Assembly (NCBI RefSeq): GCF_008642355.1
Contig: NZ_CP029193.1
Coordinates: forward strand, 7,954,485-8,018,484
DNA from: Streptomyces venezuelae
GTDB taxonomy: Bacteria; Actinomycetota; Actinomycetes; Streptomycetales; Streptomycetaceae
Direction: 5' to 3'
Length of the DNA stretch: 64,000 bases
Below the pieces are notes generated by a model, which made no database searches, was not told the DNA's origin, and saw only the letters and a list, made by a program, of their open reading frames with translations. A program made the translations under genes and the position numbers. This document shows positions 1 through 64,000 of this stretch, one piece after another. Every line of letters starts with the position of its first letter. The stretch's first letter is position 1.

Positions 1-354
1 GTGCTCGCCGCACGCCGCGCCCTGCGCCCCACCGCCATGACGGCGACGGGCGCGACGGCCGGGTCACGGCGCGGCGCACTGCTCGCCTGCCTGGCCATGA
101 CCTGGCTCAACCCGCACGTCTACCTCGACACCGTCCTCCTCCTCGGCTCCGTCGCCGCCGGCCACGACGCGCTGCGCTGGGCCTTCGGGGCGGGCGCGAT
201 GCTCGGCAGCGTCTGCTGGTTCGCCGCGCTCGGTTACGGCGCGCGGCTGCTCAGCGGCTTCTTCGCGCGCCCCGCCTCCTGGCGCGCACTGGACTTCCTG
301 ATCGCCGCGACGATGACGGTCATGGGTCTGACCCTGCTCATAGGCGCGCTCTGA
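1..354 (+). CDS. LysE/ArgO-type amino-acid exporter, 3' part
   Basis: This is the C-terminal part of a multi-pass inner-membrane exporter of the LysE/ArgO/RhtB superfamily, which expels basic or other amino acids. The 5' end lies outside the window, so the true start is not visible. The segment TWLNPHVYLDTVLLLGS resembles the conserved NP-containing helix of LysE/ArgO proteins, and hydrophobic stretches follow at about residues 60-80 and 95-117. The gene ends with TGA 27 bases before the convergent threonyl-tRNA synthetase gene. The family call is fairly firm; the substrate is not known. Confidence 0.8.
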   Translation: MLAARRALRPTAMTATGATAGSRRGALLACLAMTWLNPHVYLDTVLLLGSVAAGHDALRWAFGAGAMLGSVCWFAALGYGARLLSGFFARPASWRALDFLIAATMTVMGLTLLIGAL

Positions 355-380
355 GAGCCGGCCGCCCTGCCTTCGAAGCG

Positions 381-1628
381 CTACTCGGTGTCCCACAGCT
401 CGGTGCGGTGCGCCCCGACGAGGGCGTCGATGCGGGCCAGGGCGTCGGCGCCCGGCATCGGGTCGAGGCGCCGCCCGTCGCGCAGCCGCAACGCCACCAG
501 GCCCTCGGCATCCTCCTGCGCGCCGATGACGGCCTGGTAGGGCACGAGACGCGCGGCTCGCACGCGCGCACCCAGGCTGCCGAGCTCGGGCCCGGCGAGC
601 TCGGCCCGCAGACCGGTGTCCGCGCACCTGCGCAACAGGCGCTCGGCGCCCGGAAGTTGGGTCTCGGACACCGGCAGTACCGCCAGCTGGACGGGTGCGA
701 GCCAGGCGGGGAACGCCCCGCCGTGCTCTTCGACGAGGTGCGCGACCGCTCTCTCCACGCTGCCGATGATGCTGCGGTGGACCATCACCGGGCGGTGTCC
801 GGCGCCGTCCGCGCCGATGTAGCGCAGATCGAACCGCTCGGGCTGGTGGAAGTCGACCTGAACGGTGGAGAGGGTGGACTCGCGGCCCGCCGCGTCCACG
901 ACCTGCACGTCGATCTTCGGACCGTAGAACGCGGCCTCGCCCTCGGCGGCCTCATAGGACAGCCCGGAGCTGTCCAGCACCTCGGTGAGCAGGGCGGTGG
1001 ACCGCCGCCACTTCTCGGGATCGGCGACGTACTTGCCGCCGGGCCCCGGAAGGGAGAGCCGGAAACGGGCGGGCCGGATCCCGAGCGCCTCGTACGCCCG
1101 ACGGATCATCCCCAACGCGGCCCGTGCCTCGTCGGCGACCTGGTCCAGGGTGCAGAAGACGTGCGCGTCGTTGAGGTGGATGGCGCGAACACGGGTCAAC
1201 CCACCCAGCACACCGGAGAGTTCGGCGCGGTACATGCCGCCGGTCTCGGCCATGCGCAGTGGCAGTTCGCGGTAGCTGCGGGTGCGGGAGCGGTACATCA
1301 GCGCGTGGTGCGGACACAGGCTCGGCCGCAGCACCACCTGCTCGCCGCCCAGCTCCATCGGCGGGAACATGTCGTCGCTGTAGTGCGACCAGTGCCCCGA
1401 GATCTCGTACAACTCCCGCTTGCCGAGCACGGGTGAGTACACGTGCCGGTAGCCCGCGCGCCGCTCGGCGTCGCGGACGTACTCCTCCAGGGCGTGCCGC
1501 ACGGCGGCCCCGTCCGGCAGCCAGTACGGCAGTCCCGCCCCGATCAGCGGATCGGTGCCGAACAGGCCGAGTTCACGGCCGAGTCTGCGGTGGTCGTGGT
1601 CCTGAGGGTGGTCGGCGGCGGTGTTCAC
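381..1628 (-). CDS. thrS: Short threonyl-tRNA synthetase (no TGS or editing domain)
   Basis: This class II aminoacyl-tRNA synthetase should attach threonine to tRNA-Thr in the cytoplasm. The protein is about 415 residues against about 640-660 for the usual bacterial ThrRS, and it begins directly with the catalytic core, so the N-terminal TGS and editing domains are absent. The three zinc ligands expected from E. coli ThrRS are visible: Cys in RPSLCPHH, His in LNDAHVFC and His in VMVHRSIIGS. The motif 3 Arg in GSVERAVA is present, and a C-terminal anticodon-binding domain follows. I chose the GTG at 1628 because GAGGAG sits just upstream; an in-frame start at 1664 would read through the hairpin. 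An upstream leader peptide suggests threonine-sensitive attenuation. It is probably a second, accessory ThrRS, either starvation-induced or an antibiotic-resistant form. Confidence 0.9.
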   Translation of the reverse strand: MNTAADHPQDHDHRRLGRELGLFGTDPLIGAGLPYWLPDGAAVRHALEEYVRDAERRAGYRHVYSPVLGKRELYEISGHWSHYSDDMFPPMELGGEQVVLRPSLCPHHALMYRSRTRSYRELPLRMAETGGMYRAELSGVLGGLTRVRAIHLNDAHVFCTLDQVADEARAALGMIRRAYEALGIRPARFRLSLPGPGGKYVADPEKWRRSTALLTEVLDSSGLSYEAAEGEAAFYGPKIDVQVVDAAGRESTLSTVQVDFHQPERFDLRYIGADGAGHRPVMVHRSIIGSVERAVAHLVEEHGGAFPAWLAPVQLAVLPVSETQLPGAERLLRRCADTGLRAELAGPELGSLGARVRAARLVPYQAVIGAQEDAEGLVALRLRDGRRLDPMPGADALARIDALVGAHRTELWDTE

Positions 1629-1667
1629 AGGTGGTCTCCTCGCGGACGTGGGGCGAGTGACCACAAG

Positions 1668-1701
1668 CCGAAGCCCCGGGGCACCCGCCCCGGGGCTTCG
1701 G
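1668..1701 (-). terminator. Attenuator hairpin in the thrS leader
   Basis: A perfect 14-bp inverted repeat (arms CCGAAGCCCCGGGG and CCCCGGGGCTTCGG, 6-base loop) lies between the stop codon of the Thr-rich leader peptide and the thrS start. It has the position and strength of an intrinsic attenuator terminator, although no clear U-run follows, which is common in high-GC actinobacteria. A competing pairing of the leader segment around CCCGGCG with the GGGGC arm could form the antiterminator; this is inferred by eye and not computed. Confidence 0.75.
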
Positions 1702-1714
1702 ACTCAGACATCGG

Positions 1715-1768
1715 TCAGCGCGCCGGGACACTCTCCGGCGTCGTCGTCATCGCAGCGCGCTTGTTCAT
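1715..1768 (-). CDS. Threonine leader peptide MNKRAAMTTTPESVPAR
   Basis: This 17-codon ORF starts with ATG and contains three consecutive ACG threonine codons (codons 8-10). It stops 13 bases before a strong hairpin that precedes the threonyl-tRNA synthetase gene. The arrangement is that of a ribosome-mediated attenuator: shortage of charged tRNA-Thr would stall the ribosome on the Thr run, disfavour the terminator and raise thrS expression. No clear ribosome-binding site stands out, and the peptide itself probably has no function. Some Thr enrichment could arise by chance, but the combination of Thr run, stop and hairpin before a Thr gene is hard to dismiss. Confidence 0.75.
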   Translation of the reverse strand: MNKRAAMTTTPESVPAR

Positions 1769-1811
1769 GCCGGGGACCGTAACAGTGGACGCCCCTTCAC
1801 GGCACGCGCTT

Positions 1812-2003
1812 TTACCGCCGCTTCGTCGTACGGCGCCAGCCGAAGGGTCCCGGCAGGTCCATCGACGTCGTGCGGCGGCCGGTACTGCTGTGGGTGCGCC
1901 GGGGGCCGTGCCGGCCACCCGTGGTCAGGGACCAGGAACGCTTGTTGATGTTCAGCCGCACCCCGGGAAGGATCCGGAGACTCTTGCGGAACGTGAGCGG
2001 CAT
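1812..2003 (-). CDS. DUF4236-type small protein
   Basis: This 63-residue basic protein begins MPLTFRKSLRILPGVRLN and ends near PGPFGWRRT, matching the pattern of DUF4236 proteins (FRKS, GPGVRLN, then a Ser/Thr-rich turn and LPG). The family's function is unknown. I chose the ATG at 2003 because AAGGAGG lies 5 bases upstream; an in-frame GTG at 2075 has no such support. It stands alone between the thrS leader and the next + strand gene and is rich in Arg and Lys. Confidence 0.75.
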   Translation of the reverse strand: MPLTFRKSLRILPGVRLNINKRSWSLTTGGRHGPRRTHSSTGRRTTSMDLPGPFGWRRTTKRR

Positions 2004-2277
2004 GGACGCCTCCTTGGGCCCGTGTGCGAATCCGTCTGCGGGTTCTCCGAGTACCCGGATACGTCCGTCGCTCACCTGTGTCAGGGGCCCGCGTCCGGAC
2101 GGTCACGGTACGGGCCCTCACCGACCCCCTTCGCCCCGCGCGTGTGAAGGTGGTCACAAGCAGGCGTCTCATGATCGGGGTCGGGTCCCATCGAGGTACC
2201 GAGTTCGCGTAAGGTCGCGGGTCGGCCGCCCACGGCGGACCAGTCCGACACCGTCACCGAACAAGGAGCCGCAGGTC

Positions 2278-2451
2278 ATGCCGGCCAATGACGCCACCCA
2301 GGCGCCGATCTACCACACGCTCGTCCAGGAACACGGCGATGTCGTCGCCACCGCCCGCAAGGTCGCGGAGGAGACCCAGCAGACGGCCGAGGACCTGCTG
2401 GACTTCAGCACGCCCGCGCGGGCCGGCACGTCCGCGGCGCCCGCGTCCTGA
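2278..2451 (+). CDS. Small hypothetical protein
   Basis: This 57-residue ORF starts at an ATG preceded by AAGGAG at good spacing. It has a helical amphipathic middle (LVQEHGDVVATARKVAEETQ) and a low-complexity Ala/Ser tail. I do not recognise a family. Its ribosome-binding site and high third-position GC support a real gene. No function can be assigned. Confidence 0.6.
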   Translation: MPANDATQAPIYHTLVQEHGDVVATARKVAEETQQTAEDLLDFSTPARAGTSAAPAS

Positions 2452-2578
2452 GGCGCGGGCGCCCGGCAGGGGCGCGGCACGGGCGGGTGAGGGCGGGGAC
2501 GGGCACTCGGGGCCCTCCGCCACCGGACGTTCCGGCCGCCGTTCGCGTCGGCGCCGCCCCATCGGACAAGATGGCGCG

Positions 2579-2866
2579 ATGGACTACGAGTTCTGGAAAG
2601 ACATCCACGAACGCGGCGGCATCCCCGCGGTCAAGACGGCGCTGGAGGCGCTCCCCGGCGATCTCGCGCCGCGGGACGCGGACGCCGCGACCGAGATGGC
2701 CCTGAAGGTCATCGAGGACGACATCGCCCGCATCAACGCACGCGCGGACCGCGCCGAGGAACGCGCCCGCCGCCTCGCCGAGCAGGCCCGCGAGGTGAAC
2801 GAGCAACTCACCGAGCACGCGGATCGGGGGGAGCGGGGGGCATCGCCCGGGACCGCGGGGGAGTAG
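2579..2866 (+). CDS. Small coiled-coil hypothetical protein
   Basis: This protein of about 95 residues starts MDYEFWKDIHERGG. Its second half (about residues 45-80) is a charged helix rich in Ala, Arg and Glu with heptad-like spacing, consistent with a coiled coil; the tail is Gly/Glu-rich. No family is recognised. There is no clear Shine-Dalgarno sequence just ahead of the ATG, so the gene may be leaderless or start elsewhere, but the N-terminal sequence reads as a genuine folded protein. It is followed by a repeat-filled gap before the convergent AfsR-like gene. Confidence 0.6.
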   Translation: MDYEFWKDIHERGGIPAVKTALEALPGDLAPRDADAATEMALKVIEDDIARINARADRAEERARRLAEQAREVNEQLTEHADRGERGASPGTAGE

Positions 2867-2927
2867 GACGCCTGGGCGGCACCGCCGGGCGGCTCCGGCC
2901 GGACGAGCGGATCGTGCGCGCCGCCAC

Positions 2928-3194
2928 GGTACGTGCGCACCGCCACGTCACGTGAGCGCCGACCCTGTACGTGCGCGTCGCTCAGTCATGTACGTGCCGC
3001 TCCTTTACCTGCGCGTCGCTACGTCATGGGCGCGCCGACCCTTCATGTGCACACCGCCACGTCATGTGCGTGCCGAGCCTTTACGTGCGCCCCGCTACGT
3101 CACGTAAGCGCTGACCCTGTCGCGTGCGCGCCGCTACGTCATGTGCGACCCACCCCCTCGCGTGCACGCCGACCTTCACGTGCGAGCCGCCCCC
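2928..3194. repeat. Degenerate tandem repeat, about 38-bp unit
   Basis: About seven imperfect copies of a 37-39 base unit fill the gap up to the stop of the AfsR-like gene. Recurrent words are TACGTGCGC, GCTACGTCATG and GCCGACCCTT. The words ACGTCA and TACGTG are themselves nearly palindromic, so the array can fold. No credible gene lies within it. Confidence 0.75.
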
Positions 3195-6140
3195 TCACGT
3201 ACGTGCCATCAGCCGCACCATCGCCGTGTCGTACCGCGCCTGCAGCCCCGTGTCCGCCGACACCCTGAGCAGCGCTCCGAGCGCGCGGACCGCGCCGTCG
3301 TCGTAGCCGGACGACTCCGCCTCACGCGCGGCGGCTTCCAGGCGGCGGATGCCCTCGGCCTCGTCGCCCATGCCGAGCAGCGCCTCACCGATGACGATCC
3401 GCAGCAGCACCCGTGCCGCAGGCGACGCCTCCGAAGGGGCGTCGAGGTCGAGCGCGGCGACCGCCGTCTCGAAGGCGGGCTGCCACTCCCGTGCGTCGAG
3501 ACGGTGCCGGGCGAGGTGGTAGAGCGCGAGGCGCTCCGTGTTCCGGTCGCCCACGCTGTGCGCCAGCTCCGCGGCCAGCGCGCAGCCCTCGGCGGCCTCC
3601 TCGGGACTGCCGAGTTCGGACTGCGCGAGCGACAGGTTGATCAGCGCCGTCGCCTCGCCCCGCCGGTCGCCCGCCCGCGCGGCGAGCACGGGTGCCGCCT
3701 CCAGATGAGCCAGCGCCTCCGACGTCCGGCCCTCCTCCGTCAGGACCCACCCCAGCAGCGCACGCACCCGCGACTCGGCCCGCGCGTCCCCGTCGGCCTG
3801 CGCCGCCTCAAGTGCCGTACGCAACAACGGGGTCCAGTCGTCCCGCACCCGCCAGACGATCTGCGGCCACAGCGCGAGGACGATCCGCCACGTCCTGCCG
3901 TGCAGCCCGGCGGCACGCGCGGCAGCCGCAGCCAGCGCCAAATCGTCGCGCTCGGCCGCGTACCAGGCCATCGCCTGCTCGCGGTCGGTGAACTCCCTCG
4001 TGGCCTGCGGCGGACGGAAGTCCGTGGGCAGCGTGAAGCACGACTCGTCGCCCGGTTCGGCCGCGTCGGCGGCGGCGAGCGCCGTGGCCACGCTGTGGTC
4101 GAGGCCGCGCACCAGCGCGTCGGGCCCGGCCTCCAGACCGCGCGCGTACAGCCGTACGAGATCGTGCAGCGTCCAGCGGTCCGGCGCGGTCCGGATCACG
4201 AGGTGCGCCGCGGTGAGCTTGTCCAGCGCGGCGGCCGCCGTCTCCGGGTCCGTCCCCGCGAGAGCCGCCGCCGCGTACCGGTCGACATGTGTGCCCGGGT
4301 GCTGACCGAGGTGCGCGAAGTGGTGCGCGGCGTCGTCCGGCAGCCGCCGCACCGTCAGCCGCAATGCCGCGCGGACGCCCGTGTCCTCCACGTCCAGGAG
4401 GCTCAACCGGCGTGACTCGTCGGACAGTTCCGCGCTCATGGAACTCAACGGCCAGTCCGGCTGGTCCGCGAGACGGGCCGCCGCGACCCGCAGCGCGAGC
4501 GGCAGCCCACCGCACAGCTCCGCGAGGCGGCGGGCGGCCACCTCTTCGGCGAGCACCCGCTCCTGGCCGAGCACCGCGGCGAGCAGCGCGGTGCTGTCCT
4601 CCGGTTCGAGTACGTCCAGGGGGACGGGCCGCGCCGCGTCGGAGGCGATGAGCCCACGCAGCCGGTACCGGCTCGTCACCACGGTGACGCACTCGGCGCC
4701 GCCCGGCAGCAACTCTCTGACCTGCTCGGACGCCCGCGCGTTGTCGAGTACGACGAGGATCCTGCGGTCGGCGCAGAGCGAACGGAACAGCGCGGAGGCA
4801 CCGCGCGCCGACTCGGGTATGCGGCGCGGCGCGACACCCAGCGCGAGCAGGAACTCCCGCAGCACTTCGAGGAGGGCCGGCTCACCCGTGTCGCTGAAGC
4901 CGCGCAGGTCGGCGTAGAGCAGCCCGCCGGGGAACTGCTCGCGGTTGCGGTGCGCCCAGTGCGCCACGAACGCCGTCTTGCCGACGCCCGCGGGGCCGGT
5001 GACCAGACAGACGGGCGCTTCGCCGGCGGCGGCCCGGGAGAGGGCGGTGAGCTCGGCGGCACGACCGTGGAAGCCGCGGGGCATGCGGGGGAGGAGGTCG
5101 ACCGTGGAGGACGGTGCCGGTATCGGTGGGGCCGGAGGTGCGGGGGGCGTGACGGCTGTCGGCGGGAGGGGCGAGGCCGGGGGTGCGGCCGAGGCTGAGG
5201 CGGGGATCGAGGGAGGTGTGGCTGGTGCTGAGGTCGAGGCTGAAGCTGCGGCTGTGACGGAAGACGAGGCCGAGGCCGATCCCGGTGGGGCGGCTGTGAC
5301 CGAAGGTGAGGGCGAGGCTGAAGCTGCGGTTAAGGATGACGTTCGTCCGGAGGCCGGGACAGCGGGCGCGCCGGACCGTCGCGCCGCCCCGTCCGCCTCA
5401 TCGTCCCCACGCAGCACGTCCGTGTACGCGTCGGCCAGCTCCCGGCCGGGATCGACCCCCAGCTCGTCGGCGAGCAGCCGCCGCGTGCGGTGGAACCAGT
5501 CGAGGGCCTCCGAGCGGCGCCCCGCCCGCTGCAGCTCCCGCACGAGCGAGGCGGCCAGCGACTCGCGCAGCGGGTGAACGCTCGCCTCCGCACGCAGGAC
5601 CGCGGCGGCACGGGCGTGCTCCCCCATCCGCGAGTAGGCCGTCGCCAGCGACTCCACGGAGGCGAGCCGGAGTTCCTCCAGCGCCTGCGCCGCGGCCTGC
5701 AGCGGCTGACTCGGATACGCGCCGGTCAGTGCGGGGCCCTGCCACAGAGACAGCGCCTCCTGGTACATCGCCACCGCGTCGCCGGGCGCCCGCTGACCGC
5801 GGGCCAGCGTCACCAGTTCCTCGAACCGGTGGGCGTCCAACAACGACTCCGGCATGCGCAGGACGTACGCGGTGCCCTGGGTGAGCAGTTCGACGCCGAA
5901 CATGTCGGCTTCGGCGCTGTTGAGCAGGACCCGCAGCCGCGACACATGGCCCTGGATGACGCCGCGTGCCCGCGCGGGCGGCTCGTGGTCCCACAGCGCG
6001 GCAGTGAGCTGGTCGACCGGGACCGGATGGTTCGGTCGGAGCAGCAGCGCGGCGAGCAGGCTGCGCCGCTTTGCGGGGCCGAGGGGCAGCACGCCGACCT
6101 CAGTGGCGACGGAAACCGCTCCGAGCAGCCGAAACTCCAC
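3195..6140 (-). CDS. AfsR-like regulator (SARP DNA-binding + NB-ARC ATPase + TPR)
   Basis: This large STAND-type transcription activator of about 981 residues resembles AfsR. An N-terminal OmpR-like winged helix (VEFRLLGAVSV to about residue 90) is followed by a bacterial transcriptional activation domain to about residue 240. A Ser/Ala/Pro low-complexity linker comes next, then an NB-ARC ATPase with P-loop GPAGVGKT near residue 380 and a Walker B-like ILVVLDN. The C-terminal third consists of helical TPR-like repeats. I chose the GTG at 6140 because AAGAGGAG lies just upstream. Such proteins integrate Ser/Thr-kinase signalling with antibiotic or developmental gene activation. The regulon is not visible here; the nearest gene is a divergent methyltransferase. 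Confidence 0.9.
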   Translation of the reverse strand: MEFRLLGAVSVATEVGVLPLGPAKRRSLLAALLLRPNHPVPVDQLTAALWDHEPPARARGVIQGHVSRLRVLLNSAEADMFGVELLTQGTAYVLRMPESLLDAHRFEELVTLARGQRAPGDAVAMYQEALSLWQGPALTGAYPSQPLQAAAQALEELRLASVESLATAYSRMGEHARAAAVLRAEASVHPLRESLAASLVRELQRAGRRSEALDWFHRTRRLLADELGVDPGRELADAYTDVLRGDDEADGAARRSGAPAVPASGRTSSLTAASASPSPSVTAAPPGSASASSSVTAAASASTSAPATPPSIPASASAAPPASPLPPTAVTPPAPPAPPIPAPSSTVDLLPRMPRGFHGRAAELTALSRAAAGEAPVCLVTGPAGVGKTAFVAHWAHRNREQFPGGLLYADLRGFSDTGEPALLEVLREFLLALGVAPRRIPESARGASALFRSLCADRRILVVLDNARASEQVRELLPGGAECVTVVTSRYRLRGLIASDAARPVPLDVLEPEDSTALLAAVLGQERVLAEEVAARRLAELCGGLPLALRVAAARLADQPDWPLSSMSAELSDESRRLSLLDVEDTGVRAALRLTVRRLPDDAAHHFAHLGQHPGTHVDRYAAAALAGTDPETAAAALDKLTAAHLVIRTAPDRWTLHDLVRLYARGLEAGPDALVRGLDHSVATALAAADAAEPGDESCFTLPTDFRPPQATREFTDREQAMAWYAAERDDLALAAAAARAAGLHGRTWRIVLALWPQIVWRVRDDWTPLLRTALEAAQADGDARAESRVRALLGWVLTEEGRTSEALAHLEAAPVLAARAGDRRGEATALINLSLAQSELGSPEEAAEGCALAAELAHSVGDRNTERLALYHLARHRLDAREWQPAFETAVAALDLDAPSEASPAARVLLRIVIGEALLGMGDEAEGIRRLEAAAREAESSGYDDGAVRALGALLRVSADTGLQARYDTAMVRLMART

Positions 6141-6285
6141 TGATGAACTCCTCTTGCGGACACCTTGACGGCGCCTTGATGACACCTTGCGGGCAAAGAT
6201 CCGGATGAGCGAAAAGAGTACGTTCTGGGTGCGGCCCCGCGTGACGGGGGAGCGCGATACGAAGCGGAAGAGACGGTGAGCGGGT

Positions 6286-7152
6286 GTGGCGGCTGACTGG
6301 CGGTGGGACGAGACGCTTTTCCGGGGCGCGGCGGCCCACTACGCGCGCGGACGTCTTCCGTACGCGCCGGGGCTGGCCATGGCACTCGCCGAAGCCCTGG
6401 AGCCGGACGGCACGGGACGCCTCATCGACGTGGGATGCGGCCCGGGAACCCTCGCGCTGACGCTGGCCCCGCTGTTCCGCGAGGTCGTGGGCGTGGACCC
6501 GGACGTCGGGATGATCGCCGAGGCGGAGCGGGACGCCACCGGGCGGGAAGTGGCCGGACGCACGCACTGGGTGTGTGCGAGGGCGGAAGACCTGCCCGCC
6601 GGACTCGGCACGTTCTCCGCGGCCACCTTCGGGCAGTCCTTCCACTGGATGGACCAGGTGCTGGTGGCGACGACCGTCAAGAGGATGCTCCGACCGGGCG
6701 GGGCGCTGGTGCACATCTCTGACCTGAAACCCGAGGCGGGGGGCGAGGCGGGGCGGCCCGACGAAGACCTGCCGCATCCGGCACCGCCCCGCGCTGCCGT
6801 CGACGACCTCGTCAGGACGTACCTGGGACCGGTGCGCCGAGCAGGCCGCGGCGTACTTCCGCACGGCACCGCCGGAGGGGAGCGCGAGGTGCTCAAACGT
6901 GCCGGATTCGCCGGGCCGCAGCGTCTCGTCGTCCCGGGCGGGCAGGTCCTGGAACGGTCGGTCGACGATGTCGTGGCGGAGGTGTTCTCGATGTCGAGCT
7001 CCGCACCGCACCTGTTCGGCGACCGACGCGACCGTTTCGAGACGGACCTGCGGACGCTGCTGCGTGCGGCGTCCGCCGCGGACCGATTCTCCGAACGCGG
7101 CCCGAGCACCGAGGTGTTCATCTGGCGCACCCTGCGAAACGACGCGTCCTGA
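6286..7152 (+). CDS. Class I SAM-dependent methyltransferase
   Basis: This 288-residue Rossmann-fold methyltransferase carries the SAM-binding motif LIDVGCGPGT near residue 47. An acidic residue of strand 2 follows in VVGVDPD, then motif IV around SAATFGQSFHWMD and motif post-I/V at RMLRPGGALVHIS. The FGQSFHWMD element is typical of the UbiE/COQ5-like small-molecule methyltransferase group (Methyltransf_11). The start is a GTG 145 bases from the divergent AfsR-like gene, so the two may share a control region. The substrate is unknown. Confidence 0.85.
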   Translation: MAADWRWDETLFRGAAAHYARGRLPYAPGLAMALAEALEPDGTGRLIDVGCGPGTLALTLAPLFREVVGVDPDVGMIAEAERDATGREVAGRTHWVCARAEDLPAGLGTFSAATFGQSFHWMDQVLVATTVKRMLRPGGALVHISDLKPEAGGEAGRPDEDLPHPAPPRAAVDDLVRTYLGPVRRAGRGVLPHGTAGGEREVLKRAGFAGPQRLVVPGGQVLERSVDDVVAEVFSMSSSAPHLFGDRRDRFETDLRTLLRAASAADRFSERGPSTEVFIWRTLRNDAS

Positions 7153-7243
7153 ACGTGCCCGACATGCCGACGCGCCGACCTCGGCGCATGCGTAATCCGC
7201 GTGCCATGTGCGGATAACGCGCAGGCTTGGATAGGGTGCGGTC

Positions 7244-7549
7244 ATGGGGATGTCTTCCAGCGAGCGACTGCGGGCGGCCGTGGCCGCGTTGATGCGGCTC
7301 ACCGGCGACACACAGGCGAGCCTCGCCGCCGTACTTGGTGTCGACCAGACGCAGGTGTCACGCCGTCAGTCGGGTACCGCCGCGTGGAGCCTGGACGACT
7401 GCGACGCGATCGCCGCGTACTACGGCATCGACGTACTCGACCTCCTCGCCGGTCCCACGCGCGCGTGCGACGCACTCCCCGCCGGCCACCGCCGTTCCGT
7501 CCCGAGGCGACGTGCCGCGGCCGACGAGCCGAAGGGGGTCCGTCCGTGA
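7244..7549 (+). CDS. Small XRE-type helix-turn-helix protein
   Basis: This 101-residue protein has a Cro/C1-type HTH at about residues 15-65 (TQASLAAVLGVDQTQVSRR followed by a WSLDDCDAIAAYYG helix). A basic tail follows. A TAGGGT hexamer lies only about 10 bases before the ATG, so the transcript may be nearly leaderless. The stop overlaps the GTG start of the next gene, which also begins with an HTH, so the two are translationally coupled. The pair resembles two-gene HTH units found on Streptomyces chromosome arms and linear plasmids. Confidence 0.8.
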   Translation: MGMSSSERLRAAVAALMRLTGDTQASLAAVLGVDQTQVSRRQSGTAAWSLDDCDAIAAYYGIDVLDLLAGPTRACDALPAGHRRSVPRRRAAADEPKGVRP

Positions 7550-9045
7550 GCGACTTCGACGCGATCGACGCACTCCTCGCCGTGTCGGGGCCCGAGGCGC
7601 AGCTGCCCCCCGCAGAGGAGCGCCGCGCCCTGCGCGAGGCACTCAACCTGTCCCAGGCGCAGGTGGCGCGCGCCATCGGCGTCAGCCCGACCACGGTCGG
7701 CGGCTGGGAGTCGGGACGGGAGCCGACGGGGGCGGTACGGGAGAAGTACGCGTACTTCCTGGAGTCGGCCCGAACGAAGCTCGACCCGCAGCCGCAGCCG
7801 CAGCCGCAGCCGCAGGCCGAACCGAAGCCGGTCGTCGCATCCGAACCCCCGCCCGGCCCCCCATCCGCGCCCGAACCCGTTTCCGAGCCATGCGTCCTGT
7901 GCGGGGAGCCCGCGACCGAGCAGCTCGAAGGCTTCACGCAGCACCTGGACCCGGCCAAGTGCGGCACCACGGCCGCGAGCCAAGCCCCCGCAGCCACGTC
8001 GGCACCACCCGCACCCGCACCCGCATCCACACCGACCCCCACCCCGGCCCGCACCCCCGTGAAGCTCGTCCGCACCGGCCGCCGCGCCACGACCGCCGCA
8101 GCCGAAGGCCCGAACACTCCCGACGCCATCAGCCGCGCCGTGCAGGACGCGCTCGCCGCCCACGAGGGCGACCTGGAAGCCGCCACCGCCGCCCTGGTGA
8201 AGCGGGCCATTCCCGATGCGATGGCCCTGCTCGACGAGACCCGCAAGGGCGGTCGCTACGACATCGTGGCGCACCCCTGGATCCCCGACATCCTCCGCAA
8301 GCAGACCTCGCGGGGCCCGGACCAGATCTGGGAGGCCCGCCCCAAGTGGACCCGGGCCGAACTCCCGCCGGGCGCGCACGAGGTGACCGCCCTCGACATC
8401 AACGGCGCCTATCTCTCCGCGCTCAAGACGCACCTCCCGATCGGTCAGCTGGAGCACTCCACCGGCTTCGGCCACGACCGGCGCCGCGCCGGCGTCCACC
8501 TCGTCACGCCGCCCGCCTGGGAGCACGAAGGCGTACTGCCGAACCCGATCGGCAACCGTGACGAGCCGGGTCCGCTCTGGATCACCGAGCCCACGCTGCG
8601 CCTGCTCCTGCGCCTGTCGTCGCCGAAGTACGGCCTGTGCGACCCGCCCACGATCCACGAGTCGTACACCTCGGGCGCCACGGAAGGGCTTCTGGAGAAG
8701 TTCCGCATCGCCCTCAAGGACGCCCGTGACCGGGCGATCGGCGAGGACGACGAGGTGACGCTGGAGTACGTGAAGGCGATGTACTCCAAGTTCGTCGCCA
8801 CAATGGGGGAGTCCAACTACAACCGCGAGCTGTACCGCCCGGACTGGATGCACCTGATCCGCTCGCAGGCGTTCTCCAACCTCTGGATGAAGGCCTACAA
8901 GGCGTACGACGAGGGCCTCACCGTCGTCCGTGCGATGGGCACCGACGAGCTCCACGTGATCGGCGACTGGCAGAGCGTCTTCCCCGAGGGGCGCTCGGTC
9001 GCCGAGGTGAAGGTCAAGGACCGGTACACCGTCGGCCGGGACTGA
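7546..9045 (+). CDS. HTH protein with large conserved C-terminal domain (plasmid/telomere-associated type)
   Basis: This 499-residue protein has an N-terminal XRE HTH (about residues 25-75, LSQAQVARAIGVSPTTVGGW). A PQ-repeat linker (PQPQPQPQPQ) and a small CxxC...H...C segment (CVLCGEPATEQLEGF, then H and C) that could bind zinc follow. From about residue 270 there is a long conserved domain. That domain contains LDINGAYLSAL, YVKAMYSKFVATMGESN and AMGTDELHVIG, which fall in the order of motifs A, B and C of family B DNA polymerases; this parallel is my inference. Similar genes are common on Streptomyces linear replicons and are sometimes labelled telomere-associated. The function is unproven, and it could equally be a regulator. 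Confidence 0.6.
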   Translation: MSDFDAIDALLAVSGPEAQLPPAEERRALREALNLSQAQVARAIGVSPTTVGGWESGREPTGAVREKYAYFLESARTKLDPQPQPQPQPQAEPKPVVASEPPPGPPSAPEPVSEPCVLCGEPATEQLEGFTQHLDPAKCGTTAASQAPAATSAPPAPAPASTPTPTPARTPVKLVRTGRRATTAAAEGPNTPDAISRAVQDALAAHEGDLEAATAALVKRAIPDAMALLDETRKGGRYDIVAHPWIPDILRKQTSRGPDQIWEARPKWTRAELPPGAHEVTALDINGAYLSALKTHLPIGQLEHSTGFGHDRRRAGVHLVTPPAWEHEGVLPNPIGNRDEPGPLWITEPTLRLLLRLSSPKYGLCDPPTIHESYTSGATEGLLEKFRIALKDARDRAIGEDDEVTLEYVKAMYSKFVATMGESNYNRELYRPDWMHLIRSQAFSNLWMKAYKAYDEGLTVVRAMGTDELHVIGDWQSVFPEGRSVAEVKVKDRYTVGRD

Positions 9046-9081
9046 GAGCCTGTCAACCCGCTGCCCTTCGCGGAGGTCTTG

Positions 9082-9114
9082 TGTCTGGGGGGGGCGACAG
9101 AGCCCCCCAGGACA
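9082..9114 (+). terminator. Hairpin after the HTH gene
   Basis: An inverted repeat with core arms CTGGGGGG and CCCCCCAG, extended by TGT/ACA bases, lies 37 bases after the HTH-protein stop and 17 bases before the next ATG. It is probably an intrinsic terminator that separates the two transcription units. No U-run is present. Confidence 0.55.
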
Positions 9115-9130
9115 CCTGCGAGGAGTTGGC

Positions 9131-10345
9131 ATGGCGTTACGCAAGCGCACGAAGACCGGTGTGGTGGGCATCGTGGCGGCAGCGGTCGCGGCGACCGCGT
9201 TCGTCGCCCCGGCCCGAGCCGAGACGGACCGAGGGACGGACCGGACCGGGGCGGACCGGGTGTCCGCGGACGAGCACCCCGGGGCCTCCACGGACAGACA
9301 CCACCGGGCCACCCGACGCGCCATGGAAGCGGCCGTGCGCGCCGGCACCCCCGGTGTCGCGGCGCAGGCACGCGACGCGCGCGGCGTCTGGTCGTCGGCG
9401 GTGGGCGTCGGCGACCTCGAATCCGGCGCGCCGCGCGGCAAGCACGACCGGTTCCGCGTCGGCAGCATCACCAAGTCGTTCGTGGCGACCGTTCTCCTCC
9501 AGATGGAAGCGGAGGGAAAGCTCGACCTCGACGACAGCGTCGAACGGCACCTCCCCGGGCTCGTGCGCGGCAATGGGAACGACGGCCGAAGAATCACCGT
9601 GAGACAGCTCCTCAACCACACCAGCGGGCTGTTCGACTACCTCGCCGACGAGGAGTACAGCAAGACGTATCTGGAAGGCGACGGCTACCTCACGCACCGG
9701 TACGACACCCTGCCGCCCCGGAAACACGTGGCCGTCGCCCTCTCCCACAAGCCGTTGTTCGAGCCCGGTGCCAAGCACTCGTACTCCAACACCAACTACA
9801 TCCTGGCCGGGCTGATCATCGAGAGGACCGGGGGCAGGACGTACGAGGCGGAGGTCCGCGACCGGATCATCGAGCCGCTGAAGCTCAAGAACACCGTCAA
9901 CCCCGGCAACGGCATCCATCTGCCCGAGCCCAGCAGCCGCGGCTACGCGAAACTCTTCCCGTCCGACCCCGACCGGATCGACGACATCACCGAGATGAAC
10001 GGCTCGCAGGGATGGGCCGACGGGGACATCATCTCCACCACCGGTGACCTCAACCGTTTCTACGACGCGCTGCTGCGGGGCAGGCTCCTGCCGCCGAAGC
10101 AGCTCAAGGCGATGAAGACCACGGTGGCCGTGCCCGGCGCGCCGGACATGGCCTACGGACTCGGCCTCTCACGGATCAGGACCAGTTGCGGCACCACGCT
10201 CTGGGGCCATGCCGGCGGCATGGTCGGCTGGCTCTCCATGGCGTACAGCACGGAGGACGCCCGGCACCAACTGTCGTACAGCTACAACGCGGACTGGGAC
10301 GGCGAGTCGATGGGCGCGATCCTCGACGCCGAGTACTGCGGGTGA
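9131..10345 (+). CDS. Secreted serine beta-lactamase-like hydrolase / D,D-peptidase
   Basis: This 404-residue exported protein of the class C beta-lactamase/penicillin-binding fold acts outside the membrane. It has a Sec-type signal peptide (KR-rich start, hydrophobic core, AxA near residue 33). The catalytic SxxK is SITK near residue 111, the YxN is YSN near residue 218, and HAG near residue 358 takes the place of KTG, as in R61-type D,D-carboxypeptidases. Likely substrates are D-Ala-D-Ala peptides or related amides and esters. It stands between two hairpin- and gap-bounded units and appears monocistronic. Confidence 0.9.
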   Translation: MALRKRTKTGVVGIVAAAVAATAFVAPARAETDRGTDRTGADRVSADEHPGASTDRHHRATRRAMEAAVRAGTPGVAAQARDARGVWSSAVGVGDLESGAPRGKHDRFRVGSITKSFVATVLLQMEAEGKLDLDDSVERHLPGLVRGNGNDGRRITVRQLLNHTSGLFDYLADEEYSKTYLEGDGYLTHRYDTLPPRKHVAVALSHKPLFEPGAKHSYSNTNYILAGLIIERTGGRTYEAEVRDRIIEPLKLKNTVNPGNGIHLPEPSSRGYAKLFPSDPDRIDDITEMNGSQGWADGDIISTTGDLNRFYDALLRGRLLPPKQLKAMKTTVAVPGAPDMAYGLGLSRIRTSCGTTLWGHAGGMVGWLSMAYSTEDARHQLSYSYNADWDGESMGAILDAEYCG

Positions 10346-10473
10346 CCCGGCGCCGGCCCGTGCCTCTCGGCACGCTCGTGGTCGGCGCTCTTGACACATG
10401 CGTACGCTTTCGCGACCTTTGAGCCTCGCAGGGCGGGCGAGCGGTCAGCTCGCGGAAGGGCGGTCGGCCTGAG

Positions 10474-11571
10474 ATGGACATCACGATCCACCGGCTCGAC
10501 GGACTCAGCGCATCGCTGCGCGTGGCCTGGCACCGGGCGATGGACGAGTCGCCCCAGTTCGCCAACCCCTTCCTGGCACCGGAGTTCGCGATGGGTGTCG
10601 CCCGGCACCGGGGCGGGACCCACGTGGCGGTGTTGCGCGAGAAGGGGGAAGCCGTCGGCTTCCTGCCCTTCGAGCGCAACGCCTTCGGCGTGGGCCGCGC
10701 CATCGGCCTCGGCCTCTCCGACTGCCAGGCTCTCGTGCACCGGCCCGGAGTCACCTGGAACAGTCGTCAGCTGCTGCGGGCCTGCGGGCTCTCCGTCTTC
10801 GAGTTCGACCACCTCGTCGAGGAGCAGAAACCATTCGGCCCGTATGTCACCGGCACCTTCGCCTCCCCCGTCCTCGATCTGAAGGTCGGTGAGGAGGAGA
10901 GCTACGCGGAGTGGCTGCGCGGCGCCTATCCGGGCCTGGCCAAGACGACGTTGAAGAAGGAGCGCCGCCTCGGCCGCGACGTCGGCGCGATGCGGTTCGT
11001 CCACGACGAGCGCGACCCCGAGCTCCTGCGCACCCTCATGCGCTGGAAGTCCGCCCAGTACCGCAGGACGGGCCGCATGGACCGCTTCGCGCGGCCCTGG
11101 ATAGTCGACCTGGTGCACGATCTCTTCCAGGTCCGCGAGGACCACTTCACCGGCGTGCTCTCCGTGGTGTACGCGGGTGACCGGCCGGTGGCCGCGCACT
11201 TCGGGCCGACGTCGCGCACCGTGTCCGCCGCCTGGTTCACCGCGTACGACCCGGAACTCGGCTACTACTCGCCGGGCCTCGTCATGCATCTCCGGATGGC
11301 GGAGGCCGCGGGCCGGGACGGCGTGCGGATCATGGACATGGGACGGGGCGACAAGGAGTACAAGGACTGGCTCAAGACCCGTGAACTGCGCGTCGGCGAG
11401 GGGTTCGCGACCCGCCCGCACCCGGTGGCCGCGGCGCACCGGCTGTGGCGCAGACCCGTGCGGGGCCTGCGCAACACGGTCCTGGCCCACCCCCGGCTCA
11501 GGGAACCGGCCGACCGGCTCCTGAAGACCATCGGCACGCTGCGCACGTCACGCGGAGGTGCCGGGCGCTGA
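10474..11571 (+). CDS. FemAB/BioF2-like GNAT acyltransferase
   Basis: This 365-residue protein belongs to the Acetyltransf_6 (BioF2-like) clade of the GNAT superfamily, related to FemAB aminoacyl transferases and CelD-type polysaccharide proteins. Supporting features are the LKKERRLGRDVGAM segment, the RWKSAQYRRTGR helix and the C-terminal YYSPGLVMHLRMAEAA-...-MDMGRGDKEYK block that is typical of the family. The next gene, a DegT-type protein, starts 62 bases downstream, so the pair probably forms one operon. A role in modifying a cell-surface glycan or lipid is inferred from family and context only. Confidence 0.75.
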   Translation: MDITIHRLDGLSASLRVAWHRAMDESPQFANPFLAPEFAMGVARHRGGTHVAVLREKGEAVGFLPFERNAFGVGRAIGLGLSDCQALVHRPGVTWNSRQLLRACGLSVFEFDHLVEEQKPFGPYVTGTFASPVLDLKVGEEESYAEWLRGAYPGLAKTTLKKERRLGRDVGAMRFVHDERDPELLRTLMRWKSAQYRRTGRMDRFARPWIVDLVHDLFQVREDHFTGVLSVVYAGDRPVAAHFGPTSRTVSAAWFTAYDPELGYYSPGLVMHLRMAEAAGRDGVRIMDMGRGDKEYKDWLKTRELRVGEGFATRPHPVAAAHRLWRRPVRGLRNTVLAHPRLREPADRLLKTIGTLRTSRGGAGR

Positions 11572-11633
11572 GAGCGGCGGCCCGGTGCGACAGACGTACG
11601 GAAGCGGTACCGGCGGGTACGGAAGAGGTGGGA

Positions 11634-12863
11634 ATGCCGTACGGAACGGGGCTCGCCACGACGATGGAGCGGCGGCTGGGCCGCCCCTGCGTCTACACGC
11701 CCTCGGCGCGGCTCGCGCTCTACCTTGCACTGCGGCACTGGTGCCGGCCCGGCGCGCGCGTCCTCATGTCACCCGTCAACGACGACGTGATCCTCTTCGT
11801 GGTCCTCGCGGCGGGACTGCGCCCGGTACAGGCCCCCGTCTCCGTCTGGGACGGCAACATCGACCCGGCAGCCGTCCCGGAGCGGACCTGGCGGAACGTG
11901 GACGCCGTCCTCACCACGAACCTGTACGGCATCCCCGACCGCGTCGTCGAACTCCGCCGCCGCTGCGACCAGTTGGGCATACCGCTGTTCGAGGACGCCG
12001 CCCACGCGATCGGCACGCGGGTGGACGGGCAGCCGATCGGGACGTTCGGGACGGCGGCGGCGTTCAGCCTCTCCAAGCACGTGGCGGCGACGGCCGGCGG
12101 CTTCCTCGCCGTCGAAAACGAGCGCGCCCGCCGCGACCTGGAACGGCTGCGCGACGCACTCCTGCTGCCGCGCAGCCTACGCGCGGACCTGTCCGCCACT
12201 CTGCGCCCCCTGGCGCGTTCCGCCGTGCGGGGCCTGCACCTCGTGCGCCCGGCCTGGCGCACCCTGCAGCACCTCGGGATGCTGGAGCGCGACACGTTCC
12301 GGATGGACCTCCACGCGCCCCGTCTCGCGCGCCGCGCGTCCGAGGCGCCGAGTCTCGCCGCGTACGACCCGTGGGTCCGTGTCGATCTGCACGGCTACCG
12401 CTCGCGTCACGGGGCGCTGGTCCGCGGCCAGTTGGCGCTGCGCACCGCCCGGCTCGACGCCGACCTCGCTCGGCGCAGAGCGGGCTCGTCGCTCCTGTCG
12501 GGCACCGGCTGGGCGACCCGGGCGCTCCGGCCCCGGCCCGGAGACGGCGGTCCGCCACCGCTGTTCCGCGTACCGCTCCTGGTCCAGGACCGCGACCAGT
12601 TGGTGGACCGTCTCGTGCGGCACGGAGTGGTCGCCGGATACATCTACGATCCGCCGCTCGACGACTACGCGGGCGCCGAGTTCGTGGAGCCGTCCCCCGA
12701 CCCGTCGGCCGCCCGCTGGTTCGCCGCACACACCCTGCCGGCCGACCCGCTCCTGGCCCGGAGGATCACCAGGGCACTGACGACGGAACGAGCGGCACCG
12801 GCGCAGCCGCCCCCGGGCTCCCGCGACGGTCTGGCGCTTCACGCACGATCTACTGGCGGGTAA
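11634..12863 (+). CDS. DegT/DnrJ/EryC1-family PLP-dependent protein
   Basis: This 409-residue protein has the fold-type I aminotransferase core of sugar aminotransferases (SAT family). Visible elements are the N-terminal TPSARLALYLALRHW, the FEDAAHAIG aspartate that contacts the PLP ring, and FSLSKHVAATAGG with Lys148 as the Schiff-base lysine. I chose the ATG at 11634 because a GGAAGAGGTGGGA purine run lies directly before it. It follows the FemAB/GNAT gene and may transaminate a nucleotide sugar for the same surface polymer. The substrate is not known. Confidence 0.8.
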   Translation: MPYGTGLATTMERRLGRPCVYTPSARLALYLALRHWCRPGARVLMSPVNDDVILFVVLAAGLRPVQAPVSVWDGNIDPAAVPERTWRNVDAVLTTNLYGIPDRVVELRRRCDQLGIPLFEDAAHAIGTRVDGQPIGTFGTAAAFSLSKHVAATAGGFLAVENERARRDLERLRDALLLPRSLRADLSATLRPLARSAVRGLHLVRPAWRTLQHLGMLERDTFRMDLHAPRLARRASEAPSLAAYDPWVRVDLHGYRSRHGALVRGQLALRTARLDADLARRRAGSSLLSGTGWATRALRPRPGDGGPPPLFRVPLLVQDRDQLVDRLVRHGVVAGYIYDPPLDDYAGAEFVEPSPDPSAARWFAAHTLPADPLLARRITRALTTERAAPAQPPPGSRDGLALHARSTGG

Positions 12864-12893
12864 GGTCGGGGGCCGAGGAACGGAGCACTCCCC

Positions 12894-13415
12894 ATGGCCC
12901 GCACGTTCACCGTGTCCCGCAGCATCCTGGTCCAGGCATCCCCGTCGGAGGTCTACGCGCAGGTCAGCCGCCCCGCCCGGATGGGCCGCTGGAGCCCGGA
13001 GAACCTCGGTGCGACCGTACCCGGCCCGGACGAACCGGCCACGCCGGGCCTGGTCTTCGTCGGGCACAACAAGCGCGGAGCCTTCCGCTGGACCACTCGC
13101 TGCACGGTGACCGCGTCGGACCCGGGCAGCCGCTTCGCCTTCCGCGTGCACGCGATCGGCCTGAAGCGCCCCCGCCTGAGCGCCCCCATCGCCACCTGGG
13201 AGTACCGCTTCGTGGAGGTGGAGGCGTCTGCGGAGGCGACGGGCGCCGTGACACGCGTGACCGAGACCTGGACGGACGACCGGCGCTCGTGGCCGGACTC
13301 CGTGGCGAACACCTTCGACCGGATCGCCACGCGGGGCCAGACCTTCGCGGTGTTCCAGGCGGGCAACATCGACCGGACCCTGCGCAACCTCAAGCGGGAA
13401 CTGGAAGAGGGATGA
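12894..13415 (+). CDS. SRPBCC (polyketide cyclase/dehydrase-like) protein
   Basis: This 173-residue START-like helix-grip protein begins VSRSILVQASPSEVYAQVS and has PARMGRWSPEN. It continues through a beta-rich middle to a C-terminal long helix (FAVFQAGNIDRTLRNLKREL). The SRPBCC family binds hydrophobic ligands and includes cyclases and unknown stress proteins; nothing here indicates a polyketide role. Its 3' end overlaps the convergent DrrA-type ATPase gene by 26 bases. Confidence 0.8.
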   Translation: MARTFTVSRSILVQASPSEVYAQVSRPARMGRWSPENLGATVPGPDEPATPGLVFVGHNKRGAFRWTTRCTVTASDPGSRFAFRVHAIGLKRPRLSAPIATWEYRFVEVEASAEATGAVTRVTETWTDDRRSWPDSVANTFDRIATRGQTFAVFQAGNIDRTLRNLKRELEEG

Positions 13416-14391
13416 AGTGAAACGGGATGACCGTCGACCTGACCCTCCTCTCCCAAGTCCCGTCCGCTTCCACACCCGCTGAGTGCATCCGGTCCAGGAC
13501 GGAGCGCAACTCGCGCTGACTGCCGTCGCAGGGGACCCGCAGCGACAGTGCCTCGTCGTCGGTGTCGGCGTGGCGCAGGGCGGCGGCGGCCGATCGGTAC
13601 GCGCCCGGATCGTCGAACCGCACCCGCACGTGCCCGCCCGGCACGAGCCGCTTCAACGCGTCGGCGCTCCCCTCGGCGGCGATCTTCCCGTCGTGCAGGA
13701 CGGCGATGCGGTCGGCGAGCTGGTCGGCCTCTTCCAGGTACTGCGTGGTGAGGAAGACGGTGGCGCCCTCGGCGACCAACTCCCTGACGACACCCCACAT
13801 GGTGTGCCGGGAGCGCGGATCCAGGCCGGTGGTCGGTTCGTCGAGGAAGATGATCCGCGGCTCGCCGATCAGCGTCATGGCGATGTCGAGCCGTCGCCGC
13901 ATGCCGCCGGAGTAGTCGGCGGCGGGCTTCCTGGCGGCCTCCACGAGGTCGAACCGCTCCAGCAGCCCGGCGGCGACGCGACGGCCCTCGCGGTGCGGCA
14001 GGTGGTGCAGATCCGCCATGAGCCGCAGGTTCTCCTCCCCGGTGAGAAGGCCGTCGATCGCGCTGAACTGCCCGGTGACACCGATCGCGCCACGGACCGC
14101 CTGCGGTTGGCCGACGAGGTCGAACCCGCCGACACGCATCTCGCCGGAGCCGGGGCCGGGGGAGACGAGGGTGGAGAGAATCCTGACGGCGGTGGTCTTC
14201 CCGGCGCCGTTCGGCCCGAGCAGGGAGAAGACGGTTCCGCTCGGCACGACGAGGTCGACACCGTCGAGGACGGTCTTGGCGCCGTATGCCTTGCGCAGTC
14301 CGTGGGCGGTGATGGCGAGTGCCGGTGGGCGGGTGTCGGTGGGTGCGGTCGTGGTGGCTTTCGGCGCCACGGATCGGGCTCTTGTCGTCAT
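13390..14391 (-). CDS. DrrA-type ABC transporter ATPase with replaced C-terminus
   Basis: This is the nucleotide-binding subunit of a DrrAB-type (daunorubicin-resistance) drug exporter. Walker A GPNGAGKT, signature YSGGMRRRL and Walker B FLDEPTTGLDP are all intact. The usual drrB permease gene does not follow. After AGVEADG the expected DrrA ending (a TPDLDDVF-like segment) is missing and an unrelated tail, TWERRVRSTVIPFHF, runs into the convergent SRPBCC gene. This looks like a deletion junction that removed the end of drrA and its permease. The protein may be non-functional, or it may pair with a permease elsewhere. Confidence 0.85.
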   Translation of the reverse strand: MTTRARSVAPKATTTAPTDTRPPALAITAHGLRKAYGAKTVLDGVDLVVPSGTVFSLLGPNGAGKTTAVRILSTLVSPGPGSGEMRVGGFDLVGQPQAVRGAIGVTGQFSAIDGLLTGEENLRLMADLHHLPHREGRRVAAGLLERFDLVEAARKPAADYSGGMRRRLDIAMTLIGEPRIIFLDEPTTGLDPRSRHTMWGVVRELVAEGATVFLTTQYLEEADQLADRIAVLHDGKIAAEGSADALKRLVPGGHVRVRFDDPGAYRSAAAALRHADTDDEALSLRVPCDGSQRELRSVLDRMHSAGVEADGTWERRVRSTVIPFHFIPLPVPA

Positions 14392-14757
14392 GCGGCCGAG
14401 AGTGGAGCAAGGCGCATTCAGCGCGGTTGCACGGCGGTTTCAACCGCTTCCGGCGGGGATCGCGTCGCGCGTCCGACGGGTGGGGCGGCCTCACCTGGCG
14501 GGAGGGGCGCGCCAGGGAGCGTGCGGCCCCACCCGTCGGGGCGGTTCCCGGTGGCGGGCAGGTGGCCGGGATCTCCCGCGTCGGCTGCCCTGCCGGTTGG
14601 TGAACACACCGGGACCTGTGGTGGTGATAGGGGGCCTGTGGTGCTGGGGGCGGAAAGCCGTGATCGGCAGGGACCAGAAAGACCGGTCTGTCTCGTGCGT
14701 CTCTGCCTCGACCATGGCAGCGGGCGGCGTCCGTGTCCAGGACTATTCTGGTCGGTG
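14392..14757. promoter_or_regulatory. Divergent control region between drrA-like and TetR genes
   Basis: This 366-base gap lies between divergently transcribed drrA-like and TetR genes. It contains a perfect 6-2-6 palindrome (arms GCGGTT and AACCGC, 14434-14447) about 43 bases ahead of the drrA start, preceded by an extra GCGCGGTTGCA half-like element. A TetR operator controlling drrA is plausible. Nothing gene-like is visible in the rest. Confidence 0.5.
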
Positions 14758-15342
14758 ATGGACAGTCAATCGCCGCCTGCGAGGGATCAGTTGGCGCCTC
14801 GCGAACGGATACTGAGGACCGCGTACGAGCTTTTTTCGCAACGCGGAATCCGTGCTGTCGGCATCGAGGAGGTCGTCGCGCGTTCGGGAGTGGCCAAGGC
14901 GACCCTCTACCGGCACTTTCCCTCGAAGGACCAGCTCGTCCTCGCGTTCCTGGCCCGCAGGGAACAGCAGTGGACCCTGGGGCGGGTCGTCGCGGGTGCC
15001 CGGAACCGCGGCGGAACCCCGGAGGGCAGGCTGCTGGCCATTTTCGACGTCTTCGACGAGTGGTTCCGGGGCGATGACTACGACGCCTGTACGTTCATCA
15101 ACGTACTGCTGGAGATGGGCTGGAAGCATCCGCTGGGGCGGGCGAGCATCCAGTACCTGGAGAACATCCGCTCTCTTGTCCGCGGCATGGCCGAAGAGGC
15201 GGGGCTGCGCGACTCCGACGGATTCGCCCGGTCCTGGCACATCCTGATGAAGGGGTCGATCATCTCGGCGGCGGAGGGCGACCGCGACGCGGCCCTGCGG
15301 TCCAAGGACATGGCCCGCATGCTGATCGCCCGGCACCGCTGA
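14758..15342 (+). CDS. TetR-family transcriptional regulator
   Basis: This 194-residue regulator has an N-terminal TetR HTH (ILRTAYELFSQRGIRAVGIE to GVAKATLYRHFPSKDQLVLAF). The C-terminal ligand domain carries the DACTFINVLLEMGWKHP element common in the TetR_C/LmrA-YxaF-like group. It is divergent from the drrA-like ATPase gene and probably represses it and itself in response to a drug-like ligand; this is inferred from position. Confidence 0.85.
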   Translation: MDSQSPPARDQLAPRERILRTAYELFSQRGIRAVGIEEVVARSGVAKATLYRHFPSKDQLVLAFLARREQQWTLGRVVAGARNRGGTPEGRLLAIFDVFDEWFRGDDYDACTFINVLLEMGWKHPLGRASIQYLENIRSLVRGMAEEAGLRDSDGFARSWHILMKGSIISAAEGDRDAALRSKDMARMLIARHR

Positions 15343-15762
15343 CGGCCCCTGGCCGGGGCCACTCGATCGCGCGGCCAAGGACGCCCGTCGAGCCGTTCGA
15401 TGTCACGGTCGAGTCGGCCGGGGCAGTAAGGTCCCGGCCGACTGCTCCCGAAGAGGCGGCGCAGCTCGCGGACTGCCCACCGAGCGGCAGAACACCGCCC
15501 GCGGCGCGGCTTCGGCTGCGGCGTGACCCTGACGGCCGCGGCCGTCGCCGCGCCCATCCCGTACGTACCGCGGCCGACCGCAGCGAACCCGCCACGGTTC
15601 CCGCACCCGCCACCGCCTACGGGGCGCCCGAGCCGAAGGCCTGAACCGGCACGCCGGGGCTGCGGGCGCCACGGGCCGTGCGGTCCGGCGGCGCGGGGGC
15701 TTTCGGCCAGAGCGCGCGGGGGGTGGTGGTGCACGCTCGGAGGCGGGGGTAGGCCTTCGATC
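15343..15762. other. Gene-free gap, 420 bases
   Basis: I see no convincing ORF, repeat array or strong hairpin here. It precedes the O-methyltransferase gene, whose promoter probably lies in its right half. Open frames across it lack ribosome-binding sites and family resemblance. Confidence 0.5.
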
Positions 15763-16851
15763 ATGTCATTGAACGGACCCTCCACTTCCGCCTCCGTCAC
15801 TTCGGCCACCGCCGGTCCCGCCCCCGCCGGTTCCACCTCCGCTTGCGGCGGGCGCGCCCCGGCCGTCGCGATGCTCCGCCTCCTCGCGGGCTTCCAGGTC
15901 TCCCAGGCCCTGTACGTCGTCGCCCGCGCGGGCGTGGCCGACGTGCTGGCCGCCGGACCGAGGCCGGTCGCCGAAGCGGCCTCGGCCACCGGTGTCCGTA
16001 CCGACCTGCTGCGGCGGTTGGTACGCACCCTCGCCGCCGAGCACGTCTTCGCGTTCGACGCCGACCAGGACACCGTGGGCCTCGGCCCGCTGGGGCACAC
16101 GCTGTGCAGCGACACCGACGACTCACTGCGCGACGTGGCCCTCATGTGGATGGACACCCATTACGCACCCTTCGCCGGCCTCTGGTCCACGCTCCACGAC
16201 GGAGTGCCCGCCGCCGAACGGGAGTTGGGCAAGCCGCTCTTCGACTGGATCGCGGAGGAACCGGAGCGGGTCGAGGGCTTCAGCGCCGCCATGGGCAACC
16301 TGCTCGCGCTACGCCAGGACGCCCTCGACAGCCTGGACCTGAGGAAGGTCCACCACCTGGTCGACATCGGCGGCGCCGACGGCACGGCGCTCGCCGCGCT
16401 CGCCCGGCGCCACGAGTGGCTCTGGGGCACCGTGTTCGACCTGCCGCACGTCGTGGCGGGCGCCGAGCCCGTGCTGCGCGCGGCCGGCGTGACCGACCGG
16501 GTCGGCACCTGGGGCGGCGACTTCTTCGAGAGTGTGCCGCCCGGCGCGGACGCCTACCTGGCGTGCTTCATCCTCCACGACTGGAACGACGACCAGTGCG
16601 CCGTCATCCTGGACCGCATACGCCGGGCCGCCGGTTCCAGGGCCCGCCTCTTCCTCGTGGAGACCGTCGTCGGCGAGGGTGCCGCCCCGGAGGTCGCCGC
16701 CCTGCTCGACCTGACGATGATGGGCATGCTGAACGGCCGCGAACGCAGCCGCGCGGACTGGCGGTCCCTGCTGTCGGGCGCGGGGTTCCGCCTGGACCGC
16801 GTGGTGGCGACGAACGGCCCGATGTGCGTGATCGAGGCGACGAGCCTGTAG
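15763..16851 (+). CDS. SAM-dependent O-methyltransferase (caffeate-OMT-like)
   Basis: This 362-residue methyltransferase has an N-terminal winged-helix dimerisation domain (LLAGFQVSQALYVVARAG, residues about 36-110) and a C-terminal SAM domain. Motif I is LVDIGGADG, FDLPHV marks strand 2, and FILHDWNDDQC contains the His-Asp of the O-methyltransferase active site. The family (Methyltransf_2) methylates hydroxyls of polyketides, phenylpropanoids and similar aromatics. The ATG at 15763 has only a weak upstream purine run. No biosynthetic neighbours identify the substrate. Confidence 0.85.
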   Translation: MSLNGPSTSASVTSATAGPAPAGSTSACGGRAPAVAMLRLLAGFQVSQALYVVARAGVADVLAAGPRPVAEAASATGVRTDLLRRLVRTLAAEHVFAFDADQDTVGLGPLGHTLCSDTDDSLRDVALMWMDTHYAPFAGLWSTLHDGVPAAERELGKPLFDWIAEEPERVEGFSAAMGNLLALRQDALDSLDLRKVHHLVDIGGADGTALAALARRHEWLWGTVFDLPHVVAGAEPVLRAAGVTDRVGTWGGDFFESVPPGADAYLACFILHDWNDDQCAVILDRIRRAAGSRARLFLVETVVGEGAAPEVAALLDLTMMGMLNGRERSRADWRSLLSGAGFRLDRVVATNGPMCVIEATSL

Positions 16852-17110
16852 CGGCACCGGCGGCACCAGCGGCACCAGCAACCGCGTACGGTCGTACGTC
16901 GGCGTACCACGCGCGATGGAGAGAACCGCCGCCCCCTACAGCGAGGGTTGACCACCCCGCAAACCGTGAGAGCAGCCCCGCAAACCAGGGGTGCACGCGG
17001 CCATCACACCGCCGGTTGACGTATCCGCGCGGCCGTTTCCCTACCGTGGACAGCGCCCGGGCATTCCCATCCGAGGCGGCCCGACGCCGCCCCTTCACCA
17101 GGGAGATCAC

Positions 17111-17507
17111 ATGCCCATCCAGCGCACCGCCGCGACCTTGCTGGCCGCGGGCCTCCTCGCCGGGACAGCGGTGACCGGAATCGCCGCCACCGCGTCGGCC
17201 TCGACCCCGTCCCAGGCAACGACCCCGTCAGCCGCGCCCACCACCGCTCTGGCCGCCTGCGCCTACTACTCGAACTTCGGCTACTACTGCGGTTACGACG
17301 TGAACAATACGTACGCCGACTACGGAGACCGCGGCAACAAGGTCAAGGAGATCCAGGCGATCCTCCAGTACCGCGGCTACAACATCGGGCGCCACGGAGT
17401 CGACGGCTCGTTCGGCGGCGACACCCTCAAGGCCGTGAAGACGTTCCTGGAACCTCGACGACGACGGCAAGGTCGGTCCCAAGACCTGGGCACGCCTGCG
17501 GGGCTGA
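17111..17507 (+). pseudogene. Secreted peptidoglycan-binding domain protein, frameshifted near its end
   Basis: The start (ATG after GGGAGATCAC) gives a signal peptide (LLAAGLLAGTAVTG...ASA), a Tyr/Cys-rich stretch and a PG_binding_1 domain (GNKVKEIQAILQYRGYNIG, HGVDGSFGGDTLKAVKTF). At about 17447-17452 the frame breaks. The expected ending, NLDDDGKVGPKTWARLRG and a stop at 17505-17507, is present one base out of phase. The uncorrected frame runs on into the next gene. Either a single-base change has disabled the last third of the domain or the sequence contains an error. Confidence 0.75.
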
Positions 17508-17586
17508 GGCCACACCGCGCAAACACGGCACTGGAACAGCGACACCGTTCCGGTGCCGTCCGGTCGTACGGCCATACGATGGGGCC

Positions 17587-17946
17587 ATGCCGGAGCGCAC
17601 GGAAACCTCACCTGCACATCATGGGCACCAACGCAGCCCGGGCAGGGAGCAGTTGGAGACCGCCACCACCGTGTTCGCGCTGCTCGCCGATCCCACCCGG
17701 CTCCACCTGCTGTGGCTGCTGGCCGGGGGAGAGGCGGACGTGACCGAGCTGGCCTCCGAGAGCGAGGCGGCGCGGCCCGCCGTCAGTCAGCATCTGGCCA
17801 AGCTGCGGCTCGCAGGGCTGGTCCAGGCCCGTAAGGACGGGCGCCGGATGGTGTATTCACTGCGCGACGGCCATCTGCGACGGCTGGTCACCGAGGCGCT
17901 GAGCCACGCCGACCATCAGGTCACAGGAGCGCCCTGGCACGCGTAG
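17587..17946 (+). CDS. ArsR/SmtB-family metal-responsive repressor
   Basis: This 119-residue winged-helix repressor has the core FALLADPTRLHLLWLLAGGEADVTELA and the recognition helix RPAVSQHLAKLRLAGLV. It has His at both ends (HHGHQ near residue 11; HADHQ and WHA at the C-terminus), the kind of termini that supply metal ligands in NmtR/KmtR-type nickel/cobalt sensors. The next gene encodes an MFS pump with a His-rich tail, and a near-ideal operator lies between the two genes. Metal-relieved repression of the pump is the likely role; the metal is inferred. Confidence 0.85.
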   Translation: MPERTETSPAHHGHQRSPGREQLETATTVFALLADPTRLHLLWLLAGGEADVTELASESEAARPAVSQHLAKLRLAGLVQARKDGRRMVYSLRDGHLRRLVTEALSHADHQVTGAPWHA

Positions 17947-18009
17947 CACCTCGACGCGCCCAGCGCTCGGGCACACGAGAACGCTCTCGCCGAATCGCTC
18001 CCGTCAACA

Positions 18010-18027
18010 TGTGCGCATCTGCGCACA
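18010..18027. promoter_or_regulatory. ArsR-type operator before the MFS gene
   Basis: A perfect inverted repeat with 8-bp arms TGTGCGCA and TGCGCACA and a 2-base spacer lies 50 bases before the MFS start. A TACCGT hexamer (18034-18039) could serve as the -10, so the operator would cover the -35. The size and spacing fit an ArsR/SmtB dimer site. Confidence 0.75.
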
Positions 18028-18076
18028 CGTCGTCTACCGTGAAAGTGTCCGGGCCGTCGACCCAGGGGACACCGTC

Positions 18077-19444
18077 ATGCGCTCAGTGCTGCGGAACCGC
18101 ACCTATCGCCGCCTGTTCACCGCCCAACTGGTCGCCCTCACCGGCACAGGGCTCGCCACCGTGGCCCTGAGCCTCCTCGCGTACGACCTCGCGGGAGCGG
18201 ACGCCTCCGCTGTCCTCGGCAGCGCGCTGGCGATCAAAATGGTGGCCTACGTGGGCCTCGCCCCGTTGATCGGCGCCTTCGCCGACCGTGTGCCCCGCCG
18301 CGCCCTGCTGGTGTCGATGGACGGTGTCCGCGCGGGGACCGCGCTCGTCCTGCCGTTCGTCAACCAGGTCTGGCAGGTGTACGTCCTCATCTTCCTGCTC
18401 CAGGCCGCGTCGGCCGCGTTCACGCCCACCTTCCAGGCGACGCTCCCCGAGATCCTGCCCGCCGAGCGCGACCACCTGCGCGCCCTGTCGCTCTCCCGGC
18501 TCGCGTACGAACTCGAGAGCCTGCTCAGCCCGGTCCTCGCCGCCGCACTGCTCACGACGGTCACGTACAGCTGGCTTTTCGCCGGAACGGCCCTCGGTTT
18601 CCTCGCGTCAGCGGCCCTGGTCGTGTCGGTCGCACTGCCCGCGCCGCGCCCGGTCGAGCGCGGCGGCGGCGTCCACGCACGGGCGACGTTCGGCGTACGC
18701 CTCCACTGGGCCACGCCCCGGCTGCGCGCCCTGCTCGCCCTGGACCTCGTCGCGGCAGCCGCGGGAGCCCTGGTCGTCGTCGACACGGTGGTGCTCGTCA
18801 GGGAGCACCTGAGTCTCGGGGCGGACGAAGTGGCCCTGGCCCTGGGCGCGTTCGGGGCCGGCTCGATGGTGGCCGCCCTGCTCCTGCCCCGCGCCCTGGA
18901 GCGCTTCGGCGATCGCGGGGTCATGCTGCCCGCCGGATTCCTGCTGGGCGCCGTCCTGGCCTCGCTCACCCTCGGCCTCGGGCACGGCACCCGGTCCTGG
19001 GGCGGACTGCTGGCCGCCTGGGCGCTCCTCGGCGCGGGCTCGTCCCTGGTCCTGACCCCCGCCGGCGGGCTGATCCGCCGCTCGGCCGCGCCCGCGGACC
19101 TGCCGGCCGCGTTCGCCGCCCGGTTCGCGCTCAGCCACGGCTGCTGGCTGCTCACGTACCCCCTCGCGGGATGGCTGGCCGCCGCCGCGGGGACGACCGC
19201 GGCGGCGGCGACGCTCACCGGCCTCGCACTCGTCGCGGCGACCGGGGCCGCGCTGCTCTGGCCGACCCACGACCCGTCCCGCCTGGCACACGTCCACACC
19301 GCCCTGCCCGCCGACGACCCGCACCTCGCCGACGCGCACGCGGGCCCCCACGGCTGGCGGCACGCCCACGACTACGTCATCGACGTCCGCCACCCGAAGT
19401 GGCCGGCCCCCGCCCACGCCCCGGGACGCGCCGGATCGTACTAG
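18077..19444 (+). CDS. MFS exporter with His-rich C-terminal tail
   Basis: This 455-residue major facilitator has about 12 hydrophobic segments. It shows the loop signature IGAFADRVPRRALL after helix 2 and a long central loop. The last 45 residues form a soluble tail rich in His and Asp (LAHVHTALPADDPHLADAH and HGWRHAHDY). I chose the ATG at 18077, which has AGGGGAC upstream; the longer in-frame start would overlap the operator. With the ArsR gene and its operator just upstream this looks like a metal efflux unit, probably nickel or cobalt. The tail may bind the metal in the cytoplasm. Confidence 0.85.
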   Translation: MRSVLRNRTYRRLFTAQLVALTGTGLATVALSLLAYDLAGADASAVLGSALAIKMVAYVGLAPLIGAFADRVPRRALLVSMDGVRAGTALVLPFVNQVWQVYVLIFLLQAASAAFTPTFQATLPEILPAERDHLRALSLSRLAYELESLLSPVLAAALLTTVTYSWLFAGTALGFLASAALVVSVALPAPRPVERGGGVHARATFGVRLHWATPRLRALLALDLVAAAAGALVVVDTVVLVREHLSLGADEVALALGAFGAGSMVAALLLPRALERFGDRGVMLPAGFLLGAVLASLTLGLGHGTRSWGGLLAAWALLGAGSSLVLTPAGGLIRRSAAPADLPAAFAARFALSHGCWLLTYPLAGWLAAAAGTTAAAATLTGLALVAATGAALLWPTHDPSRLAHVHTALPADDPHLADAHAGPHGWRHAHDYVIDVRHPKWPAPAHAPGRAGSY

Positions 19445-21444
19445 CGCCCCACTTCTCCCAGCTCCTCGCCGTCCGCCAGACGTGCCCGCACCGTCACGCG
19501 CGCGTCCTCCGGAGCCCGGACGGCCAGGGTGCGGCCACGCCGCTCCGCGTCGACCTCCCCGGTGACCGTGATCCGGGTGACGTCGCGGCTGCCGGCGGCC
19601 AGGAGGTACCGGTGCCCGGAGCCGGCCGTCCACCGCGTACTCGCCACGACATGCTGGCCGAAGCGGCTGCAGGCGGCCGTCGAACGGGCCCGCCCGACGA
19701 CCTCCGCCGGAGCCGTCGCGGACTCGGCGGACGTACGGAACTGGAGCAGCACGCTTCCCGGACCGCGCCAGGTCGAGGCGCGCGTGCACGACCACACGGC
19801 ACGGCCGCCGTCCTCCGGCAGCTCCTGCTTGGCGAAGTCCCACTGGTTGACGGCCCGCACGCCGCGCCCGCGCAGTTCGGAGAGGCGGCACGCGCCACGG
19901 GCCCAGCTCCGCAGCGCCGTGCCGCTGGTGGCCTCGCGCGGCTGGCGGGCCGGTGCGCCGGTGCCGGGCAGCGGAGTGTGGCTGAGGTGCGCCGGGGCGA
20001 GGTCGCCGAGGTCGGTGACGAGGAACGCGTGCTTCTCCACGATGCGGGCGGACGAGCGCAGTTGGAGCACGGGCAGACTGTCGCACGGGGCCGCGGCCGA
20101 CGGGGCGTCGACGGCCGCGGTGAGTCCTTGGCCGGACATGTCGAGAGGGCGGCCGGGGGAGTTGGGGCGCAACAGGTCGCGCGTGCGGGCCTCCGCGATC
20201 CACGGTGCGGTGAGGTAGCGGATCCTGCCGTCCTTGCGGCTGACGGCGAGTGCCGCCGCCGTGGTCACGTCGGAGTCGTCGGCGCGCGAGAAGTCAAGGG
20301 ACGCGGGCGCGGACGAGGACGCCGGTTCCACGTAACGGACGACGCGCCTGCCGTCGTGGAACAGGACGACCGCCTCGCCGCCCACGACATCGGCGTACAG
20401 CAACTGGGTTTCCTTGGGCGGGGGTTCGGTGGACGTCTCCCGGGCTGCGCCGACACGGGTGCCGGGTGGGGGAGCGGTCCAGGCGGAGAGGGCGCGGGTG
20501 AGCAGCTCGCGGTCGTCGGTGCGGGAGCCGCGGGCGGGCCAGGCGCTGAAATCCACCCGCGAGGTGTCGGCCCACACGTCGGGGGCAGTGCGGAGCAACG
20601 CGTCGGCGCTGATCGCGGGGCGCCCGCCGGTCTGTCGTGCCTGCTTGTCGCCCGGGACCGGGAAGGGGCCGATCGTCAGCAGCGCCGCGCAGCTGATCAC
20701 GGTGATGCCCGCCGCGCACCAGACGAGCCGGAAGCGGCGCCGGCGGCGGAGCAGGTCGGTGGGGCGGGTCTGCACGGAACACGCGTCGAACTCCTGCGAG
20801 CGCAGCAGCTCGCCCGCCGCCTCACCGACCGTCTCCTCGACGCGGCGTGCGGCGCGGAGCGCTGCCTCCGGATCGGGTACGTCGGCGGCGGTGAGCAGGT
20901 CCACGACCTCGGGATGCGCCAGACCGTCCAGCCTGCACAGCACGAACGCGGCGCGCGCGGGCGCGGGGAGTTCGGAGAGGATCTGCGCGAGTGCGATCTC
21001 CTCCGTTCCGCCCGCGCGGGGGAACAGCCGCAGCCCCCACACCACCGGCAGCGCCGGACGCAGTTGGCGGGGCGGCGGCAGCCGGTCCGGCCACCCGCGC
21101 GGCCGCCGCTCGTGGGCCAGCGCGGCGCTCAGCACGCGCGCGGTCATGTATGCCGTACCTGTCCTGGCGGGCTCCGTCCCCCGCGGCCCGCCTCCGCCGC
21201 CGTCCGCACTCCCGGTACGCGGCAACGGAACCCGTGCCGTCGTATGCCGCACCCGGAAGCCCGGCAGGGCGCGCTGTACCAGAGAATGCGCGGCAAGCAC
21301 ACGTCGGTGCCGGTTGAGTCTGCCGGGCAGGGTGAGGTACGCGAGGCGTACGAGACGGGTGTACTGGTCGACGATGACGGCCTCGGCATGGTCGAGGGCC
21401 ACGGGCTCGAATGCCTTGGCCCGGCGCCGTTGCGATGTGCTCAT
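19441..21444 (-). CDS. Conserved membrane-anchored actinobacterial protein, sigma-like N-terminus
   Basis: This 667-residue protein is of a type I recognise from Streptomyces genomes but cannot name. Its N-terminal 230 residues are helical and Arg-rich (YTRLVRLAYLTLPGRLNRHR; LSELPAPARAAFVLCRLDGL), recalling ECF sigma-factor regions 2 and 4. A single membrane helix (VWCAAGITVISCAALLTIG) follows near residue 245. The remaining 400 residues would lie outside the cell. A split sensor/regulator layout is possible. The ATG at 21444 has GGAAGG 11 bases upstream. The stop overlaps the convergent MFS gene by 4 bases. Confidence 0.6.
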   Translation of the reverse strand: MSTSQRRRAKAFEPVALDHAEAVIVDQYTRLVRLAYLTLPGRLNRHRRVLAAHSLVQRALPGFRVRHTTARVPLPRTGSADGGGGGPRGTEPARTGTAYMTARVLSAALAHERRPRGWPDRLPPPRQLRPALPVVWGLRLFPRAGGTEEIALAQILSELPAPARAAFVLCRLDGLAHPEVVDLLTAADVPDPEAALRAARRVEETVGEAAGELLRSQEFDACSVQTRPTDLLRRRRRFRLVWCAAGITVISCAALLTIGPFPVPGDKQARQTGGRPAISADALLRTAPDVWADTSRVDFSAWPARGSRTDDRELLTRALSAWTAPPPGTRVGAARETSTEPPPKETQLLYADVVGGEAVVLFHDGRRVVRYVEPASSSAPASLDFSRADDSDVTTAAALAVSRKDGRIRYLTAPWIAEARTRDLLRPNSPGRPLDMSGQGLTAAVDAPSAAAPCDSLPVLQLRSSARIVEKHAFLVTDLGDLAPAHLSHTPLPGTGAPARQPREATSGTALRSWARGACRLSELRGRGVRAVNQWDFAKQELPEDGGRAVWSCTRASTWRGPGSVLLQFRTSAESATAPAEVVGRARSTAACSRFGQHVVASTRWTAGSGHRYLLAAGSRDVTRITVTGEVDAERRGRTLAVRAPEDARVTVRARLADGEELGEVGR

Positions 21445-21714
21445 CGATCGAGGGACCTTCCGAAGGCTGACGGTGTTACGTCCTGACCTCCGTCAAACGA
21501 GTGAATCGTGCGATGGTCACAGGCTGCCCGTGAGCAGGGGAGATCCGTGCTGTTGCCGTTCGGTGACACCGGGGACAGAGCTGTGACGCGGCGGAGGGCA
21601 ACGAGGGCGAGGGGTCGCGGGTCGTATGGAGCGTGGGATCGAGGGAGCGGTTTCTGATGACGCGCACGAGGTCCCCGGACCAGCACGCCCAACCACATCC
21701 GATGGGGGAACACG

Positions 21715-22326
21715 ATGGAGATGAACAAGCGCGCGAACAAGGGACTGCTCGCCGTGGGAGTCGCGCTGGCGGCCGCCGGCGTGGCCGCGAGCACCGTACC
21801 GGCCGCCGCGGCCGGCACCCCCCGGTTCCTGTCGCCGGGCGAACTGCCCCCGCACGCCTCGTCCTCCTGGACCGCCGGGCCTGTGACGGCGGGCCAGCCC
21901 GACCCGCTGCCGATGTGCGTCGGCGAGGCCCTGCCGTCGATCTCGGTGCACCGCGCCTACCACACCGACCTCGACACCACCGCGCTCCAGGTGACCGTCG
22001 TCGAGCGCAGCGAGCAGCGGGCCAAGGACTTCGCCGCCCTCCTGAAGAAGAACCTCGACGGGTGCGCGGAGTCCGTCATGAAGCAGTACCCCGACATCAC
22101 CGCCGAGCAGAAGTACTACGGAAAGGTGAACGCCGAGGAAGGCGCCCACGTCTACGGCGTCCACACCACCGCCACCTGGGGCGCCTCCGACATCAACATG
22201 TTCTCGGTGGGCCGCGACGGCAACACGGTGACGCTCGTGCGGTGGGGCCAGATGGGCAACTTCGCGAACGCTCAGGCGGCCGACTTCAAGAAGACGACCG
22301 CCACCGCCGTGAACAAGCTCTACTGA
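21715..22326 (+). CDS. Secreted protein of unknown function
   Basis: This 203-residue protein has a clear Sec signal (MEMNKRANKGLLAVGVALAA to AAAAG, cleavage near residue 33). The mature part has two Cys residues (PMCVGE and DGCAES) that could form a disulphide. No family is recognised, though it resembles small secreted actinobacterial proteins sometimes annotated as sensor-domain-like. It is divergent from the sigma-like membrane protein gene, with 270 bases between them. Confidence 0.65.
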   Translation: MEMNKRANKGLLAVGVALAAAGVAASTVPAAAAGTPRFLSPGELPPHASSSWTAGPVTAGQPDPLPMCVGEALPSISVHRAYHTDLDTTALQVTVVERSEQRAKDFAALLKKNLDGCAESVMKQYPDITAEQKYYGKVNAEEGAHVYGVHTTATWGASDINMFSVGRDGNTVTLVRWGQMGNFANAQAADFKKTTATAVNKLY

Positions 22327-22428
22327 TCCGACCTCGGCTTTCCCGGCACGGGGTGGGACAATCGGCCGACCGGGGTGAGGCCGGGGGCCGGTGTGGCGCC
22401 CGGCACCCGGCGGTGGGGAGGAACGACG

Positions 22429-22839
22429 GTGGTGGAGTGGCGGTACATCGCCAAGGGTGCAAGAGCCGTCCCTGAACCCATGGCGACGCCGTTCGTGTGG
22501 ACGACGGCCTGCTCGGGCTCCCTGGTACTGGTCATCGCGTTCGACCTGCTCGGCGCACTCGACCGCACGGGCCTCGCCCTCGCGGCACTCTCCGTACTGG
22601 CCGCCCTCGTCGGAACACTCGGCCGGTTCGTCGCGGCGCCCGGCACGGCCCTGCTCTGCTGGGCCCTGCTGAACGTCTTCGCCGCCCACCCCACCGGGGA
22701 GCTCTCCTGGGCCGGGCACCGGGACCCCGGCTGGGTGGCGTGCCTGCTGACCGCGGCCCTCATCGGAACGGCGACGGCCCGGGTGTGGTACGCCCGGGCC
22801 GCGTACCGCCGCATCACGCCGTTCGACGGCGCGGCCTGA
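22429..22839 (+). CDS. Small integral membrane hypothetical protein
   Basis: This 136-residue protein has four predicted transmembrane segments (around FVWTTACSGSLVLVIAFDLL, LALAALSVLAALVG, TALLCWALLNVFA and VACLLTAALIGTATA). I chose the GTG at 22429 because GGGGAGG lies just upstream; the longer ORF begins in the preceding gap. Function unknown. It is followed directly by a short tandem repeat. Confidence 0.6.
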   Translation: MVEWRYIAKGARAVPEPMATPFVWTTACSGSLVLVIAFDLLGALDRTGLALAALSVLAALVGTLGRFVAAPGTALLCWALLNVFAAHPTGELSWAGHRDPGWVACLLTAALIGTATARVWYARAAYRRITPFDGAA

Positions 22840-22844
22840 GCCTC

Positions 22845-22934
22845 GTACGCCGCCTGCCCCCCGTACGCCGCCTGCCCCCCGTACGCCGTCTGCCCTCCCC
22901 GGTACACCGTCTGACCCCCGTACACCGCCTGTCC
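22845..22934. repeat. Tandem repeat, 17-19 bp unit, about 5 copies
   Basis: Five near-copies of GTACGCCGCCTGCCCCC (later copies GTACACCG...) follow each other just after the membrane-protein stop and before the argG promoter. The variation looks like recent slippage followed by drift. No coding potential. Confidence 0.75.
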
Positions 22935-22969
22935 TTCGCACGGCACCGGTCGGGGGTCATGCACACCCA

Positions 22970-24462
<1,493 letters not shown>

Positions 24463-24498
24463 CCCCCGCACGAGCGGGGCAGCCGTCACTGACGGCAC

Positions 24499-24540
24499 AT
24501 GAGGCCGGTACGACACCAGGAGGTGTCGTACCGGCCTCAT
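24499..24540 (+). terminator. Strong hairpin after argG
   Basis: A perfect 19-bp stem with a 4-base loop lies 37 bases after the argG stop (5' arm begins ATGAGGCCGG, 3' arm ends CCGGCCTCAT). It can terminate transcription in either direction. A short T-containing stretch follows (CCGTTTC). Confidence 0.85.
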
Positions 24541-24773
24541 CCGTTTCGGCGGCGCTTCTGATTCGTTGACGTCTTTGTGGGTAACCGGGGTCAGTCGGCG
24601 TACGGCACCTGTCCCGAGGGACGCCCGATCCACGTGGTGAAGCCCACGACCAGTGGGGTTTTACGCGACTGTAGAAGTATGGCTAGGGTGCCGGAGATGT
24701 TCTGCGACGACGCATCACCCGCATTCGGAGCAAGACGCGATTTCGCAGGCCCAGGTTCACCGTGGGAGGCATC
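24541..24773. other. Upstream region of the acyltransferase gene
   Basis: With the argG terminator this makes a gene-free gap of 311 bases. It should hold the acyltransferase promoter (a GGCTAGGGT word near 24680 could be a -10). No ORF with a ribosome-binding site is seen. Confidence 0.4.
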
Positions 24774-25982
24774 TTGAGCGAGACAGCACGGCCGACGGGC
24801 CCTCACGCGTTGGCGCTGCCTCCCCAACGACCCACACTGCGCCCGCTCACCACCGCGAACCCGGGTGCGCACGCGGCGGGACGGTCCAAGCAGCGGGACT
24901 CGTTCTTCGACAACGCCAAGTACCTGGCGATCGTCCTCGTCGCCATGGGACACGCGTGGGAACCGCTGCGCGGCGACAGCAGGGCAGCCGCCGCGCTGTA
25001 CATCACCGTCTACACCTTCCACATGCCGGCGTTCATCGTCATCTCCGGCTACTTCTCCCGCAGCTTCGACGCGAGTGCCCAACGGATCCGTCGCCTGGTC
25101 ACGGGGATCGCCGTGCCCTACGTGATCTTCGAAGTCGCGTACACCTTCTTCAAACGGTGGGCGGGCGACGACCCCGACTACCCCATCAGCCTGCTCGACC
25201 CCTGGTACCTGACCTGGTTCCTGGCCGCACTCTTCATCTGGCGCCTGACGACGCCCCTGTGGAAGCTCGTGCGATGGCCGCTGCCCATCGCGCTCGCCAT
25301 CGCCGTCCTGGCGTCCGTGTCGCCCGACATCGGAGACGACCTCGACCTGCAGCGCGTCCTGCAGTTCCTGCCCTTCTTCGTCCTCGGCCTCGTCCTGAAA
25401 CCGGCCCACTTCCAGATGGTGCGGCGCCGCGAGGCGCGGATCCTGGCCCTGCCAGTCTTCGCCGCGGCCCTGGCCTTCGCCTACTGGGCGGCACCGCGCA
25501 TGAACGCGGCATGGTTCTACCGTCGCGACAGCGCACAGGAACTGGCCGCGCCCGGCTGGTCGGGCGCCGTCATGACCATCGCGCTCTTCGGCTGCTCGCT
25601 GATTCTCGTCGCCTGCTTCTTCGCGTGGGTGCCGGGACGGAAGCTGTGGTTCACGGCACTGGGCGCCGGAACGCTGTACGGCTACCTGTTGCACGGCTTC
25701 CTCGCCAAGGGATCCCGCTTCTGGGACTGGTACGACGCCGACTGGGTCCACCGCCCGCTCGGCGAGATCACCGTCACCCTCCTCGCCGGAACAGTGATCA
25801 CGCTCCTTTGCACGCCGCCGGTGCAGCGCGTGTTCCGCTTCGCCATGGAGCCCAGGATGACCTGGGCCTTCAGACAGGACGCGACCGCCCTCGCCCGAGG
25901 GAAGGGGCTGGCACAGGTGGAAGGTCAGAGACAGCAAGAACAGAAGCAGCAAGAACAGAAACAGAAGGAACCGGCCGAGTGA
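24774..25982 (+). CDS. Membrane acyltransferase (acyltransferase 3 / fucose acetylase-like)
   Basis: This 402-residue polytopic membrane protein of the acyltransferase-3 family transfers acyl groups to extracytoplasmic sugars. The core starts at about residue 43 with RDSFFDNAKYLAIVLVAMGH, whose His is the conserved catalytic-type residue. FHMPAFIVISGYF then follows, and about ten hydrophobic segments can be counted. The start is TTG at 24774 with GGGAGG at good spacing. The C-terminus is a Gln/Glu/Lys repeat (QQEQKQQEQKQKE). It overlaps the next gene, a GNAT, by the GTGA arrangement. Confidence 0.85.
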   Translation: MSETARPTGPHALALPPQRPTLRPLTTANPGAHAAGRSKQRDSFFDNAKYLAIVLVAMGHAWEPLRGDSRAAAALYITVYTFHMPAFIVISGYFSRSFDASAQRIRRLVTGIAVPYVIFEVAYTFFKRWAGDDPDYPISLLDPWYLTWFLAALFIWRLTTPLWKLVRWPLPIALAIAVLASVSPDIGDDLDLQRVLQFLPFFVLGLVLKPAHFQMVRRREARILALPVFAAALAFAYWAAPRMNAAWFYRRDSAQELAAPGWSGAVMTIALFGCSLILVACFFAWVPGRKLWFTALGAGTLYGYLLHGFLAKGSRFWDWYDADWVHRPLGEITVTLLAGTVITLLCTPPVQRVFRFAMEPRMTWAFRQDATALARGKGLAQVEGQRQQEQKQQEQKQKEPAE

Positions 25983-26422
25983 ATCCTCCGGCCCGGCCTC
26001 CCGCGGTCCACTACGAGAGCGTCGTCGAGACGCTGCCCGCGGGACGCCGGGCCGTCGTCGTCCGCGACCGCGACGACCGAGAGGTCGGCACCCTCGAATT
26101 CCAGGTCTGCCACCCCTGTCGGCTCGGATACATCGGCAACGTCGCCGTCGCCGCCCACTGGCAGGGCCAGGGCATCGGACGGCACGCCCTGCACCTCGCC
26201 GTCACCGCGGGCGCCGGGTACACCTGGTCCACCTCACGCCAGTCCTCCGCCGGACGCCGCTTCTTCGCCACGATGGAGGACGAGACGGGAACCGCCTTCC
26301 CGCCCGACGGCACGCGGTGCCCGCACATGAACGCCCACATCGGGTGGCACGCCGCGCCGTGGCGGCGGAAAGTGATCAGGGAACCCCAGGACGAGCAGGA
26401 CCGTTGTCCTGAAACACCCTGA
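25979..26422 (+). CDS. GNAT-family N-acetyltransferase
   Basis: This 147-residue protein has the acetyl-CoA-binding motif A, GNVAVAAHWQGQGIGRHAL, of the GNAT superfamily. A short C-terminal segment rich in Arg and Asp follows. The start GTG overlaps the acyltransferase stop, so expression is coupled. The substrate is unknown; a small molecule or a protein N-terminus is possible. Confidence 0.8.
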   Translation: MNPPARPPAVHYESVVETLPAGRRAVVVRDRDDREVGTLEFQVCHPCRLGYIGNVAVAAHWQGQGIGRHALHLAVTAGAGYTWSTSRQSSAGRRFFATMEDETGTAFPPDGTRCPHMNAHIGWHAAPWRRKVIREPQDEQDRCPETP

Positions 26423-26514
26423 ACGAGGAGCACCGCATTGTCCGCCTCACCGACGGACCCCCCGACGCTCATCCCGCCGACGGACCCCCCACCGCTCTCC
26501 CCACCGACGCGCCG

Positions 26515-27885
26515 ATGAGCGCCGCCCTCGGCCTGCTGGCCGTCTTCGTCCTCACCGCCGGCACCGGCTACTTCGTGGCGCAGGAATTCGCGTACGTCTC
26601 GGCGGACCGCCTCGCCCTGGCCCGCGAGGCGGCGGCGGGCGACAAGCGGGCGGCCCGCGCCCTGAAGGTCCTCGCACGGCTCTCCTTCATGCTGTCCGGC
26701 GCGCAGCTCGGCATCACCGTGACCGGCCTGGTCGTCGGCTTCATCGCGGAACCCTCCGTGTCCGCCCTGCTCAGGCCCGCACTGACCGGCATCGGCATCC
26801 CCGAAGGCGCCGTCGGCGGCATCTCCGTCGTCCTCGCCTTCGTCCTGGCCACCGTCGTCCAGATGGTCCTGGGCGAGCTGGCCCCCAAGAACCTCGCGCT
26901 CGCCGTGCCCGAACGCCTCGCCAAGTCCCTGGCCGCCTCCACCCTCGCGTATCTGAAGGTCGTCGGACCCATCGTGCGGATCTTCGACAGCGCCGCCGAC
27001 CGCCTGCTGCGCCGCGTCGGGATCGAACCCGTCGAGGAACTGCACCACGGCGCGACCCTGGAGGAGCTCGGCCACCTCATCGGCGAGTCCCACGAACAGG
27101 GGGAGCTTCCCGAGGACACCGCGACGCTCCTCGACCACGCCCTGGAGTTCTCCGACCGTACTCTCGACGAAGTCATGGTGCCGCGCGCCGACGCCGTCTT
27201 CGTCCGCAAGGAGGCGAGCGCCGCCGACGCCATCGAACTCGTCGCCGCGCACGGCCACTCGAACTATCCCGTGCTCGGCGATCACCCGGACGACATCGGC
27301 GGCGTGCTCGGTGTCCGCGAGCTGACGCGGCTCACCGCGGGCAGCCTGTCCGGTACGACCGCGGGTGCGGTCGCCCGGCGGCCACTGCTCCTGCCGGACA
27401 CGCTCGAACTGCCCGACGCCGTCGAGCAGATGCGGCTGCGCGACGACGAGTTCGCCGTCGTCCTGGACGAGCACGGAGGCGTGGCGGGCATCGTCACGTA
27501 CGAGGACATCGCCGAGGAACTCGTCGGCGACATCGCCGACGAGAGCGACACCGTCGTCGAACTGGCCGTCGCCGACCGCCGGGGCTGGCTGGTGGACGCC
27601 GGACGCCGACTCGACGAGGTCGCCGAGGCCACCGGGATCGAACTGCCCGAGGAGGACGACTACGACACCGTCTCCGGATTCGTCGTCGACCGGCTCGGCC
27701 GCTTCCCGTCCGTCGGCGACAGACTCATCGTGCGGCTCGACGACGGGGACGCCGTCGTGATCGACGTACGCACGCTGGAGCGGCACGTCGCGGAACAGGT
27801 GCGCCTGGAGCGGCTCCCCGAGGCCCACCCCGACGTTCCCCTCCCGGACAGGGAACGGCCGCACGACGAGGAGCCGCGCGCATGA
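26515..27885 (+). CDS. CNNM/CorC (HlyC) family membrane protein with CBS domains
   Basis: This 456-residue protein has an N-terminal DUF21 (CNNM) membrane domain (residues about 1-190, with ARLSFMLSGAQLGITVTGLVVG and the VLGELAPKNLA signature). A CBS pair follows (about 205-330: VPRADAVFVRKEASAADA; LDEHGGVAGIVTYEDIAEEL), then a C-terminal CorC_HlyC FAD-like fold (about 350-430, GWLVDAGRRLDEV). The family handles magnesium/cobalt efflux or balance and is often mislabelled haemolysin. It is coupled (ATGA overlap) to a second family member. Confidence 0.9.
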   Translation: MSAALGLLAVFVLTAGTGYFVAQEFAYVSADRLALAREAAAGDKRAARALKVLARLSFMLSGAQLGITVTGLVVGFIAEPSVSALLRPALTGIGIPEGAVGGISVVLAFVLATVVQMVLGELAPKNLALAVPERLAKSLAASTLAYLKVVGPIVRIFDSAADRLLRRVGIEPVEELHHGATLEELGHLIGESHEQGELPEDTATLLDHALEFSDRTLDEVMVPRADAVFVRKEASAADAIELVAAHGHSNYPVLGDHPDDIGGVLGVRELTRLTAGSLSGTTAGAVARRPLLLPDTLELPDAVEQMRLRDDEFAVVLDEHGGVAGIVTYEDIAEELVGDIADESDTVVELAVADRRGWLVDAGRRLDEVAEATGIELPEEDDYDTVSGFVVDRLGRFPSVGDRLIVRLDDGDAVVIDVRTLERHVAEQVRLERLPEAHPDVPLPDRERPHDEEPRA

Positions 27886-28922
27886 GCTTCCCGATGGCGC
27901 TCTTCCTGACCGTCCTGCTGCTGATCGGCAGCGGCTTCTTCGTGGCCGCCGAGTTCGCGCTCGTCGCCGCCAGACGGCACCGCATGGAGAAGGCCGCGTC
28001 GGACGGACGGCGCGGCGCCAAGGCCGCGCTCGCCGGCATGCGCGAGCTGTCCCTGATGCTGGCCGGCGCGCAACTCGGCATCACCGTCTGCACCCTGGGC
28101 CTCGGTTCCATCTCCAAGCCCGCGATCTCGCACGAGCTCGACCCTCTGCTGCACCGCTGGGGCCTGCCCAGCGGCGTCAGCTACGGCGTGTCCTTCGCCT
28201 TCGCGATGATCGTCGTCGTCTTCCTGCACATGGTCGTCGGCGAGATGGCGCCCAAGTCGTGGGCCATCGCCCACCCGGAGCGCTCGGCCATGCTCCTCTC
28301 ACCGGCGTTCCGCGCGGTCGTCAAGGTCGTCCGCCCGCTCATCGGAGGGCTCAACAAGGTCAGCAACACTCTGGTACGGCTCTGCCGCGTCACCCCGCGC
28401 GACGAGCTCGCCCCCGTCCACGACCGCGAGCAGCTCACCCATCTCGTCACGGAGTCCGCGCGCCTCGGCCTCATCAGCGAACACGACTCGGAGCTGATCA
28501 CCAACTCCCTCACCGAGCCGGACTCACCGGTCGGCGACCTCCAGACGCCGGCCGCACAGATCACCTCGGTCCCGGCAGCGGCGGGCATCGACGACATCCT
28601 CTCCACGGCCGCCGCGCACGACCGCAGCCGCCTCCTCGTGTTCGAAGGCCCCCTGGTCGTCGGCTCGGTGCACGCCCGCGACGCACTGATCGCCCGCGCA
28701 CGTGACCGCACCGAGGTCACCGCGCGCGAACTGGCACGCCCGGTACCGGAACTCGCCGCCAAGGACACCCTCGGTCATGCCATCGAACAGCTGCGCAGAC
28801 ACCGCGCATCTCTGGCCGTCGTCAGCGACGACACGGGCCGCCTCACCGGCATGGTCACGCTCGACGACCTGCTGGCCCGCCTGACGCATGCCGCACCGCC
28901 GCCGATCGGAACACGGCAGTAA
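27882..28922 (+). CDS. Second CNNM/CBS membrane protein
   Basis: This 346-residue paralogue of the preceding gene has the DUF21 membrane domain (LMLAGAQLGITVCTLGLGS and VVGEMAPKSWA) and a CBS pair (about residues 205-340). It lacks the C-terminal CorC_HlyC domain. The ATG overlaps the previous stop. The long-plus-short pair probably forms a heteromeric magnesium-related transporter or regulator; heteromer formation is inferred from the coupling. Confidence 0.9.
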   Translation: MSFPMALFLTVLLLIGSGFFVAAEFALVAARRHRMEKAASDGRRGAKAALAGMRELSLMLAGAQLGITVCTLGLGSISKPAISHELDPLLHRWGLPSGVSYGVSFAFAMIVVVFLHMVVGEMAPKSWAIAHPERSAMLLSPAFRAVVKVVRPLIGGLNKVSNTLVRLCRVTPRDELAPVHDREQLTHLVTESARLGLISEHDSELITNSLTEPDSPVGDLQTPAAQITSVPAAAGIDDILSTAAAHDRSRLLVFEGPLVVGSVHARDALIARARDRTEVTARELARPVPELAAKDTLGHAIEQLRRHRASLAVVSDDTGRLTGMVTLDDLLARLTHAAPPPIGTRQ

Positions 28923-29055
28923 TGCGCGTAGTGCCGGTCACTTCCGATCATTGTGCGCGGCGGTGGCCCCGAGCAGCGAAGACGTCTCTATTGTGGCTGC
29001 CCGTGCCGCGGAAGGTGTTCCCTGGCGGTCCATTCGAAGACTTGGGGGGTGAACG

Positions 29056-29937
29056 ATGGCCGCTGCTGACGGCGCGGCATCTGTCGGCACGATGCCGGTG
29101 CAGCAACTCCGGTCCGGCGATCACGCGTTCGTCAGCTACGCGGACGACGACGCGGGCCGCGAGGTGGTCACCACGTTCACGTGGACGGGACTCGCCCGGC
29201 ACGAGAAAGTCATGGTCTTCTCCTCGCCCCGGACGGACGAGAGCGAAGTGTGGAACAGCCTCGACGCGCCGGGCCCCCTCCTGGGAGCCGCCCGCGAGCG
29301 GGGCCAGCTGGTGGTCAGCAGCATGCGCGCACTCATCCACCCCGCCCCGCACTTCACCCCCGAGCGCCAGTGGCAGCGCATCGAGGAGGAGACCGGCCGT
29401 GCTCTGGAGGAGGGCTACCGCGGCCTGCGCACCTACATCGACATGCACTGGGTGGCGGACCTCGACGCCGACATCGCGGTGATGATGCACCGCGAATCGC
29501 ACGCCCAGCACCTGTTCACCGACCGCCCCTACACCGAGATCTGCGCATACGACAGCCGCTCGTTCGCCCCCGACGTCCTGACCGCCATGCACCGGGCCCA
29601 CCCCTGCCGACTGCTGTCCCGCCTCGGCGAACTCCACGTGGAACAGACGCCCGGCACCGTGTACCTGGCGGGCGAGGCGGACGTCGCCACCCGCGAACAG
29701 TTCCTCTCCGCCGTACGCGAAGGACTCCTGCGCACGGCCGACGAGCGGCGGCTGACACTGGACATGTCCCAACTCATTTTCCTCAGCGCCGCCTGCGCCG
29801 TGGACCTGCTGCGACTGGCCGCGGCGTCCGAGGACCACGGGATCCGCGCCCTGTGCCATCCCACGGGCGTCCGCATACTGCGCATGGCGGGTGCGGAGAA
29901 CATGCCCAACCTCCTGCTCAGCGAGGTGACCCGCTGA
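29056..29937 (+). CDS. MEDS-domain sensor fused to STAS (anti-sigma antagonist-like)
   Basis: This 293-residue cytoplasmic protein has an N-terminal MEDS domain (DHAFVSYADDDAGREVVTTF; PTYTEICAYDSR-like segment), known from methanogen and DcmR sensory proteins. A C-terminal STAS domain follows (VYLAGEADVATREQF; LTLDMSQLIFLSAACAVDLL), where the Ser of FLSAA is the usual phosphorylation position. It overlaps the anti-sigma kinase-like gene that follows (TGATG), forming an SpoIIAA/SpoIIAB-like partner-switching pair. No sigma factor gene is adjacent. Confidence 0.85.
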   Translation: MAAADGAASVGTMPVQQLRSGDHAFVSYADDDAGREVVTTFTWTGLARHEKVMVFSSPRTDESEVWNSLDAPGPLLGAARERGQLVVSSMRALIHPAPHFTPERQWQRIEEETGRALEEGYRGLRTYIDMHWVADLDADIAVMMHRESHAQHLFTDRPYTEICAYDSRSFAPDVLTAMHRAHPCRLLSRLGELHVEQTPGTVYLAGEADVATREQFLSAVREGLLRTADERRLTLDMSQLIFLSAACAVDLLRLAAASEDHGIRALCHPTGVRILRMAGAENMPNLLLSEVTR

Positions 29938-30356
29938 TGACGTCCCCCGGGCCCGCTGAACAGTCTGCCACCCTCCTGCTGGAATGCCCCTTCACCCAGG
30001 AGGACCTGCCGCGCCTGCGCATGCTCGTCGACCAGTACGCCGACCGTGAAGGACTGCCCGAACCAGAGCGGAGCGATTTCATCGTGGCCATCGACGCGGT
30101 GGCCACGAACGCCATCACTCACGCGGGCGGCGGCGGCACGCTGACACTGCGGCGCGTCGACGGCCACCTGGAGTGCCACATCCACGACTCCGGCCCTGGC
30201 TTCACCGCGGACGTCATCCCTCCGCTCGCCCCCGGCATCGGCGACCCCGGCGAGGGACGCGGTCTGTGGCTCGCCCGCCACATCACCGAGTACCTGAAGG
30301 TCTCGGCCGGCACCATCGGCGCCGTCGTCACCCTCGCCATGCGTCTGCCCCGCTGA
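29937..30356 (+). CDS. Anti-sigma-factor-type HATPase (RsbW/SpoIIAB-like)
   Basis: This 139-residue GHKL ATPase has the N-box IVAIDAVATNAITHA (Asn coordinating Mg), the G1 box HDSGPGF and the G2-like box GEGRGLWLARHIT. Such proteins bind sigma factors or phosphorylate STAS antagonists. Its start overlaps the MEDS-STAS gene, so the two products probably bind each other. Confidence 0.85.
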   Translation: MTSPGPAEQSATLLLECPFTQEDLPRLRMLVDQYADREGLPEPERSDFIVAIDAVATNAITHAGGGGTLTLRRVDGHLECHIHDSGPGFTADVIPPLAPGIGDPGEGRGLWLARHITEYLKVSAGTIGAVVTLAMRLPR

Positions 30357-31055
30357 GGGCCGTCAGCCCGCGGCCGGGCAGCCCAACCCTGTGAGACCGT
30401 GGCGAGGCGTCGCCCGCGCGCCTCCGCGTCCGCTGTCGTCAGCACCTGCACGGTCAGGGCGCACTCGACCCGCCTGCACTTCGATGTCGCAGACCAGCTT
30501 GGTCTCCTAACCGCTGACACACACCCGCCTGTTCCGCGTGCCCAGCTTGTCACGCCTACCTGTTTTGTCCTGCTTGTTCACGCGGCTCGGGTCGGCGCGA
30601 GCTGGGGACGGTCAGGGGAGCGGCGGTCGGAGGCCGGGCCGACTCGGACGACGTTCGCCGGGTCCTGCGTGATGCCGGGATGGAATTACTCGCGGAACCG
30701 GGTGACGGCAGGCGCTTGTGCGGCTCGTTTCCCTTGAGCGCCGATTCCGGCATCCCGGGGCCGACTTCGAAGAAGGCCCGCTCGGCGACGTGCCGAGGGT
30801 CGAACGTGACCACGAGGGAAGGGGGTTGTGCGGGTACGGGTCAGACAGCCCGTACGGGTGTCGCCGTCACCACCCGAACGAGTCAATCGGGTGGCGGGTG
30901 GGTCCTACGGAAGCGGCTTACGGGGGAAACAGATCACACGCTGCGGCAGGCGAGTTGATGGCAGTTGCCACCGTCACCGCCCCACCGTCGCCGTCACCAC
31001 TTCGATTACCCCACCGCCCTGCCGCCATCCCGGGCGGTTCGAGAAGGAGACCCTT
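30357..31055. other. Gene-free gap of about 700 bases
   Basis: I find no ORF with both a ribosome-binding site and a recognisable protein here. Open frames on both strands are Arg/Ser-rich and read like shadows. The region has somewhat lower GC than its neighbours and may hold a small RNA or relics. No repeat array or strong hairpin is evident. Confidence 0.45.
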
Positions 31056-31481
31056 ATGCCCCTGAGCGTCGAAGAACGCGAACTGTTCCTGGCCGAGCCG
31101 CACATCGGGGCGCTGGCCGTGGCGGCGGAGGACGGCAGGGCGCCGCTCACCCTGCCGATCTGGTACCAGTACGAGCCGGGCGGCGAGCTCTGGGTGATGA
31201 CGGGCCGCCACTCCAAGAAGGGTCGGCTGATCGCCGCGGCGGGGCGCTTCTCGCTGATGGTCGACCGCTTGGAGCCGACCATCCGCTACGTCTCCGTGGA
31301 GGGCCCGGTCGTCCGCACCGAGGAGGCGACCGTCGAGCAGCTGCGCGAGATCTCGGCGCGCTATCTCGCGCCCGAGAAGGTCGAGCCGTACGTGGAGTTC
31401 GCCTCCAAGGACCACGGCGAGCAGGCCGTCTACTACCTGCGTCCCGAGCACTGGTACTCGTCGGACCTCGGAACCGTCTGA
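31056..31481 (+). CDS. PPOX-class (pyridoxamine phosphate oxidase fold) protein
   Basis: This 141-residue split-barrel protein starts LSVEERELFLAEPHIGALA and has LPIWYQYEPGGELWVMTGRHSKKGR. The pattern fits the F420- or flavin-dependent PPOX family, which binds FMN or F420 and often reduces or oxidises small molecules. The ATG follows GAAGGAG at 6 bases. It sits alone and is convergent with the DUF574 methyltransferase gene. Confidence 0.85.
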   Translation: MPLSVEERELFLAEPHIGALAVAAEDGRAPLTLPIWYQYEPGGELWVMTGRHSKKGRLIAAAGRFSLMVDRLEPTIRYVSVEGPVVRTEEATVEQLREISARYLAPEKVEPYVEFASKDHGEQAVYYLRPEHWYSSDLGTV

Positions 31482-31493
31482 GGGCCGAGGGGG

Positions 31494-32309
31494 TCAGGGC
31501 TTGCGGGCGAGCCCGCCGTGTTCACCAATGGGTTCCGCGGCGGGCGCCCCGGCCTCGGGGCGCCAGAAGGGGACCGACACGACGCCCGGCTCCAGGAGCT
31601 CGAGTCCGTCGAAGAACGCCGCGATCTTGTCGACGGGCCGCAGGAAGTACGGGACGGCGCCGGTCTCGTTGTAGGCGTCCTGGGCCCGTTCGTAGGCGGC
31701 GTCGATACCGCGTGAGCCGTCGTTGATCGAGAGGTAGCTGCCGGACGGCAGACCGTCCATGAGCCGGGCGACGATCGCGCGCGCCTGGTCGTAGTCGCCG
31801 ATGTGCCCCAGGATGTTGCTGAGGATCAGGGCCGTGGGACGGGTGAGGTCCAGTGTCTCCGCGGCGGCCGCCAGGATCCGGTCGGGGTCGGAGAGCTCGG
31901 CGTCGACGTAGGCGGTCGCGCCCTCGGGGGTGGAGGTGAGCAGGGCGCGGGCGTGCGTGAGGACCATCGGGTCGTGGTCCACGTACACGATCCTGGCGTC
32001 CGGGGCGAGCCGCTGGGCGACCTCGTGCGTGTTGTCCACCGTCGGCAGTCCGGTCCCGATGTCCAGGAACTGCCGGATGCCCGCCTCGGTCACCAGGTGC
32101 GTGATGTTGCGGCGCAGGAAGGCGCGGCTGCTGCGGGCCACGGTGACGATGCCGGGGAAGACGGCGCTGTACGCGTCACCGGCCGCCTCGTCGACGGGGT
32201 AGTTGTCCTTCCCTCCCAGCCAGTAGTTCCAGATCCGGGCCGAGTGCGGCACCGAGGTGTCGATCTTCTGGTGCGCCCCAGGACCGGGCGTCATGGCGTG
32301 GTCGGTCAT
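31494..32309 (-). CDS. DUF574 (Methyltransf_19) SAM-methyltransferase-like protein
   Basis: This 271-residue protein of the actinobacterial DUF574 family shows the hallmark HSARIWNYWLGGKDNYPVD. It then has FLDIGTGLPTVDNTHEVA as the SAM motif, VYVDHDPMVL as strand 2, and SILGHIGD-like and SYLSINDG stretches. Streptomyces carry dozens of these. Their substrates are unknown and some lie in developmental loci. It is transcribed away from the SDR gene. Confidence 0.9.
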   Translation of the reverse strand: MTDHAMTPGPGAHQKIDTSVPHSARIWNYWLGGKDNYPVDEAAGDAYSAVFPGIVTVARSSRAFLRRNITHLVTEAGIRQFLDIGTGLPTVDNTHEVAQRLAPDARIVYVDHDPMVLTHARALLTSTPEGATAYVDAELSDPDRILAAAAETLDLTRPTALILSNILGHIGDYDQARAIVARLMDGLPSGSYLSINDGSRGIDAAYERAQDAYNETGAVPYFLRPVDKIAAFFDGLELLEPGVVSVPFWRPEAGAPAAEPIGEHGGLARKP

Positions 32310-32513
32310 GGGTACCGTCCGTCTTTCAACCGTGGCGTGGACTGTTCAACGCACAACTTACGCTGCAACGGCGCCGTTCCGCACACAAGTCCACGGGATC
32401 TGTGTACGCCGACGGAGCCTGACGCACCCGTCGAGCTCCGTCGGATTCCGTGAGCTCTCTCGGGTTCCAGCCGAGCTCCGTCGGGTTCCTGTCGTCCGAC
32501 CGGGGGCGTGCGC

Positions 32514-33254
32514 TCAACTGCTCATGTATGCACCCCCGTTGACGTGCAGCACCTGGCCGGTGATGTGGCGTGCGCCGGGGGAGGCGAGGAAAGCGACCGT
32601 CTCCGCGATGTCCACGGGCGAACCGGCGCGACCCGTGACGGTCGCCGCCACGAGCTGCTCACGCCGCTCGTCGGGGAGCCTGTCCCGGAAGAACTCGGTG
32701 TCCGCGATGTAGCCGGGCGCCACGACGTTGGCGGTGATGCCGCGGGACCCGAGTGCGCGGGCGAGGTCCAGGTTCCAGGCGGTGAGCCCGGCCTTGGCGG
32801 CCCCGTAGGAACCGGCGCCGGAACCTCGGGACGCGGCGATCGACCCGATGTGGACGACCGCGCCCCCGTCCGCGAGCCGTCCGTCCAGGGCCCGGGTGGT
32901 CAGGGCGGCGCTGACGAGGTTCGCGTCGAGGTTGGCACGGAAGGCCTCCGCGTACGCGACGAGGTCGGGCGTCTCGCCCTCCCGGTCGCCGTCGAAGTCG
33001 GTGTTGCCGCCGGCGTTGTTGACGAGGACGTCGACCCGCTCGGGGAGCTCGGCGAGGAGTGCGGTGAGCGCTTCGGGGCGGGTGTGGTCGCACACCACGC
33101 CGGTCGCGCCGATCTCCGCGCCCAGGCGGTCGAGGGGTTCGCGGCGGCGCCCGGTGACGAACACGGAATCGCCGCGCTCCGCGAAGAGGCGGGCGACGGC
33201 GCGGCCGATGCCGGTGCCGCCGCCGGTGATCAGGATGGTGCGTGCGCGTGCCAT
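32514..33254 (-). CDS. Short-chain dehydrogenase/reductase
   Basis: This 246-residue NAD(P)-dependent oxidoreductase has the nucleotide motif ITGGGTGIGRAVA, the NNAG motif in LVNNAGG, the catalytic Ser region VVHIGSIAAS and the YGAAK active-site Tyr/Lys. The Arg in VTGRRRE suggests NADPH. I chose the ATG at 33254 (MARARTILITGG) with GGAG 8 bases upstream. It is divergent from a MarR gene with a palindrome between them, so it is probably MarR-controlled. Confidence 0.9.
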   Translation of the reverse strand: MARARTILITGGGTGIGRAVARLFAERGDSVFVTGRRREPLDRLGAEIGATGVVCDHTRPEALTALLAELPERVDVLVNNAGGNTDFDGDREGETPDLVAYAEAFRANLDANLVSAALTTRALDGRLADGGAVVHIGSIAASRGSGAGSYGAAKAGLTAWNLDLARALGSRGITANVVAPGYIADTEFFRDRLPDERREQLVAATVTGRAGSPVDIAETVAFLASPGARHITGQVLHVNGGAYMSS

Positions 33255-33286
33255 AAGCTGAACTCCAACATCCATTGAGGACTAAA

Positions 33287-33298
33287 TTTAGATCTAAA
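33287..33298. promoter_or_regulatory. Palindrome TTTAGATCTAAA, candidate MarR operator
   Basis: A perfect 12-bp palindrome sits in an AT-rich patch (ACTAAATTTAGATCTAAACG) in otherwise GC-rich DNA, 33 bases upstream of the SDR start and about 90 bases before the MarR start. The location between divergent genes and the length suit a MarR dimer. Confidence 0.6.
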
Positions 33299-33390
33299 CG
33301 TAAACGTACCATTGATGGTGCGAGTGCCCGAAGGGGCCGGGGCCGAGGTTGGAAGGCAGGCGGAAGGCAGGCGTGGGAGTGGAGAAGAGG

Positions 33391-34101
33391 ATGCGCGGGA
33401 CGGCGGGGGCCGGGGAAGCGGGAAGCGGGGTCGGTGGCCGCGAGGCGATCGGCGGAGCGGGGGGCGGCAGCGGTGGCCGCGAGGCTGTCGACGGTGTCGG
33501 GGGTGACAGTGGTGGCCGTGCGGCGGCTGAGGGAGTGGAGGGCGGCGGCGGTGACCGTGCGGCGGCCGGAACTGCCGCGTACACCGCGCGGGACATCGCG
33601 AACGCCTGGGAGCGCGAGCGCCCCGGCACCCCCGCCACGTCGATCGGCATCGTCACGCCGATCTGGCAGTTGGCGAAGCTCTTCGGCGACGACCGGAGGC
33701 GGGTGCTCGCACGGGCCGGTGTGGACACGGCGACGCTGGACCTGCTGAGCGTGTTGCGCCGCAGCGGTACGCCGTACACCCTGACGACCCGCGAACTGGG
33801 CCGGCTCTCCATGGTCACCGCGGGCGCCGTCTCGCAGCGTGTGGCCCGAGCCGAACGCGAAGGCCTGGTCACCCGCCGCCCCGGGGAGGGCAGGCCCCGT
33901 ACGGTCGAGGTCACCCTGACCGAAGCGGGCCACGCCCTCGTGGAGGCGACGGTGGACCAAGTCCTGGGCAGGGAGGCCGACTTGATCAGCGGCCTCACCG
34001 CCGAGCAGCAGACCCGGCTCACCGAGCTCCTCGGCATCCTCCTGGAGGACGTGCAGCGGAGCCTCGGGGACGAGCGGATCACACAGGTGGGCCAGCTCTG
34101 A
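33391..34101 (+). CDS. MarR-family regulator with Gly-rich N-terminal extension
   Basis: The conserved winged-helix MarR domain starts near base 33640 (IGIVTPIWQLAKLFGDDRRR) and includes LTTRELGRLSMVTAGAVSQRVARAE and a wing PGEGRPRTVEVTLTEAG. Before it lie about 65 residues of low-complexity Gly/Ala/Val (GGREA, GGDSGGRAAAEG) whose translation is uncertain. I took the ATG at 33391 behind a purine run, but a start nearer the domain is possible. It is divergent from the SDR gene and probably regulates it. Confidence 0.8.
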   Translation: MRGTAGAGEAGSGVGGREAIGGAGGGSGGREAVDGVGGDSGGRAAAEGVEGGGGDRAAAGTAAYTARDIANAWERERPGTPATSIGIVTPIWQLAKLFGDDRRRVLARAGVDTATLDLLSVLRRSGTPYTLTTRELGRLSMVTAGAVSQRVARAEREGLVTRRPGEGRPRTVEVTLTEAGHALVEATVDQVLGREADLISGLTAEQQTRLTELLGILLEDVQRSLGDERITQVGQL

Positions 34102-34380
34102 CATCCAGTGTCCGGACGGCCGACCGCTCGCAGGAAGGTCTTCGATGACGGGGGTGCCCCGAACCCGCCCTCACTGCCCGGATCTGCACGTGGTGATGTG
34201 CTGTGCATGGTGCACTGTCACCTGTACGCGGTGCTGAGCTCCACTGTCATCGGGGAGTCGAACCCCCGCGTTGCTCTTCACGCGCCAGGCGTGGGCCGGA
34301 AACCGCCGGCCCTCGGTGTGTGCACGCTTCCGGAACAGCTACCTGCTCCCCATCATCATGCTGCGATCGGCCGAACCGAC

Positions 34381-34851
34381 TCAGTCCAGCAGGTCGACCT
34401 CCCAGTTGGCGCGCTGGATCCGCACGTCGATCTCACGGATCTCGCGGGCGAGTGCGTCCGCCTGGCCGCGCAGCTCCGCGACGGGCAGGGCGGAGAGCAT
34501 CACCAGCTCGGAGCGCAGCTGCCGTCCGTACCCCCGTTCGCCCGTGCCCGCCGCCGCGTCCGCGGCCGCGGTGACCAGAGAGTGGCGCAGGCGCAGCACG
34601 TCCCTGCGCGCGAGCGCGTCGGTGAGCGTGCCGTGCTCGCCCAGGTCCGCGGCGGCGTTGGTCCGGTTGATGCGCCGGATCAGTGACTCCAGCTCGTCGA
34701 GCACCTCGCCGGCGTCGGCCAACAACTGGGCCGCATCCTCGGGCGGCGTCTCGCCCTCCTGGTAGCGCGCGCTGCCGACGACACGCGAGCGCAACTGTTC
34801 GACGCGACGTGTCGCCTCAGCACGCTCCGCCAGCGCTTCGGCAAGCTTCAT
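34381..34851 (-). CDS. DIP1984-family helical protein
   Basis: This 156-residue, largely alpha-helical protein (MKLAEALAERAEATRRVEQL, then ESLIRRINRTNAAADL) fits the DIP1984 family of unknown function. I chose the ATG at 34851 (preceded by GGGGGATCGAG) over a longer frame that reads a repetitive Gln/Ala leader. The following minus-strand gene is also a hypothetical. Confidence 0.7.
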   Translation of the reverse strand: MKLAEALAERAEATRRVEQLRSRVVGSARYQEGETPPEDAAQLLADAGEVLDELESLIRRINRTNAAADLGEHGTLTDALARRDVLRLRHSLVTAAADAAAGTGERGYGRQLRSELVMLSALPVAELRGQADALAREIREIDVRIQRANWEVDLLD

Positions 34852-35024
34852 CTCGATCCCCCGTTCTGGCTCGGCTCGGCTTGGCTGGGCCTGGTTCAGC
34901 TCAGCTCGCTGATCTTGCTCTCCGAGTTCGAACGAGTATATGGATCTCCAGGCCTCGGTGCGCACGGGATATACACCGGTCGCGGCCGACTCCTACTGCC
35001 TCTCTCTACTTCTATCTCTTCTAT

Positions 35025-36191
35025 CTACTTCTTCGGTTCCCGGAAGCGGCCGAACGCCTTGGTGAGGGCGCTCAGCGGCGAGGCCGCGCCCCCGTCCGTC
35101 TTGCCCTGACCCGGCGCGGTCGTCGTGACGGGCGCCACGTCTCCACCCGTCACCTCGGCCAACGCGGCCTGCGCGGCCTCGGCCGCCTCCCGGTACAGGT
35201 CGCGCGAGGTCGTCATGGCGTCGAGGGCCTCGGCGTACTTGGTGACCATGTCCTGGGCATGGGCCAGCTCCTCGTCCGGGGTGAGAAGGTGCCAGCCCTG
35301 CCGCAGCCGCGTGAGGGCCTGCTCGGCCTCGGCGGACAGCGGGCGGGGGAGCGCGGCGAACTCCTTGACCCTGTCGAGGAGTTCGGTCGGCTCCGACCCG
35401 TCCAGGAAGACGGTGCGCACCGAGAACCGCTCCGCGTCGTACTCCGGGTGCGGCGGAGCCGTGGGAAGGACGACGGCGCCCCCGCGGGGCATGCGTACGC
35501 TCAATTCCCGCTTCATCGCGAAGTCGGCGATCTGCGCCTGCTCCGGCGTGCCCCGGTGCTCGACGACCTGGTGGCGCAGGCTCGGCGGCAGGAACGTCGA
35601 GACCGGCTGCTGGCCCTTCGCGTCCGGTGTCATCGCCTCGTGCACGACGACGTGGATGTACCAGCTCCGGCGAGTGCACTCCCGCAGCAGGTGGCGCAGC
35701 TCGTCATCGTCCTTGGGCAGGTGATTCGTGGTTCGAAGCCGCAGGTCGCACGGTACGTCGTGGTCCCACGGAACCTGATCGCTGTCGGGCCAGAACATGG
35801 TGGCGGGCGAGGGCCAGTGCGCGTCCCACACCTGCTCCGCCTCGGCGGCGAGGACCCAGGTGACACCCCCGTCACCGTCCTTGCGCCGGGTGTCGGAGTC
35901 GTACGTGGTCAGCTGGGCGCGCACCGTGACGTCATCGGTCACGTGCCAGCGGGCCTCGAAGATCCGGCGGGCCGAGGGTCCCGGGTCGGCGGACTCGTCC
36001 CGCGGATGCAGGACGGTGGAGCGGGCCGCCTCCGCGGGGTCGAGATCCAGGAAGGCGTCGAGCACCCCGGCCGCCTTGAGGGCGATCAGGTTGCGCCGGA
36101 CATCCTGCTCGGGCTCGGGCCCGAGATGGCGCCCGCGCCCCAGCCACGCGGTGTCGGGGACGGTGGTCGAGGAGCTGCTGTTCTTGGCCAT
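35025..36191 (-). CDS. Hypothetical protein, 388 residues
   Basis: I do not recognise this protein. It is soluble and acidic in the middle (YDSDTRRKDGDGGVTWVLAAEAEQVWDAHW), with a Trp-rich core and a helical C-terminal third ending in a basic GRFREPKK. I chose the ATG at 36191 (MAKNSSSST); an in-frame GTG at 36275 has no better site. A purine-rich stretch follows the stop on the same strand. Good codon bias supports expression; no function is assigned. Confidence 0.6.
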   Translation of the reverse strand: MAKNSSSSTTVPDTAWLGRGRHLGPEPEQDVRRNLIALKAAGVLDAFLDLDPAEAARSTVLHPRDESADPGPSARRIFEARWHVTDDVTVRAQLTTYDSDTRRKDGDGGVTWVLAAEAEQVWDAHWPSPATMFWPDSDQVPWDHDVPCDLRLRTTNHLPKDDDELRHLLRECTRRSWYIHVVVHEAMTPDAKGQQPVSTFLPPSLRHQVVEHRGTPEQAQIADFAMKRELSVRMPRGGAVVLPTAPPHPEYDAERFSVRTVFLDGSEPTELLDRVKEFAALPRPLSAEAEQALTRLRQGWHLLTPDEELAHAQDMVTKYAEALDAMTTSRDLYREAAEAAQAALAEVTGGDVAPVTTTAPGQGKTDGGAASPLSALTKAFGRFREPKK

Positions 36192-36413
36192 GGATTCGTT
36201 CTGTAGGTGATCGGAGCCCGACCAGTATGGTCCGTGATCCTGTCGAGGGAAGAGGGGCGGGGAGAGCTGTGTCACGGTTCAGGTGCTGCTGCTCGGTTTC
36301 TCCTGCCCGACAACGGCTGACCAATGCGGGGTGAGGGGGTGAGGGGGTGAGGGGACGAAGGGGGAGGGAGCTGCCCGTGGACTGCCCGGCACTCTTCCGG
36401 CCCGGTGGCCCCG

Positions 36414-36851
36414 TCACGGGGACGTATAGGATTCCTGTGCGACGGACGTGCGACTGCCGGAAGTCGTGGTCGTCGCCGAGGCGGCCCGATCGGACTCGCT
36501 GCGCAGGACGCAGAACTCGTTGCCCTCGGGATCCGCGAGCACGGCCCACCCCGACCCGTCCGGTTCCCGGCGGTCGGCGACCAACGTGGCACCGAGCCCC
36601 AGCAGCCGTTCGACCTCCGCCTCGCGAGATGTCTCCGGACGCAGGCACAGGTGGAGCCTGTTCTTGGAGGTCTTCGGTTCGGCCACCTCGTTGAAGTACA
36701 GGAACGGCCCCTCCGGCAGCATCACCTGGGTCTCCTTGGAGCCGGGCCGGTCCTCCGGGTGCAACGGGCGACCGGTCACCTCGCTCCAGAACCGGGCGAG
36801 TTCATAGGCGTTGGCGCAGTCGATCGCCACATTTTGCAGAACCGAAGTCAT
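36414..36851 (-). CDS. VOC (glyoxalase/bleomycin-resistance-like) protein
   Basis: This 145-residue VOC-fold protein has the beginning LQNVAIDCANAYELARFWSEVTG, the middle NRLHLCLR and the ending VLADPEGNEFCVLR that characterise the Glyoxalase_6 group. Metal ligands are only partly conserved. A Ser/Thr-rich tail extends the C-terminus. Roles range from drug binding to dioxygenase-like catalysis; the substrate is unknown. The ATG at 36851 is isolated from other genes. Confidence 0.85.
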   Translation of the reverse strand: MTSVLQNVAIDCANAYELARFWSEVTGRPLHPEDRPGSKETQVMLPEGPFLYFNEVAEPKTSKNRLHLCLRPETSREAEVERLLGLGATLVADRREPDGSGWAVLADPEGNEFCVLRSESDRAASATTTTSGSRTSVAQESYTSP

Positions 36852-37225
36852 GGAGCGAGCCTGCCCCACCTTCGTGGCGCGCGGCAAGCAGGCACGATCA
36901 CCGTCGCTCAGACGACGGACAACGCAGTTGAAGTGTGTGAACGAGAAAGCGAGAGCGGGCCGACCGGGAGGTCGGCCCGCTCTCTTCTTTACCGAGTCGG
37001 CAAGTGAGGTCGGCAAGCGCCGCCGGGAAGCGCCGCCGGGCGATGTTGGATTGTTCTGCAATTGAACCGATGCTTGGCCGATGATCCGCCTCGACGTCGC
37101 GGGCGAGGGCACGGGAATTGCACCAGTGAACTGATCAATTCCCGGCACCCGAGTTACGGATCATCTTGAACGGCTGAACCGTGGATGAACGTAACTGCAG
37201 ATGAATGGAGAGCATCGGCGCATGG
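36852..37225. other. Gene-free boundary region between chromosomal arm and island
   Basis: This 374-base stretch holds a strong bidirectional hairpin and the shift from ordinary high-GC DNA to the G/T-rich island. No ORF is convincing. The AT-richer part around 37060-37200 has no recognisable tRNA or attachment site. Confidence 0.45.
36951..36984 (+). terminator. Strong hairpin with T-rich tail
   Basis: A 15-bp perfect stem (5' arm begins GAGAGCGGGC, 3' arm ends GCCCGCTCTC) with a 4-base loop is followed on the + strand by TTCTTT. On that strand no gene precedes it. It lies upstream of the VOC gene and may insulate the region from read-through. Confidence 0.75.
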
Positions 37226-38425
37226 TCAGAGATGGGTGTGGATGAGAGTGGTGGTGTGGGTGGGGGAATTGGTCTGGTGAGTGGTGACGGTGTGTGTGGT
37301 CGTGTTGTGGGTGTGCGTGGGGGGCGTGACCGTGACGGTGGTGGGGGTGGTGAGTTCGACGTAGCGGTGGAAGACCGTGTGCGTGTGGGTGAGCTGCGTC
37401 GTCGGGGGGTGCGGATACGTGGCTTGCCGAGCGGCCTCTATGAGGACCATGCCGGGGAGGTGGTCACCGTCGTGGTCGAAGAGGACGGGGTGCTCCGGGT
37501 GGGGGTTGAGCCGGTAGGTCAGGGGCTGGTGGGTGGGGGTGAGCACCAGGTCCCGGGAGTGAACGCGGCCGTAGAGGGAGGGGTCCTGATCGGTGGGGGT
37601 GTGGACGAGCGCCTTGAGGGTGTGCGTGGTGGGGTCAGTGGTGTTGTCGGGATTACTGGCCGTGCGCATGCGGTGGTAGGCAGCCGGTGAAATGCAGGTG
37701 AAGTGGCCGTGACCGGTGGAGAGGGTCTGGCCTTCAGGGTTGGTGATGGTGAGCGTGATGGTGAACTGGGGACTGCGGCCGGGCCGGGAGAGGGTGGTGT
37801 GGAGGGTGAGGTTCGTGGGGGTGCTGCCAATGGTGAGGTGCTCGGGGTGAGTGGTGACGGTCATGTCTTGCATGACGAAGTGGTGGCCGAGGGGTATGCC
37901 GTGCTCGGCGTGGGCGAGATAGATGCCGGTCTGACGGAGCGTCTCGCAGGCCTGGAGGTGGTCGTGGCGGCCGTCCAGGGTGGTGAAAAACGTGTGGGCG
38001 CGGGGCCATTGACCGGTGAGGATGTAGGTCTCGGGACCGCTCTTCTCGCATCCGGTGAGGAAGACCTCGGCGAGGGCGGCGCGGTGCACGTACTCGGCGG
38101 GGACGGTGGTGGTGAGGCGGGGCGGAACGGGGGCCGTTGTGGCGGCACCGTTCCGACGAGTGGCGCCGGTCGGAGCGGCGGGGCGATCCGTGACACCTGC
38201 GGGGTTGCCGGCGGTGCCGTTCACGGAGCCAGTCGCGGTGCCGGTCACGCTGTCGGTGCTCGTCGTGTTGGCGCCGGTCGTGTTGCCATTCGTGGAGTTC
38301 TGCGCGATGTCGGGGGTGGCGGCGCCGGCCGTAACCCCGACGGTGGTGACGTCTGGAGTTGCCGTGCCGCTGCTGGTGGTGTGGGTGACCTGGGCGTCTT
38401 TCGACAGTACGAGACTGCTGCTCAT
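37226..38425 (-). CDS. AfsA-family gamma-butyrolactone synthase with N-terminal extension
   Basis: This 399-residue homologue of AfsA, ScbA and SrrX should join a beta-ketoacyl chain to dihydroxyacetone phosphate to start gamma-butyrolactone signal synthesis. Both AfsA hot-dog repeats are visible: VHRAALAEVFLTGCEKSG with the first active-site Glu, and GRVHSRDLVL with LPGMVLIEAARQAT carrying the second. Its first ~105 residues form a Thr/Gly/Asn/Ala-rich low-complexity extension not found in typical ~300-residue AfsA proteins. GGGGGAGAGG precedes the ATG. An ARE-like site lies 42 bases upstream of the start, so GBL-receptor control is likely. Confidence 0.9.
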   Translation of the reverse strand: MSSSLVLSKDAQVTHTTSSGTATPDVTTVGVTAGAATPDIAQNSTNGNTTGANTTSTDSVTGTATGSVNGTAGNPAGVTDRPAAPTGATRRNGAATTAPVPPRLTTTVPAEYVHRAALAEVFLTGCEKSGPETYILTGQWPRAHTFFTTLDGRHDHLQACETLRQTGIYLAHAEHGIPLGHHFVMQDMTVTTHPEHLTIGSTPTNLTLHTTLSRPGRSPQFTITLTITNPEGQTLSTGHGHFTCISPAAYHRMRTASNPDNTTDPTTHTLKALVHTPTDQDPSLYGRVHSRDLVLTPTHQPLTYRLNPHPEHPVLFDHDGDHLPGMVLIEAARQATYPHPPTTQLTHTHTVFHRYVELTTPTTVTVTPPTHTHNTTTHTVTTHQTNSPTHTTTLIHTHL

Positions 38426-38466
38426 GAACCTCTCCCCCGGAGGCGAAATGAAAGTGACGCCATAAC

Positions 38467-38490
38467 ATACATACCCACCGGTTTCCTTTT
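38467..38490. promoter_or_regulatory. Autoregulatory element (ARE)-like site upstream of afsA-type gene
   Basis: The sequence ACATACCCACCGGTTTCC within an AT-richer patch resembles the conserved ARE core to which GBL receptors (ArpA, ScbR, FarA) bind, with the hallmark CCGGTTT half-site and an opposing ATACC. It lies just upstream of the afsA-type start. Its half-site spacing differs from the three AAACC-N7-CGGTTT sites further right. Confidence 0.65.
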
Positions 38491-39035
38491 CAAGGGTTGA
38501 TGGTGATTACACGCGGCAGGACGGAGCGTTATTCGGATTCTGATATTCCGCTGCTGCGGTTTCGGGGCGGGGGTAAGGTTTCGGGATTTCGTGACGCTGG
38601 GTAGTTGCGTTCCTGGTGGGAGGGGGTGAGGGTCGGGGACGGGGATAGTCCGGGGTGGGCGGGGGCGGAGGCGGGGGCCCGGATTTCAGGGCGCAGGGAA
38701 GTGAAGAGGAATTCCGTAGTCCGTTTATTGCGATGGAAAACAGGGCGTCCGGTTCCCTTGTTATGCTTTCGCGCCGTCGACGGGGCGGGGTCGGGCAGAC
38801 GACGACTCGTCGGCTGTTGGGGTGGTCGGCTGGCCAGAGACGTGGCGTGGTTGGTTCAAGTCGGCGGTTTGCCTGACTTCCGCTGCGCTGTGCGGAGTTG
38901 CGTTGTGCACTGCACTGCACCGACTGCTGTGCTGTGTTTGCGGTTTGGGACCGGGGACGGCTGGGCCGGTCGGCGGCTTGTACAGGTTTGATTCGTGTCG
39001 AGTTCGTTGTTGATGGTGAGGGTGGGGTTGTTGTG
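38491..39035. other. Gene-free gap before the HAD gene
   Basis: This 545-base region begins with the AT-richer ARE patch and becomes G-rich. No ORF is convincing. It contains the divergent promoter area of the afsA-type and HAD genes. The + strand shows runs such as GGGTGGGCGGGGGCGGAGGCGGGGGC that might form quadruplexes. Confidence 0.45.
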
Positions 39036-39806
39036 ATGACGGGTCGTGAGGGTTCGCTCGGCGCGGGCGCGGGCGCAGTTGCAGGTACGGGTTCGGCTGA
39101 GGGGCAGAAGCTGAGCCATGTGCGGTTGATCGCGGTAAACATTGACGGGGTACTGCTGAACGACAGTTTCGGCCCGGTGATCCGGCGCCTGGTGGAGTCG
39201 CGGGGCGGCGTGTACGGGCCGGAGTTGGAGCAAGCGCTGCTGTCGCAGTCGCAGATGGTGGCGGCGCGGGCCGCCGCGGAGGTACTCGGGGGCAGCGCGG
39301 AGGCTTTGCTCGCGGCGTACTTCGAGGAGCGGGAGCGATACGTGGCGGAGCACCCGGTGCGGGTGCTGCCCGGGGCGCGGGAGTTGCTGGAACGGCTGCG
39401 CGGACTGGGCGCGTCCACGGTGTGTTACGGAGGGCTGGAGCGGAAGCACTTCGACCGCTACCTGGGGGACCTGGAGCTTGCGGGACTGTTCGACGAGCCG
39501 GGCTACGTGTGCACGAACGACTTCCGGCCGGGTATCCGAGAAATCACCGAGGACGTATTCGGACTGCGGCTGGACCAGGTCATGTTCATCGACGACGTGG
39601 CGCGGGTCGCGGAGGCGGCGAGGGATCTGGGAGTGGCGTTCATCGGGCATCCCAGTGACTACGAGAGCGGGTTCCAGCGGCCACTGATGGAGCGGGCAGG
39701 GGCACGGCATGTGGTGCGCTCGCTGGGGGAGATCGATGAGGAGCTGCTGCTGCGGGTGGATGCGGAGGCGGCGGCTGGGCGGAGTTGGCCTGGGCGGGGT
39801 GTGTAG
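39036..39806 (+). CDS. HAD-superfamily protein with altered nucleophile motif
   Basis: This 256-residue HAD-fold protein is commonly found next to GBL-synthase genes and is a candidate for the phosphatase step of butyrolactone assembly. The motif I region reads AVNIDGVLLND, so the position of the nucleophilic Asp (DxD) is Asn, coded AAC. Motif II is unusual (STVCYGG) and motif IV (VMFIDDVARVA) is intact. If the first residue is truly Asn, phosphatase chemistry of the classical kind is not expected, so it may be a binding or regulatory protein. It is divergent from the afsA-type gene. Confidence 0.75.
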   Translation: MTGREGSLGAGAGAVAGTGSAEGQKLSHVRLIAVNIDGVLLNDSFGPVIRRLVESRGGVYGPELEQALLSQSQMVAARAAAEVLGGSAEALLAAYFEERERYVAEHPVRVLPGARELLERLRGLGASTVCYGGLERKHFDRYLGDLELAGLFDEPGYVCTNDFRPGIREITEDVFGLRLDQVMFIDDVARVAEAARDLGVAFIGHPSDYESGFQRPLMERAGARHVVRSLGEIDEELLLRVDAEAAAGRSWPGRGV

Positions 39807-40242
39807 CGGTGCCGTAGCGGTGTCATAGCGGCGCCCGGTCTGTCGTCGGGGAGCTGGGGGGCGGGCTGGCTGGCTGGCGGCGTCGGCGGAGGAAGGGGCT
39901 GGCGGCTGGGCCTGCGGTACCGATGGCCGTTGGGCCGACTGGCAGTGGCTGGTGTGGCTGGTCGGTGAGGTGAGGTGAGTTGGGGTTCTGGGGGTCGTCT
40001 TTTGCGGAGGCGGCCCCCTTTGTGTTGCTTGCGTCGATTGCCCAGCGTCGCGTGGGCTGTTGCTGCAGTATCGGGCGGTCGTATCTGGTGAGGCTGCCGG
40101 GTTGTTGGGTGTGGCGTGGGTGGGTTGGGGGGTGGTGGGGGGTGGTGTGGGTAGGGTTCGGGGGTGGCGGTTTCTTTTGTGGGGGCTGCTTTGGTGTGGT
40201 TGGTGTTGTTGTTGGTGTGGGTGTGTGGAGGGGTGGTGTGGG
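39807..40242. other. G-rich gap before the first TetR-type receptor gene
   Basis: This 436-base gap contains a possible short terminator hairpin around 39985-40020 (GGGGGTC with GGCCCCC). Further on the + strand has long G/T runs such as GGTTGGGGGGTGGTGGGGGG. No gene is evident. Confidence 0.4.
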
Positions 40243-40905
40243 GTGGCGCGGCAGGAGCGTGCTGTTCGGACGCGGCGGGCGGTGTTGGAGGCTGCGGCGG
40301 TGGTGTTTGCGGAGTGTGGGTATTCGGCGGCGACGGTGTCGGATATTTTGCAGGTGGCGGGGGTGACGAAGGGGGCTTTGTATTTTCATTTTGATTCGAA
40401 GGAGGCGTTGGCGCGGGGGGTGTTGCAGGCGCAGGTGGCGTTTGCGGGGCCGGTGCAGGAGTTGAAGGTGCAGGAGTGGGTGGATGCGGGGTTGTTGTTG
40501 GCGTATCGGTTGCCGCGGGATCCGGTGGTGAGGGCGGGGGCGGTGTTGTCGTCGGATCCGCAGGGTCGTGAGCATTATGGGAGTGCGTGGCCGGCGTGGA
40601 TTGAGTTGTCGGCGCAGACGTTGGCGGAGGCGAAGGAGCGGGGGGAGGTGTTGTCGCATGTGGTGCCGCGGCAGACGGCGGAGTTGATTGTGTCTGCGTT
40701 TCATGGGGTGCAGTTGTTTTCGCAGTTGGAGTGTGGTTTGGCGGATGTGGAGCGGCGGATTTCGGTTTTGTATGAGCATGTGATTCCGGCGATTACGGTG
40801 CCGGCGGTGTTGGCGCGGTTGGATGTGGCGGCGGATCGGGGGGCGCGGTTGTATGCGGAGGCGGTGTCGGTGCCGCAGTCGGGGTTGGTGTCGTCGTCGG
40901 GGTGA
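40243..40905 (+). CDS. Gamma-butyrolactone receptor-type TetR regulator (1)
   Basis: This 220-residue ArpA/ScbR-like repressor begins VARQERAVRTRRAVLEAAAVVFAECG, the characteristic opening of GBL receptors. It has recognition helix VTKGALYFHFDSKEALARGV and a C-terminal ligand domain with the AWPAWIELSAQTLAEAKERGE segment. Of the three receptors here it sits closest to the GBL synthase and is the best candidate for the true signal receptor. Its codons are rich in TTG and GTG with many T or G third positions, unlike Streptomyces norms, matching the G/T bias of the surrounding DNA. The start GTG follows a GGAGGGG stretch. Confidence 0.85.
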   Translation: MARQERAVRTRRAVLEAAAVVFAECGYSAATVSDILQVAGVTKGALYFHFDSKEALARGVLQAQVAFAGPVQELKVQEWVDAGLLLAYRLPRDPVVRAGAVLSSDPQGREHYGSAWPAWIELSAQTLAEAKERGEVLSHVVPRQTAELIVSAFHGVQLFSQLECGLADVERRISVLYEHVIPAITVPAVLARLDVAADRGARLYAEAVSVPQSGLVSSSG

Positions 40906-42902
40906 GGGGTGGGGGGTGCGGGCGGGGTTGGTGGCCGGGGGGCGGGGTTTGTTGTGTGGGGGTTGTTTTTTGGGTTGTGTGGGTTGTTTTGCTGTGGTTA
41001 GTCGCGGTGTGCGGTGTGCGGTGTGCGGTGTGCGGTGTGTGGGTGAGGGTCGGGGTGGGGGGTGGGGGTGACTGTGTTGTTTTTGTGGGTTGATGTTTTT
41101 GTGGGTTGAGGTGGGGTGTCTGCGTTTCGTGTGTTGATGTTGGTTGTTTTTGTTTCTGGTTTTGTGTGCTGGTGCGCCTCGTCCTTGCCCTTGTCCTTGT
41201 CCTTGTCCTTGTCGTCGTCGGGGGTGGGGGTGGGGTCGAGGGTTTTTTTTATGGGGGGGTTTGTGTCTGGGGTTTGTGTGTGTGGTGGTTGTTGTCTTGT
41301 TGGTGTGGGGTGTCTGGTCTTTTTTGCTTTGGCTGTGTGTGAGGGGGCGTCGTGATGCATGTGGCGGTGAAATTCATGGTGTGCGTTGCAGGTGTTGGAG
41401 CTGTTGGGCAGGTCGTCGCTGTGGTCCGGTTCGTGGGGTAGCGCTGGGCGCCGAGTGTGCCGGGCAGGGGTTTTCCGGTATGGGTGCATGGGGTGAGGGC
41501 GGCCGGTACGCCGGCGCACAGGTCTGAGGCCTTGTGTTCGGGCCTGTTGGGTGGTGGCTGTGCGGGGCGGTCGTCGTTTCGTCCTGGCCCTGGGTTTGCT
41601 CGGTGCTTGGGTTGTCTTGCCTTGTCCGGGCTTTGGGGTTGTTCGGCGTCTCGGTGCTGGTTTCGCGTCTGGCTTCCGGGGCTGTTCCGTTCCTGTGGGC
41701 TCTCTCCGGGTGGTTGAGCTGCTGTCTGGTCCCTGGGGTGTCCGGTTTGGTGTGGGTGGGCGGGTTGTTGCGTCCCGGTTCGGTTCCTGGGGCGTTGTCC
41801 TGCCTTTGTTCGGCCCTTGGTCCGGTTCTGTTTCTGTCCGGCCTGGCGGGTTGTTCCGTCCCTGGCCGCTCCTCTGGGTTGTCTTGCCTTGTCCGGGTTT
41901 CGGGGTTGTTCTGTGTCTCGTTGCTATCCGGTCTTCGGGGTTGTTGTCGCGGCCCGTTTTTTGGGTTGTTGTGTGTTTCGTCCTGTGTTTGGCCGTTGGG
42001 GCTGTGCTGTCGTGCCGGGTTTCCGTCCGGGGCGTCCCGCTTCTGGCTGGTTTCGGGGTGTTGGGTTTCTGTTGTGGTTGTGGGTGGGTTCGCGTCTGGC
42101 GGCCTTGGGGTTGGTTGTTCCTTTTTGTCGGCTCTTTGTGGGTGGTCTCGTTTGTGTCTGGTTCCAGCCCGCTTACGCCGGACCAAATGCAACCCCAGCC
42201 AAGACACAGGGCACCGGGACAGGCACAGACACAGGCGCAGGAACAGACATAGGGCACAGGGGCAGACACAGGCACAGGCGCAGACACGGGGCGCAGGGGC
42301 AGGGGCGGGTATAGGCGCGGGAAGGGGGGTGAAGCGGTCCGCCATGGCAGGGCTGGGTGCCGGTGGGAGCGGTTCAGGGGGCGGGCAGGTCGGTGCCGGG
42401 TGCGGGTGGTGGGGGCGCCGGGTTGGGTGTGGGCGGGATGATCGGGGGGCTGGCATGGGCGGTGCTGTGCGGGGTTCGGACGCGAGGCCATCTGTGACTG
42501 TGGTGGGAGTGGGGCAGCCCGGTAGCGGGCAGAGGTGAGGGCTTGGGGGCCTGGCGGGGCGGGGTTGCTCACGATCGGGGCAGGGGCGGGTTGGAGGCCG
42601 GCCAGCGCGGGATGCGGAACAACCCGAGGGCCGGGCGGGGCCGGGGCGGGGCGGGGCGGGGCAACCCGGGGTGTCGGGCGGGGGCGGGTTCGTTGGCGGG
42701 GTGGGGCAGAGGTGGGGTTGGGCGGGGGCGGGGCGGTGTCTTGGGGGCTGGGTTGGGGGTGGTAGTCCGCCGGATTGTGCAGGGCGGGGCGGTCTGGGGG
42801 TGTGGGGTGGGTTGGGGTGGGGTGGGGGGTTGGGGGCTGTCCGATGGGTCGTATGAGCTGATCAGGGGCGTGCCCTGCTGTTCGCTGAACGAAGGGGGCC
42901 GC
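40906..42902. repeat. Two kilobases of G/T-rich degenerate repeats, no gene seen
   Basis: The + strand is dominated by G and T. It contains GTGTGCGGTGTGCGGTGTGC runs (41010-41040), CTTGTC hexamer runs (41180-41215), and a ~37-base word beginning GGTTGTCTTGCCTTG that recurs at 41609 and 41877. ACAGACACAGGC-type runs follow at 42215-42300. Open frames on both strands exist only because stop codons are rare in such sequence; their products are low-complexity (Pro/Thr/Gln/Asn or Val/Gly/Leu/Cys). I see no supported gene. Confidence 0.65.
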
Positions 42903-43298
42903 ATGGTACGCGATACAGCTGAAGCAAAGGCAGAGATGTACGGGATCACGTTTCCTGCCTGGCACGGAAAGCATTACGTGACGCTGGCTGAGCTGCTGGT
43001 TCGGCTCGGCAGTTACGGCCTGGACCTGACCTGGCGCATCGAATTCGATGAGATCGTCGACCCTCGCTGTGTCGAGGTGAAGAGGCGGTCCGCCGACACC
43101 GGCATGGACACGTTGACTCTGTTGTCGCTGACGACCCCCTTCCTCCAGTTGATCGATGCCGAAGCACGGGGATTCGCCGGGGACAAGCTGGTGCTCGTCC
43201 TGACCGAGTTCGATAGTTCCTCCTGGGACGTCAGGGCAGACGACGAGCGTGTACTCAGCGAACTTCGCCACCACTACCCGGGTGCCAAGGACCTCTGA
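42903..43298 (+). CDS. Hypothetical protein next to IS remnant
   Basis: This 131-residue protein, MVRDTAEAKAEMYGITFPAW..., reads as a folded soluble domain with WRIEFDEIVDPRCVEVKRR and ends HHYPGAKDL. No family is recognised. GAAGGGGG precedes the ATG. Its composition is balanced, unlike the flanking G/T-rich DNA. Its 3' end overlaps the 3' end of the convergent transposase frame, suggesting an IS-related junction. Confidence 0.55.
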   Translation: MVRDTAEAKAEMYGITFPAWHGKHYVTLAELLVRLGSYGLDLTWRIEFDEIVDPRCVEVKRRSADTGMDTLTLLSLTTPFLQLIDAEARGFAGDKLVLVLTEFDSSSWDVRADDERVLSELRHHYPGAKDL

Positions 43299-44193
43299 GC
43301 CGGGGCCCTGCTCTCCGGACGCAGCCATAGGCGGATCGCCGCCGCGGTGACCGTCCCGTGGAAGACGTACGCCCGCTTGTCGAAGCGCGTGGTGACAGTG
43401 CGGGAGTTCTTGAGCCGGTTGGTGGTCCGCTCAACTTCGTTCCGGCGGCGGTGGATCGCCTGGTCGAACCCTGTGGGCCGGCCGCCTTGGCTGCCGCGGC
43501 GTCGGCGGTTGGCCCGCTGATCTCTCGGCTCGGGGATCGTGTGCTTGATCTGACGTCTGCGCAGGTGACGACGGATGCCTCGTGATGAGTACGCCTTATC
43601 TCTCCCGACATGGCCAGGCCGAGTATGTGGTCGTCCACCAGCCTGCCTGGGCACGCGGATCTCCTCCAGGACGGGAATCATCTGCGGTGCATTCCCCCAC
43701 TGGCCGGGCGTGACGACAAACCCGAGCGGGCGACACCCGCCTTCCCCGGCAAGGTGGATCTTGCTTGTGAGTCCGCCTCGCGAGCGCCCCAGGGCCTCAT
43801 CGGAACGATGACGTGCCGGGCTCCTGCGCCGACCCGGGATCTTCGGGGCCCGCTTGGGGGCACCAGCCGCGTGCTGATGAGCGCGACAGGTCGTGGAATC
43901 GACGCTGACCGTGCTCCAGTCGATCCGGCCCTCGGCATCGGTGTCGGCCTGGACGGCCCGCAGGATCCTCTCCACGTGCCGTCCGCCGACCACCTGCGAT
44001 GACGATCGTGGACCGTCTTCCAGCTACCGAAGCAAGGAGGCAGGTCGCGCCAGGGAAGACCGGTCCGCTGCCGGAACGGAATCGCGTTGATCACCCGACG
44101 GTGACACTGCCAGCGTTCACCCCGCCCGTGATTCGTCGGCAAGTGCGGCTCCAGCCGAGCCCACTCCTCATCCGAAAGATCTCCCCGCCCCAT
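43274..44193 (-). mobile_element. IS5-family insertion sequence, probably a remnant
   Basis: The minus strand carries a two-frame DDE transposase. The first frame (from ATG 44193) has the DUF4096-type start LSDEEWARLEPHLP and RTGLPWRDLPPCFGSW up to RRWSADGTW. The second frame continues ERILRAVQ...VSVDSTTCRAHQH (first D), LTSKIHLA, DKAYSSRG (second D) and RNEVERTTNRLKNSR (E). A frameshift near 43970 joins them, as is usual for this group. Beyond RLWLRP the frame continues into unrelated sequence and no matching terminal inverted repeat is seen at the left end, so that end seems lost. Confidence 0.8.
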
Positions 44194-44245
44194 GCCCCAC
44201 GGAACGAGTTCCTAGAAGGAGTGTCACACGACCATCGGACAGCTG

Positions 44246-44866
44246 CTAGTGGGTGGGGGTGCGGTTGGGTTGGAGGGTGGGGAGGGTGGGTGGGCTGGCT
44301 ACGGTGGGGAGGAGGAGTTGCCAGAAGCTGGTGAGGGAGGAGGGGGAGAGCCAGCTGCGGTTGGCGCGGCTGAGGACTTCCAGGCCGGTGGTGGTGGCGA
44401 CGATGGTGGCGGCGAGGCTGTCGGGGCTGATGCCGGGGGCCAGGGCGTGTTCGTCGGCGGCGCGGGTGGTGAGCTGGTGGACGCAGGTGTGCCATTCCTG
44501 GCGCAGGTCCAGGGGGGTGCGTGGGCCGGTGTCGCAGTTGAGGCGGAAGCCGGCGCGGACCACGATGTCGTGGTGGAGCAGGTGGACCATGCGGTGGGAG
44601 AGGTCCATCAGGGCCTGGACTGCGCTGGTGGGGTCGGGGGGTGGGGTGTGGGCGGTGGTGCGCAGGGTGTGGGCGGCGGCTTGTTCCACGGCGTCGGCGA
44701 GGGCTGCTTTGTTCTCGAAGTGGAAGTGCAGTGCGCCGCGGCTGACGCGGGCGCCGGAGCTGATCTCGTCCAGGCTGGCCTGTGTGTAGCCGGACCGCTC
44801 GAACAGCTGGGCGGCGGAGAGGATGAGGGCGTTGCGGGTACGGGTGGCCCGTTCCTGCTTGCTCAC
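44246..44866 (-). CDS. GBL-receptor-family TetR regulator (2), pseudo-receptor-like
   Basis: This 206-residue protein begins MSKQERATRTRNALILSAAQLFERSG, with recognition region VSRGALHFHFENKAALADAV. It shares VVRAGFRL and WLSPSSLTSFWQLLLP with the third receptor, so these two form a subgroup separate from the first. An AAACC-N7-CGGTTT operator lies 40 bases upstream of its start and a second, fully symmetric one about 290 bases upstream, indicating auto- or cross-repression. A role like ScbR2/BarB-type pseudo-receptors is inferred. Confidence 0.85.
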   Translation of the reverse strand: MSKQERATRTRNALILSAAQLFERSGYTQASLDEISSGARVSRGALHFHFENKAALADAVEQAAAHTLRTTAHTPPPDPTSAVQALMDLSHRMVHLLHHDIVVRAGFRLNCDTGPRTPLDLRQEWHTCVHQLTTRAADEHALAPGISPDSLAATIVATTTGLEVLSRANRSWLSPSSLTSFWQLLLPTVASPPTLPTLQPNRTPTH

Positions 44867-44905
44867 TGGTGACTCCCGTCACGATTCGTGTCCAGACCGC
44901 GTATA

Positions 44906-44923
44906 AAACCAACTTGCCGGTTT
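44906..44923. promoter_or_regulatory. Receptor operator AAACC-N7-CGGTTT (site 1)
   Basis: The site reads AAACCAACTTGCCGGTTT and lies 40 bases upstream of the TetR (2) start, within an AT-richer promoter patch (GTATAAAACC). It shares AAACCAACT and CGGTTT with the site upstream of the first SARP, differing only in the three central bases. This is a likely binding site for one of the GBL-family receptors. Confidence 0.75.
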
Positions 44924-45148
44924 GATATCCAGAGGCGGGCCGTGCTCCGCTGCGGGGACGGTCCGGTGTGACGCATTCCGTTTGCCTCCCCGCCGGCCTC
45001 CGTGCCGTGGCCACCTCGGCGGGTGTGCGGGGGGCGGGGCGGGGGCGGTGGGGGCCGCTTTGGCCGGAAGGCGGGGGTTCCGTTCCGGCTCTCCGGCGGG
45101 TGGGGCGGGGAGGCGGTGGCGGGGAACATGCCCGTGACATTAGCCCCG

Positions 45149-45174
45149 TTAAAAACCGTACGAGCGGTTTTTAA
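45149..45174. promoter_or_regulatory. Receptor operator, perfect palindrome (site 2)
   Basis: Perfect 10-bp arms TTAAAAACCG and CGGTTTTTAA with a 6-base centre contain the AAACC-N7-CGGTTT pattern at 45153-45170. It is the most symmetric of the three sites. It lies between TetR (2) on the minus strand and the acyl-CoA carboxylase genes on the plus strand and could control either. Confidence 0.8.
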
Positions 45175-46111
45175 TGAAACGGTGTGTCACCTCTGCCCCG
45201 GTCAGGCCGCCCCCGGGTGCGGTCCCGGGTGCGTTTTCGGGGGCGGTCCGTACTGCCTGGAGGGCCCGGCCTGTGCGGGGGAGGTGCGGGGGCCTGGTCC
45301 GGACGGTGTGCATGGCCCGGGTGGCGCGGCCCGGACGGTCCGGGTGGCGCGGCCTGTTGGGTGCGGCAGGGATGGGGTGGGGGGGCGGAGTGGTGTGGAG
45401 CCGGGGTGTGGGCCGGGGGTGAGGGGTTCGGGAGGCGGGGAGGCGGCCGGTTGAGGGGAGGCGGCGGGGTGTGGAGGGGGTGGGGTGATGGGGGAGGGGG
45501 TGGGTGGGCTGTGCGGGCTGGGGTGGCGGGCCTTGCGTGCGGATACGGGTGCGGGACGGGTCCTGAGTGCCGGGGGCGCGGTGTCGTGGTGGCCGTGGGG
45601 TGGGGCTGGGCGGGGGTGGGGGTGTGGGGCGGTGTTGGGAGAGGGGGGTCGGGCGGGCTGTGCCGGTGGTGTGCCGGGGGTGTGTCTCAGGAGCCTTCTG
45701 CCGCTGGGGGCCTGACGTTGTGTCGTGTCCCGGATGGGGTGTGTGTCCGGGCAGGGGTGTGTGTCCGGGCTGCTCCTGGCTGGTGGCGCCGTGGCGCTGT
45801 GGTGGGGCTGGGTGGGTGGGGGCGAGGCGGGGTGGTGGTTGTCTGCTCGTGCGGGGCCGCCCGCGGGTCGCTGCGGGGGATTCGCGGGTGTGCGGGTTGG
45901 TCGTGTTGCGGGTGCCCCTGTGTGGCGGGTCCCGGGGCTGTCTTGCGGTAGGTGTTCCGGGGCGGGGCCAGAGGCGTGAGGGGGGGCTGGGGTTGGGGTC
46001 TGGGGTTGGGGTGGGTGGTGTCGGGGGCTGTTGTGCGGGCAGCTCCAGGCAGACCCGAGCCTGTTTTGAGCCCGGCGGTCGACCGTTGGCGCTTAAAGGG
46101 GAGGTGGGGTC

Positions 46112-46324
46112 GTGGACGCTGCCGAACGTAGGACTGCCCTGCTCAGGATCGAGCGGGGGCAGGCCAGCGACGAAGAGCTCGCCGCTGTTGCCGTGACACT
46201 GTTCTCGCTGGCCGCCGGCCGGCCGCCGGGCGGGGACCGGATACCGCACGTACCGCGCCGGGTCGCGGCCTGGCGTCCGCCGGAGCCCGCCCGGGCCTAC
46301 CGGGCACCGCACAGCTGGCGCTGA
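46112..46324 (+). CDS. accE: Acyl-CoA carboxylase epsilon subunit
   Basis: This 70-residue protein has the small AccE pattern: RIERGQASDEELAAVAVTLFSLAA near the N-terminus and a Trp/Tyr-containing basic ending (AAWRPPEP...APHSWR). Epsilon subunits stabilise the actinobacterial carboxyltransferase beta subunit in acetyl- or propionyl-CoA carboxylase. The GTG start follows GGGGAGG. The partner beta-subunit gene lies almost 900 bases further on, across a repeat tract, instead of being adjacent as usual. Confidence 0.85.
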   Translation: MDAAERRTALLRIERGQASDEELAAVAVTLFSLAAGRPPGGDRIPHVPRRVAAWRPPEPARAYRAPHSWR

Positions 46325-47207
46325 CACACACGCACACGTCGCCACCCGGTCCGGACGCCCGGCGCCCTGCCCCTTGCCGGGGGGTGCCCGAACCCGGACC
46401 GGCGCGTGACCGGAGACCGGCAACGGGAGCTGGACCGGGACCGGCGTTGTGTCCGGGCCCGGACCGGGGAAGTGGCCTCGGGGCCAGACACCACCGGGGC
46501 CCGGCACCACAGCTGGATCCGGCACCGCAGCAGGGCCGGGCACCAGAGCCGCGCCGGGAAACAGACCCGGAAACAGAGCGCGGCCCGGGCAGCAGGGTTG
46601 GGCCCGGGAAGAGAGCGGTCCACAGCCGGGCCCGGGAAGGGAGCGGCCCGGCAAGAGTGCCGGGCCCGGCACCGGAGTCGGGTCCGGCAGCAGAGCGGGC
46701 CCGGGAACAGCGGGGCCGGGCAGCAGGGTTGGGCCCGGCAGTCAGAGCTGGGTCCGGCAGTAGGGCGGGGCCGGTCAAGAGAGCCGGGCCCGGGGACAGG
46801 GCCGGGCCCGGCATGGAGTCGGGTCCGGCAGCAGAGCGGGCCCGGGAACGGGCCATCCGCCCCCCCGGGGAATGGGGGCTGGGTCCGGGGGCCGGGGGAA
46901 ACCGGCTCCCGGGCCGGGCCGCCCGCCCCCGGCTCGGCAGGGGCGGGCCCCGGTCCCTGCTACCAGGGGCCCAGGCCCCAGGCCTCGGGTCCCAGGCCTC
47001 GGGTCCCGGTGTGCCGGGGCCGGGGATCCGGCATCCGGGTGTCCCGGGGGCTTGGTCCTTGCGGGGTGCGGGGTGCGGGGTGATGGGACATGTCCTGGAT
47101 GTGAGATCCGCTGCAGTGGGTCTGGTCCGTGGCTGCGGTCCGGTCCGGCCGGGTGCCGGGCCCGCCGCGGGCGGGGCCGGGCCGATTCGAGGAGAAAGGG
47201 GACCGTC
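46325..47207. repeat. Degenerate GGGCCCGG/CAGAG repeat tract
   Basis: About 35-40 imperfect copies of a 20-24 base unit (GGGCCCGGCA plus CCAGAGC-like words) occupy 46400-46900. One longer word, GCAGCAGAGCGGGCCCGGGA, recurs exactly about 141 bases apart (46687 and 46828 regions). The following 300 bases are GC-rich with GGTCCCAGGCCTC duplications. No gene is supported, and the tract separates accE from its beta subunit. Confidence 0.65.
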
Positions 47208-48800
<1,593 letters not shown>

Positions 48801-49763
48801 CCCCCGCCCCGCCCGGGGCCGCCCGCCCGGCCCGGGGCCGTCCGCTCGGGCCCGCGCGGTGCGCGCGGTGCGCGCGGTGCGGCGCCGTGGCTCTCCCGGC
48901 CCTGCCAGGGGTACGCGGGGCAGGGCGCCGCCGCCCCCGGCCCCGCGCCCGCGGGGCCCCGCCCCCGCCCCCGGCCCCCGCCCGGCGTCCGGCCGCCCGG
49001 AACCACCCGGCCCGCCCCGCGGCCCGGGAACCGGGGACCGGGAACTGGGGGCCGGGGTGAAGTCCCGTATGTCAGCCGCGCGTCCGCCGCAGTCGAGGGG
49101 CCGCGCTCCCCCCCCACCCCCCTCAGGCCCTCGCCTCCGGCAGGGCAGGACTCCAAGGAACGGATTGCAGGGGACTCCGGGCCGCCTCGCGGGGCCCGGG
49201 GGCGGACGGGTCGGGACCTGAGGGTCTGGGGGAGGGGAGGGGGAGCTGCGGGCTGCCCCGGCCACCGCAACGCCGGCCGCCAACCAGCAACTGCCGGCCG
49301 CCCACCACTGGCGGCCACCAGCCGCCGGGCCGGCAGCCCGTACCGGGTGGCCGTAACGTCGGCTGCCTGACCGGCAGTCGGCAACCACAACGCCGGCCGC
49401 CCGCCGCCGTAACGTCAACTGTCCACCAGCCGCCGACCGGCAACCGTCAGCGGGCAGCCGCCACGCAGCAACTGCCAGCAGGCAACTGCCCACCCCCAGC
49501 CACCCGCCACCAACCGCTGTCCGGCAGCCGCCAGTCAGCAGCAGCCAACCGCCAACCGGCCACCGCCCACCCCGAATCGGCAGTCGCCGACGGGCAGCTG
49601 CCAACCGGTAGTCGTCAGTCCGCAGTCGGCTGCGGCGGGCAGCCGTCTGGGCTGGGGCGGGAGTCGGCTTACGGTGGGCGGCGGCCGCCCCGCCTCCGCC
49701 ATGGGGGGCGCGGGCCGGCCTGCCGGAGGTGCCCGTGTCCGTGCCCAGTCCAGGAGAGCCACG
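48801..49763. repeat. Gap of C/G-rich repeats including a 9-bp tandem and a CAACTGCC family
   Basis: A 9-bp unit GTGCGCGCG is tandemly repeated near 48856-48884. From about 49255 to 49640 the + strand consists of a degenerate family built on GCAACTGCC, GGCCGCCCACC and CAGCCGCCA words of roughly 20-30 bases. No gene is supported. The right edge contains the promoter of the third TetR gene. Confidence 0.6.
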
Positions 49764-50495
49764 ATGGTGCAGCAGGAACGTGCCGCGCGCACGCGGGAGT
49801 CACTGATGCGGGCGGCCGCCGAGGTGTTTGCCGAGGAAGGCTTCGTACCGGCCACGCTGGGCACCATCAGCCGGCGGGCCGGGGTCAGCACCGGCGCCCT
49901 GCACTTCCACTTCGAGAACAAACAGGCCCTGGCCCGCGCCGTGGAGGCGGCCTCGCTGGCCACCTTGCACCGCATCACCCGCCAGGCCGAGGAACACCAC
50001 AGCAGCCCGCTGCCGCGTCTGGCCGCGGCCGGGAACGCCCTGCTGCACGCCCTGGAACAGGACATCGTGGTACGCGCCGGGTTCCAGCTGGTGGGCCCCG
50101 CCCCCTGGCGCACCGACCCGCTGGACCTGCGCGGCGCCTGGCAGCGCTGGGTCGAGACGCTGCTGCACACCGCCCGCCGCCAGGGCGCCCTGGCCGGCGG
50201 CGTCAGCCCGGCCGCCGCGGCGGCAGCCGTCGTCGCGGCCACCGTCGGTTTCGCCGCGCTGGGCCGCACCGACCCCCGGTGGCTCTCCCCGCGCACCCTG
50301 GCCCAGTACTGGGACCTCCTGCTGCCCCGCCTCACCCCCCACCCCGCCACGCCCCCTGCCCCCGCCACGCCCCCTGCCCCCGCCGCTCCCACTGCCCCCG
50401 CCGCCCCGGGCGCCCCGGGCGTCCGGGAGGGCCGAAGCGGCCCCGGCGGCCGGGGCGCCGCCCCGCACGGCCCCCGCCGCCCCCGGCGCCCGTAA
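49764..50495 (+). CDS. GBL-receptor-family TetR regulator (3)
   Basis: This 243-residue receptor-family protein opens VQQERAARTRESLMRAAAEVFAEEG and has VSTGALHFHFENKQALARAV. Its ligand domain shares DIVVRAGF and WLSPRTLAQYWDLLLPRL with TetR (2), marking the two as close paralogues. The last ~45 residues are a Pro/Ala/Thr repeat (TPPAPATPPAPAAPT) and an Arg/Gly tail absent from normal members. GGAGAG precedes the ATG. It lies upstream of the two SARP genes and probably helps control them. Confidence 0.85.
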   Translation: MVQQERAARTRESLMRAAAEVFAEEGFVPATLGTISRRAGVSTGALHFHFENKQALARAVEAASLATLHRITRQAEEHHSSPLPRLAAAGNALLHALEQDIVVRAGFQLVGPAPWRTDPLDLRGAWQRWVETLLHTARRQGALAGGVSPAAAAAAVVAATVGFAALGRTDPRWLSPRTLAQYWDLLLPRLTPHPATPPAPATPPAPAAPTAPAAPGAPGVREGRSGPGGRGAAPHGPRRPRRP

Positions 50496-51012
50496 CCCCC
50501 GGAGGCTCCCCGCCCCCCCCGGGGCGCTCCCTGGCGTGACGGCGGCCCGCACCGGCACATCCCGTGCGGGCCCGCCCCCCGGGGCGACCGGAAGTCACGG
50601 CGTCCACGGCGTCCCGGAGGGGGCCGGGGAATCCCGGGCGTCCGGGCCCCGAGGGTGCTCTCCCGGGCACGGCACTCCGGAAGCCACTCCGCGCCCCGCC
50701 TCCCTCACTCGCCCCGCCCGCCCCCGCCCGCCCCCGCCCGGCCCTGCCCGGCCCTGCCCGGTGGAGCCCGCGTGGACGCCGGACCGTCCCCGGGCGGGGC
50801 ACCGGAGGTGCCCTTCCGGGCCCCGGAACCCCCTCCCAGACCCTCCGGAAACCACCCCCTCAGACCCCGCAATTGCCCCTTCCTAACCCCGGAACCGCCC
50901 CCGCAGGGCACCAGGCCCGCCCCCACGGCCCCCGGGCGGCCCCGGCCCCCTGCCCGGGTCCCGTCAAGTCCCCGTGAAACCACGGGACTTCAGCCGCTGT
51001 TAGACCCAACGT

Positions 51013-51036
51013 AAAACAGCGGGCACCCGCTGTTTT
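51013..51036. terminator. Hairpin AAAACAGCGGG/CCCGCTGTTTT
   Basis: Perfect 11-bp arms with a 2-base spacer end in TTTT on the + strand and in TTTT on the minus strand as well. It lies about 520 bases after TetR (3), so it could terminate that transcript. Its symmetry also allows an operator role. Confidence 0.55.
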
Positions 51037-51133
51037 GCCGTCCCGGCCAGGCCCAGGGGGTCATTCCGCCCGTGCCGGATCGGCCACCCGCGGCCGGAAC
51101 CCGCCGGTCCATACCCGCGTGACCTGCCCCTTC

Positions 51134-51151
51134 CTCAAGATCCACTCAAGA
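51134..51151. promoter_or_regulatory. Direct heptamer repeat CTCAAGA, 11-bp period (SARP-site-like)
   Basis: CTCAAGA occurs twice with a 4-base spacer, exactly one helical turn apart. SARP activators bind such heptamer direct repeats with 11-bp periodicity upstream of the -10 element. The repeats lie about 65 bases before the TTGACA of the first SARP promoter; a partner -10 is not obvious. Confidence 0.4.
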
Positions 51152-51193
51152 AATGGCAGGCAGATCACCTGAAGTGGACTCCAGCGCAACTAG

Positions 51194-51211
51194 AAACCAA
51201 CTACGCGGTTT
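51194..51211. promoter_or_regulatory. Receptor operator AAACC-N7-CGGTTT (site 3) before SARP 1
   Basis: The site reads AAACCAACTACGCGGTTT and ends 4 bases before a TTGACA -35 hexamer. It matches site 1 except for three central bases. Receptor binding here should block RNA polymerase, and ligand release should switch the SARP on. Confidence 0.75.
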
Positions 51212-51215
51212 TGTA

Positions 51216-51244
51216 TTGACAGGGCTCCGCGAATCTATTTGAAT
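51216..51244 (+). promoter_or_regulatory. SARP 1 promoter (TTGACA - 17 - TTGAAT)
   Basis: A consensus -35 TTGACA (51216-51221) and a -10-like TTGAAT (51239-51244) are separated by 17 bases. The start codon of the first SARP lies 75 bases downstream. The adjacent operator suggests repression by a GBL-family receptor. Confidence 0.6.
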
Positions 51245-51318
51245 CTGGGTGCGGTAAGGGGATCGGCTCCGCGAGCGGCTTCGACGCGAGCGGCAACAAC
51301 CACCTTCAGGGGGACGCT

Positions 51319-52281
51319 GTGGACATCGAGGTACTCGGCGCACTGGCGGTGCGGGAAAATGGCCTGTCCGTCACGCCCACGGCCCCCAAGCCCCGGCAGG
51401 TGCTGGCGCTGCTGGCGCTGCACGCCGACCGGATGGTGCCGGTGTCCGCCCTGACCGAGGAGCTGTGGGGCGCCGCCCCGCCGCGCAGCGCCCGCACCAC
51501 CTTGCAGACCTACGTCCTGCAGCTGCGCGAGCTGATCGCCGCCGCGCTGGAGCGCGACAGCGCCCCGGACACCGCGCCGGGCACCCCCGCCGCGCCGGGC
51601 GCCCCGGGCGGGGGGCGCAGTGCCAAGGACGTGCTGGTGACGATGCCCGGCGGGTACCTGCTGTGCAGCGGCGGCGGCACCAGCGACGTGCGGACCTTCG
51701 AGCGGCTGGCGGGCGCCGGCTACCGGGCCATGGACGCCGGGGACTGCGCCGGCGCGGCCCGCCAGCTGCGTGAGGCGCTGGCCCTGTGGTCGGGCACCGC
51801 CTTCGCCGACGTGCAGGCCGGCCCGCAGCTGCAGATGGAGATCAAGCGCCTGGACGAGAGCCGGCTGTGCGCGCTGGACCGGCGCATCGAGGCCGACCTG
51901 CGCCTGGGCCGCCACCGCGAGCTGCTGGCCGAACTGACCGTGCTGGTCAACGGCTACCGCACCCACGAGAGCCTGCACGCCCAGTACATGCTGGCCCTGC
52001 ACCGCTCCGGCCGGCGCGGCGAGGCGCTGGACGCCTACCAGCGGCTGCGCACCACCCTGGTGCACGAGCTGGGCCTGGAGCCCTCGGCCCGGCTGCGGCG
52101 CCTGCAGCGCTCCATCCTGACCGCCGGCCACGACCTGGCCGCCCCCGCCCCCGTCCCGGCCCCCGCCGCGGCGGGGGCCGGCGCTGCCGCCGCCCCCGGG
52201 GCCCCGGCCCCGGCCCCGGGGGCGGGTGCGGCGGCTCCGGCGCCCCCGGCCGTGAAGGTACGGCTGGTGCCCACCGGCTGA
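51319..52281 (+). CDS. SARP pathway activator (1)
   Basis: This 320-residue Streptomyces antibiotic regulatory protein has an OmpR-like winged helix (residues about 1-95: KPRQVLALLALHADRMVPVS; RTTLQTYVLQLRELI). A bacterial transcriptional activation domain follows (about 110-260: YRAMDAGDCAGAARQLREAL; ALHRSGRRGEALDAYQRLR), then a Pro/Ala/Gly tail of about 50 residues. GTG start after AGGGGGA. Its promoter carries a receptor operator, so it is probably the node that turns the signal into pathway activation. Confidence 0.9.
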   Translation: MDIEVLGALAVRENGLSVTPTAPKPRQVLALLALHADRMVPVSALTEELWGAAPPRSARTTLQTYVLQLRELIAAALERDSAPDTAPGTPAAPGAPGGGRSAKDVLVTMPGGYLLCSGGGTSDVRTFERLAGAGYRAMDAGDCAGAARQLREALALWSGTAFADVQAGPQLQMEIKRLDESRLCALDRRIEADLRLGRHRELLAELTVLVNGYRTHESLHAQYMLALHRSGRRGEALDAYQRLRTTLVHELGLEPSARLRRLQRSILTAGHDLAAPAPVPAPAAAGAGAAAAPGAPAPAPGAGAAAPAPPAVKVRLVPTG

Positions 52282-52981
52282 CCCCCCCCGCGGGGCCGGC
52301 GCCCGGCCGGCAGCGGGCGGCCCCCGCCCGTCCGCCCCGCCCCTTCGGGCCGGCCCCCTGCCGCCTGCCCTTCCCCTTCTTCCCCACGCACTCGCCCGCC
52401 GCGAGATCTGCGGCGGGCGAGCCGCGTGGAGAGCGCGTGCGCCGCCCCCACCGGCCACGCCGTGCACCACCGCGTACCACCGCCGGCTGGCGCGCCCCAC
52501 CGCGCAGCGGGCCCGTGCACCCGTGCACCGCACGGCATGCACGGCAGCTGGAACCGTTCACGGACGTGTAAAGGACTTCGAGGAGCGAGGGGGAGGGCGG
52601 GCGGGTGGTGCGCGACAACGTTTCCTTGCCGGCCGCACGGACTTCACCCCGGGCCAGGCGCACCTGGCCCGCGCCGCCTACCGTGCAACCCGCAGGCACC
52701 GCACGGCGCCTGACGCCGCCTCACCCGGCCCGGCCCCGGCACGCGGACCGCACCCCGCGCCGGCCGGCCCCCCAGCCCCAGCCCGAGCCCCAGCCCCTGC
52801 CCCAGTCCCTGTTCCGGTTCGGGTTCTGGTTCCGGCTCCTGTCCCGGTTCCGGTTCCTGGTGCACCACCGGGGCCCGGTGGCCCGTACGGCGAAAGGAGG
52901 ACGCCCCGCACCCGACACGAGAGCGCCCGCGGCGACGGAATGCAGTCAAGACACACACTCGACGAAGTACGGAGAACACCC
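52282..52981. other. Gap between the two SARP genes
   Basis: This 700-base gap is C-rich on the + strand. Between about 52800 and 52865 runs a degenerate GGTTC(C/T) hexamer repeat (TTCCGGTTCGGGTTCTGGTT-like). A short AT-richer segment near 52555-52580 could hold a promoter. No gene is supported. Confidence 0.5.
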
Positions 52982-53803
52982 ATGAAGATTCAGGTTCTGG
53001 GTCCGTTGAGCGCCGAGGTCAACGGGGGATCGATTGTTCCGACGGCACGCAAGCCGCGGCAGATCTTGTCCCTCTTTGCCCTCTATCCCGGACAGGTCAT
53101 GCCTGTTCCCACGCTCATGGAGGAACTCTGGGGCACCGAACCGCCCCAGAGCGCGCTGACCACCCTGCAGACCTACATCCTCCAGCTGCGCCGGCACCTG
53201 GGCACCGCACTGGGGCCCGGCACCCCCGGCACCGCCAAGGAGGTCCTGGCCACCCGGCACGGCGGCTATCTGATGCAGATACCCCCCGAGGGGGTGGACG
53301 TGCACGAGTACGACCGCCTGGCCACCGAGGGCCGTACCGCCTTCGAGAACGGCGACGACGCCACCGCCGCCGACCGCTTCCGCCAGGCCCTGGCGCTGTG
53401 GCGCGGGCCCGCGCTGGTGGACGTGCGGGTGGGCCCCATCCTGGAGATCGAGGTCATGCGGCTGGAGGAGTCCCGCCTGGGCACCGTGGAGCGGCGCATC
53501 GACGCCGACCTGCGCCTTGGCCGGCACTCCGAGCTCATCGCCGAGCTCACCGAACTGACCGCGCGCTACCCCCAGCACGAGGGGCTGCACTCGCAGGCCA
53601 TGGTGGCGCTGTACCGCTCGGGGCGGCAGGCCTCGGCCCTGGAGATCTACCGCAAGCTGCGCATCCGCATGATCGAAGGACTGGGGGTGGAGCCCTCCCC
53701 GCAGGTGCAGCGGCTGCACCAGGCGATGCTGGCCGTCGACCCCCAGCTGGACGTCACGGCCGGACCGCGGCGCACCTCCACGTTCGACCTCTACGCGGCC
53801 TGA
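52982..53803 (+). CDS. SARP pathway activator (2)
   Basis: This 273-residue SARP of the ActII-ORF4/RedD size class has an N-terminal winged helix (MKIQVLGPLSAEVNGGS; KPRQILSLFALYPGQVMPV; LTTLQTYILQLRRHL). Its activation domain contains FENGDDATAADRFRQALALW and VALYRSGRQASALEIYRKLR. GGAGA precedes the ATG by 7 bases. It is a paralogue of the first SARP without the Pro-rich tail and is closest to the biosynthetic genes, so it may be the final activator, as in SrrY/SrrZ-type cascades. Confidence 0.9.
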   Translation: MKIQVLGPLSAEVNGGSIVPTARKPRQILSLFALYPGQVMPVPTLMEELWGTEPPQSALTTLQTYILQLRRHLGTALGPGTPGTAKEVLATRHGGYLMQIPPEGVDVHEYDRLATEGRTAFENGDDATAADRFRQALALWRGPALVDVRVGPILEIEVMRLEESRLGTVERRIDADLRLGRHSELIAELTELTARYPQHEGLHSQAMVALYRSGRQASALEIYRKLRIRMIEGLGVEPSPQVQRLHQAMLAVDPQLDVTAGPRRTSTFDLYAA

Positions 53804-55240
53804 ACCACCCGGCACCGGGCGGCGGACACCGGCACCCCGGGCACCTGGCACCGGGTGGCAGGGGCCGGGCACCTGGCCACCGGCGGCCCGGTGCCCGGCC
53901 CCTTGGCCACAGGCCGGCCGGCAGCCGGGCATCCGGCCCGCGCCGGGCCCCGGCCGCCCGGCGCGGGCCGTCCGGCTCCCGGCTGTCTGGCCAGGTCCGG
54001 GCGCTGTCCGGCCGTCCGGCCCACCCGCCTGATCGCCGGCCGCCGGCCGCCGGCCGCCGGCCGCCGGTTGCCGGTTGCCGGTCTCGGCTCACGGTGCCCG
54101 GCCAGGGCTCCGGCCGTTCCGTCTGGTCGCCGGCCGTCCTGTCGTCCTGGCTGTCGGTCTTTCACTTTCGGTCGTCTGGTGCGGGGCCAGTGGGTGACGG
54201 GCCGCTGGGCCTGGGCTGCCAGGGTTGTCTGGCCGGCGGCCGTCCGCCTTGGGCTGTCCGGCCGCCGGTTGACCGGCTCCCGGACGGCCGGGCAGGCCCA
54301 GTTGGGTCCAGGGCGTTCCGGCAGCACGGCGGGCGTGCGTGCCAGACGGCGGCCCTCCGGCCGGGGCCAGGACACAGGGCCTGACGTTCGGCTCGGGACG
54401 CCCGGTGGCCGGCTGTCCAATCGCCGGCTGTCCGGCTTCCGGCCGGTCGGCCGAGGCTGCTTGGCCGACCGGCTGTCCGGCCACGGCCGCTGCTTCGTCC
54501 GCTCGGGCCACAGTCACCGGCCCCCGGCTACCGGCTGTCCGGCTGCGGACACCTAATCGGCGCTCGTCCGCCTGCCCGCCGTCGGGCCACGGCCACCTGG
54601 CCACTAGCCCTTTGACCACTGGCCGTCCGCCTGCCGGCCGTCCGGCCACGGCCGCCCGGTCACCACGAGTCCGGCCCCTGGCTGTCGGGCTTTGGCCGTC
54701 TGGGCACCAGCTCCCTTTTCGGTTACGGCCATCTGGTCACCACCCGCCCGACCGCGCCCGCTATCCGGGTACGGCCCCCGGCGCCCGGCGGCCACGCCAC
54801 CGGGCATCCAGCCACCCCGCACCACCCGGGCCGCACCACCGGGGGGCCGCACCACCGGGGCGCCCAGCCCCGTGCAGCACCCGCGCCGGGCGCCCGCTGC
54901 CCGCCTGCGGTGCCCGGTCACGCGGGCGGGTCCCGGGCCGCGGCGCGGGCCGCAGCACCAAGCAGTACCAAAGGGGCTGGGGCTGGGGCGGGCCCCGTCT
55001 TCGGTTCGGTGCGCGTGCCCGGCGCGGGACGAGGCGGACTCGAGCCGTCTGCGGGCACGCGTCGAGCCGGATGGGGCACACTGCACAGACCACCGGCCCC
55101 ACTCCGGACGCGCTCCACCCCGAACCTGCCTGCCCGTCACCGGGCCCCGGCCCCGACCCGCCGCGTTGCACCACCCGGCCCGGTCCGGCCGGACTTGCCA
55201 CGACCAGTCGCGTGCACAACGCGAGAGAAAGGGGGGCCCG
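53804..55240. repeat. 1.4-kb CCGGC/GTCCGG repeat tract before the aromatase gene
   Basis: The + strand from 53.8 to about 54.75 kb is built from short words CCGGC, GTCCGG, GGCCGCCGG (a perfect GGCCGCCGGCC run lies near 54038-54065), CCGGCTGTCC and CGGCCACGGCC. Unit lengths are irregular at roughly 12-25 bases. From 54.75 to 55.2 kb the sequence is C-rich without clear repeats. All open frames are Arg/Pro/Gly/Ala low-complexity. No gene is supported. Confidence 0.6.
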
Positions 55241-56200
55241 GTGCCCGGCGAGCGCATCCACCGGCTGTCGCACACGCGGGAGGTGGCCGCACCCGCCTCC
55301 ACCCTCTACGCGCTGATCGCGGACCCCGAACGCTGGCCGCTCTACCTGCCGCGCAACATCTACGCCCAGCGCCTGGACTTCGACGGCGTCCACGAACGCG
55401 TGAGGGTGTGGGCACTGGCCGAGGGCCAGATCGTCTCCTGGACCGCCCACCGCACCCAGGACCCCGTGCGCCGCCAGATCACCTTCCGCCAGGACCTGCT
55501 CATGGAGCCCGCCACCTCGATGGCCGGCCGCTGGAGCGTGCAGCCGCTGGCGCCCGGCCGCTGCCGGGTGACCCTGGAACACGAGTTCACCGCCGCCCCC
55601 GACCGGCCCCAGGACGCCATCTGGCTCGCCCAGGTCACCACCGACAACACCCGCTCCACCCTGCGCAGCCTGCAGTTCCTGGCCGAACGCTGGACCCGCC
55701 TGGACGAACTGGCCCTCTCCTTCGCCGAGTCGATCCGCGTCAACGGGCCCGCCGAACTGGTCTACGGCTTCCTCTACGACGTCGCCGACTGGCCCGGCCA
55801 GCTCCCGCACGTGCGCCGGGCCGCCCTGGAAGAACCCCACCTGGGCATCCAGAAAGTCGCCCTGGAACTCACCGCCGCCGACGGCGGACCCGCCCGCAAC
55901 GTGGCCGGCATCCGCATCTGCTTCCCGCACGCCGGACGCATCGTGCACAAGGCCACCGTGCCCCGCCCGCTGCTGGCCGCGCACTGCGGCGAATGGTCCG
56001 TGCTGCCCGACGAACGCGGCGTCACAGTGGTCGCCCAGCACCACGCCCTGCTGCGCGAGGACCACATCGAACAGGTCCTGGGCGCCGGCACCACCCTGGC
56101 CGAGGCCCGCCGCCGCATCCGCGCCGACCTCGCCCGCGACAGCCGCCAGACCCTGCAACTGGCCCGCCACCACGCCGAATCCGCCATCCGCGTCCTGTGA
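55241..56200 (+). CDS. Didomain aromatase/cyclase for aromatic polyketides
   Basis: This 319-residue protein consists of two START/SRPBCC helix-grip domains (about residues 8-150 and 165-312), the layout of ActVII/GrhQ/BexL-type didomain aromatase/cyclases. Such enzymes shape the first ring of type II polyketides reduced at C-9. Visible segments are LSHTREVAAPASTLYALIAD-...-WPLYLPRNIYAQ and, in the second half, ESIRVNGPAELVYGFLYDVADWPG and LREDHIEQVLGAG. GAAAGGGGGG precedes the GTG. No type II minimal PKS lies in the window, so its partner genes must be beyond the edge or absent. Confidence 0.85.
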   Translation: MPGERIHRLSHTREVAAPASTLYALIADPERWPLYLPRNIYAQRLDFDGVHERVRVWALAEGQIVSWTAHRTQDPVRRQITFRQDLLMEPATSMAGRWSVQPLAPGRCRVTLEHEFTAAPDRPQDAIWLAQVTTDNTRSTLRSLQFLAERWTRLDELALSFAESIRVNGPAELVYGFLYDVADWPGQLPHVRRAALEEPHLGIQKVALELTAADGGPARNVAGIRICFPHAGRIVHKATVPRPLLAAHCGEWSVLPDERGVTVVAQHHALLREDHIEQVLGAGTTLAEARRRIRADLARDSRQTLQLARHHAESAIRVL

Positions 56201-57086
56201 CCCCGCCGGCCGGCCCCGCCTCCGCCGGCCCGGCTCCCACGGCAAAGCCCCTCCACCACCCGCAGCCCGCCCCGCCCCCTCCCGGGCCGCCCCCCCGCCC
56301 CGCCGGAGGAGAAGGCGGCGCGGACCCGCCCGTACGGCACACCAAGGCGACGCCCCCAGCCGCCCCCGCCCCACCCCGTGGCCGGCGCGAACCCCTGCGG
56401 ACACACCCTCCCCGAAGCCGGAGCCCGGCCCCCGGGCCCGGCACCCCGCAAGGCCCCAGCCCCGGCATGCCCCGCCCGGCACCACGGCCCCCGGATCCCG
56501 CGGCCCCCAAGACGGACCGGGCCCGCGACGCAAGGACCCCAACAGGACACCGCCGCGCGGGTGTTGCGCAGGCCCCGCCACGGGAAGCGACCCCGCCACG
56601 GGAAGCGGCGCGACCCCGGGGGCGCGGGCGCGGCAGCCGGGCCCGGAGACCGCCGCCGACCTGCCGCAGGGGAAGTGCCGGGGCTCAGCGCCTGTGCCAT
56701 GACCCTGGGTCGGATCAGCGGGCGCCGTCTGGTGCGTGCGACCGCAAGGCGCCGGAGCGTCCTGGGCGAGGCCCCCGGGGGCCCGTCAGGCCTGGGGAGG
56801 GGCTGCCTGGGCGGTTCGGCAACGCGGCACGGGCCCCTGGCCTTCCAGGCCTTGGGGGAGTGCGTGCCAGACGGCGACCACCCGGCTTCAGGGATATGAC
56901 ACAGCCTCTGGGCCGCCAGGCCTCCGGCGCGCACCCCCTGCGCACCCTGCGCGCACCCCCGGCGGCCCCCGCCCCGCCCCGGGACAGCCGCCAACTCGCC
57001 CCGAAGCAGCCGGAGATGTGGACGCCGCCGCTCCGCGCCGGGGCGGGCGCCCGCCCCGGGATCCGGTTTACACAACACCCCGGTGC

Positions 57087-57102
57087 AGTGACCTACGTCA
57101 CT
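57087..57102. promoter_or_regulatory. Palindrome AGTGAC-CTAC-GTCACT
   Basis: A perfect 6-4-6 inverted repeat lies in a patch of lower GC with CCGGTTTACACAA just upstream. It could be a regulator site or the remnant of a promoter region. It is far from any start codon (1.1 kb before rppA). Confidence 0.4.
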
Positions 57103-57500
57103 TTCGGAGTCCCTTGGTGCGGGGACGGCATCCGTGTCACTATTTCCGCACGACTTCCCTGCCCAAAGCCGGTTCTGGGGCGGTGGGTTGAGTGTCGTAT
57201 CGCTTCCCCACCGCATTTATTCGCCCGTATGCCCTGACGCCCCGCGTCGACGTACGCGGGCCCGGCGGGGATTTTCGCCCTCCTTGATTTCGGCTCCTCG
57301 GCCGGGACGAAATCCGCCCCGGAAAAGGCCGCCCGCGCCTTGGCCGGCACCGGGTCCCGGGCCCGCCGGTATCCCCTCGCTCCGGTTCAAGTCCCGCTGC
57401 CGCGCGGGCCGTCAGCTGCGGGCCGTCTCGGGGCCGGGAAACGGCCGGCGGTGGGGGAGGGGCGGCCCCCAGGGGCGGGGAGAGGGGGCTTTCCCCTACC

Positions 57501-57541
57501 GCCCGGGCATCGACGTACCTGCCCGGGGCATCGACGTACCC
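57501..57541. repeat. Two-copy 21-bp direct repeat
   Basis: GCCCGGGCATCGACGTACCT is followed immediately by GCCCGGGGCATCGACGTACC, giving a two-turn helical spacing of the word CATCGACGTACC. A related GCGTCGACGTACGCGGGCC lies near 57243. Direct repeats at 21-22 bp are compatible with SARP-type binding, but no promoter is evident. Confidence 0.5.
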
Positions 57542-57970
57542 GCTCGGGACCCGCAGCGCCCGCCCGCCACCGGACCCCGGCCGCACCGCGGCGACAAGTC
57601 CGCAGCCCCGCGCCACCCCCTCGCCCGCCAGGGCAGGACCGCGGCGCCGCGCCGTGAACCCGCACCCCAGCACCCCCGCACACCCGGCGCCCCCGCACCC
57701 CCGGCACCTCCCCGTCTCCCCACGCCCTGCCGCGCCCCCAACCCGCGCTTCGTTTCCCCCGGCCCGGCCCGCAGCCCACCGGTCATACGGTCCCCGCCCC
57801 CCCGCAAAGGGGGAGGACAGCACCCCCGCACCCTGCACCCGCTCCAAGCCCCACCCGGCCCCCGGGCCGGTCCGCCCGTGCCTCACCCGTGCCGCCTTCC
57901 CCGGCGCCCGGACCACCACCACCCCTGCCCCCGCGGGGCCCTGACCCGCAGGCCTCCACCGGTCTCGGCA

Positions 57971-58020
57971 AGCCCCAAGGAGCCCCAAGGAGCCTCAAGG
58001 AGCCCCATGGAGCCCCTGAG
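57971..58020. repeat. Five copies of a 10-bp unit AGCCCCAAGG
   Basis: Five consecutive 10-bp units (AGCCCCAAGG twice, then AGCCTCAAGG, AGCCCCATGG, AGCCCCTGAG) end about 220 bases before the rppA start. The 10-bp period matches the helix repeat, so a protein or bending function is possible, though slippage alone explains it. Confidence 0.6.
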
Positions 58021-58241
58021 GAGGCCAAAGGCCGAGGGCTCCCCCCAAGGGCCCGAGCCCGAGCCGCATGAGGGCCCGAGCCCCAAGTGGGGGCAGGCGT
58101 GGTGGTCCGGGGCCGGCGAAGGCGGCGCGGCAGACGCCGTCACAGCAGCTGCCCTCGCCGCCGCCCGCCGGGCGGCACCGGGAGTGCGCGAAAGCTTCCT
58201 CACGTGCAGAAGGCAGACTCTAGAGAAAGTGGATTCCCGAT

Positions 58242-59309
58242 ATGCCTAGGCTATGCAAGCCGTCAGTGCGTGTGCCGGAATACGTCATCACAGCGGAAGA
58301 GACGCTTCAATTCGCCGAGAGGGTCCACGCCGGAAAGCCGCAACTGCCTCTGGCGCTGCGGCTGATCCGCAACACGGGGGTGCTGAAGCGGCATATCGTG
58401 CAGCCCATCGAGCAGACCCTGGCACACCCCGGCCTGACCGAGCGCAACCGCATCTATGAGGCGGAGTCCAAAAAGCGCACCCCCGAGGTCGTCGAGGAGG
58501 CCCTGGCCAACGCCCAGGTCAACGCCCGGGACATTGACGCGATCATCTACGTGTCGTGCACCGGGTTCCTCATGCCCTCGCTGACCGCCTGGCTCATCAA
58601 CACGATGGGCTTTCGCTCCGACACCCGCCAGATCCCCATCGCCCAGCTGGGCTGCGCGGCCGGCGGCGCCGCCATCAACCGGGCCCACGACTTCTGCGTG
58701 GCCCACCCCGGCAGCAACGTCCTGATCGTCTCCTGCGAGCTGTGCTCGCTGTGCTACCAGCCCGACATGGACGACATCGGCTCGCTGCTCTCCGACGGCC
58801 TGTTCGGCGACGCGGTCGCCGCCGCCGTGGTGCGCGGCACCGGCGGCACCGGCATCGAGCTGGAGCGCAACTCCTCCTACCTCATCCCCCACACCGAGGA
58901 CTGGATCTCCTACTCGGTGCGCGACACCGGCTTCCACTTCCAGCTGGACCGCCGGGTGCCCGGCACGATGGAACCGCTCGCCCCGGTGCTGCGCGAGTTC
59001 GCCGCCGGCCACCAGTGGGACGCCTCCAACCTCGACTTCTACATCGTGCACGCCGGCGGCCCGCGGATCCTCAACGACCTGGCCAAGTTCCTGGACGTGG
59101 ACCGCAAGGTGTTCCGCCACAGCTGGTCGACGCTGACCGAGTACGGCAACATCGCCAGCGCGGTCGTCCTGGACGCGGCCCTGCGCCTGTTCGAAGAGGA
59201 CACCCCGATGCCCGACGCCACCGGCCTGATCGCCGGCTTCGGCCCCGGCATCACCGCCGAGATGGCCCTGGGCCGCTGGAACAGCGACACCCCGCCCGCC
59301 GCCGGCTGA
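58242..59309 (+). CDS. rppA: Type III PKS, 1,3,6,8-tetrahydroxynaphthalene synthase
   Basis: This 355-residue chalcone-synthase-like enzyme should condense five malonyl-CoA to THN. The catalytic triad falls at the positions known from Streptomyces coelicolor THN synthase: Cys138 (QLGCAAGG), His270 (YIVHAGGP) and Asn303 (EYGNIAS). The THN-synthase-specific Cys106 (YVSCTGF) is also present. The ATG follows AGAAAGTGGA. It leads an apparent operon with the cupin, aminotransferase and methyltransferase. Confidence 0.95.
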   Translation: MPRLCKPSVRVPEYVITAEETLQFAERVHAGKPQLPLALRLIRNTGVLKRHIVQPIEQTLAHPGLTERNRIYEAESKKRTPEVVEEALANAQVNARDIDAIIYVSCTGFLMPSLTAWLINTMGFRSDTRQIPIAQLGCAAGGAAINRAHDFCVAHPGSNVLIVSCELCSLCYQPDMDDIGSLLSDGLFGDAVAAAVVRGTGGTGIELERNSSYLIPHTEDWISYSVRDTGFHFQLDRRVPGTMEPLAPVLREFAAGHQWDASNLDFYIVHAGGPRILNDLAKFLDVDRKVFRHSWSTLTEYGNIASAVVLDAALRLFEEDTPMPDATGLIAGFGPGITAEMALGRWNSDTPPAAG

Positions 59310-59402
59310 CCCGCCCCCGCCCCGCCCCGCCCCGCCTCGCCCAGGCGCAGCAGGGCCGCGCGCCGCGCGAGATGTCCGCGACAACCGAAGGAAAACCATC
59401 AC

Positions 59403-59966
59403 ATGACTGCCAGCCTGATCGTCCCGCCCGGTGGGGGACGCACGCTGAAGACCCCGGCGCAGGAGGTGACCTTCAAGGCCACCCAGGCGCAGGGCTCCGC
59501 CGTCTCCATCTTCGAGGTGATCGTCCCGCCCGGCTTCGACGTCGGCGCCCACGTCCACCACGAGTCCCAGGAGTTCTTCTACGTCCTTGAGGGCGAGCTG
59601 GACCTGATGTGCTTCGAGCCCACCCGGCGCACCCGCGACACCTGGCACCACTGGCGCTCCGCCAGCGGCGAACGCGTCATCCGCGCCGCCGAGGGCGGCT
59701 GCATGTTCGTGCCGACCGGCACCCCGCACGCCTTCCGCAACGCCACCGACAAACCGGTCAAGATGCTCTTCCAGAGCTTCCCCTCGCCCGACCACGAGCA
59801 GTACTTCGAGGAGATCGCGGAGATCTGGGCACGCGGCACCACCGTCGACCCGGCCGCGGTGGAGGAGATGCGCAAGCGCTACGACGTCGAGGAACTCACC
59901 CCCCTGCGCTACCAGCCCCCCACCGCCACCGCTACCGCTGCGGCACCGCAGCCGCAGGGGACGTGA
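59403..59966 (+). CDS. MomA-like cupin, quinone-forming monooxygenase
   Basis: This 187-residue single-domain cupin has motif 1 HVHHESQEFFYVLEGELDL (His50, His52, His53, Glu57 region) and motif 2 GTPHAFRN. In several Streptomyces a cupin next to rppA (MomA) oxidises THN to the naphthoquinone flaviolin, and position and size here fit that role. The C-terminus is an Ala/Thr/Pro tail. The next start lies 6 bases after the stop, or overlaps it if a GTG is used. Confidence 0.85.
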   Translation: MTASLIVPPGGGRTLKTPAQEVTFKATQAQGSAVSIFEVIVPPGFDVGAHVHHESQEFFYVLEGELDLMCFEPTRRTRDTWHHWRSASGERVIRAAEGGCMFVPTGTPHAFRNATDKPVKMLFQSFPSPDHEQYFEEIAEIWARGTTVDPAAVEEMRKRYDVEELTPLRYQPPTATATAAAPQPQGT

Positions 59967-59971
59967 CCGCC

Positions 59972-61189
59972 ATGACCACCACCACACCCGCCACACCCGC
60001 CACACCAGCCTCTGCCGCCTCTGCTTCCGCCGCGGCGGCTGCCGCCGTGCCGCTGGTGCACGCCAGCCTGGGCGAGCAGGAACTGGCCGCCGTCGCCGAG
60101 GTGTTCGCCTCCGGCTGGCCCGCCGGCCAGGGCCCGCGCGGCAAGGCCCTGGAGGCCCAGCTCGCCCAGCGCTACGCCATGGACGCGGTCGCCCTGAGCA
60201 ACTGCGGCGCCGCCCTGCACGTGGCGCTGCTCGCCCTGGGCGTGCAGCGCGGCGACGAAGTCATCGTCGCCGACTACACCTTCCCCGCCCCCGCCCACGC
60301 GGTGCGCTACCTGGACGCGGTGCCCGTCTTCGCCGACGTACGCCCCGACACCCACACCGTGGACGTCCAGGCCGTCGCCGACCTGATCACCGAACGCACC
60401 ACCGGCATCATCGCGGTCGACACCGTCGGGCTGCCCGCCGACTACCGCGAACTGCAGGCCCTGGCCGACCGGCACGGCCTGTTCCTCATCGAGGACGCCG
60501 CCTGCGCGGTCGGCGCCACCTACCAGGGACGCCAGGCCGGCGCCCTGGCACCGGTGTCCTGCCTGTCCTTCCACGGCCGCAAGGGCGCCACCAGCGGCGA
60601 GGGCGGCGCGCTGCTGGCCGCCGACCCCGCCATCGCCGCCGACGCCCGGCTGCGCTCCTCCTTCGGCATCGGCAGCATCTTCGACCAGTCGAAGATCGTC
60701 GGCCTGCCCATCCCGGAGTTCACCGAGGTCGGCTACAACTTCAAACTCTCCGACATCGCCGCCGCCATCCTGCAGGTCCAGATCGGGCGGATCGACGAAC
60801 TCCTCGCCCGCCGCACCCAGGTCGCCGCCGCCTACGGCGAACTCCTGGCCGACGAGGAACTGGTGACGCTGCCTCAGGTGCCCGCCGACCGCACCCACGC
60901 CTGGCAGTCCTACCTCATCGCCCTGGACGCGCGGGTGGACCGGGCCGCCCTCGCCGCCGACCTGCGCGGCCAGGGCATCGGCTGCGGCCACGGCACCTGG
61001 GCCAGCCACCTGCAGCCCGTCTTCGCCGCCCGCCAGGCCTGCCCCGTCTCGGCCGACCTGTTCGCCCGCCACCTGGCCATCCCCATGCACGCCGAACTCA
61101 GTGCCGACCAGATCGAACGCGTCGTGACGGTGCTGCGCACCGCCCTTCGCACCCACGCGGCCCCCGCGGGCCGGGGAGGAACCGCATGA
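59972..61189 (+). CDS. DegT/DnrJ/EryC1-family aminotransferase of the THN operon
   Basis: This 405-residue PLP enzyme has an Ala/Thr low-complexity start, ALSNCGAALHVALLALG, FLIEDAACAVGATYQG with the PLP-stacking Asp, and SFHGRKGATSGEGG with Lys204 as Schiff-base lysine. GYNFKLSDIAAAI closes the core. It is unusual for such enzymes to follow rppA and a cupin. In naphthoquinone meroterpenoid clusters this combination introduces the amino group of 8-aminoflaviolin, and I infer the same here. The gene overlaps the methyltransferase start by 4 bases. Confidence 0.85.
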   Translation: MTTTTPATPATPASAASASAAAAAAVPLVHASLGEQELAAVAEVFASGWPAGQGPRGKALEAQLAQRYAMDAVALSNCGAALHVALLALGVQRGDEVIVADYTFPAPAHAVRYLDAVPVFADVRPDTHTVDVQAVADLITERTTGIIAVDTVGLPADYRELQALADRHGLFLIEDAACAVGATYQGRQAGALAPVSCLSFHGRKGATSGEGGALLAADPAIAADARLRSSFGIGSIFDQSKIVGLPIPEFTEVGYNFKLSDIAAAILQVQIGRIDELLARRTQVAAAYGELLADEELVTLPQVPADRTHAWQSYLIALDARVDRAALAADLRGQGIGCGHGTWASHLQPVFAARQACPVSADLFARHLAIPMHAELSADQIERVVTVLRTALRTHAAPAGRGGTA

Positions 61190-62256
61190 GCGAGCACCAG
61201 CCCACCACGACCACCCCGCCCACCACCCGGCCCACCGGCTCCGGCCCGGACGCAGGCCCCGGCTCCGGCCCGGATGCCGGGCCGGACACCATCCTGCGGC
61301 TCATCAACGGCTACTGGTCCACCGGCATCCTGGGCGCCGCCGCCGAACACCGGCTGTTCACCCACCTCGAGGACGGCGCCCACGACGCCGCCCAGCTGGC
61401 CGCCCGCGCGCAGATCTCCGAACGCGGCGCCCAGACCCTGCTGGACGGCCTGGTCAGCATCGGCCTGCTCACCCTCGAACACGGCCGCTACCGCAACACC
61501 CCGGCCGCCTCCGCCTACCTGGTCGCCGGCCGGCCCGCCGACCTGTCCGCGATGGCCCGCCTCAAACTCACCCACATGGGCAAGCTGGCCGCCCTGCCCG
61601 AGGTGGTCCGCGCCGGCGGCCCGGTCAGCGACCCCACCACCGAAGTCGCCGACAACCCCCACTGGGGCCAGGTCGTGCCGGCCATCGCCGCCCAGTCGGT
61701 GCCCGCCGCCGCCATCGCCGCCGACGTGCTGGGCCTGTCCGAGGCCGGAGCGCTGTCCATCCTGGACGTCGGCGGCGGCTCGGGCATCTACTCCGCCACC
61801 TGGCTCAAGGCCAACCCCGCCGCCCGCGCCACCCAGCTGGACTGGGAACCCATCAACGCCATCGCCCGCCAACTCCTCGCCGAACGCGGCGTCGCCGACC
61901 GCTTCACCTGCATCGACGGCGACTTCCACACCACCGACTTCGGCACCGGCACCTACGACGTGGCGCTGTACTCCCACATCGCCCACCAGGAAGGCCCCGA
62001 GGACAACATCGCGGTCTTCACCCGCCTCAAGGACGCACTCAAGCCCGGCGGCGCCCTGGTGGTCTGCGACTACGTCGTCGACGACGACCGCTCCGGACCG
62101 CCCTTCCCGCTGCTGTTCGCCTCCGAGATGCTCCTCAAATCCCAGCAGGGCGGCACCTGGCGGCGCGCCGACTACCACGCCTGGCTCACCAAGGCCGGCT
62201 TCAGCGACATCACCTTCCACTCCGCCCCGCCCGCCACCCTGGTCATCGCCCGCTAA
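61186..62256 (+). CDS. O-methyltransferase-type SAM enzyme of the THN operon
   Basis: This 356-residue protein has an N-terminal dimerisation winged helix (about residues 35-115: ILRLINGYWSTGILGAAAEH; GAQTLLDGLVSIGLL). A C-terminal SAM domain follows with motif I ILDVGGGSGIY near residue 195, YDVALYSHIAHQEG and LKPGGALVVCDYVVDDD. The sequence has His in place of the usual HDW active-site word, so it may act as a C- or N-methyltransferase rather than a classical O-methyltransferase. The first ~30 residues are repetitive (GPDAGPGSGPDAGP). Start overlaps the aminotransferase stop. Confidence 0.85.
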   Translation: MSEHQPTTTTPPTTRPTGSGPDAGPGSGPDAGPDTILRLINGYWSTGILGAAAEHRLFTHLEDGAHDAAQLAARAQISERGAQTLLDGLVSIGLLTLEHGRYRNTPAASAYLVAGRPADLSAMARLKLTHMGKLAALPEVVRAGGPVSDPTTEVADNPHWGQVVPAIAAQSVPAAAIAADVLGLSEAGALSILDVGGGSGIYSATWLKANPAARATQLDWEPINAIARQLLAERGVADRFTCIDGDFHTTDFGTGTYDVALYSHIAHQEGPEDNIAVFTRLKDALKPGGALVVCDYVVDDDRSGPPFPLLFASEMLLKSQQGGTWRRADYHAWLTKAGFSDITFHSAPPATLVIAR

Positions 62257-62320
62257 CACCACCGGCGACGCCCGGCATTCAGCACCCGGCATTCAGCACT
62301 CAGAACACGAGGAAACAGCT

Positions 62321-62934
62321 GTGGACCCTGTGAACGTGTCCCGTCATCTACTACAGCGCGACCGGCACCGTGCACGCCCTGGCTCAGGCCGTGGCCGAGG
62401 GTGCGGAGAAGGCGGGCGCCACCGTGCGGGCTGCGCAAGGTCGCCGAGACCGCCCCCGACGCGGCGATCAGCGCCAACCCCGCCTGGGTGGAGCACCGGG
62501 CGGCCACCGCCGATGTCGCCGAGGCCACCCACGACGATCTCGCCTGGGCGGACGCGGTCCTGTTCGGCACCCCCAGCCGGTTCGGCAACCCCGCCAGCCA
62601 GCTGCGCGCCTTCATCGACACCACCGGCCCGCTGTGGTTCGCGGGCAAGATCGCGGGCAAGGTGTTCTCCGCGTTCACCGCCAGCAAACACGCCCACGGC
62701 GGGCAGGAGTCGACGATCCTGGCGCTGTCGAACACCTTCTACCACTGGGGCGGCATCATCGTGCCCCCCGGCTACACCGACCCCATCCAGTTCCAGTCCG
62801 GCAACCCCTACGGCACCTCACACGTCGCGAACGACGGGGCGCCGGGCGAGGTCGCCCTGCAGGCCGCCCGCCACCAGGCACGCCGCGTGGTGGACACCAC
62901 CGCCGCGCTCAAGGCCGGCCGCGCCGCCGCCTGA
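62321..62934 (+). pseudogene. WrbA-like NAD(P)H:quinone oxidoreductase with two frame breaks
   Basis: The flavodoxin-like protein is readable only across frames: VIYYSATGTVHALAQAVAEG after about 62346 in one frame, then LRKVAETAPDAAIS...FGTPSRFGNPASQLRAFID...GTSHVAN from about 62431 in another. The likely original start, GTG 62321 after GAGGAAACAGCT, is in a third frame. Both breaks coincide with G/C homopolymers (CCC at 62340-62342 and GGG at 62428-62430), so each needs one base removed. It is either a decayed gene or two sequencing errors in an otherwise intact gene. It would reduce the quinone product with NAD(P)H. Confidence 0.8.
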
Positions 62935-62970
62935 CCCGCCCCCGCCCTGCCCGGGGGCGGGGGTGGGTGA

Positions 62971-63023
62971 ACCGGCCGGGCCCGCACGGGCTTCGGTCAC
63001 AACCGTGCGGGCCCCCGGCCGGT
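62971..63023 (+). terminator. Terminator after the THN operon
   Basis: Long complementary arms (ACCGGCCGGG with CCCGCACGG on the left, CCGTGCGGG with CCGGCCGGT on the right) flank a 13-base loop, with one small internal asymmetry. It lies 37 bases after the quinone-reductase stop and is preceded by a second GC hairpin. It marks the operon end. Confidence 0.75.
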
Positions 63024-63229
63024 GGCCGGTGGGCGGGGCCGGGGGCGCGGCCGGTCGGCAGACCCGGCCCGAGGGGGCGCCCCCGGCGCCCCCGGTGCGG
63101 CCCGGGGCAGCGACCGCCCGGCCCGGCACGGCCCGGCCCGACGGCGTCCGCCTCGTCCGCCTCACCCTCCGACGACACAGCCCGCGCAATGTGAGCCCGG
63201 CCCGGAAAAAAAAAGCCCCTCCGCCCACT

Positions 63230-63354
63230 GCCCCGGAGGACATCCGCCGCACCGGCACATGCCTCCGGGGGTATCCGCTGCACCGGCACATGCCTCCGGG
63301 GGCATCCGCTGCACCGGCGCATGCCTCCGGGGGGATCCGCTGCACCGGCGCGGC
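63230..63354. repeat. 31-bp tandem repeat, about four copies
   Basis: The unit, beginning GCCTCCGGGGG and ending GCACCGGCGCAT, repeats with starts at 63261, 63292 and 63323 and a degenerate earlier copy. The 31-bp period is not a multiple of three, so it does not reflect a coding repeat. Confidence 0.8.
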
Positions 63355-63552
63355 CGGACCGCCGCACACCCCGGCCCCCGCCCGGCCACCCACCGGCGGG
63401 GGCGCCCGCCCCGCGCTGCAGCCGCCCACCCTCGCCGCCCCGGCCCGGCCAACCACCCGCTCGCTGAGCGGAGTTGGCCCCGCCGGTGTGGCCGACCTGC
63501 TGCACCGCCGGAGCCCGCCTCGCCGCTGTAGCAGTGGGTGCGCCGCACCGCC

Positions 63553-63850
63553 GGGGCTCGCCGGTCGCGCTGCCGTGGCGGGCCGGTGTGCTGCTGGGGG
63601 CTCGTCGGTCGCGCTGCCGTGGCGGGCTGTTGCGCCGCTGGGGCTCGTCGGTCGCGCTGCCGTGGCGGGCTGTTGCGCCGCTGGGGGGCTCATCGGTCCT
63701 GGCGCGGTGGGGCCCCCGTTGTGCCGCCGGGGCTCATCGGCCGCGCCGCTCGGCTGGGTCCGGTGTGCTGCTGGGGCTGTCGGGCGCGGTGCTGCGGCGG
63801 ACCGTTGTGCCGCTGGGGGCTCACCGGTCACGGGCGCTGTGGCGGGTCTC
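63553..63850. repeat. 43-45-bp tandem repeat
   Basis: Units starting GGGGCTCGTCGGTCGCGCTG begin at about 63553, 63597, 63640 and 63685. The first three are nearly identical; later copies (GGGGCTCATCGGCC..., GGGGCTCACCGGTC...) are diverged. The near-identity of the left copies indicates recent expansion. Confidence 0.8.
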
Positions 63851-64000
63851 GCGCCGCTGAGGCCCTCGGCCGCAGCACCGGGGCGGGACCAGCCCACTGC
63901 CCGGAAGACCCCCGCCACACCGTTACGCGGTGGCGGCGGCCTGCCTCGCCACCAGCACCCGCCTCGCCGCCCCGGCCACTCGCTCCCCGGCCACGCCCGC

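Follow-up and report, generated by a model that had tools for sequence, protein, structure and literature searches.

The operon at 58242..62934 of the window, by which we mean the whole 64,000-nucleotide stretch of Streptomyces venezuelae DNA analysed, raises the question of what a set of naphthoquinone genes with no prenyltransferase in view is for. The original prediction read it as an amino-naphthoquinone pathway with a possibly new end product. Our analysis makes it very probable that the operon is instead the core-forming part of a furaquinocin/furanonaphthoquinone-type meroterpenoid cluster, which lies next to phenazine genes inside a terminal inverted repeat and uses a transient amino group. 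Gene content and order were observed directly, and the enzyme steps are proposed by analogy with published work on relatives.

Four genes of the operon, all on the forward strand, are open in the window, and the fifth is a wrbA-type quinone reductase gene. The rppA gene (58242..59309) encodes a 355-aa protein of the chalcone/stilbene synthase family (Pfam), likely a 1,3,6,8-tetrahydroxynaphthalene (THN) synthase of the Fur1 type. Reading of the protein confirmed Cys106, Cys138, His270 and Asn303, as originally predicted; together with the type III PKS fold, these residues mark it as a putative THN synthase. Its best solved relative in the structure search was 1u0m (555 bits), which we take to be the S. 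coelicolor THN synthase. The cupin gene (59403..59966, +; 187 aa, Pfam cupin) likely encodes a quinone-forming oxygenase of the Fur2 type, presumably MomA-like, in which the His/Glu metal-site pattern HVHHESQE...PHAFRN is readable; the solved-structure search returned two weak matches and no close relative for this protein. It is followed by a Fur3-type PLP aminotransferase (59963..61189, +; 408 aa, DegT/DnrJ/EryC1 Pfam), for which the program-listed open reading frame begins further upstream and Lys207 is, by motif, the likely PLP lysine, and by a SAM methyltransferase (61186..62256, +; 356 aa, Methyltransf_2 and Dimerisation Pfam) of the Fur4/MfqH type by position, which likely carries out O-methylation. 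Coupling of the cupin, aminotransferase and methyltransferase genes is plausible because the cupin stop is overlapped by the aminotransferase start and the aminotransferase stop by the methyltransferase start. The last gene (62322..62934, +; FMN_red Pfam) encodes a wrbA-type NAD(P)H:quinone oxidoreductase with a frame broken in the window copy; the nearest NCBIfam model of the protein, that of NAD(P)H:quinone oxidoreductases, was matched under its cut-off (126.3 vs 141 bits).

The contiguous type III PKS, cupin and aminotransferase set is also carried by relatives. The relatives of the aminotransferase fell into one set with 72.5–92.1% identity and another with 50.0–60.4%, with a gap between them, and rppA was found near the aminotransferase in 37 of the 39 loci of the group above 72% identity vs none of the 41 loci of more distant relatives. 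Since rppA stands near the aminotransferase in so many loci, the gene grouping is not due to chance, and the five-gene operon of the original prediction is borne out by its frames and Pfam families as well. A cupin relative (at least 45% identity) was present at 35 of the 39 loci and a methyltransferase relative (at least 50%) at 25. On the aminotransferase tree, the 39 rows lay on one side of a branch with a support of 100/100, which was recovered in 100% of 200 bootstrap trees. The enzymes of strains CL190 (79% identity) and CNH189 (80%), which we take to have the naphterpin and merochlorin pathways, respectively, were inside this rppA-linked group, and the likeness to these two systems rests on the aminotransferase. 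Placement in so fully supported a group makes a sugar role unlikely on sequence grounds, and characterised sugar aminotransferase equivalogs were not reached (best NCBIfam match 237.6 bits, cut-off 631). Thus, although the nearest solved relatives of the enzyme are sugar aminotransferases (ArnB, 189.6 bits), a glycosylated flaviolin, arising from the sugar substrate that the original prediction had set against its own reading, is scarcely credible given the identity gap, the rppA linkage and the tree support, and a PfkB-type kinase was the sole member of a sugar/nucleoside family among the neighbours scanned.

The operon lies close to the contig end. The last base of the window is the contig end, 1.07 kb past wrbA, and no likely gene was found in 62935..64000. 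The final 19.75 kb of the window (44247..64000) is a portion of a terminal inverted repeat (TIR) and recurs inverted near the other chromosome end, in the left arm (G000:C1:157265-137513), with 0 mismatches and 17 gap openings. Gaps account for every one of the 17 differences that separate the arms; most fall in short base runs, and 12 are found within 1.7 kb of the contig end. The left-arm wrbA copy is open (138581-139192), and the cluster runs on beyond it. The quinone reductase of the original prediction is present as a WrbA-type gene, intact in the left-arm copy, whereas a single open frame is absent from the window copy. A pseudogene status of wrbA is disfavoured by the open left-arm copy. 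The broken frame and the stop of the window 1.07 kb later could also be taken as signs of a degenerate, inactive cluster that has been cut short; however, the arms differ by gaps alone, without a substitution, these gaps are concentrated near the contig end, and the remainder of the cluster comes after the open left-arm wrbA, which leaves such decay very improbable. We infer that the right arm continues like the left one.

Reading of the left arm beyond the operon revealed genes for an adenylate-forming ligase, SAM recycling, a mevalonate kinase, nitrous acid formation (CreE/CreD type), a polyprenyl synthase, a methyltransferase with an ABBA prenyltransferase on either side, and phenazine biosynthesis. 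In this duplicate the prenyltransferases are encoded about 30 kb further on, where Pfam detected PTase_Orf2 twice and polyprenyl_synt, the families of ABBA prenyltransferases and prenyl diphosphate synthases. The absence of a prenyltransferase was thereby ruled out: the enzymes are unseen because the contig, and with it the window, stops before their genes, and the search of the flanks that had been proposed as a check yielded both prenyltransferase and mevalonate genes. The mevalonate kinase, MetK, SAHH, MetH and MTHFR all scored above their NCBIfam cut-offs; the SAM recycling genes lie between the core and prenylation genes, as in Streptomyces sp. Je 1-369, with the PfkB-type carbohydrate kinase recognised only at family level. 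The nitrosuccinate lyase (CreD) was identified by NF052556 (668.2 bits, cut-off 650). The CreE-like protein is without an NCBIfam family; it carries Pfam NAD_binding_9 and matched 8cp2 (“FAD-binding protein”), presumably an aspartate N-hydroxylase, with 659.6 bits. In addition, another CreE/CreD-type pair is present on the same chromosome arm, and a second chromosomal locus contains an EpzP-like phenazine prenyltransferase (599.7 bits), mevalonate genes and phzF. The supercluster is bounded by two near-identical wrbA-type reductases, of which one follows the naphthoquinone genes and the other lies next to the phenazine genes.

For the ligase, the second-best NCBIfam match was the 3-aminoavenalumate diazotase AvaA6 (NF058622; 101.5 bits, cut-off 975 not reached), and a general acyl-CoA ligase model scored higher (143.3 bits, cut-off 476). 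The ligase was found in 21 of the 22 aminotransferase-positive genomes, with 59–80% identity outside this genome, and in 20 of the 22 it lay on the same contig as the aminotransferase, within approximately 22 kb. We call the ligase diazotase-like by analogy, on the basis of this linkage and of published papers.

These genes point to a pathway that is likely of an already known kind, the furaquinocin/furanonaphthoquinone type. RppA would convert malonyl-CoA to 1,3,6,8-tetrahydroxynaphthalene, which the cupin would oxidise to a hydroxynaphthoquinone at the mompain level, and the aminotransferase would then give 8-aminoflaviolin, a likely intermediate. In this respect, the original prediction of an 8-aminoflaviolin-type intermediate of naphthoquinone meroterpenoids is supported by the cluster content and the aminotransferase grouping. 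The nitrous-acid genes and the co-inherited ligase in the cluster suggest that the amino group is a temporary handle, which is diazotised and lost. The CreE-like and CreD-like enzymes, encoded outside the window, would produce nitrous acid from aspartate, the ligase would use it to diazotise the amino group of 8-aminoflaviolin, and reduction would expel N2 to give 1,2,4,5,7-pentahydroxynaphthalene; for this deamination step we draw on papers that cite the primary study. The WrbA-type reductase is, in our view, a good candidate for holding the quinones reduced. The core would be O-methylated by the operon methyltransferase and C-methylated by the distal one. The polyprenyl synthase would supply a prenyl group, to be attached by either of the two ABBA enzymes. 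We propose a nitrogen-free prenylated naphthoquinone as the probable end product.

Retention of the nitrogen, as originally proposed, would give an aminonaphthoquinone like the flaviogeranin B compounds. Flaviogeranins B and B1 are reported to retain the 8-amino group (PMC7463872), and 8-aminoflaviolin is reported from several mfq expression strains (PMC12814520). However, the CreE/CreD-type genes and the diazotase-like ligase, so regularly found near the aminotransferase, lie in the same cluster, and the published cluster nearest in gene order makes furaquinocins (PMC9686526); an aminonaphthoquinone end product is accordingly unlikely. Slightly better placed, although still doubtful, is a diazo- or hydrazone-bearing meroterpenoid, formed if the diazo intermediate were trapped instead of reduced. 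Such a product is consistent with the second CreE/CreD-type pair and with Je 1-369, which has a similar gene order and is reported also to make the acetylhydrazone furaquinocin L (PMC9686526). In contrast, a dedicated trapping enzyme was not identified among the genes read, a survey short of a systematic search, and furaquinocin L is described alongside furaquinocin K, which has no nitrogen at the positions reported (PMC9686526). A speculative link, to which we give a little more weight, is that the two wrbA-type reductases present reduced aromatic acceptors (quinone and phenazine) to the two prenyltransferases, and that a limiting naphthoquinone copy would let the 8-diazo compound leak into N–N products such as furaquinocin L. 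The loss of the amino group to give a nitrogen-free product is still the preferred reading.

The genes upstream of the operon encode a TetR_N protein (44246-44866, -), an acyl-CoA carboxylase carboxyltransferase subunit (46872..48800, +) with an 82% relative beside the cluster of another genome (G141), which possibly supplies malonyl-CoA, a TetR-family regulator (49674..50495, +; TetR_N) that is gamma-butyrolactone-receptor-like by appearance, two SARP regulators with BTAD domains (51319..52281 and 52523..53803, both +), and a polyketide-cyclase-family protein (54872..56200, +; SRPBCC, aromatase/cyclase-like, domain from about 55199 to 56.2 kb) associated with the operon by location. The second SARP (SARP2) probably starts near 52.98 kb and, judging from its counterpart MfqF in mfq, is a likely activator of the pathway. 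The SARPs and the aromatase/cyclase described in the original prediction were thus both seen. The combination, regarded there as unusual, is not unique: in 8 of the 22 aminotransferase-positive genomes, our own included, SARP2 had a cyclase relative (at least 41% identity) no more than 3 kb away. In 5 of the 22 the pair shared a contig with the aminotransferase and was separated from it by less than 100 kb, and in one genome (G047) it was 1.4 Mb from the aminotransferase. Neither the cyclase (35% threshold) nor SARP2 (60% threshold) was found at any of 80 aminotransferase loci, which extend at most 10 kb to either side.

The apparent oddity of the locus is thus settled: the prenyltransferase-free operon is a piece of a known supercluster type, cut by the assembly end inside the TIR. 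The strain becomes an additional producer candidate, and the co-inheritance of the aminotransferase and the diazotase-like ligase supports the view that the amino group is installed and then removed.

Comparison with known systems demonstrated a close match, by named function and order and not by sequence, with the cluster from which Streptomyces sp. Je 1-369 makes furaquinocins K and L (PMC9686526), which the gene content follows instead of indicating a new end product. Counterparts were found here for Orf1-5, 7-12, 15, 16, 18, 19, 22, 25, 26 and 27, namely the type III PKS, cupin, aminotransferase, methyltransferase (MT), quinone oxidoreductase, acyl-CoA ligase, MetK, carbohydrate kinase, MetH, MTHFR, SAHH, MFS, mevalonate kinase, fur16, fur17, polyprenyl synthetase, cytochrome b, prenyltransferase and a further methyltransferase; a composition-filtered ORF scan between wrbA and the ligase gave no counterpart of Orf6 (PMC9686526). 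In both strains, most MVA genes are elsewhere and the cluster is within the TIRs (160 kb in Je 1-369), whereas the genes here continue with another ABBA prenyltransferase and with phenazine genes, and the strains differ (8.02 Mb here vs 8.82 Mb) (PMC9686526). The mfq cluster of Streptomyces sp. S4.7 (marfuraquinocins) is alike by description in its SARP control, two aromatic prenyltransferases and phenazine genes with phzF in another cluster; its products are farnesylated (PMC12814520). In the knockouts described, the SARP MfqF was required, and marfuraquinocins were abolished without MfqH or MfqW (PMC12814520). In S. cinnamonensis DSM 1042, the furanonaphthoquinone I and endophenazine genes, as described in papers that cite Haagen 2006 and Seeger 2011, likewise combine meroterpenoid and phenazine genes in one region, with a prenyltransferase–methyltransferase–prenyltransferase order, as the names Fnq26, Fnq27 and Fnq28 suggest, and with a second locus for an EpzP-type enzyme. 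The two chromosomal loci found here can be compared with S. cinnamonensis.

All five genes of the operon were present on the plus strand of the window. They encode a type III PKS (RppA, 355 aa), in whose sequence the predicted Cys106, Cys138, His270, and Asn303 were all read, followed by a cupin (187 aa), a DegT-family aminotransferase (408 aa; 59963–61189), a methyltransferase (356 aa), and a WrbA-type quinone reductase (~62310–62940). The cupin, aminotransferase, and methyltransferase genes have overlapping start and stop codons. The reading frame of the quinone reductase was interrupted in the window copy and open in the left-arm copy (138581–139192 of the chromosome contig G000:C1, to which all left-arm coordinates refer). 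The window covers bases 7954485–8018484 of the 8018484-base contig and ends where the contig ends; a second rppA copy was found close to the opposite contig end. Window positions 44247–64000 formed an inverted match with G000:C1:157265–137513; the alignment had 17 gap openings and no mismatches. We infer that the two segments constitute a terminal inverted repeat and that the outer ~137 kb are apparently missing from the right contig arm. Since all 17 differences between the arms were gaps, mostly at short base runs (12 of them beyond 62.3 kb), reading frames close to the end of the contig are not reliable.

The operon is part of a well-formed cluster of an already known type. The original prediction had seen no prenyltransferase and had proposed a search of the flanks for prenyltransferase and mevalonate genes; the left arm provided two ABBA prenyltransferases, a polyprenyl synthase, and a mevalonate kinase. 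Downstream of the operon in that arm, all genes run in the operon direction (gene starts are approximate, and small unassigned ORFs between the listed genes are left out): an adenylate-forming ligase (135805–137394), MetK (133695–134909), a PfkB-type kinase (132501–133442), MetH (128986–132504), MTHFR (~128.1–128.9 kb), SAHH (126643–128106), an MFS efflux protein (123848–125374), mevalonate kinase (122376–123422), a CreE-like FAD enzyme (119628–121601), a CreD-like lyase (117327–118808), a polyprenyl synthase (114497–115570), a FAD protein (111328–113721), cytochrome b (108940–110667), the prenyltransferase PT1 (107439–108344), a methyltransferase (~106279–107325), and the prenyltransferase PT2 (105243–106157), after which come PhzB, a class II DAHP synthase, and a PhzE-type enzyme. 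MetK, MetH, MTHFR, SAHH, and mevalonate kinase passed their NCBIfam cut-offs, as did the lyase that for nitrosuccinate lyase. PT1 scored 256.3 bits against EpzP, and PT2 230.9 bits against 1zb6, which we take to be NphB. The predicted 8-aminoflaviolin-type intermediate is probably right, and the analysis gave no support for reading the end product as unprenylated, nitrogen-containing, and possibly new. An acyl-CoA carboxylase carboxyltransferase subunit is encoded near the cluster (window 46872–48800), and an 82% relative adjoins the cluster of genome G141.

Among the best 80 of 119 candidate aminotransferase loci, identity to the window protein was 72.5–92.1% in 39 and 50.0–60.4% in 41. RppA was found at 37 of the 39 high-identity loci versus 0 of the 41 low-identity loci; in the two exceptions, L021 and L054, the aminotransferase lies at most 0.8 kb from a contig end. 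The cupin (35/39), the ligase (28/39), and WrbA (12/39) each occurred at 0/41 low-identity loci. The tree of 76 rows included three database proteins and the window and omitted four of the 39 high-identity loci (L026, L041, L054, and L073) and four of the 41 low-identity loci, for which the match was short, reversed, or interrupted; its 39 high rows stood on the same side of one branch with support of 100/100. In a survey of 295 evenly drawn genomes of the genus, the aminotransferase was present in 22, the window's own included. The ligase was detected in 21 of these 22 and on the same contig within ~22 kb in 20, six of which had a nearby ligase of only 59–64% identity; it was on a different contig in G152 and was not found in G081, an assembly of 700 contigs. 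At ten loci longer than 21 kb (of 17 in all) with an rppA-linked aminotransferase, namely L023, L027, L032, L038, L040, L041, L043, L045, L053, and L088, there was no ABBA prenyltransferase match within 10 kb on either side; these may be variants that use a different prenyl enzyme or lack one. Aminotransferase relatives were also present on 15 Streptomyces plasmid records, e.g., NZ_CP113912.1 (14 at 74–81% identity and one at 63.8%); thus, clusters of this type seem to be mobile between replicons. G068 has this type of cluster close to both ends of its contig.

The combination of regulators with an aromatase/cyclase, originally regarded as unusual, proved to recur. Relatives of the BTAD/SARP regulator SARP2 (window 52523–53803; E ≤1e-95) were found in 14 of the 22 aminotransferase-positive genomes, in nine of them on the same contig within ~100 kb of the aminotransferase. 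A relative (at least 41% identity) of the SRPBCC cyclase (window 54872–56200) lay at most 3 kb from SARP2 in 8/22 genomes, and in 5/22 it was no more than 100 kb away from the aminotransferase. On the KMM 9044 plasmid, SRPBCC, SARP, TetR, and ScbR-family genes are located ~11–19 kb from the aminotransferase. These counts indicate a neighbourhood that recurs without defining the cluster.

The ligase is a putative diazotase, a role resting on gene linkage and papers on relatives because its score was below the NCBIfam diazotase cut-off (101.5 of 975 bits). CreE-like proteins (E up to 1e-150) were found in 150 of the 295 genomes; being so common, their mere presence is weak evidence, and what counts is their location inside the present cluster. 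A second CreE/CreD-type pair, whose lyase scored 753.2 bits and thereby exceeded the cut-off for nitrosuccinate lyase, is encoded in the same arm together with a glutamine-synthetase-like protein, ketosynthase, ketoreductase, and monooxygenase (G000:C1:10229–13701 and ~20.9–43 kb; L015–L017). By its appearance, this region is presumably a kinamycin-like diazo cluster.

PF02567 had four matches in the genome, the best being a PhzF-family protein (G000:C1:6867351–6868154) adjoined by PhzG, which passed its cut-off. A diphosphomevalonate decarboxylase gene lies ~13 kb from phzF, and between them are an HMG-CoA synthase that exceeds its cut-off and an HMG-CoA reductase that falls below its own; just upstream, at 6851.7 kb, is a prenyltransferase with 599.7 bits to 4ee6. 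The 4EE6-8 entries are EpzP of S. cinnamonensis, whose phenazine genes are split between two loci (PMC3485228). A 1188-base block with phenazine genes (G000:C1:99383–100570) is 99.7% identical to 6866169–6867356 in the second locus. Beside the phenazine genes of the left arm is a second wrbA copy (98691–99319; 95.7% identity to window 62310–62940 over 633 aligned bases), so that two wrbA-type genes stand at opposite ends of the supercluster. A role for WrbA in the pathway is our own proposal. By our reading of a table in PMC3326630, prenylated phenazine fell from 103.9 with ppzT deleted to 2.4 with ppzT and the wrbA-like ppzU deleted; as the same source credits PpzZ1/PpzZ2 with prenyl-acceptor reduction, a part for WrbA in phenazine prenylation in the ppz system is only suggested.

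According to PMC12670698, the reaction order is THN, mompain, transamination, reductive deamination, and pentahydroxynaphthalene, and the diazo-forming enzyme is conserved in furaquinocin, naphterpin, furanonaphthoquinone, and napyradiomycin clusters; by analogy, the window cluster may follow the same order. In the mfq cluster, as described in PMC12814520, production requires the SARP MfqF, deletion of the proposed O-methyltransferase MfqH or the proposed prenyltransferase MfqW abolished marfuraquinocins, 8-aminoflaviolin was detected, and phzF is in a different cluster. Table 3 of PMC9686526 lists the furaquinocin K/L cluster of Streptomyces sp. Je 1-369, and directly after the SAM-recycling genes the text states that the furanonaphthoquinone I cluster has an identical gene arrangement. 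Compared by function and order rather than sequence, the Je 1-369 cluster agrees with this one in the named functions and in how they are arranged, from the type III PKS to a prenyltransferase and methyltransferase, with Orf26 (fur7) as the positional counterpart of PT1, and, as here, it is located inside terminal inverted repeats (160 kb).
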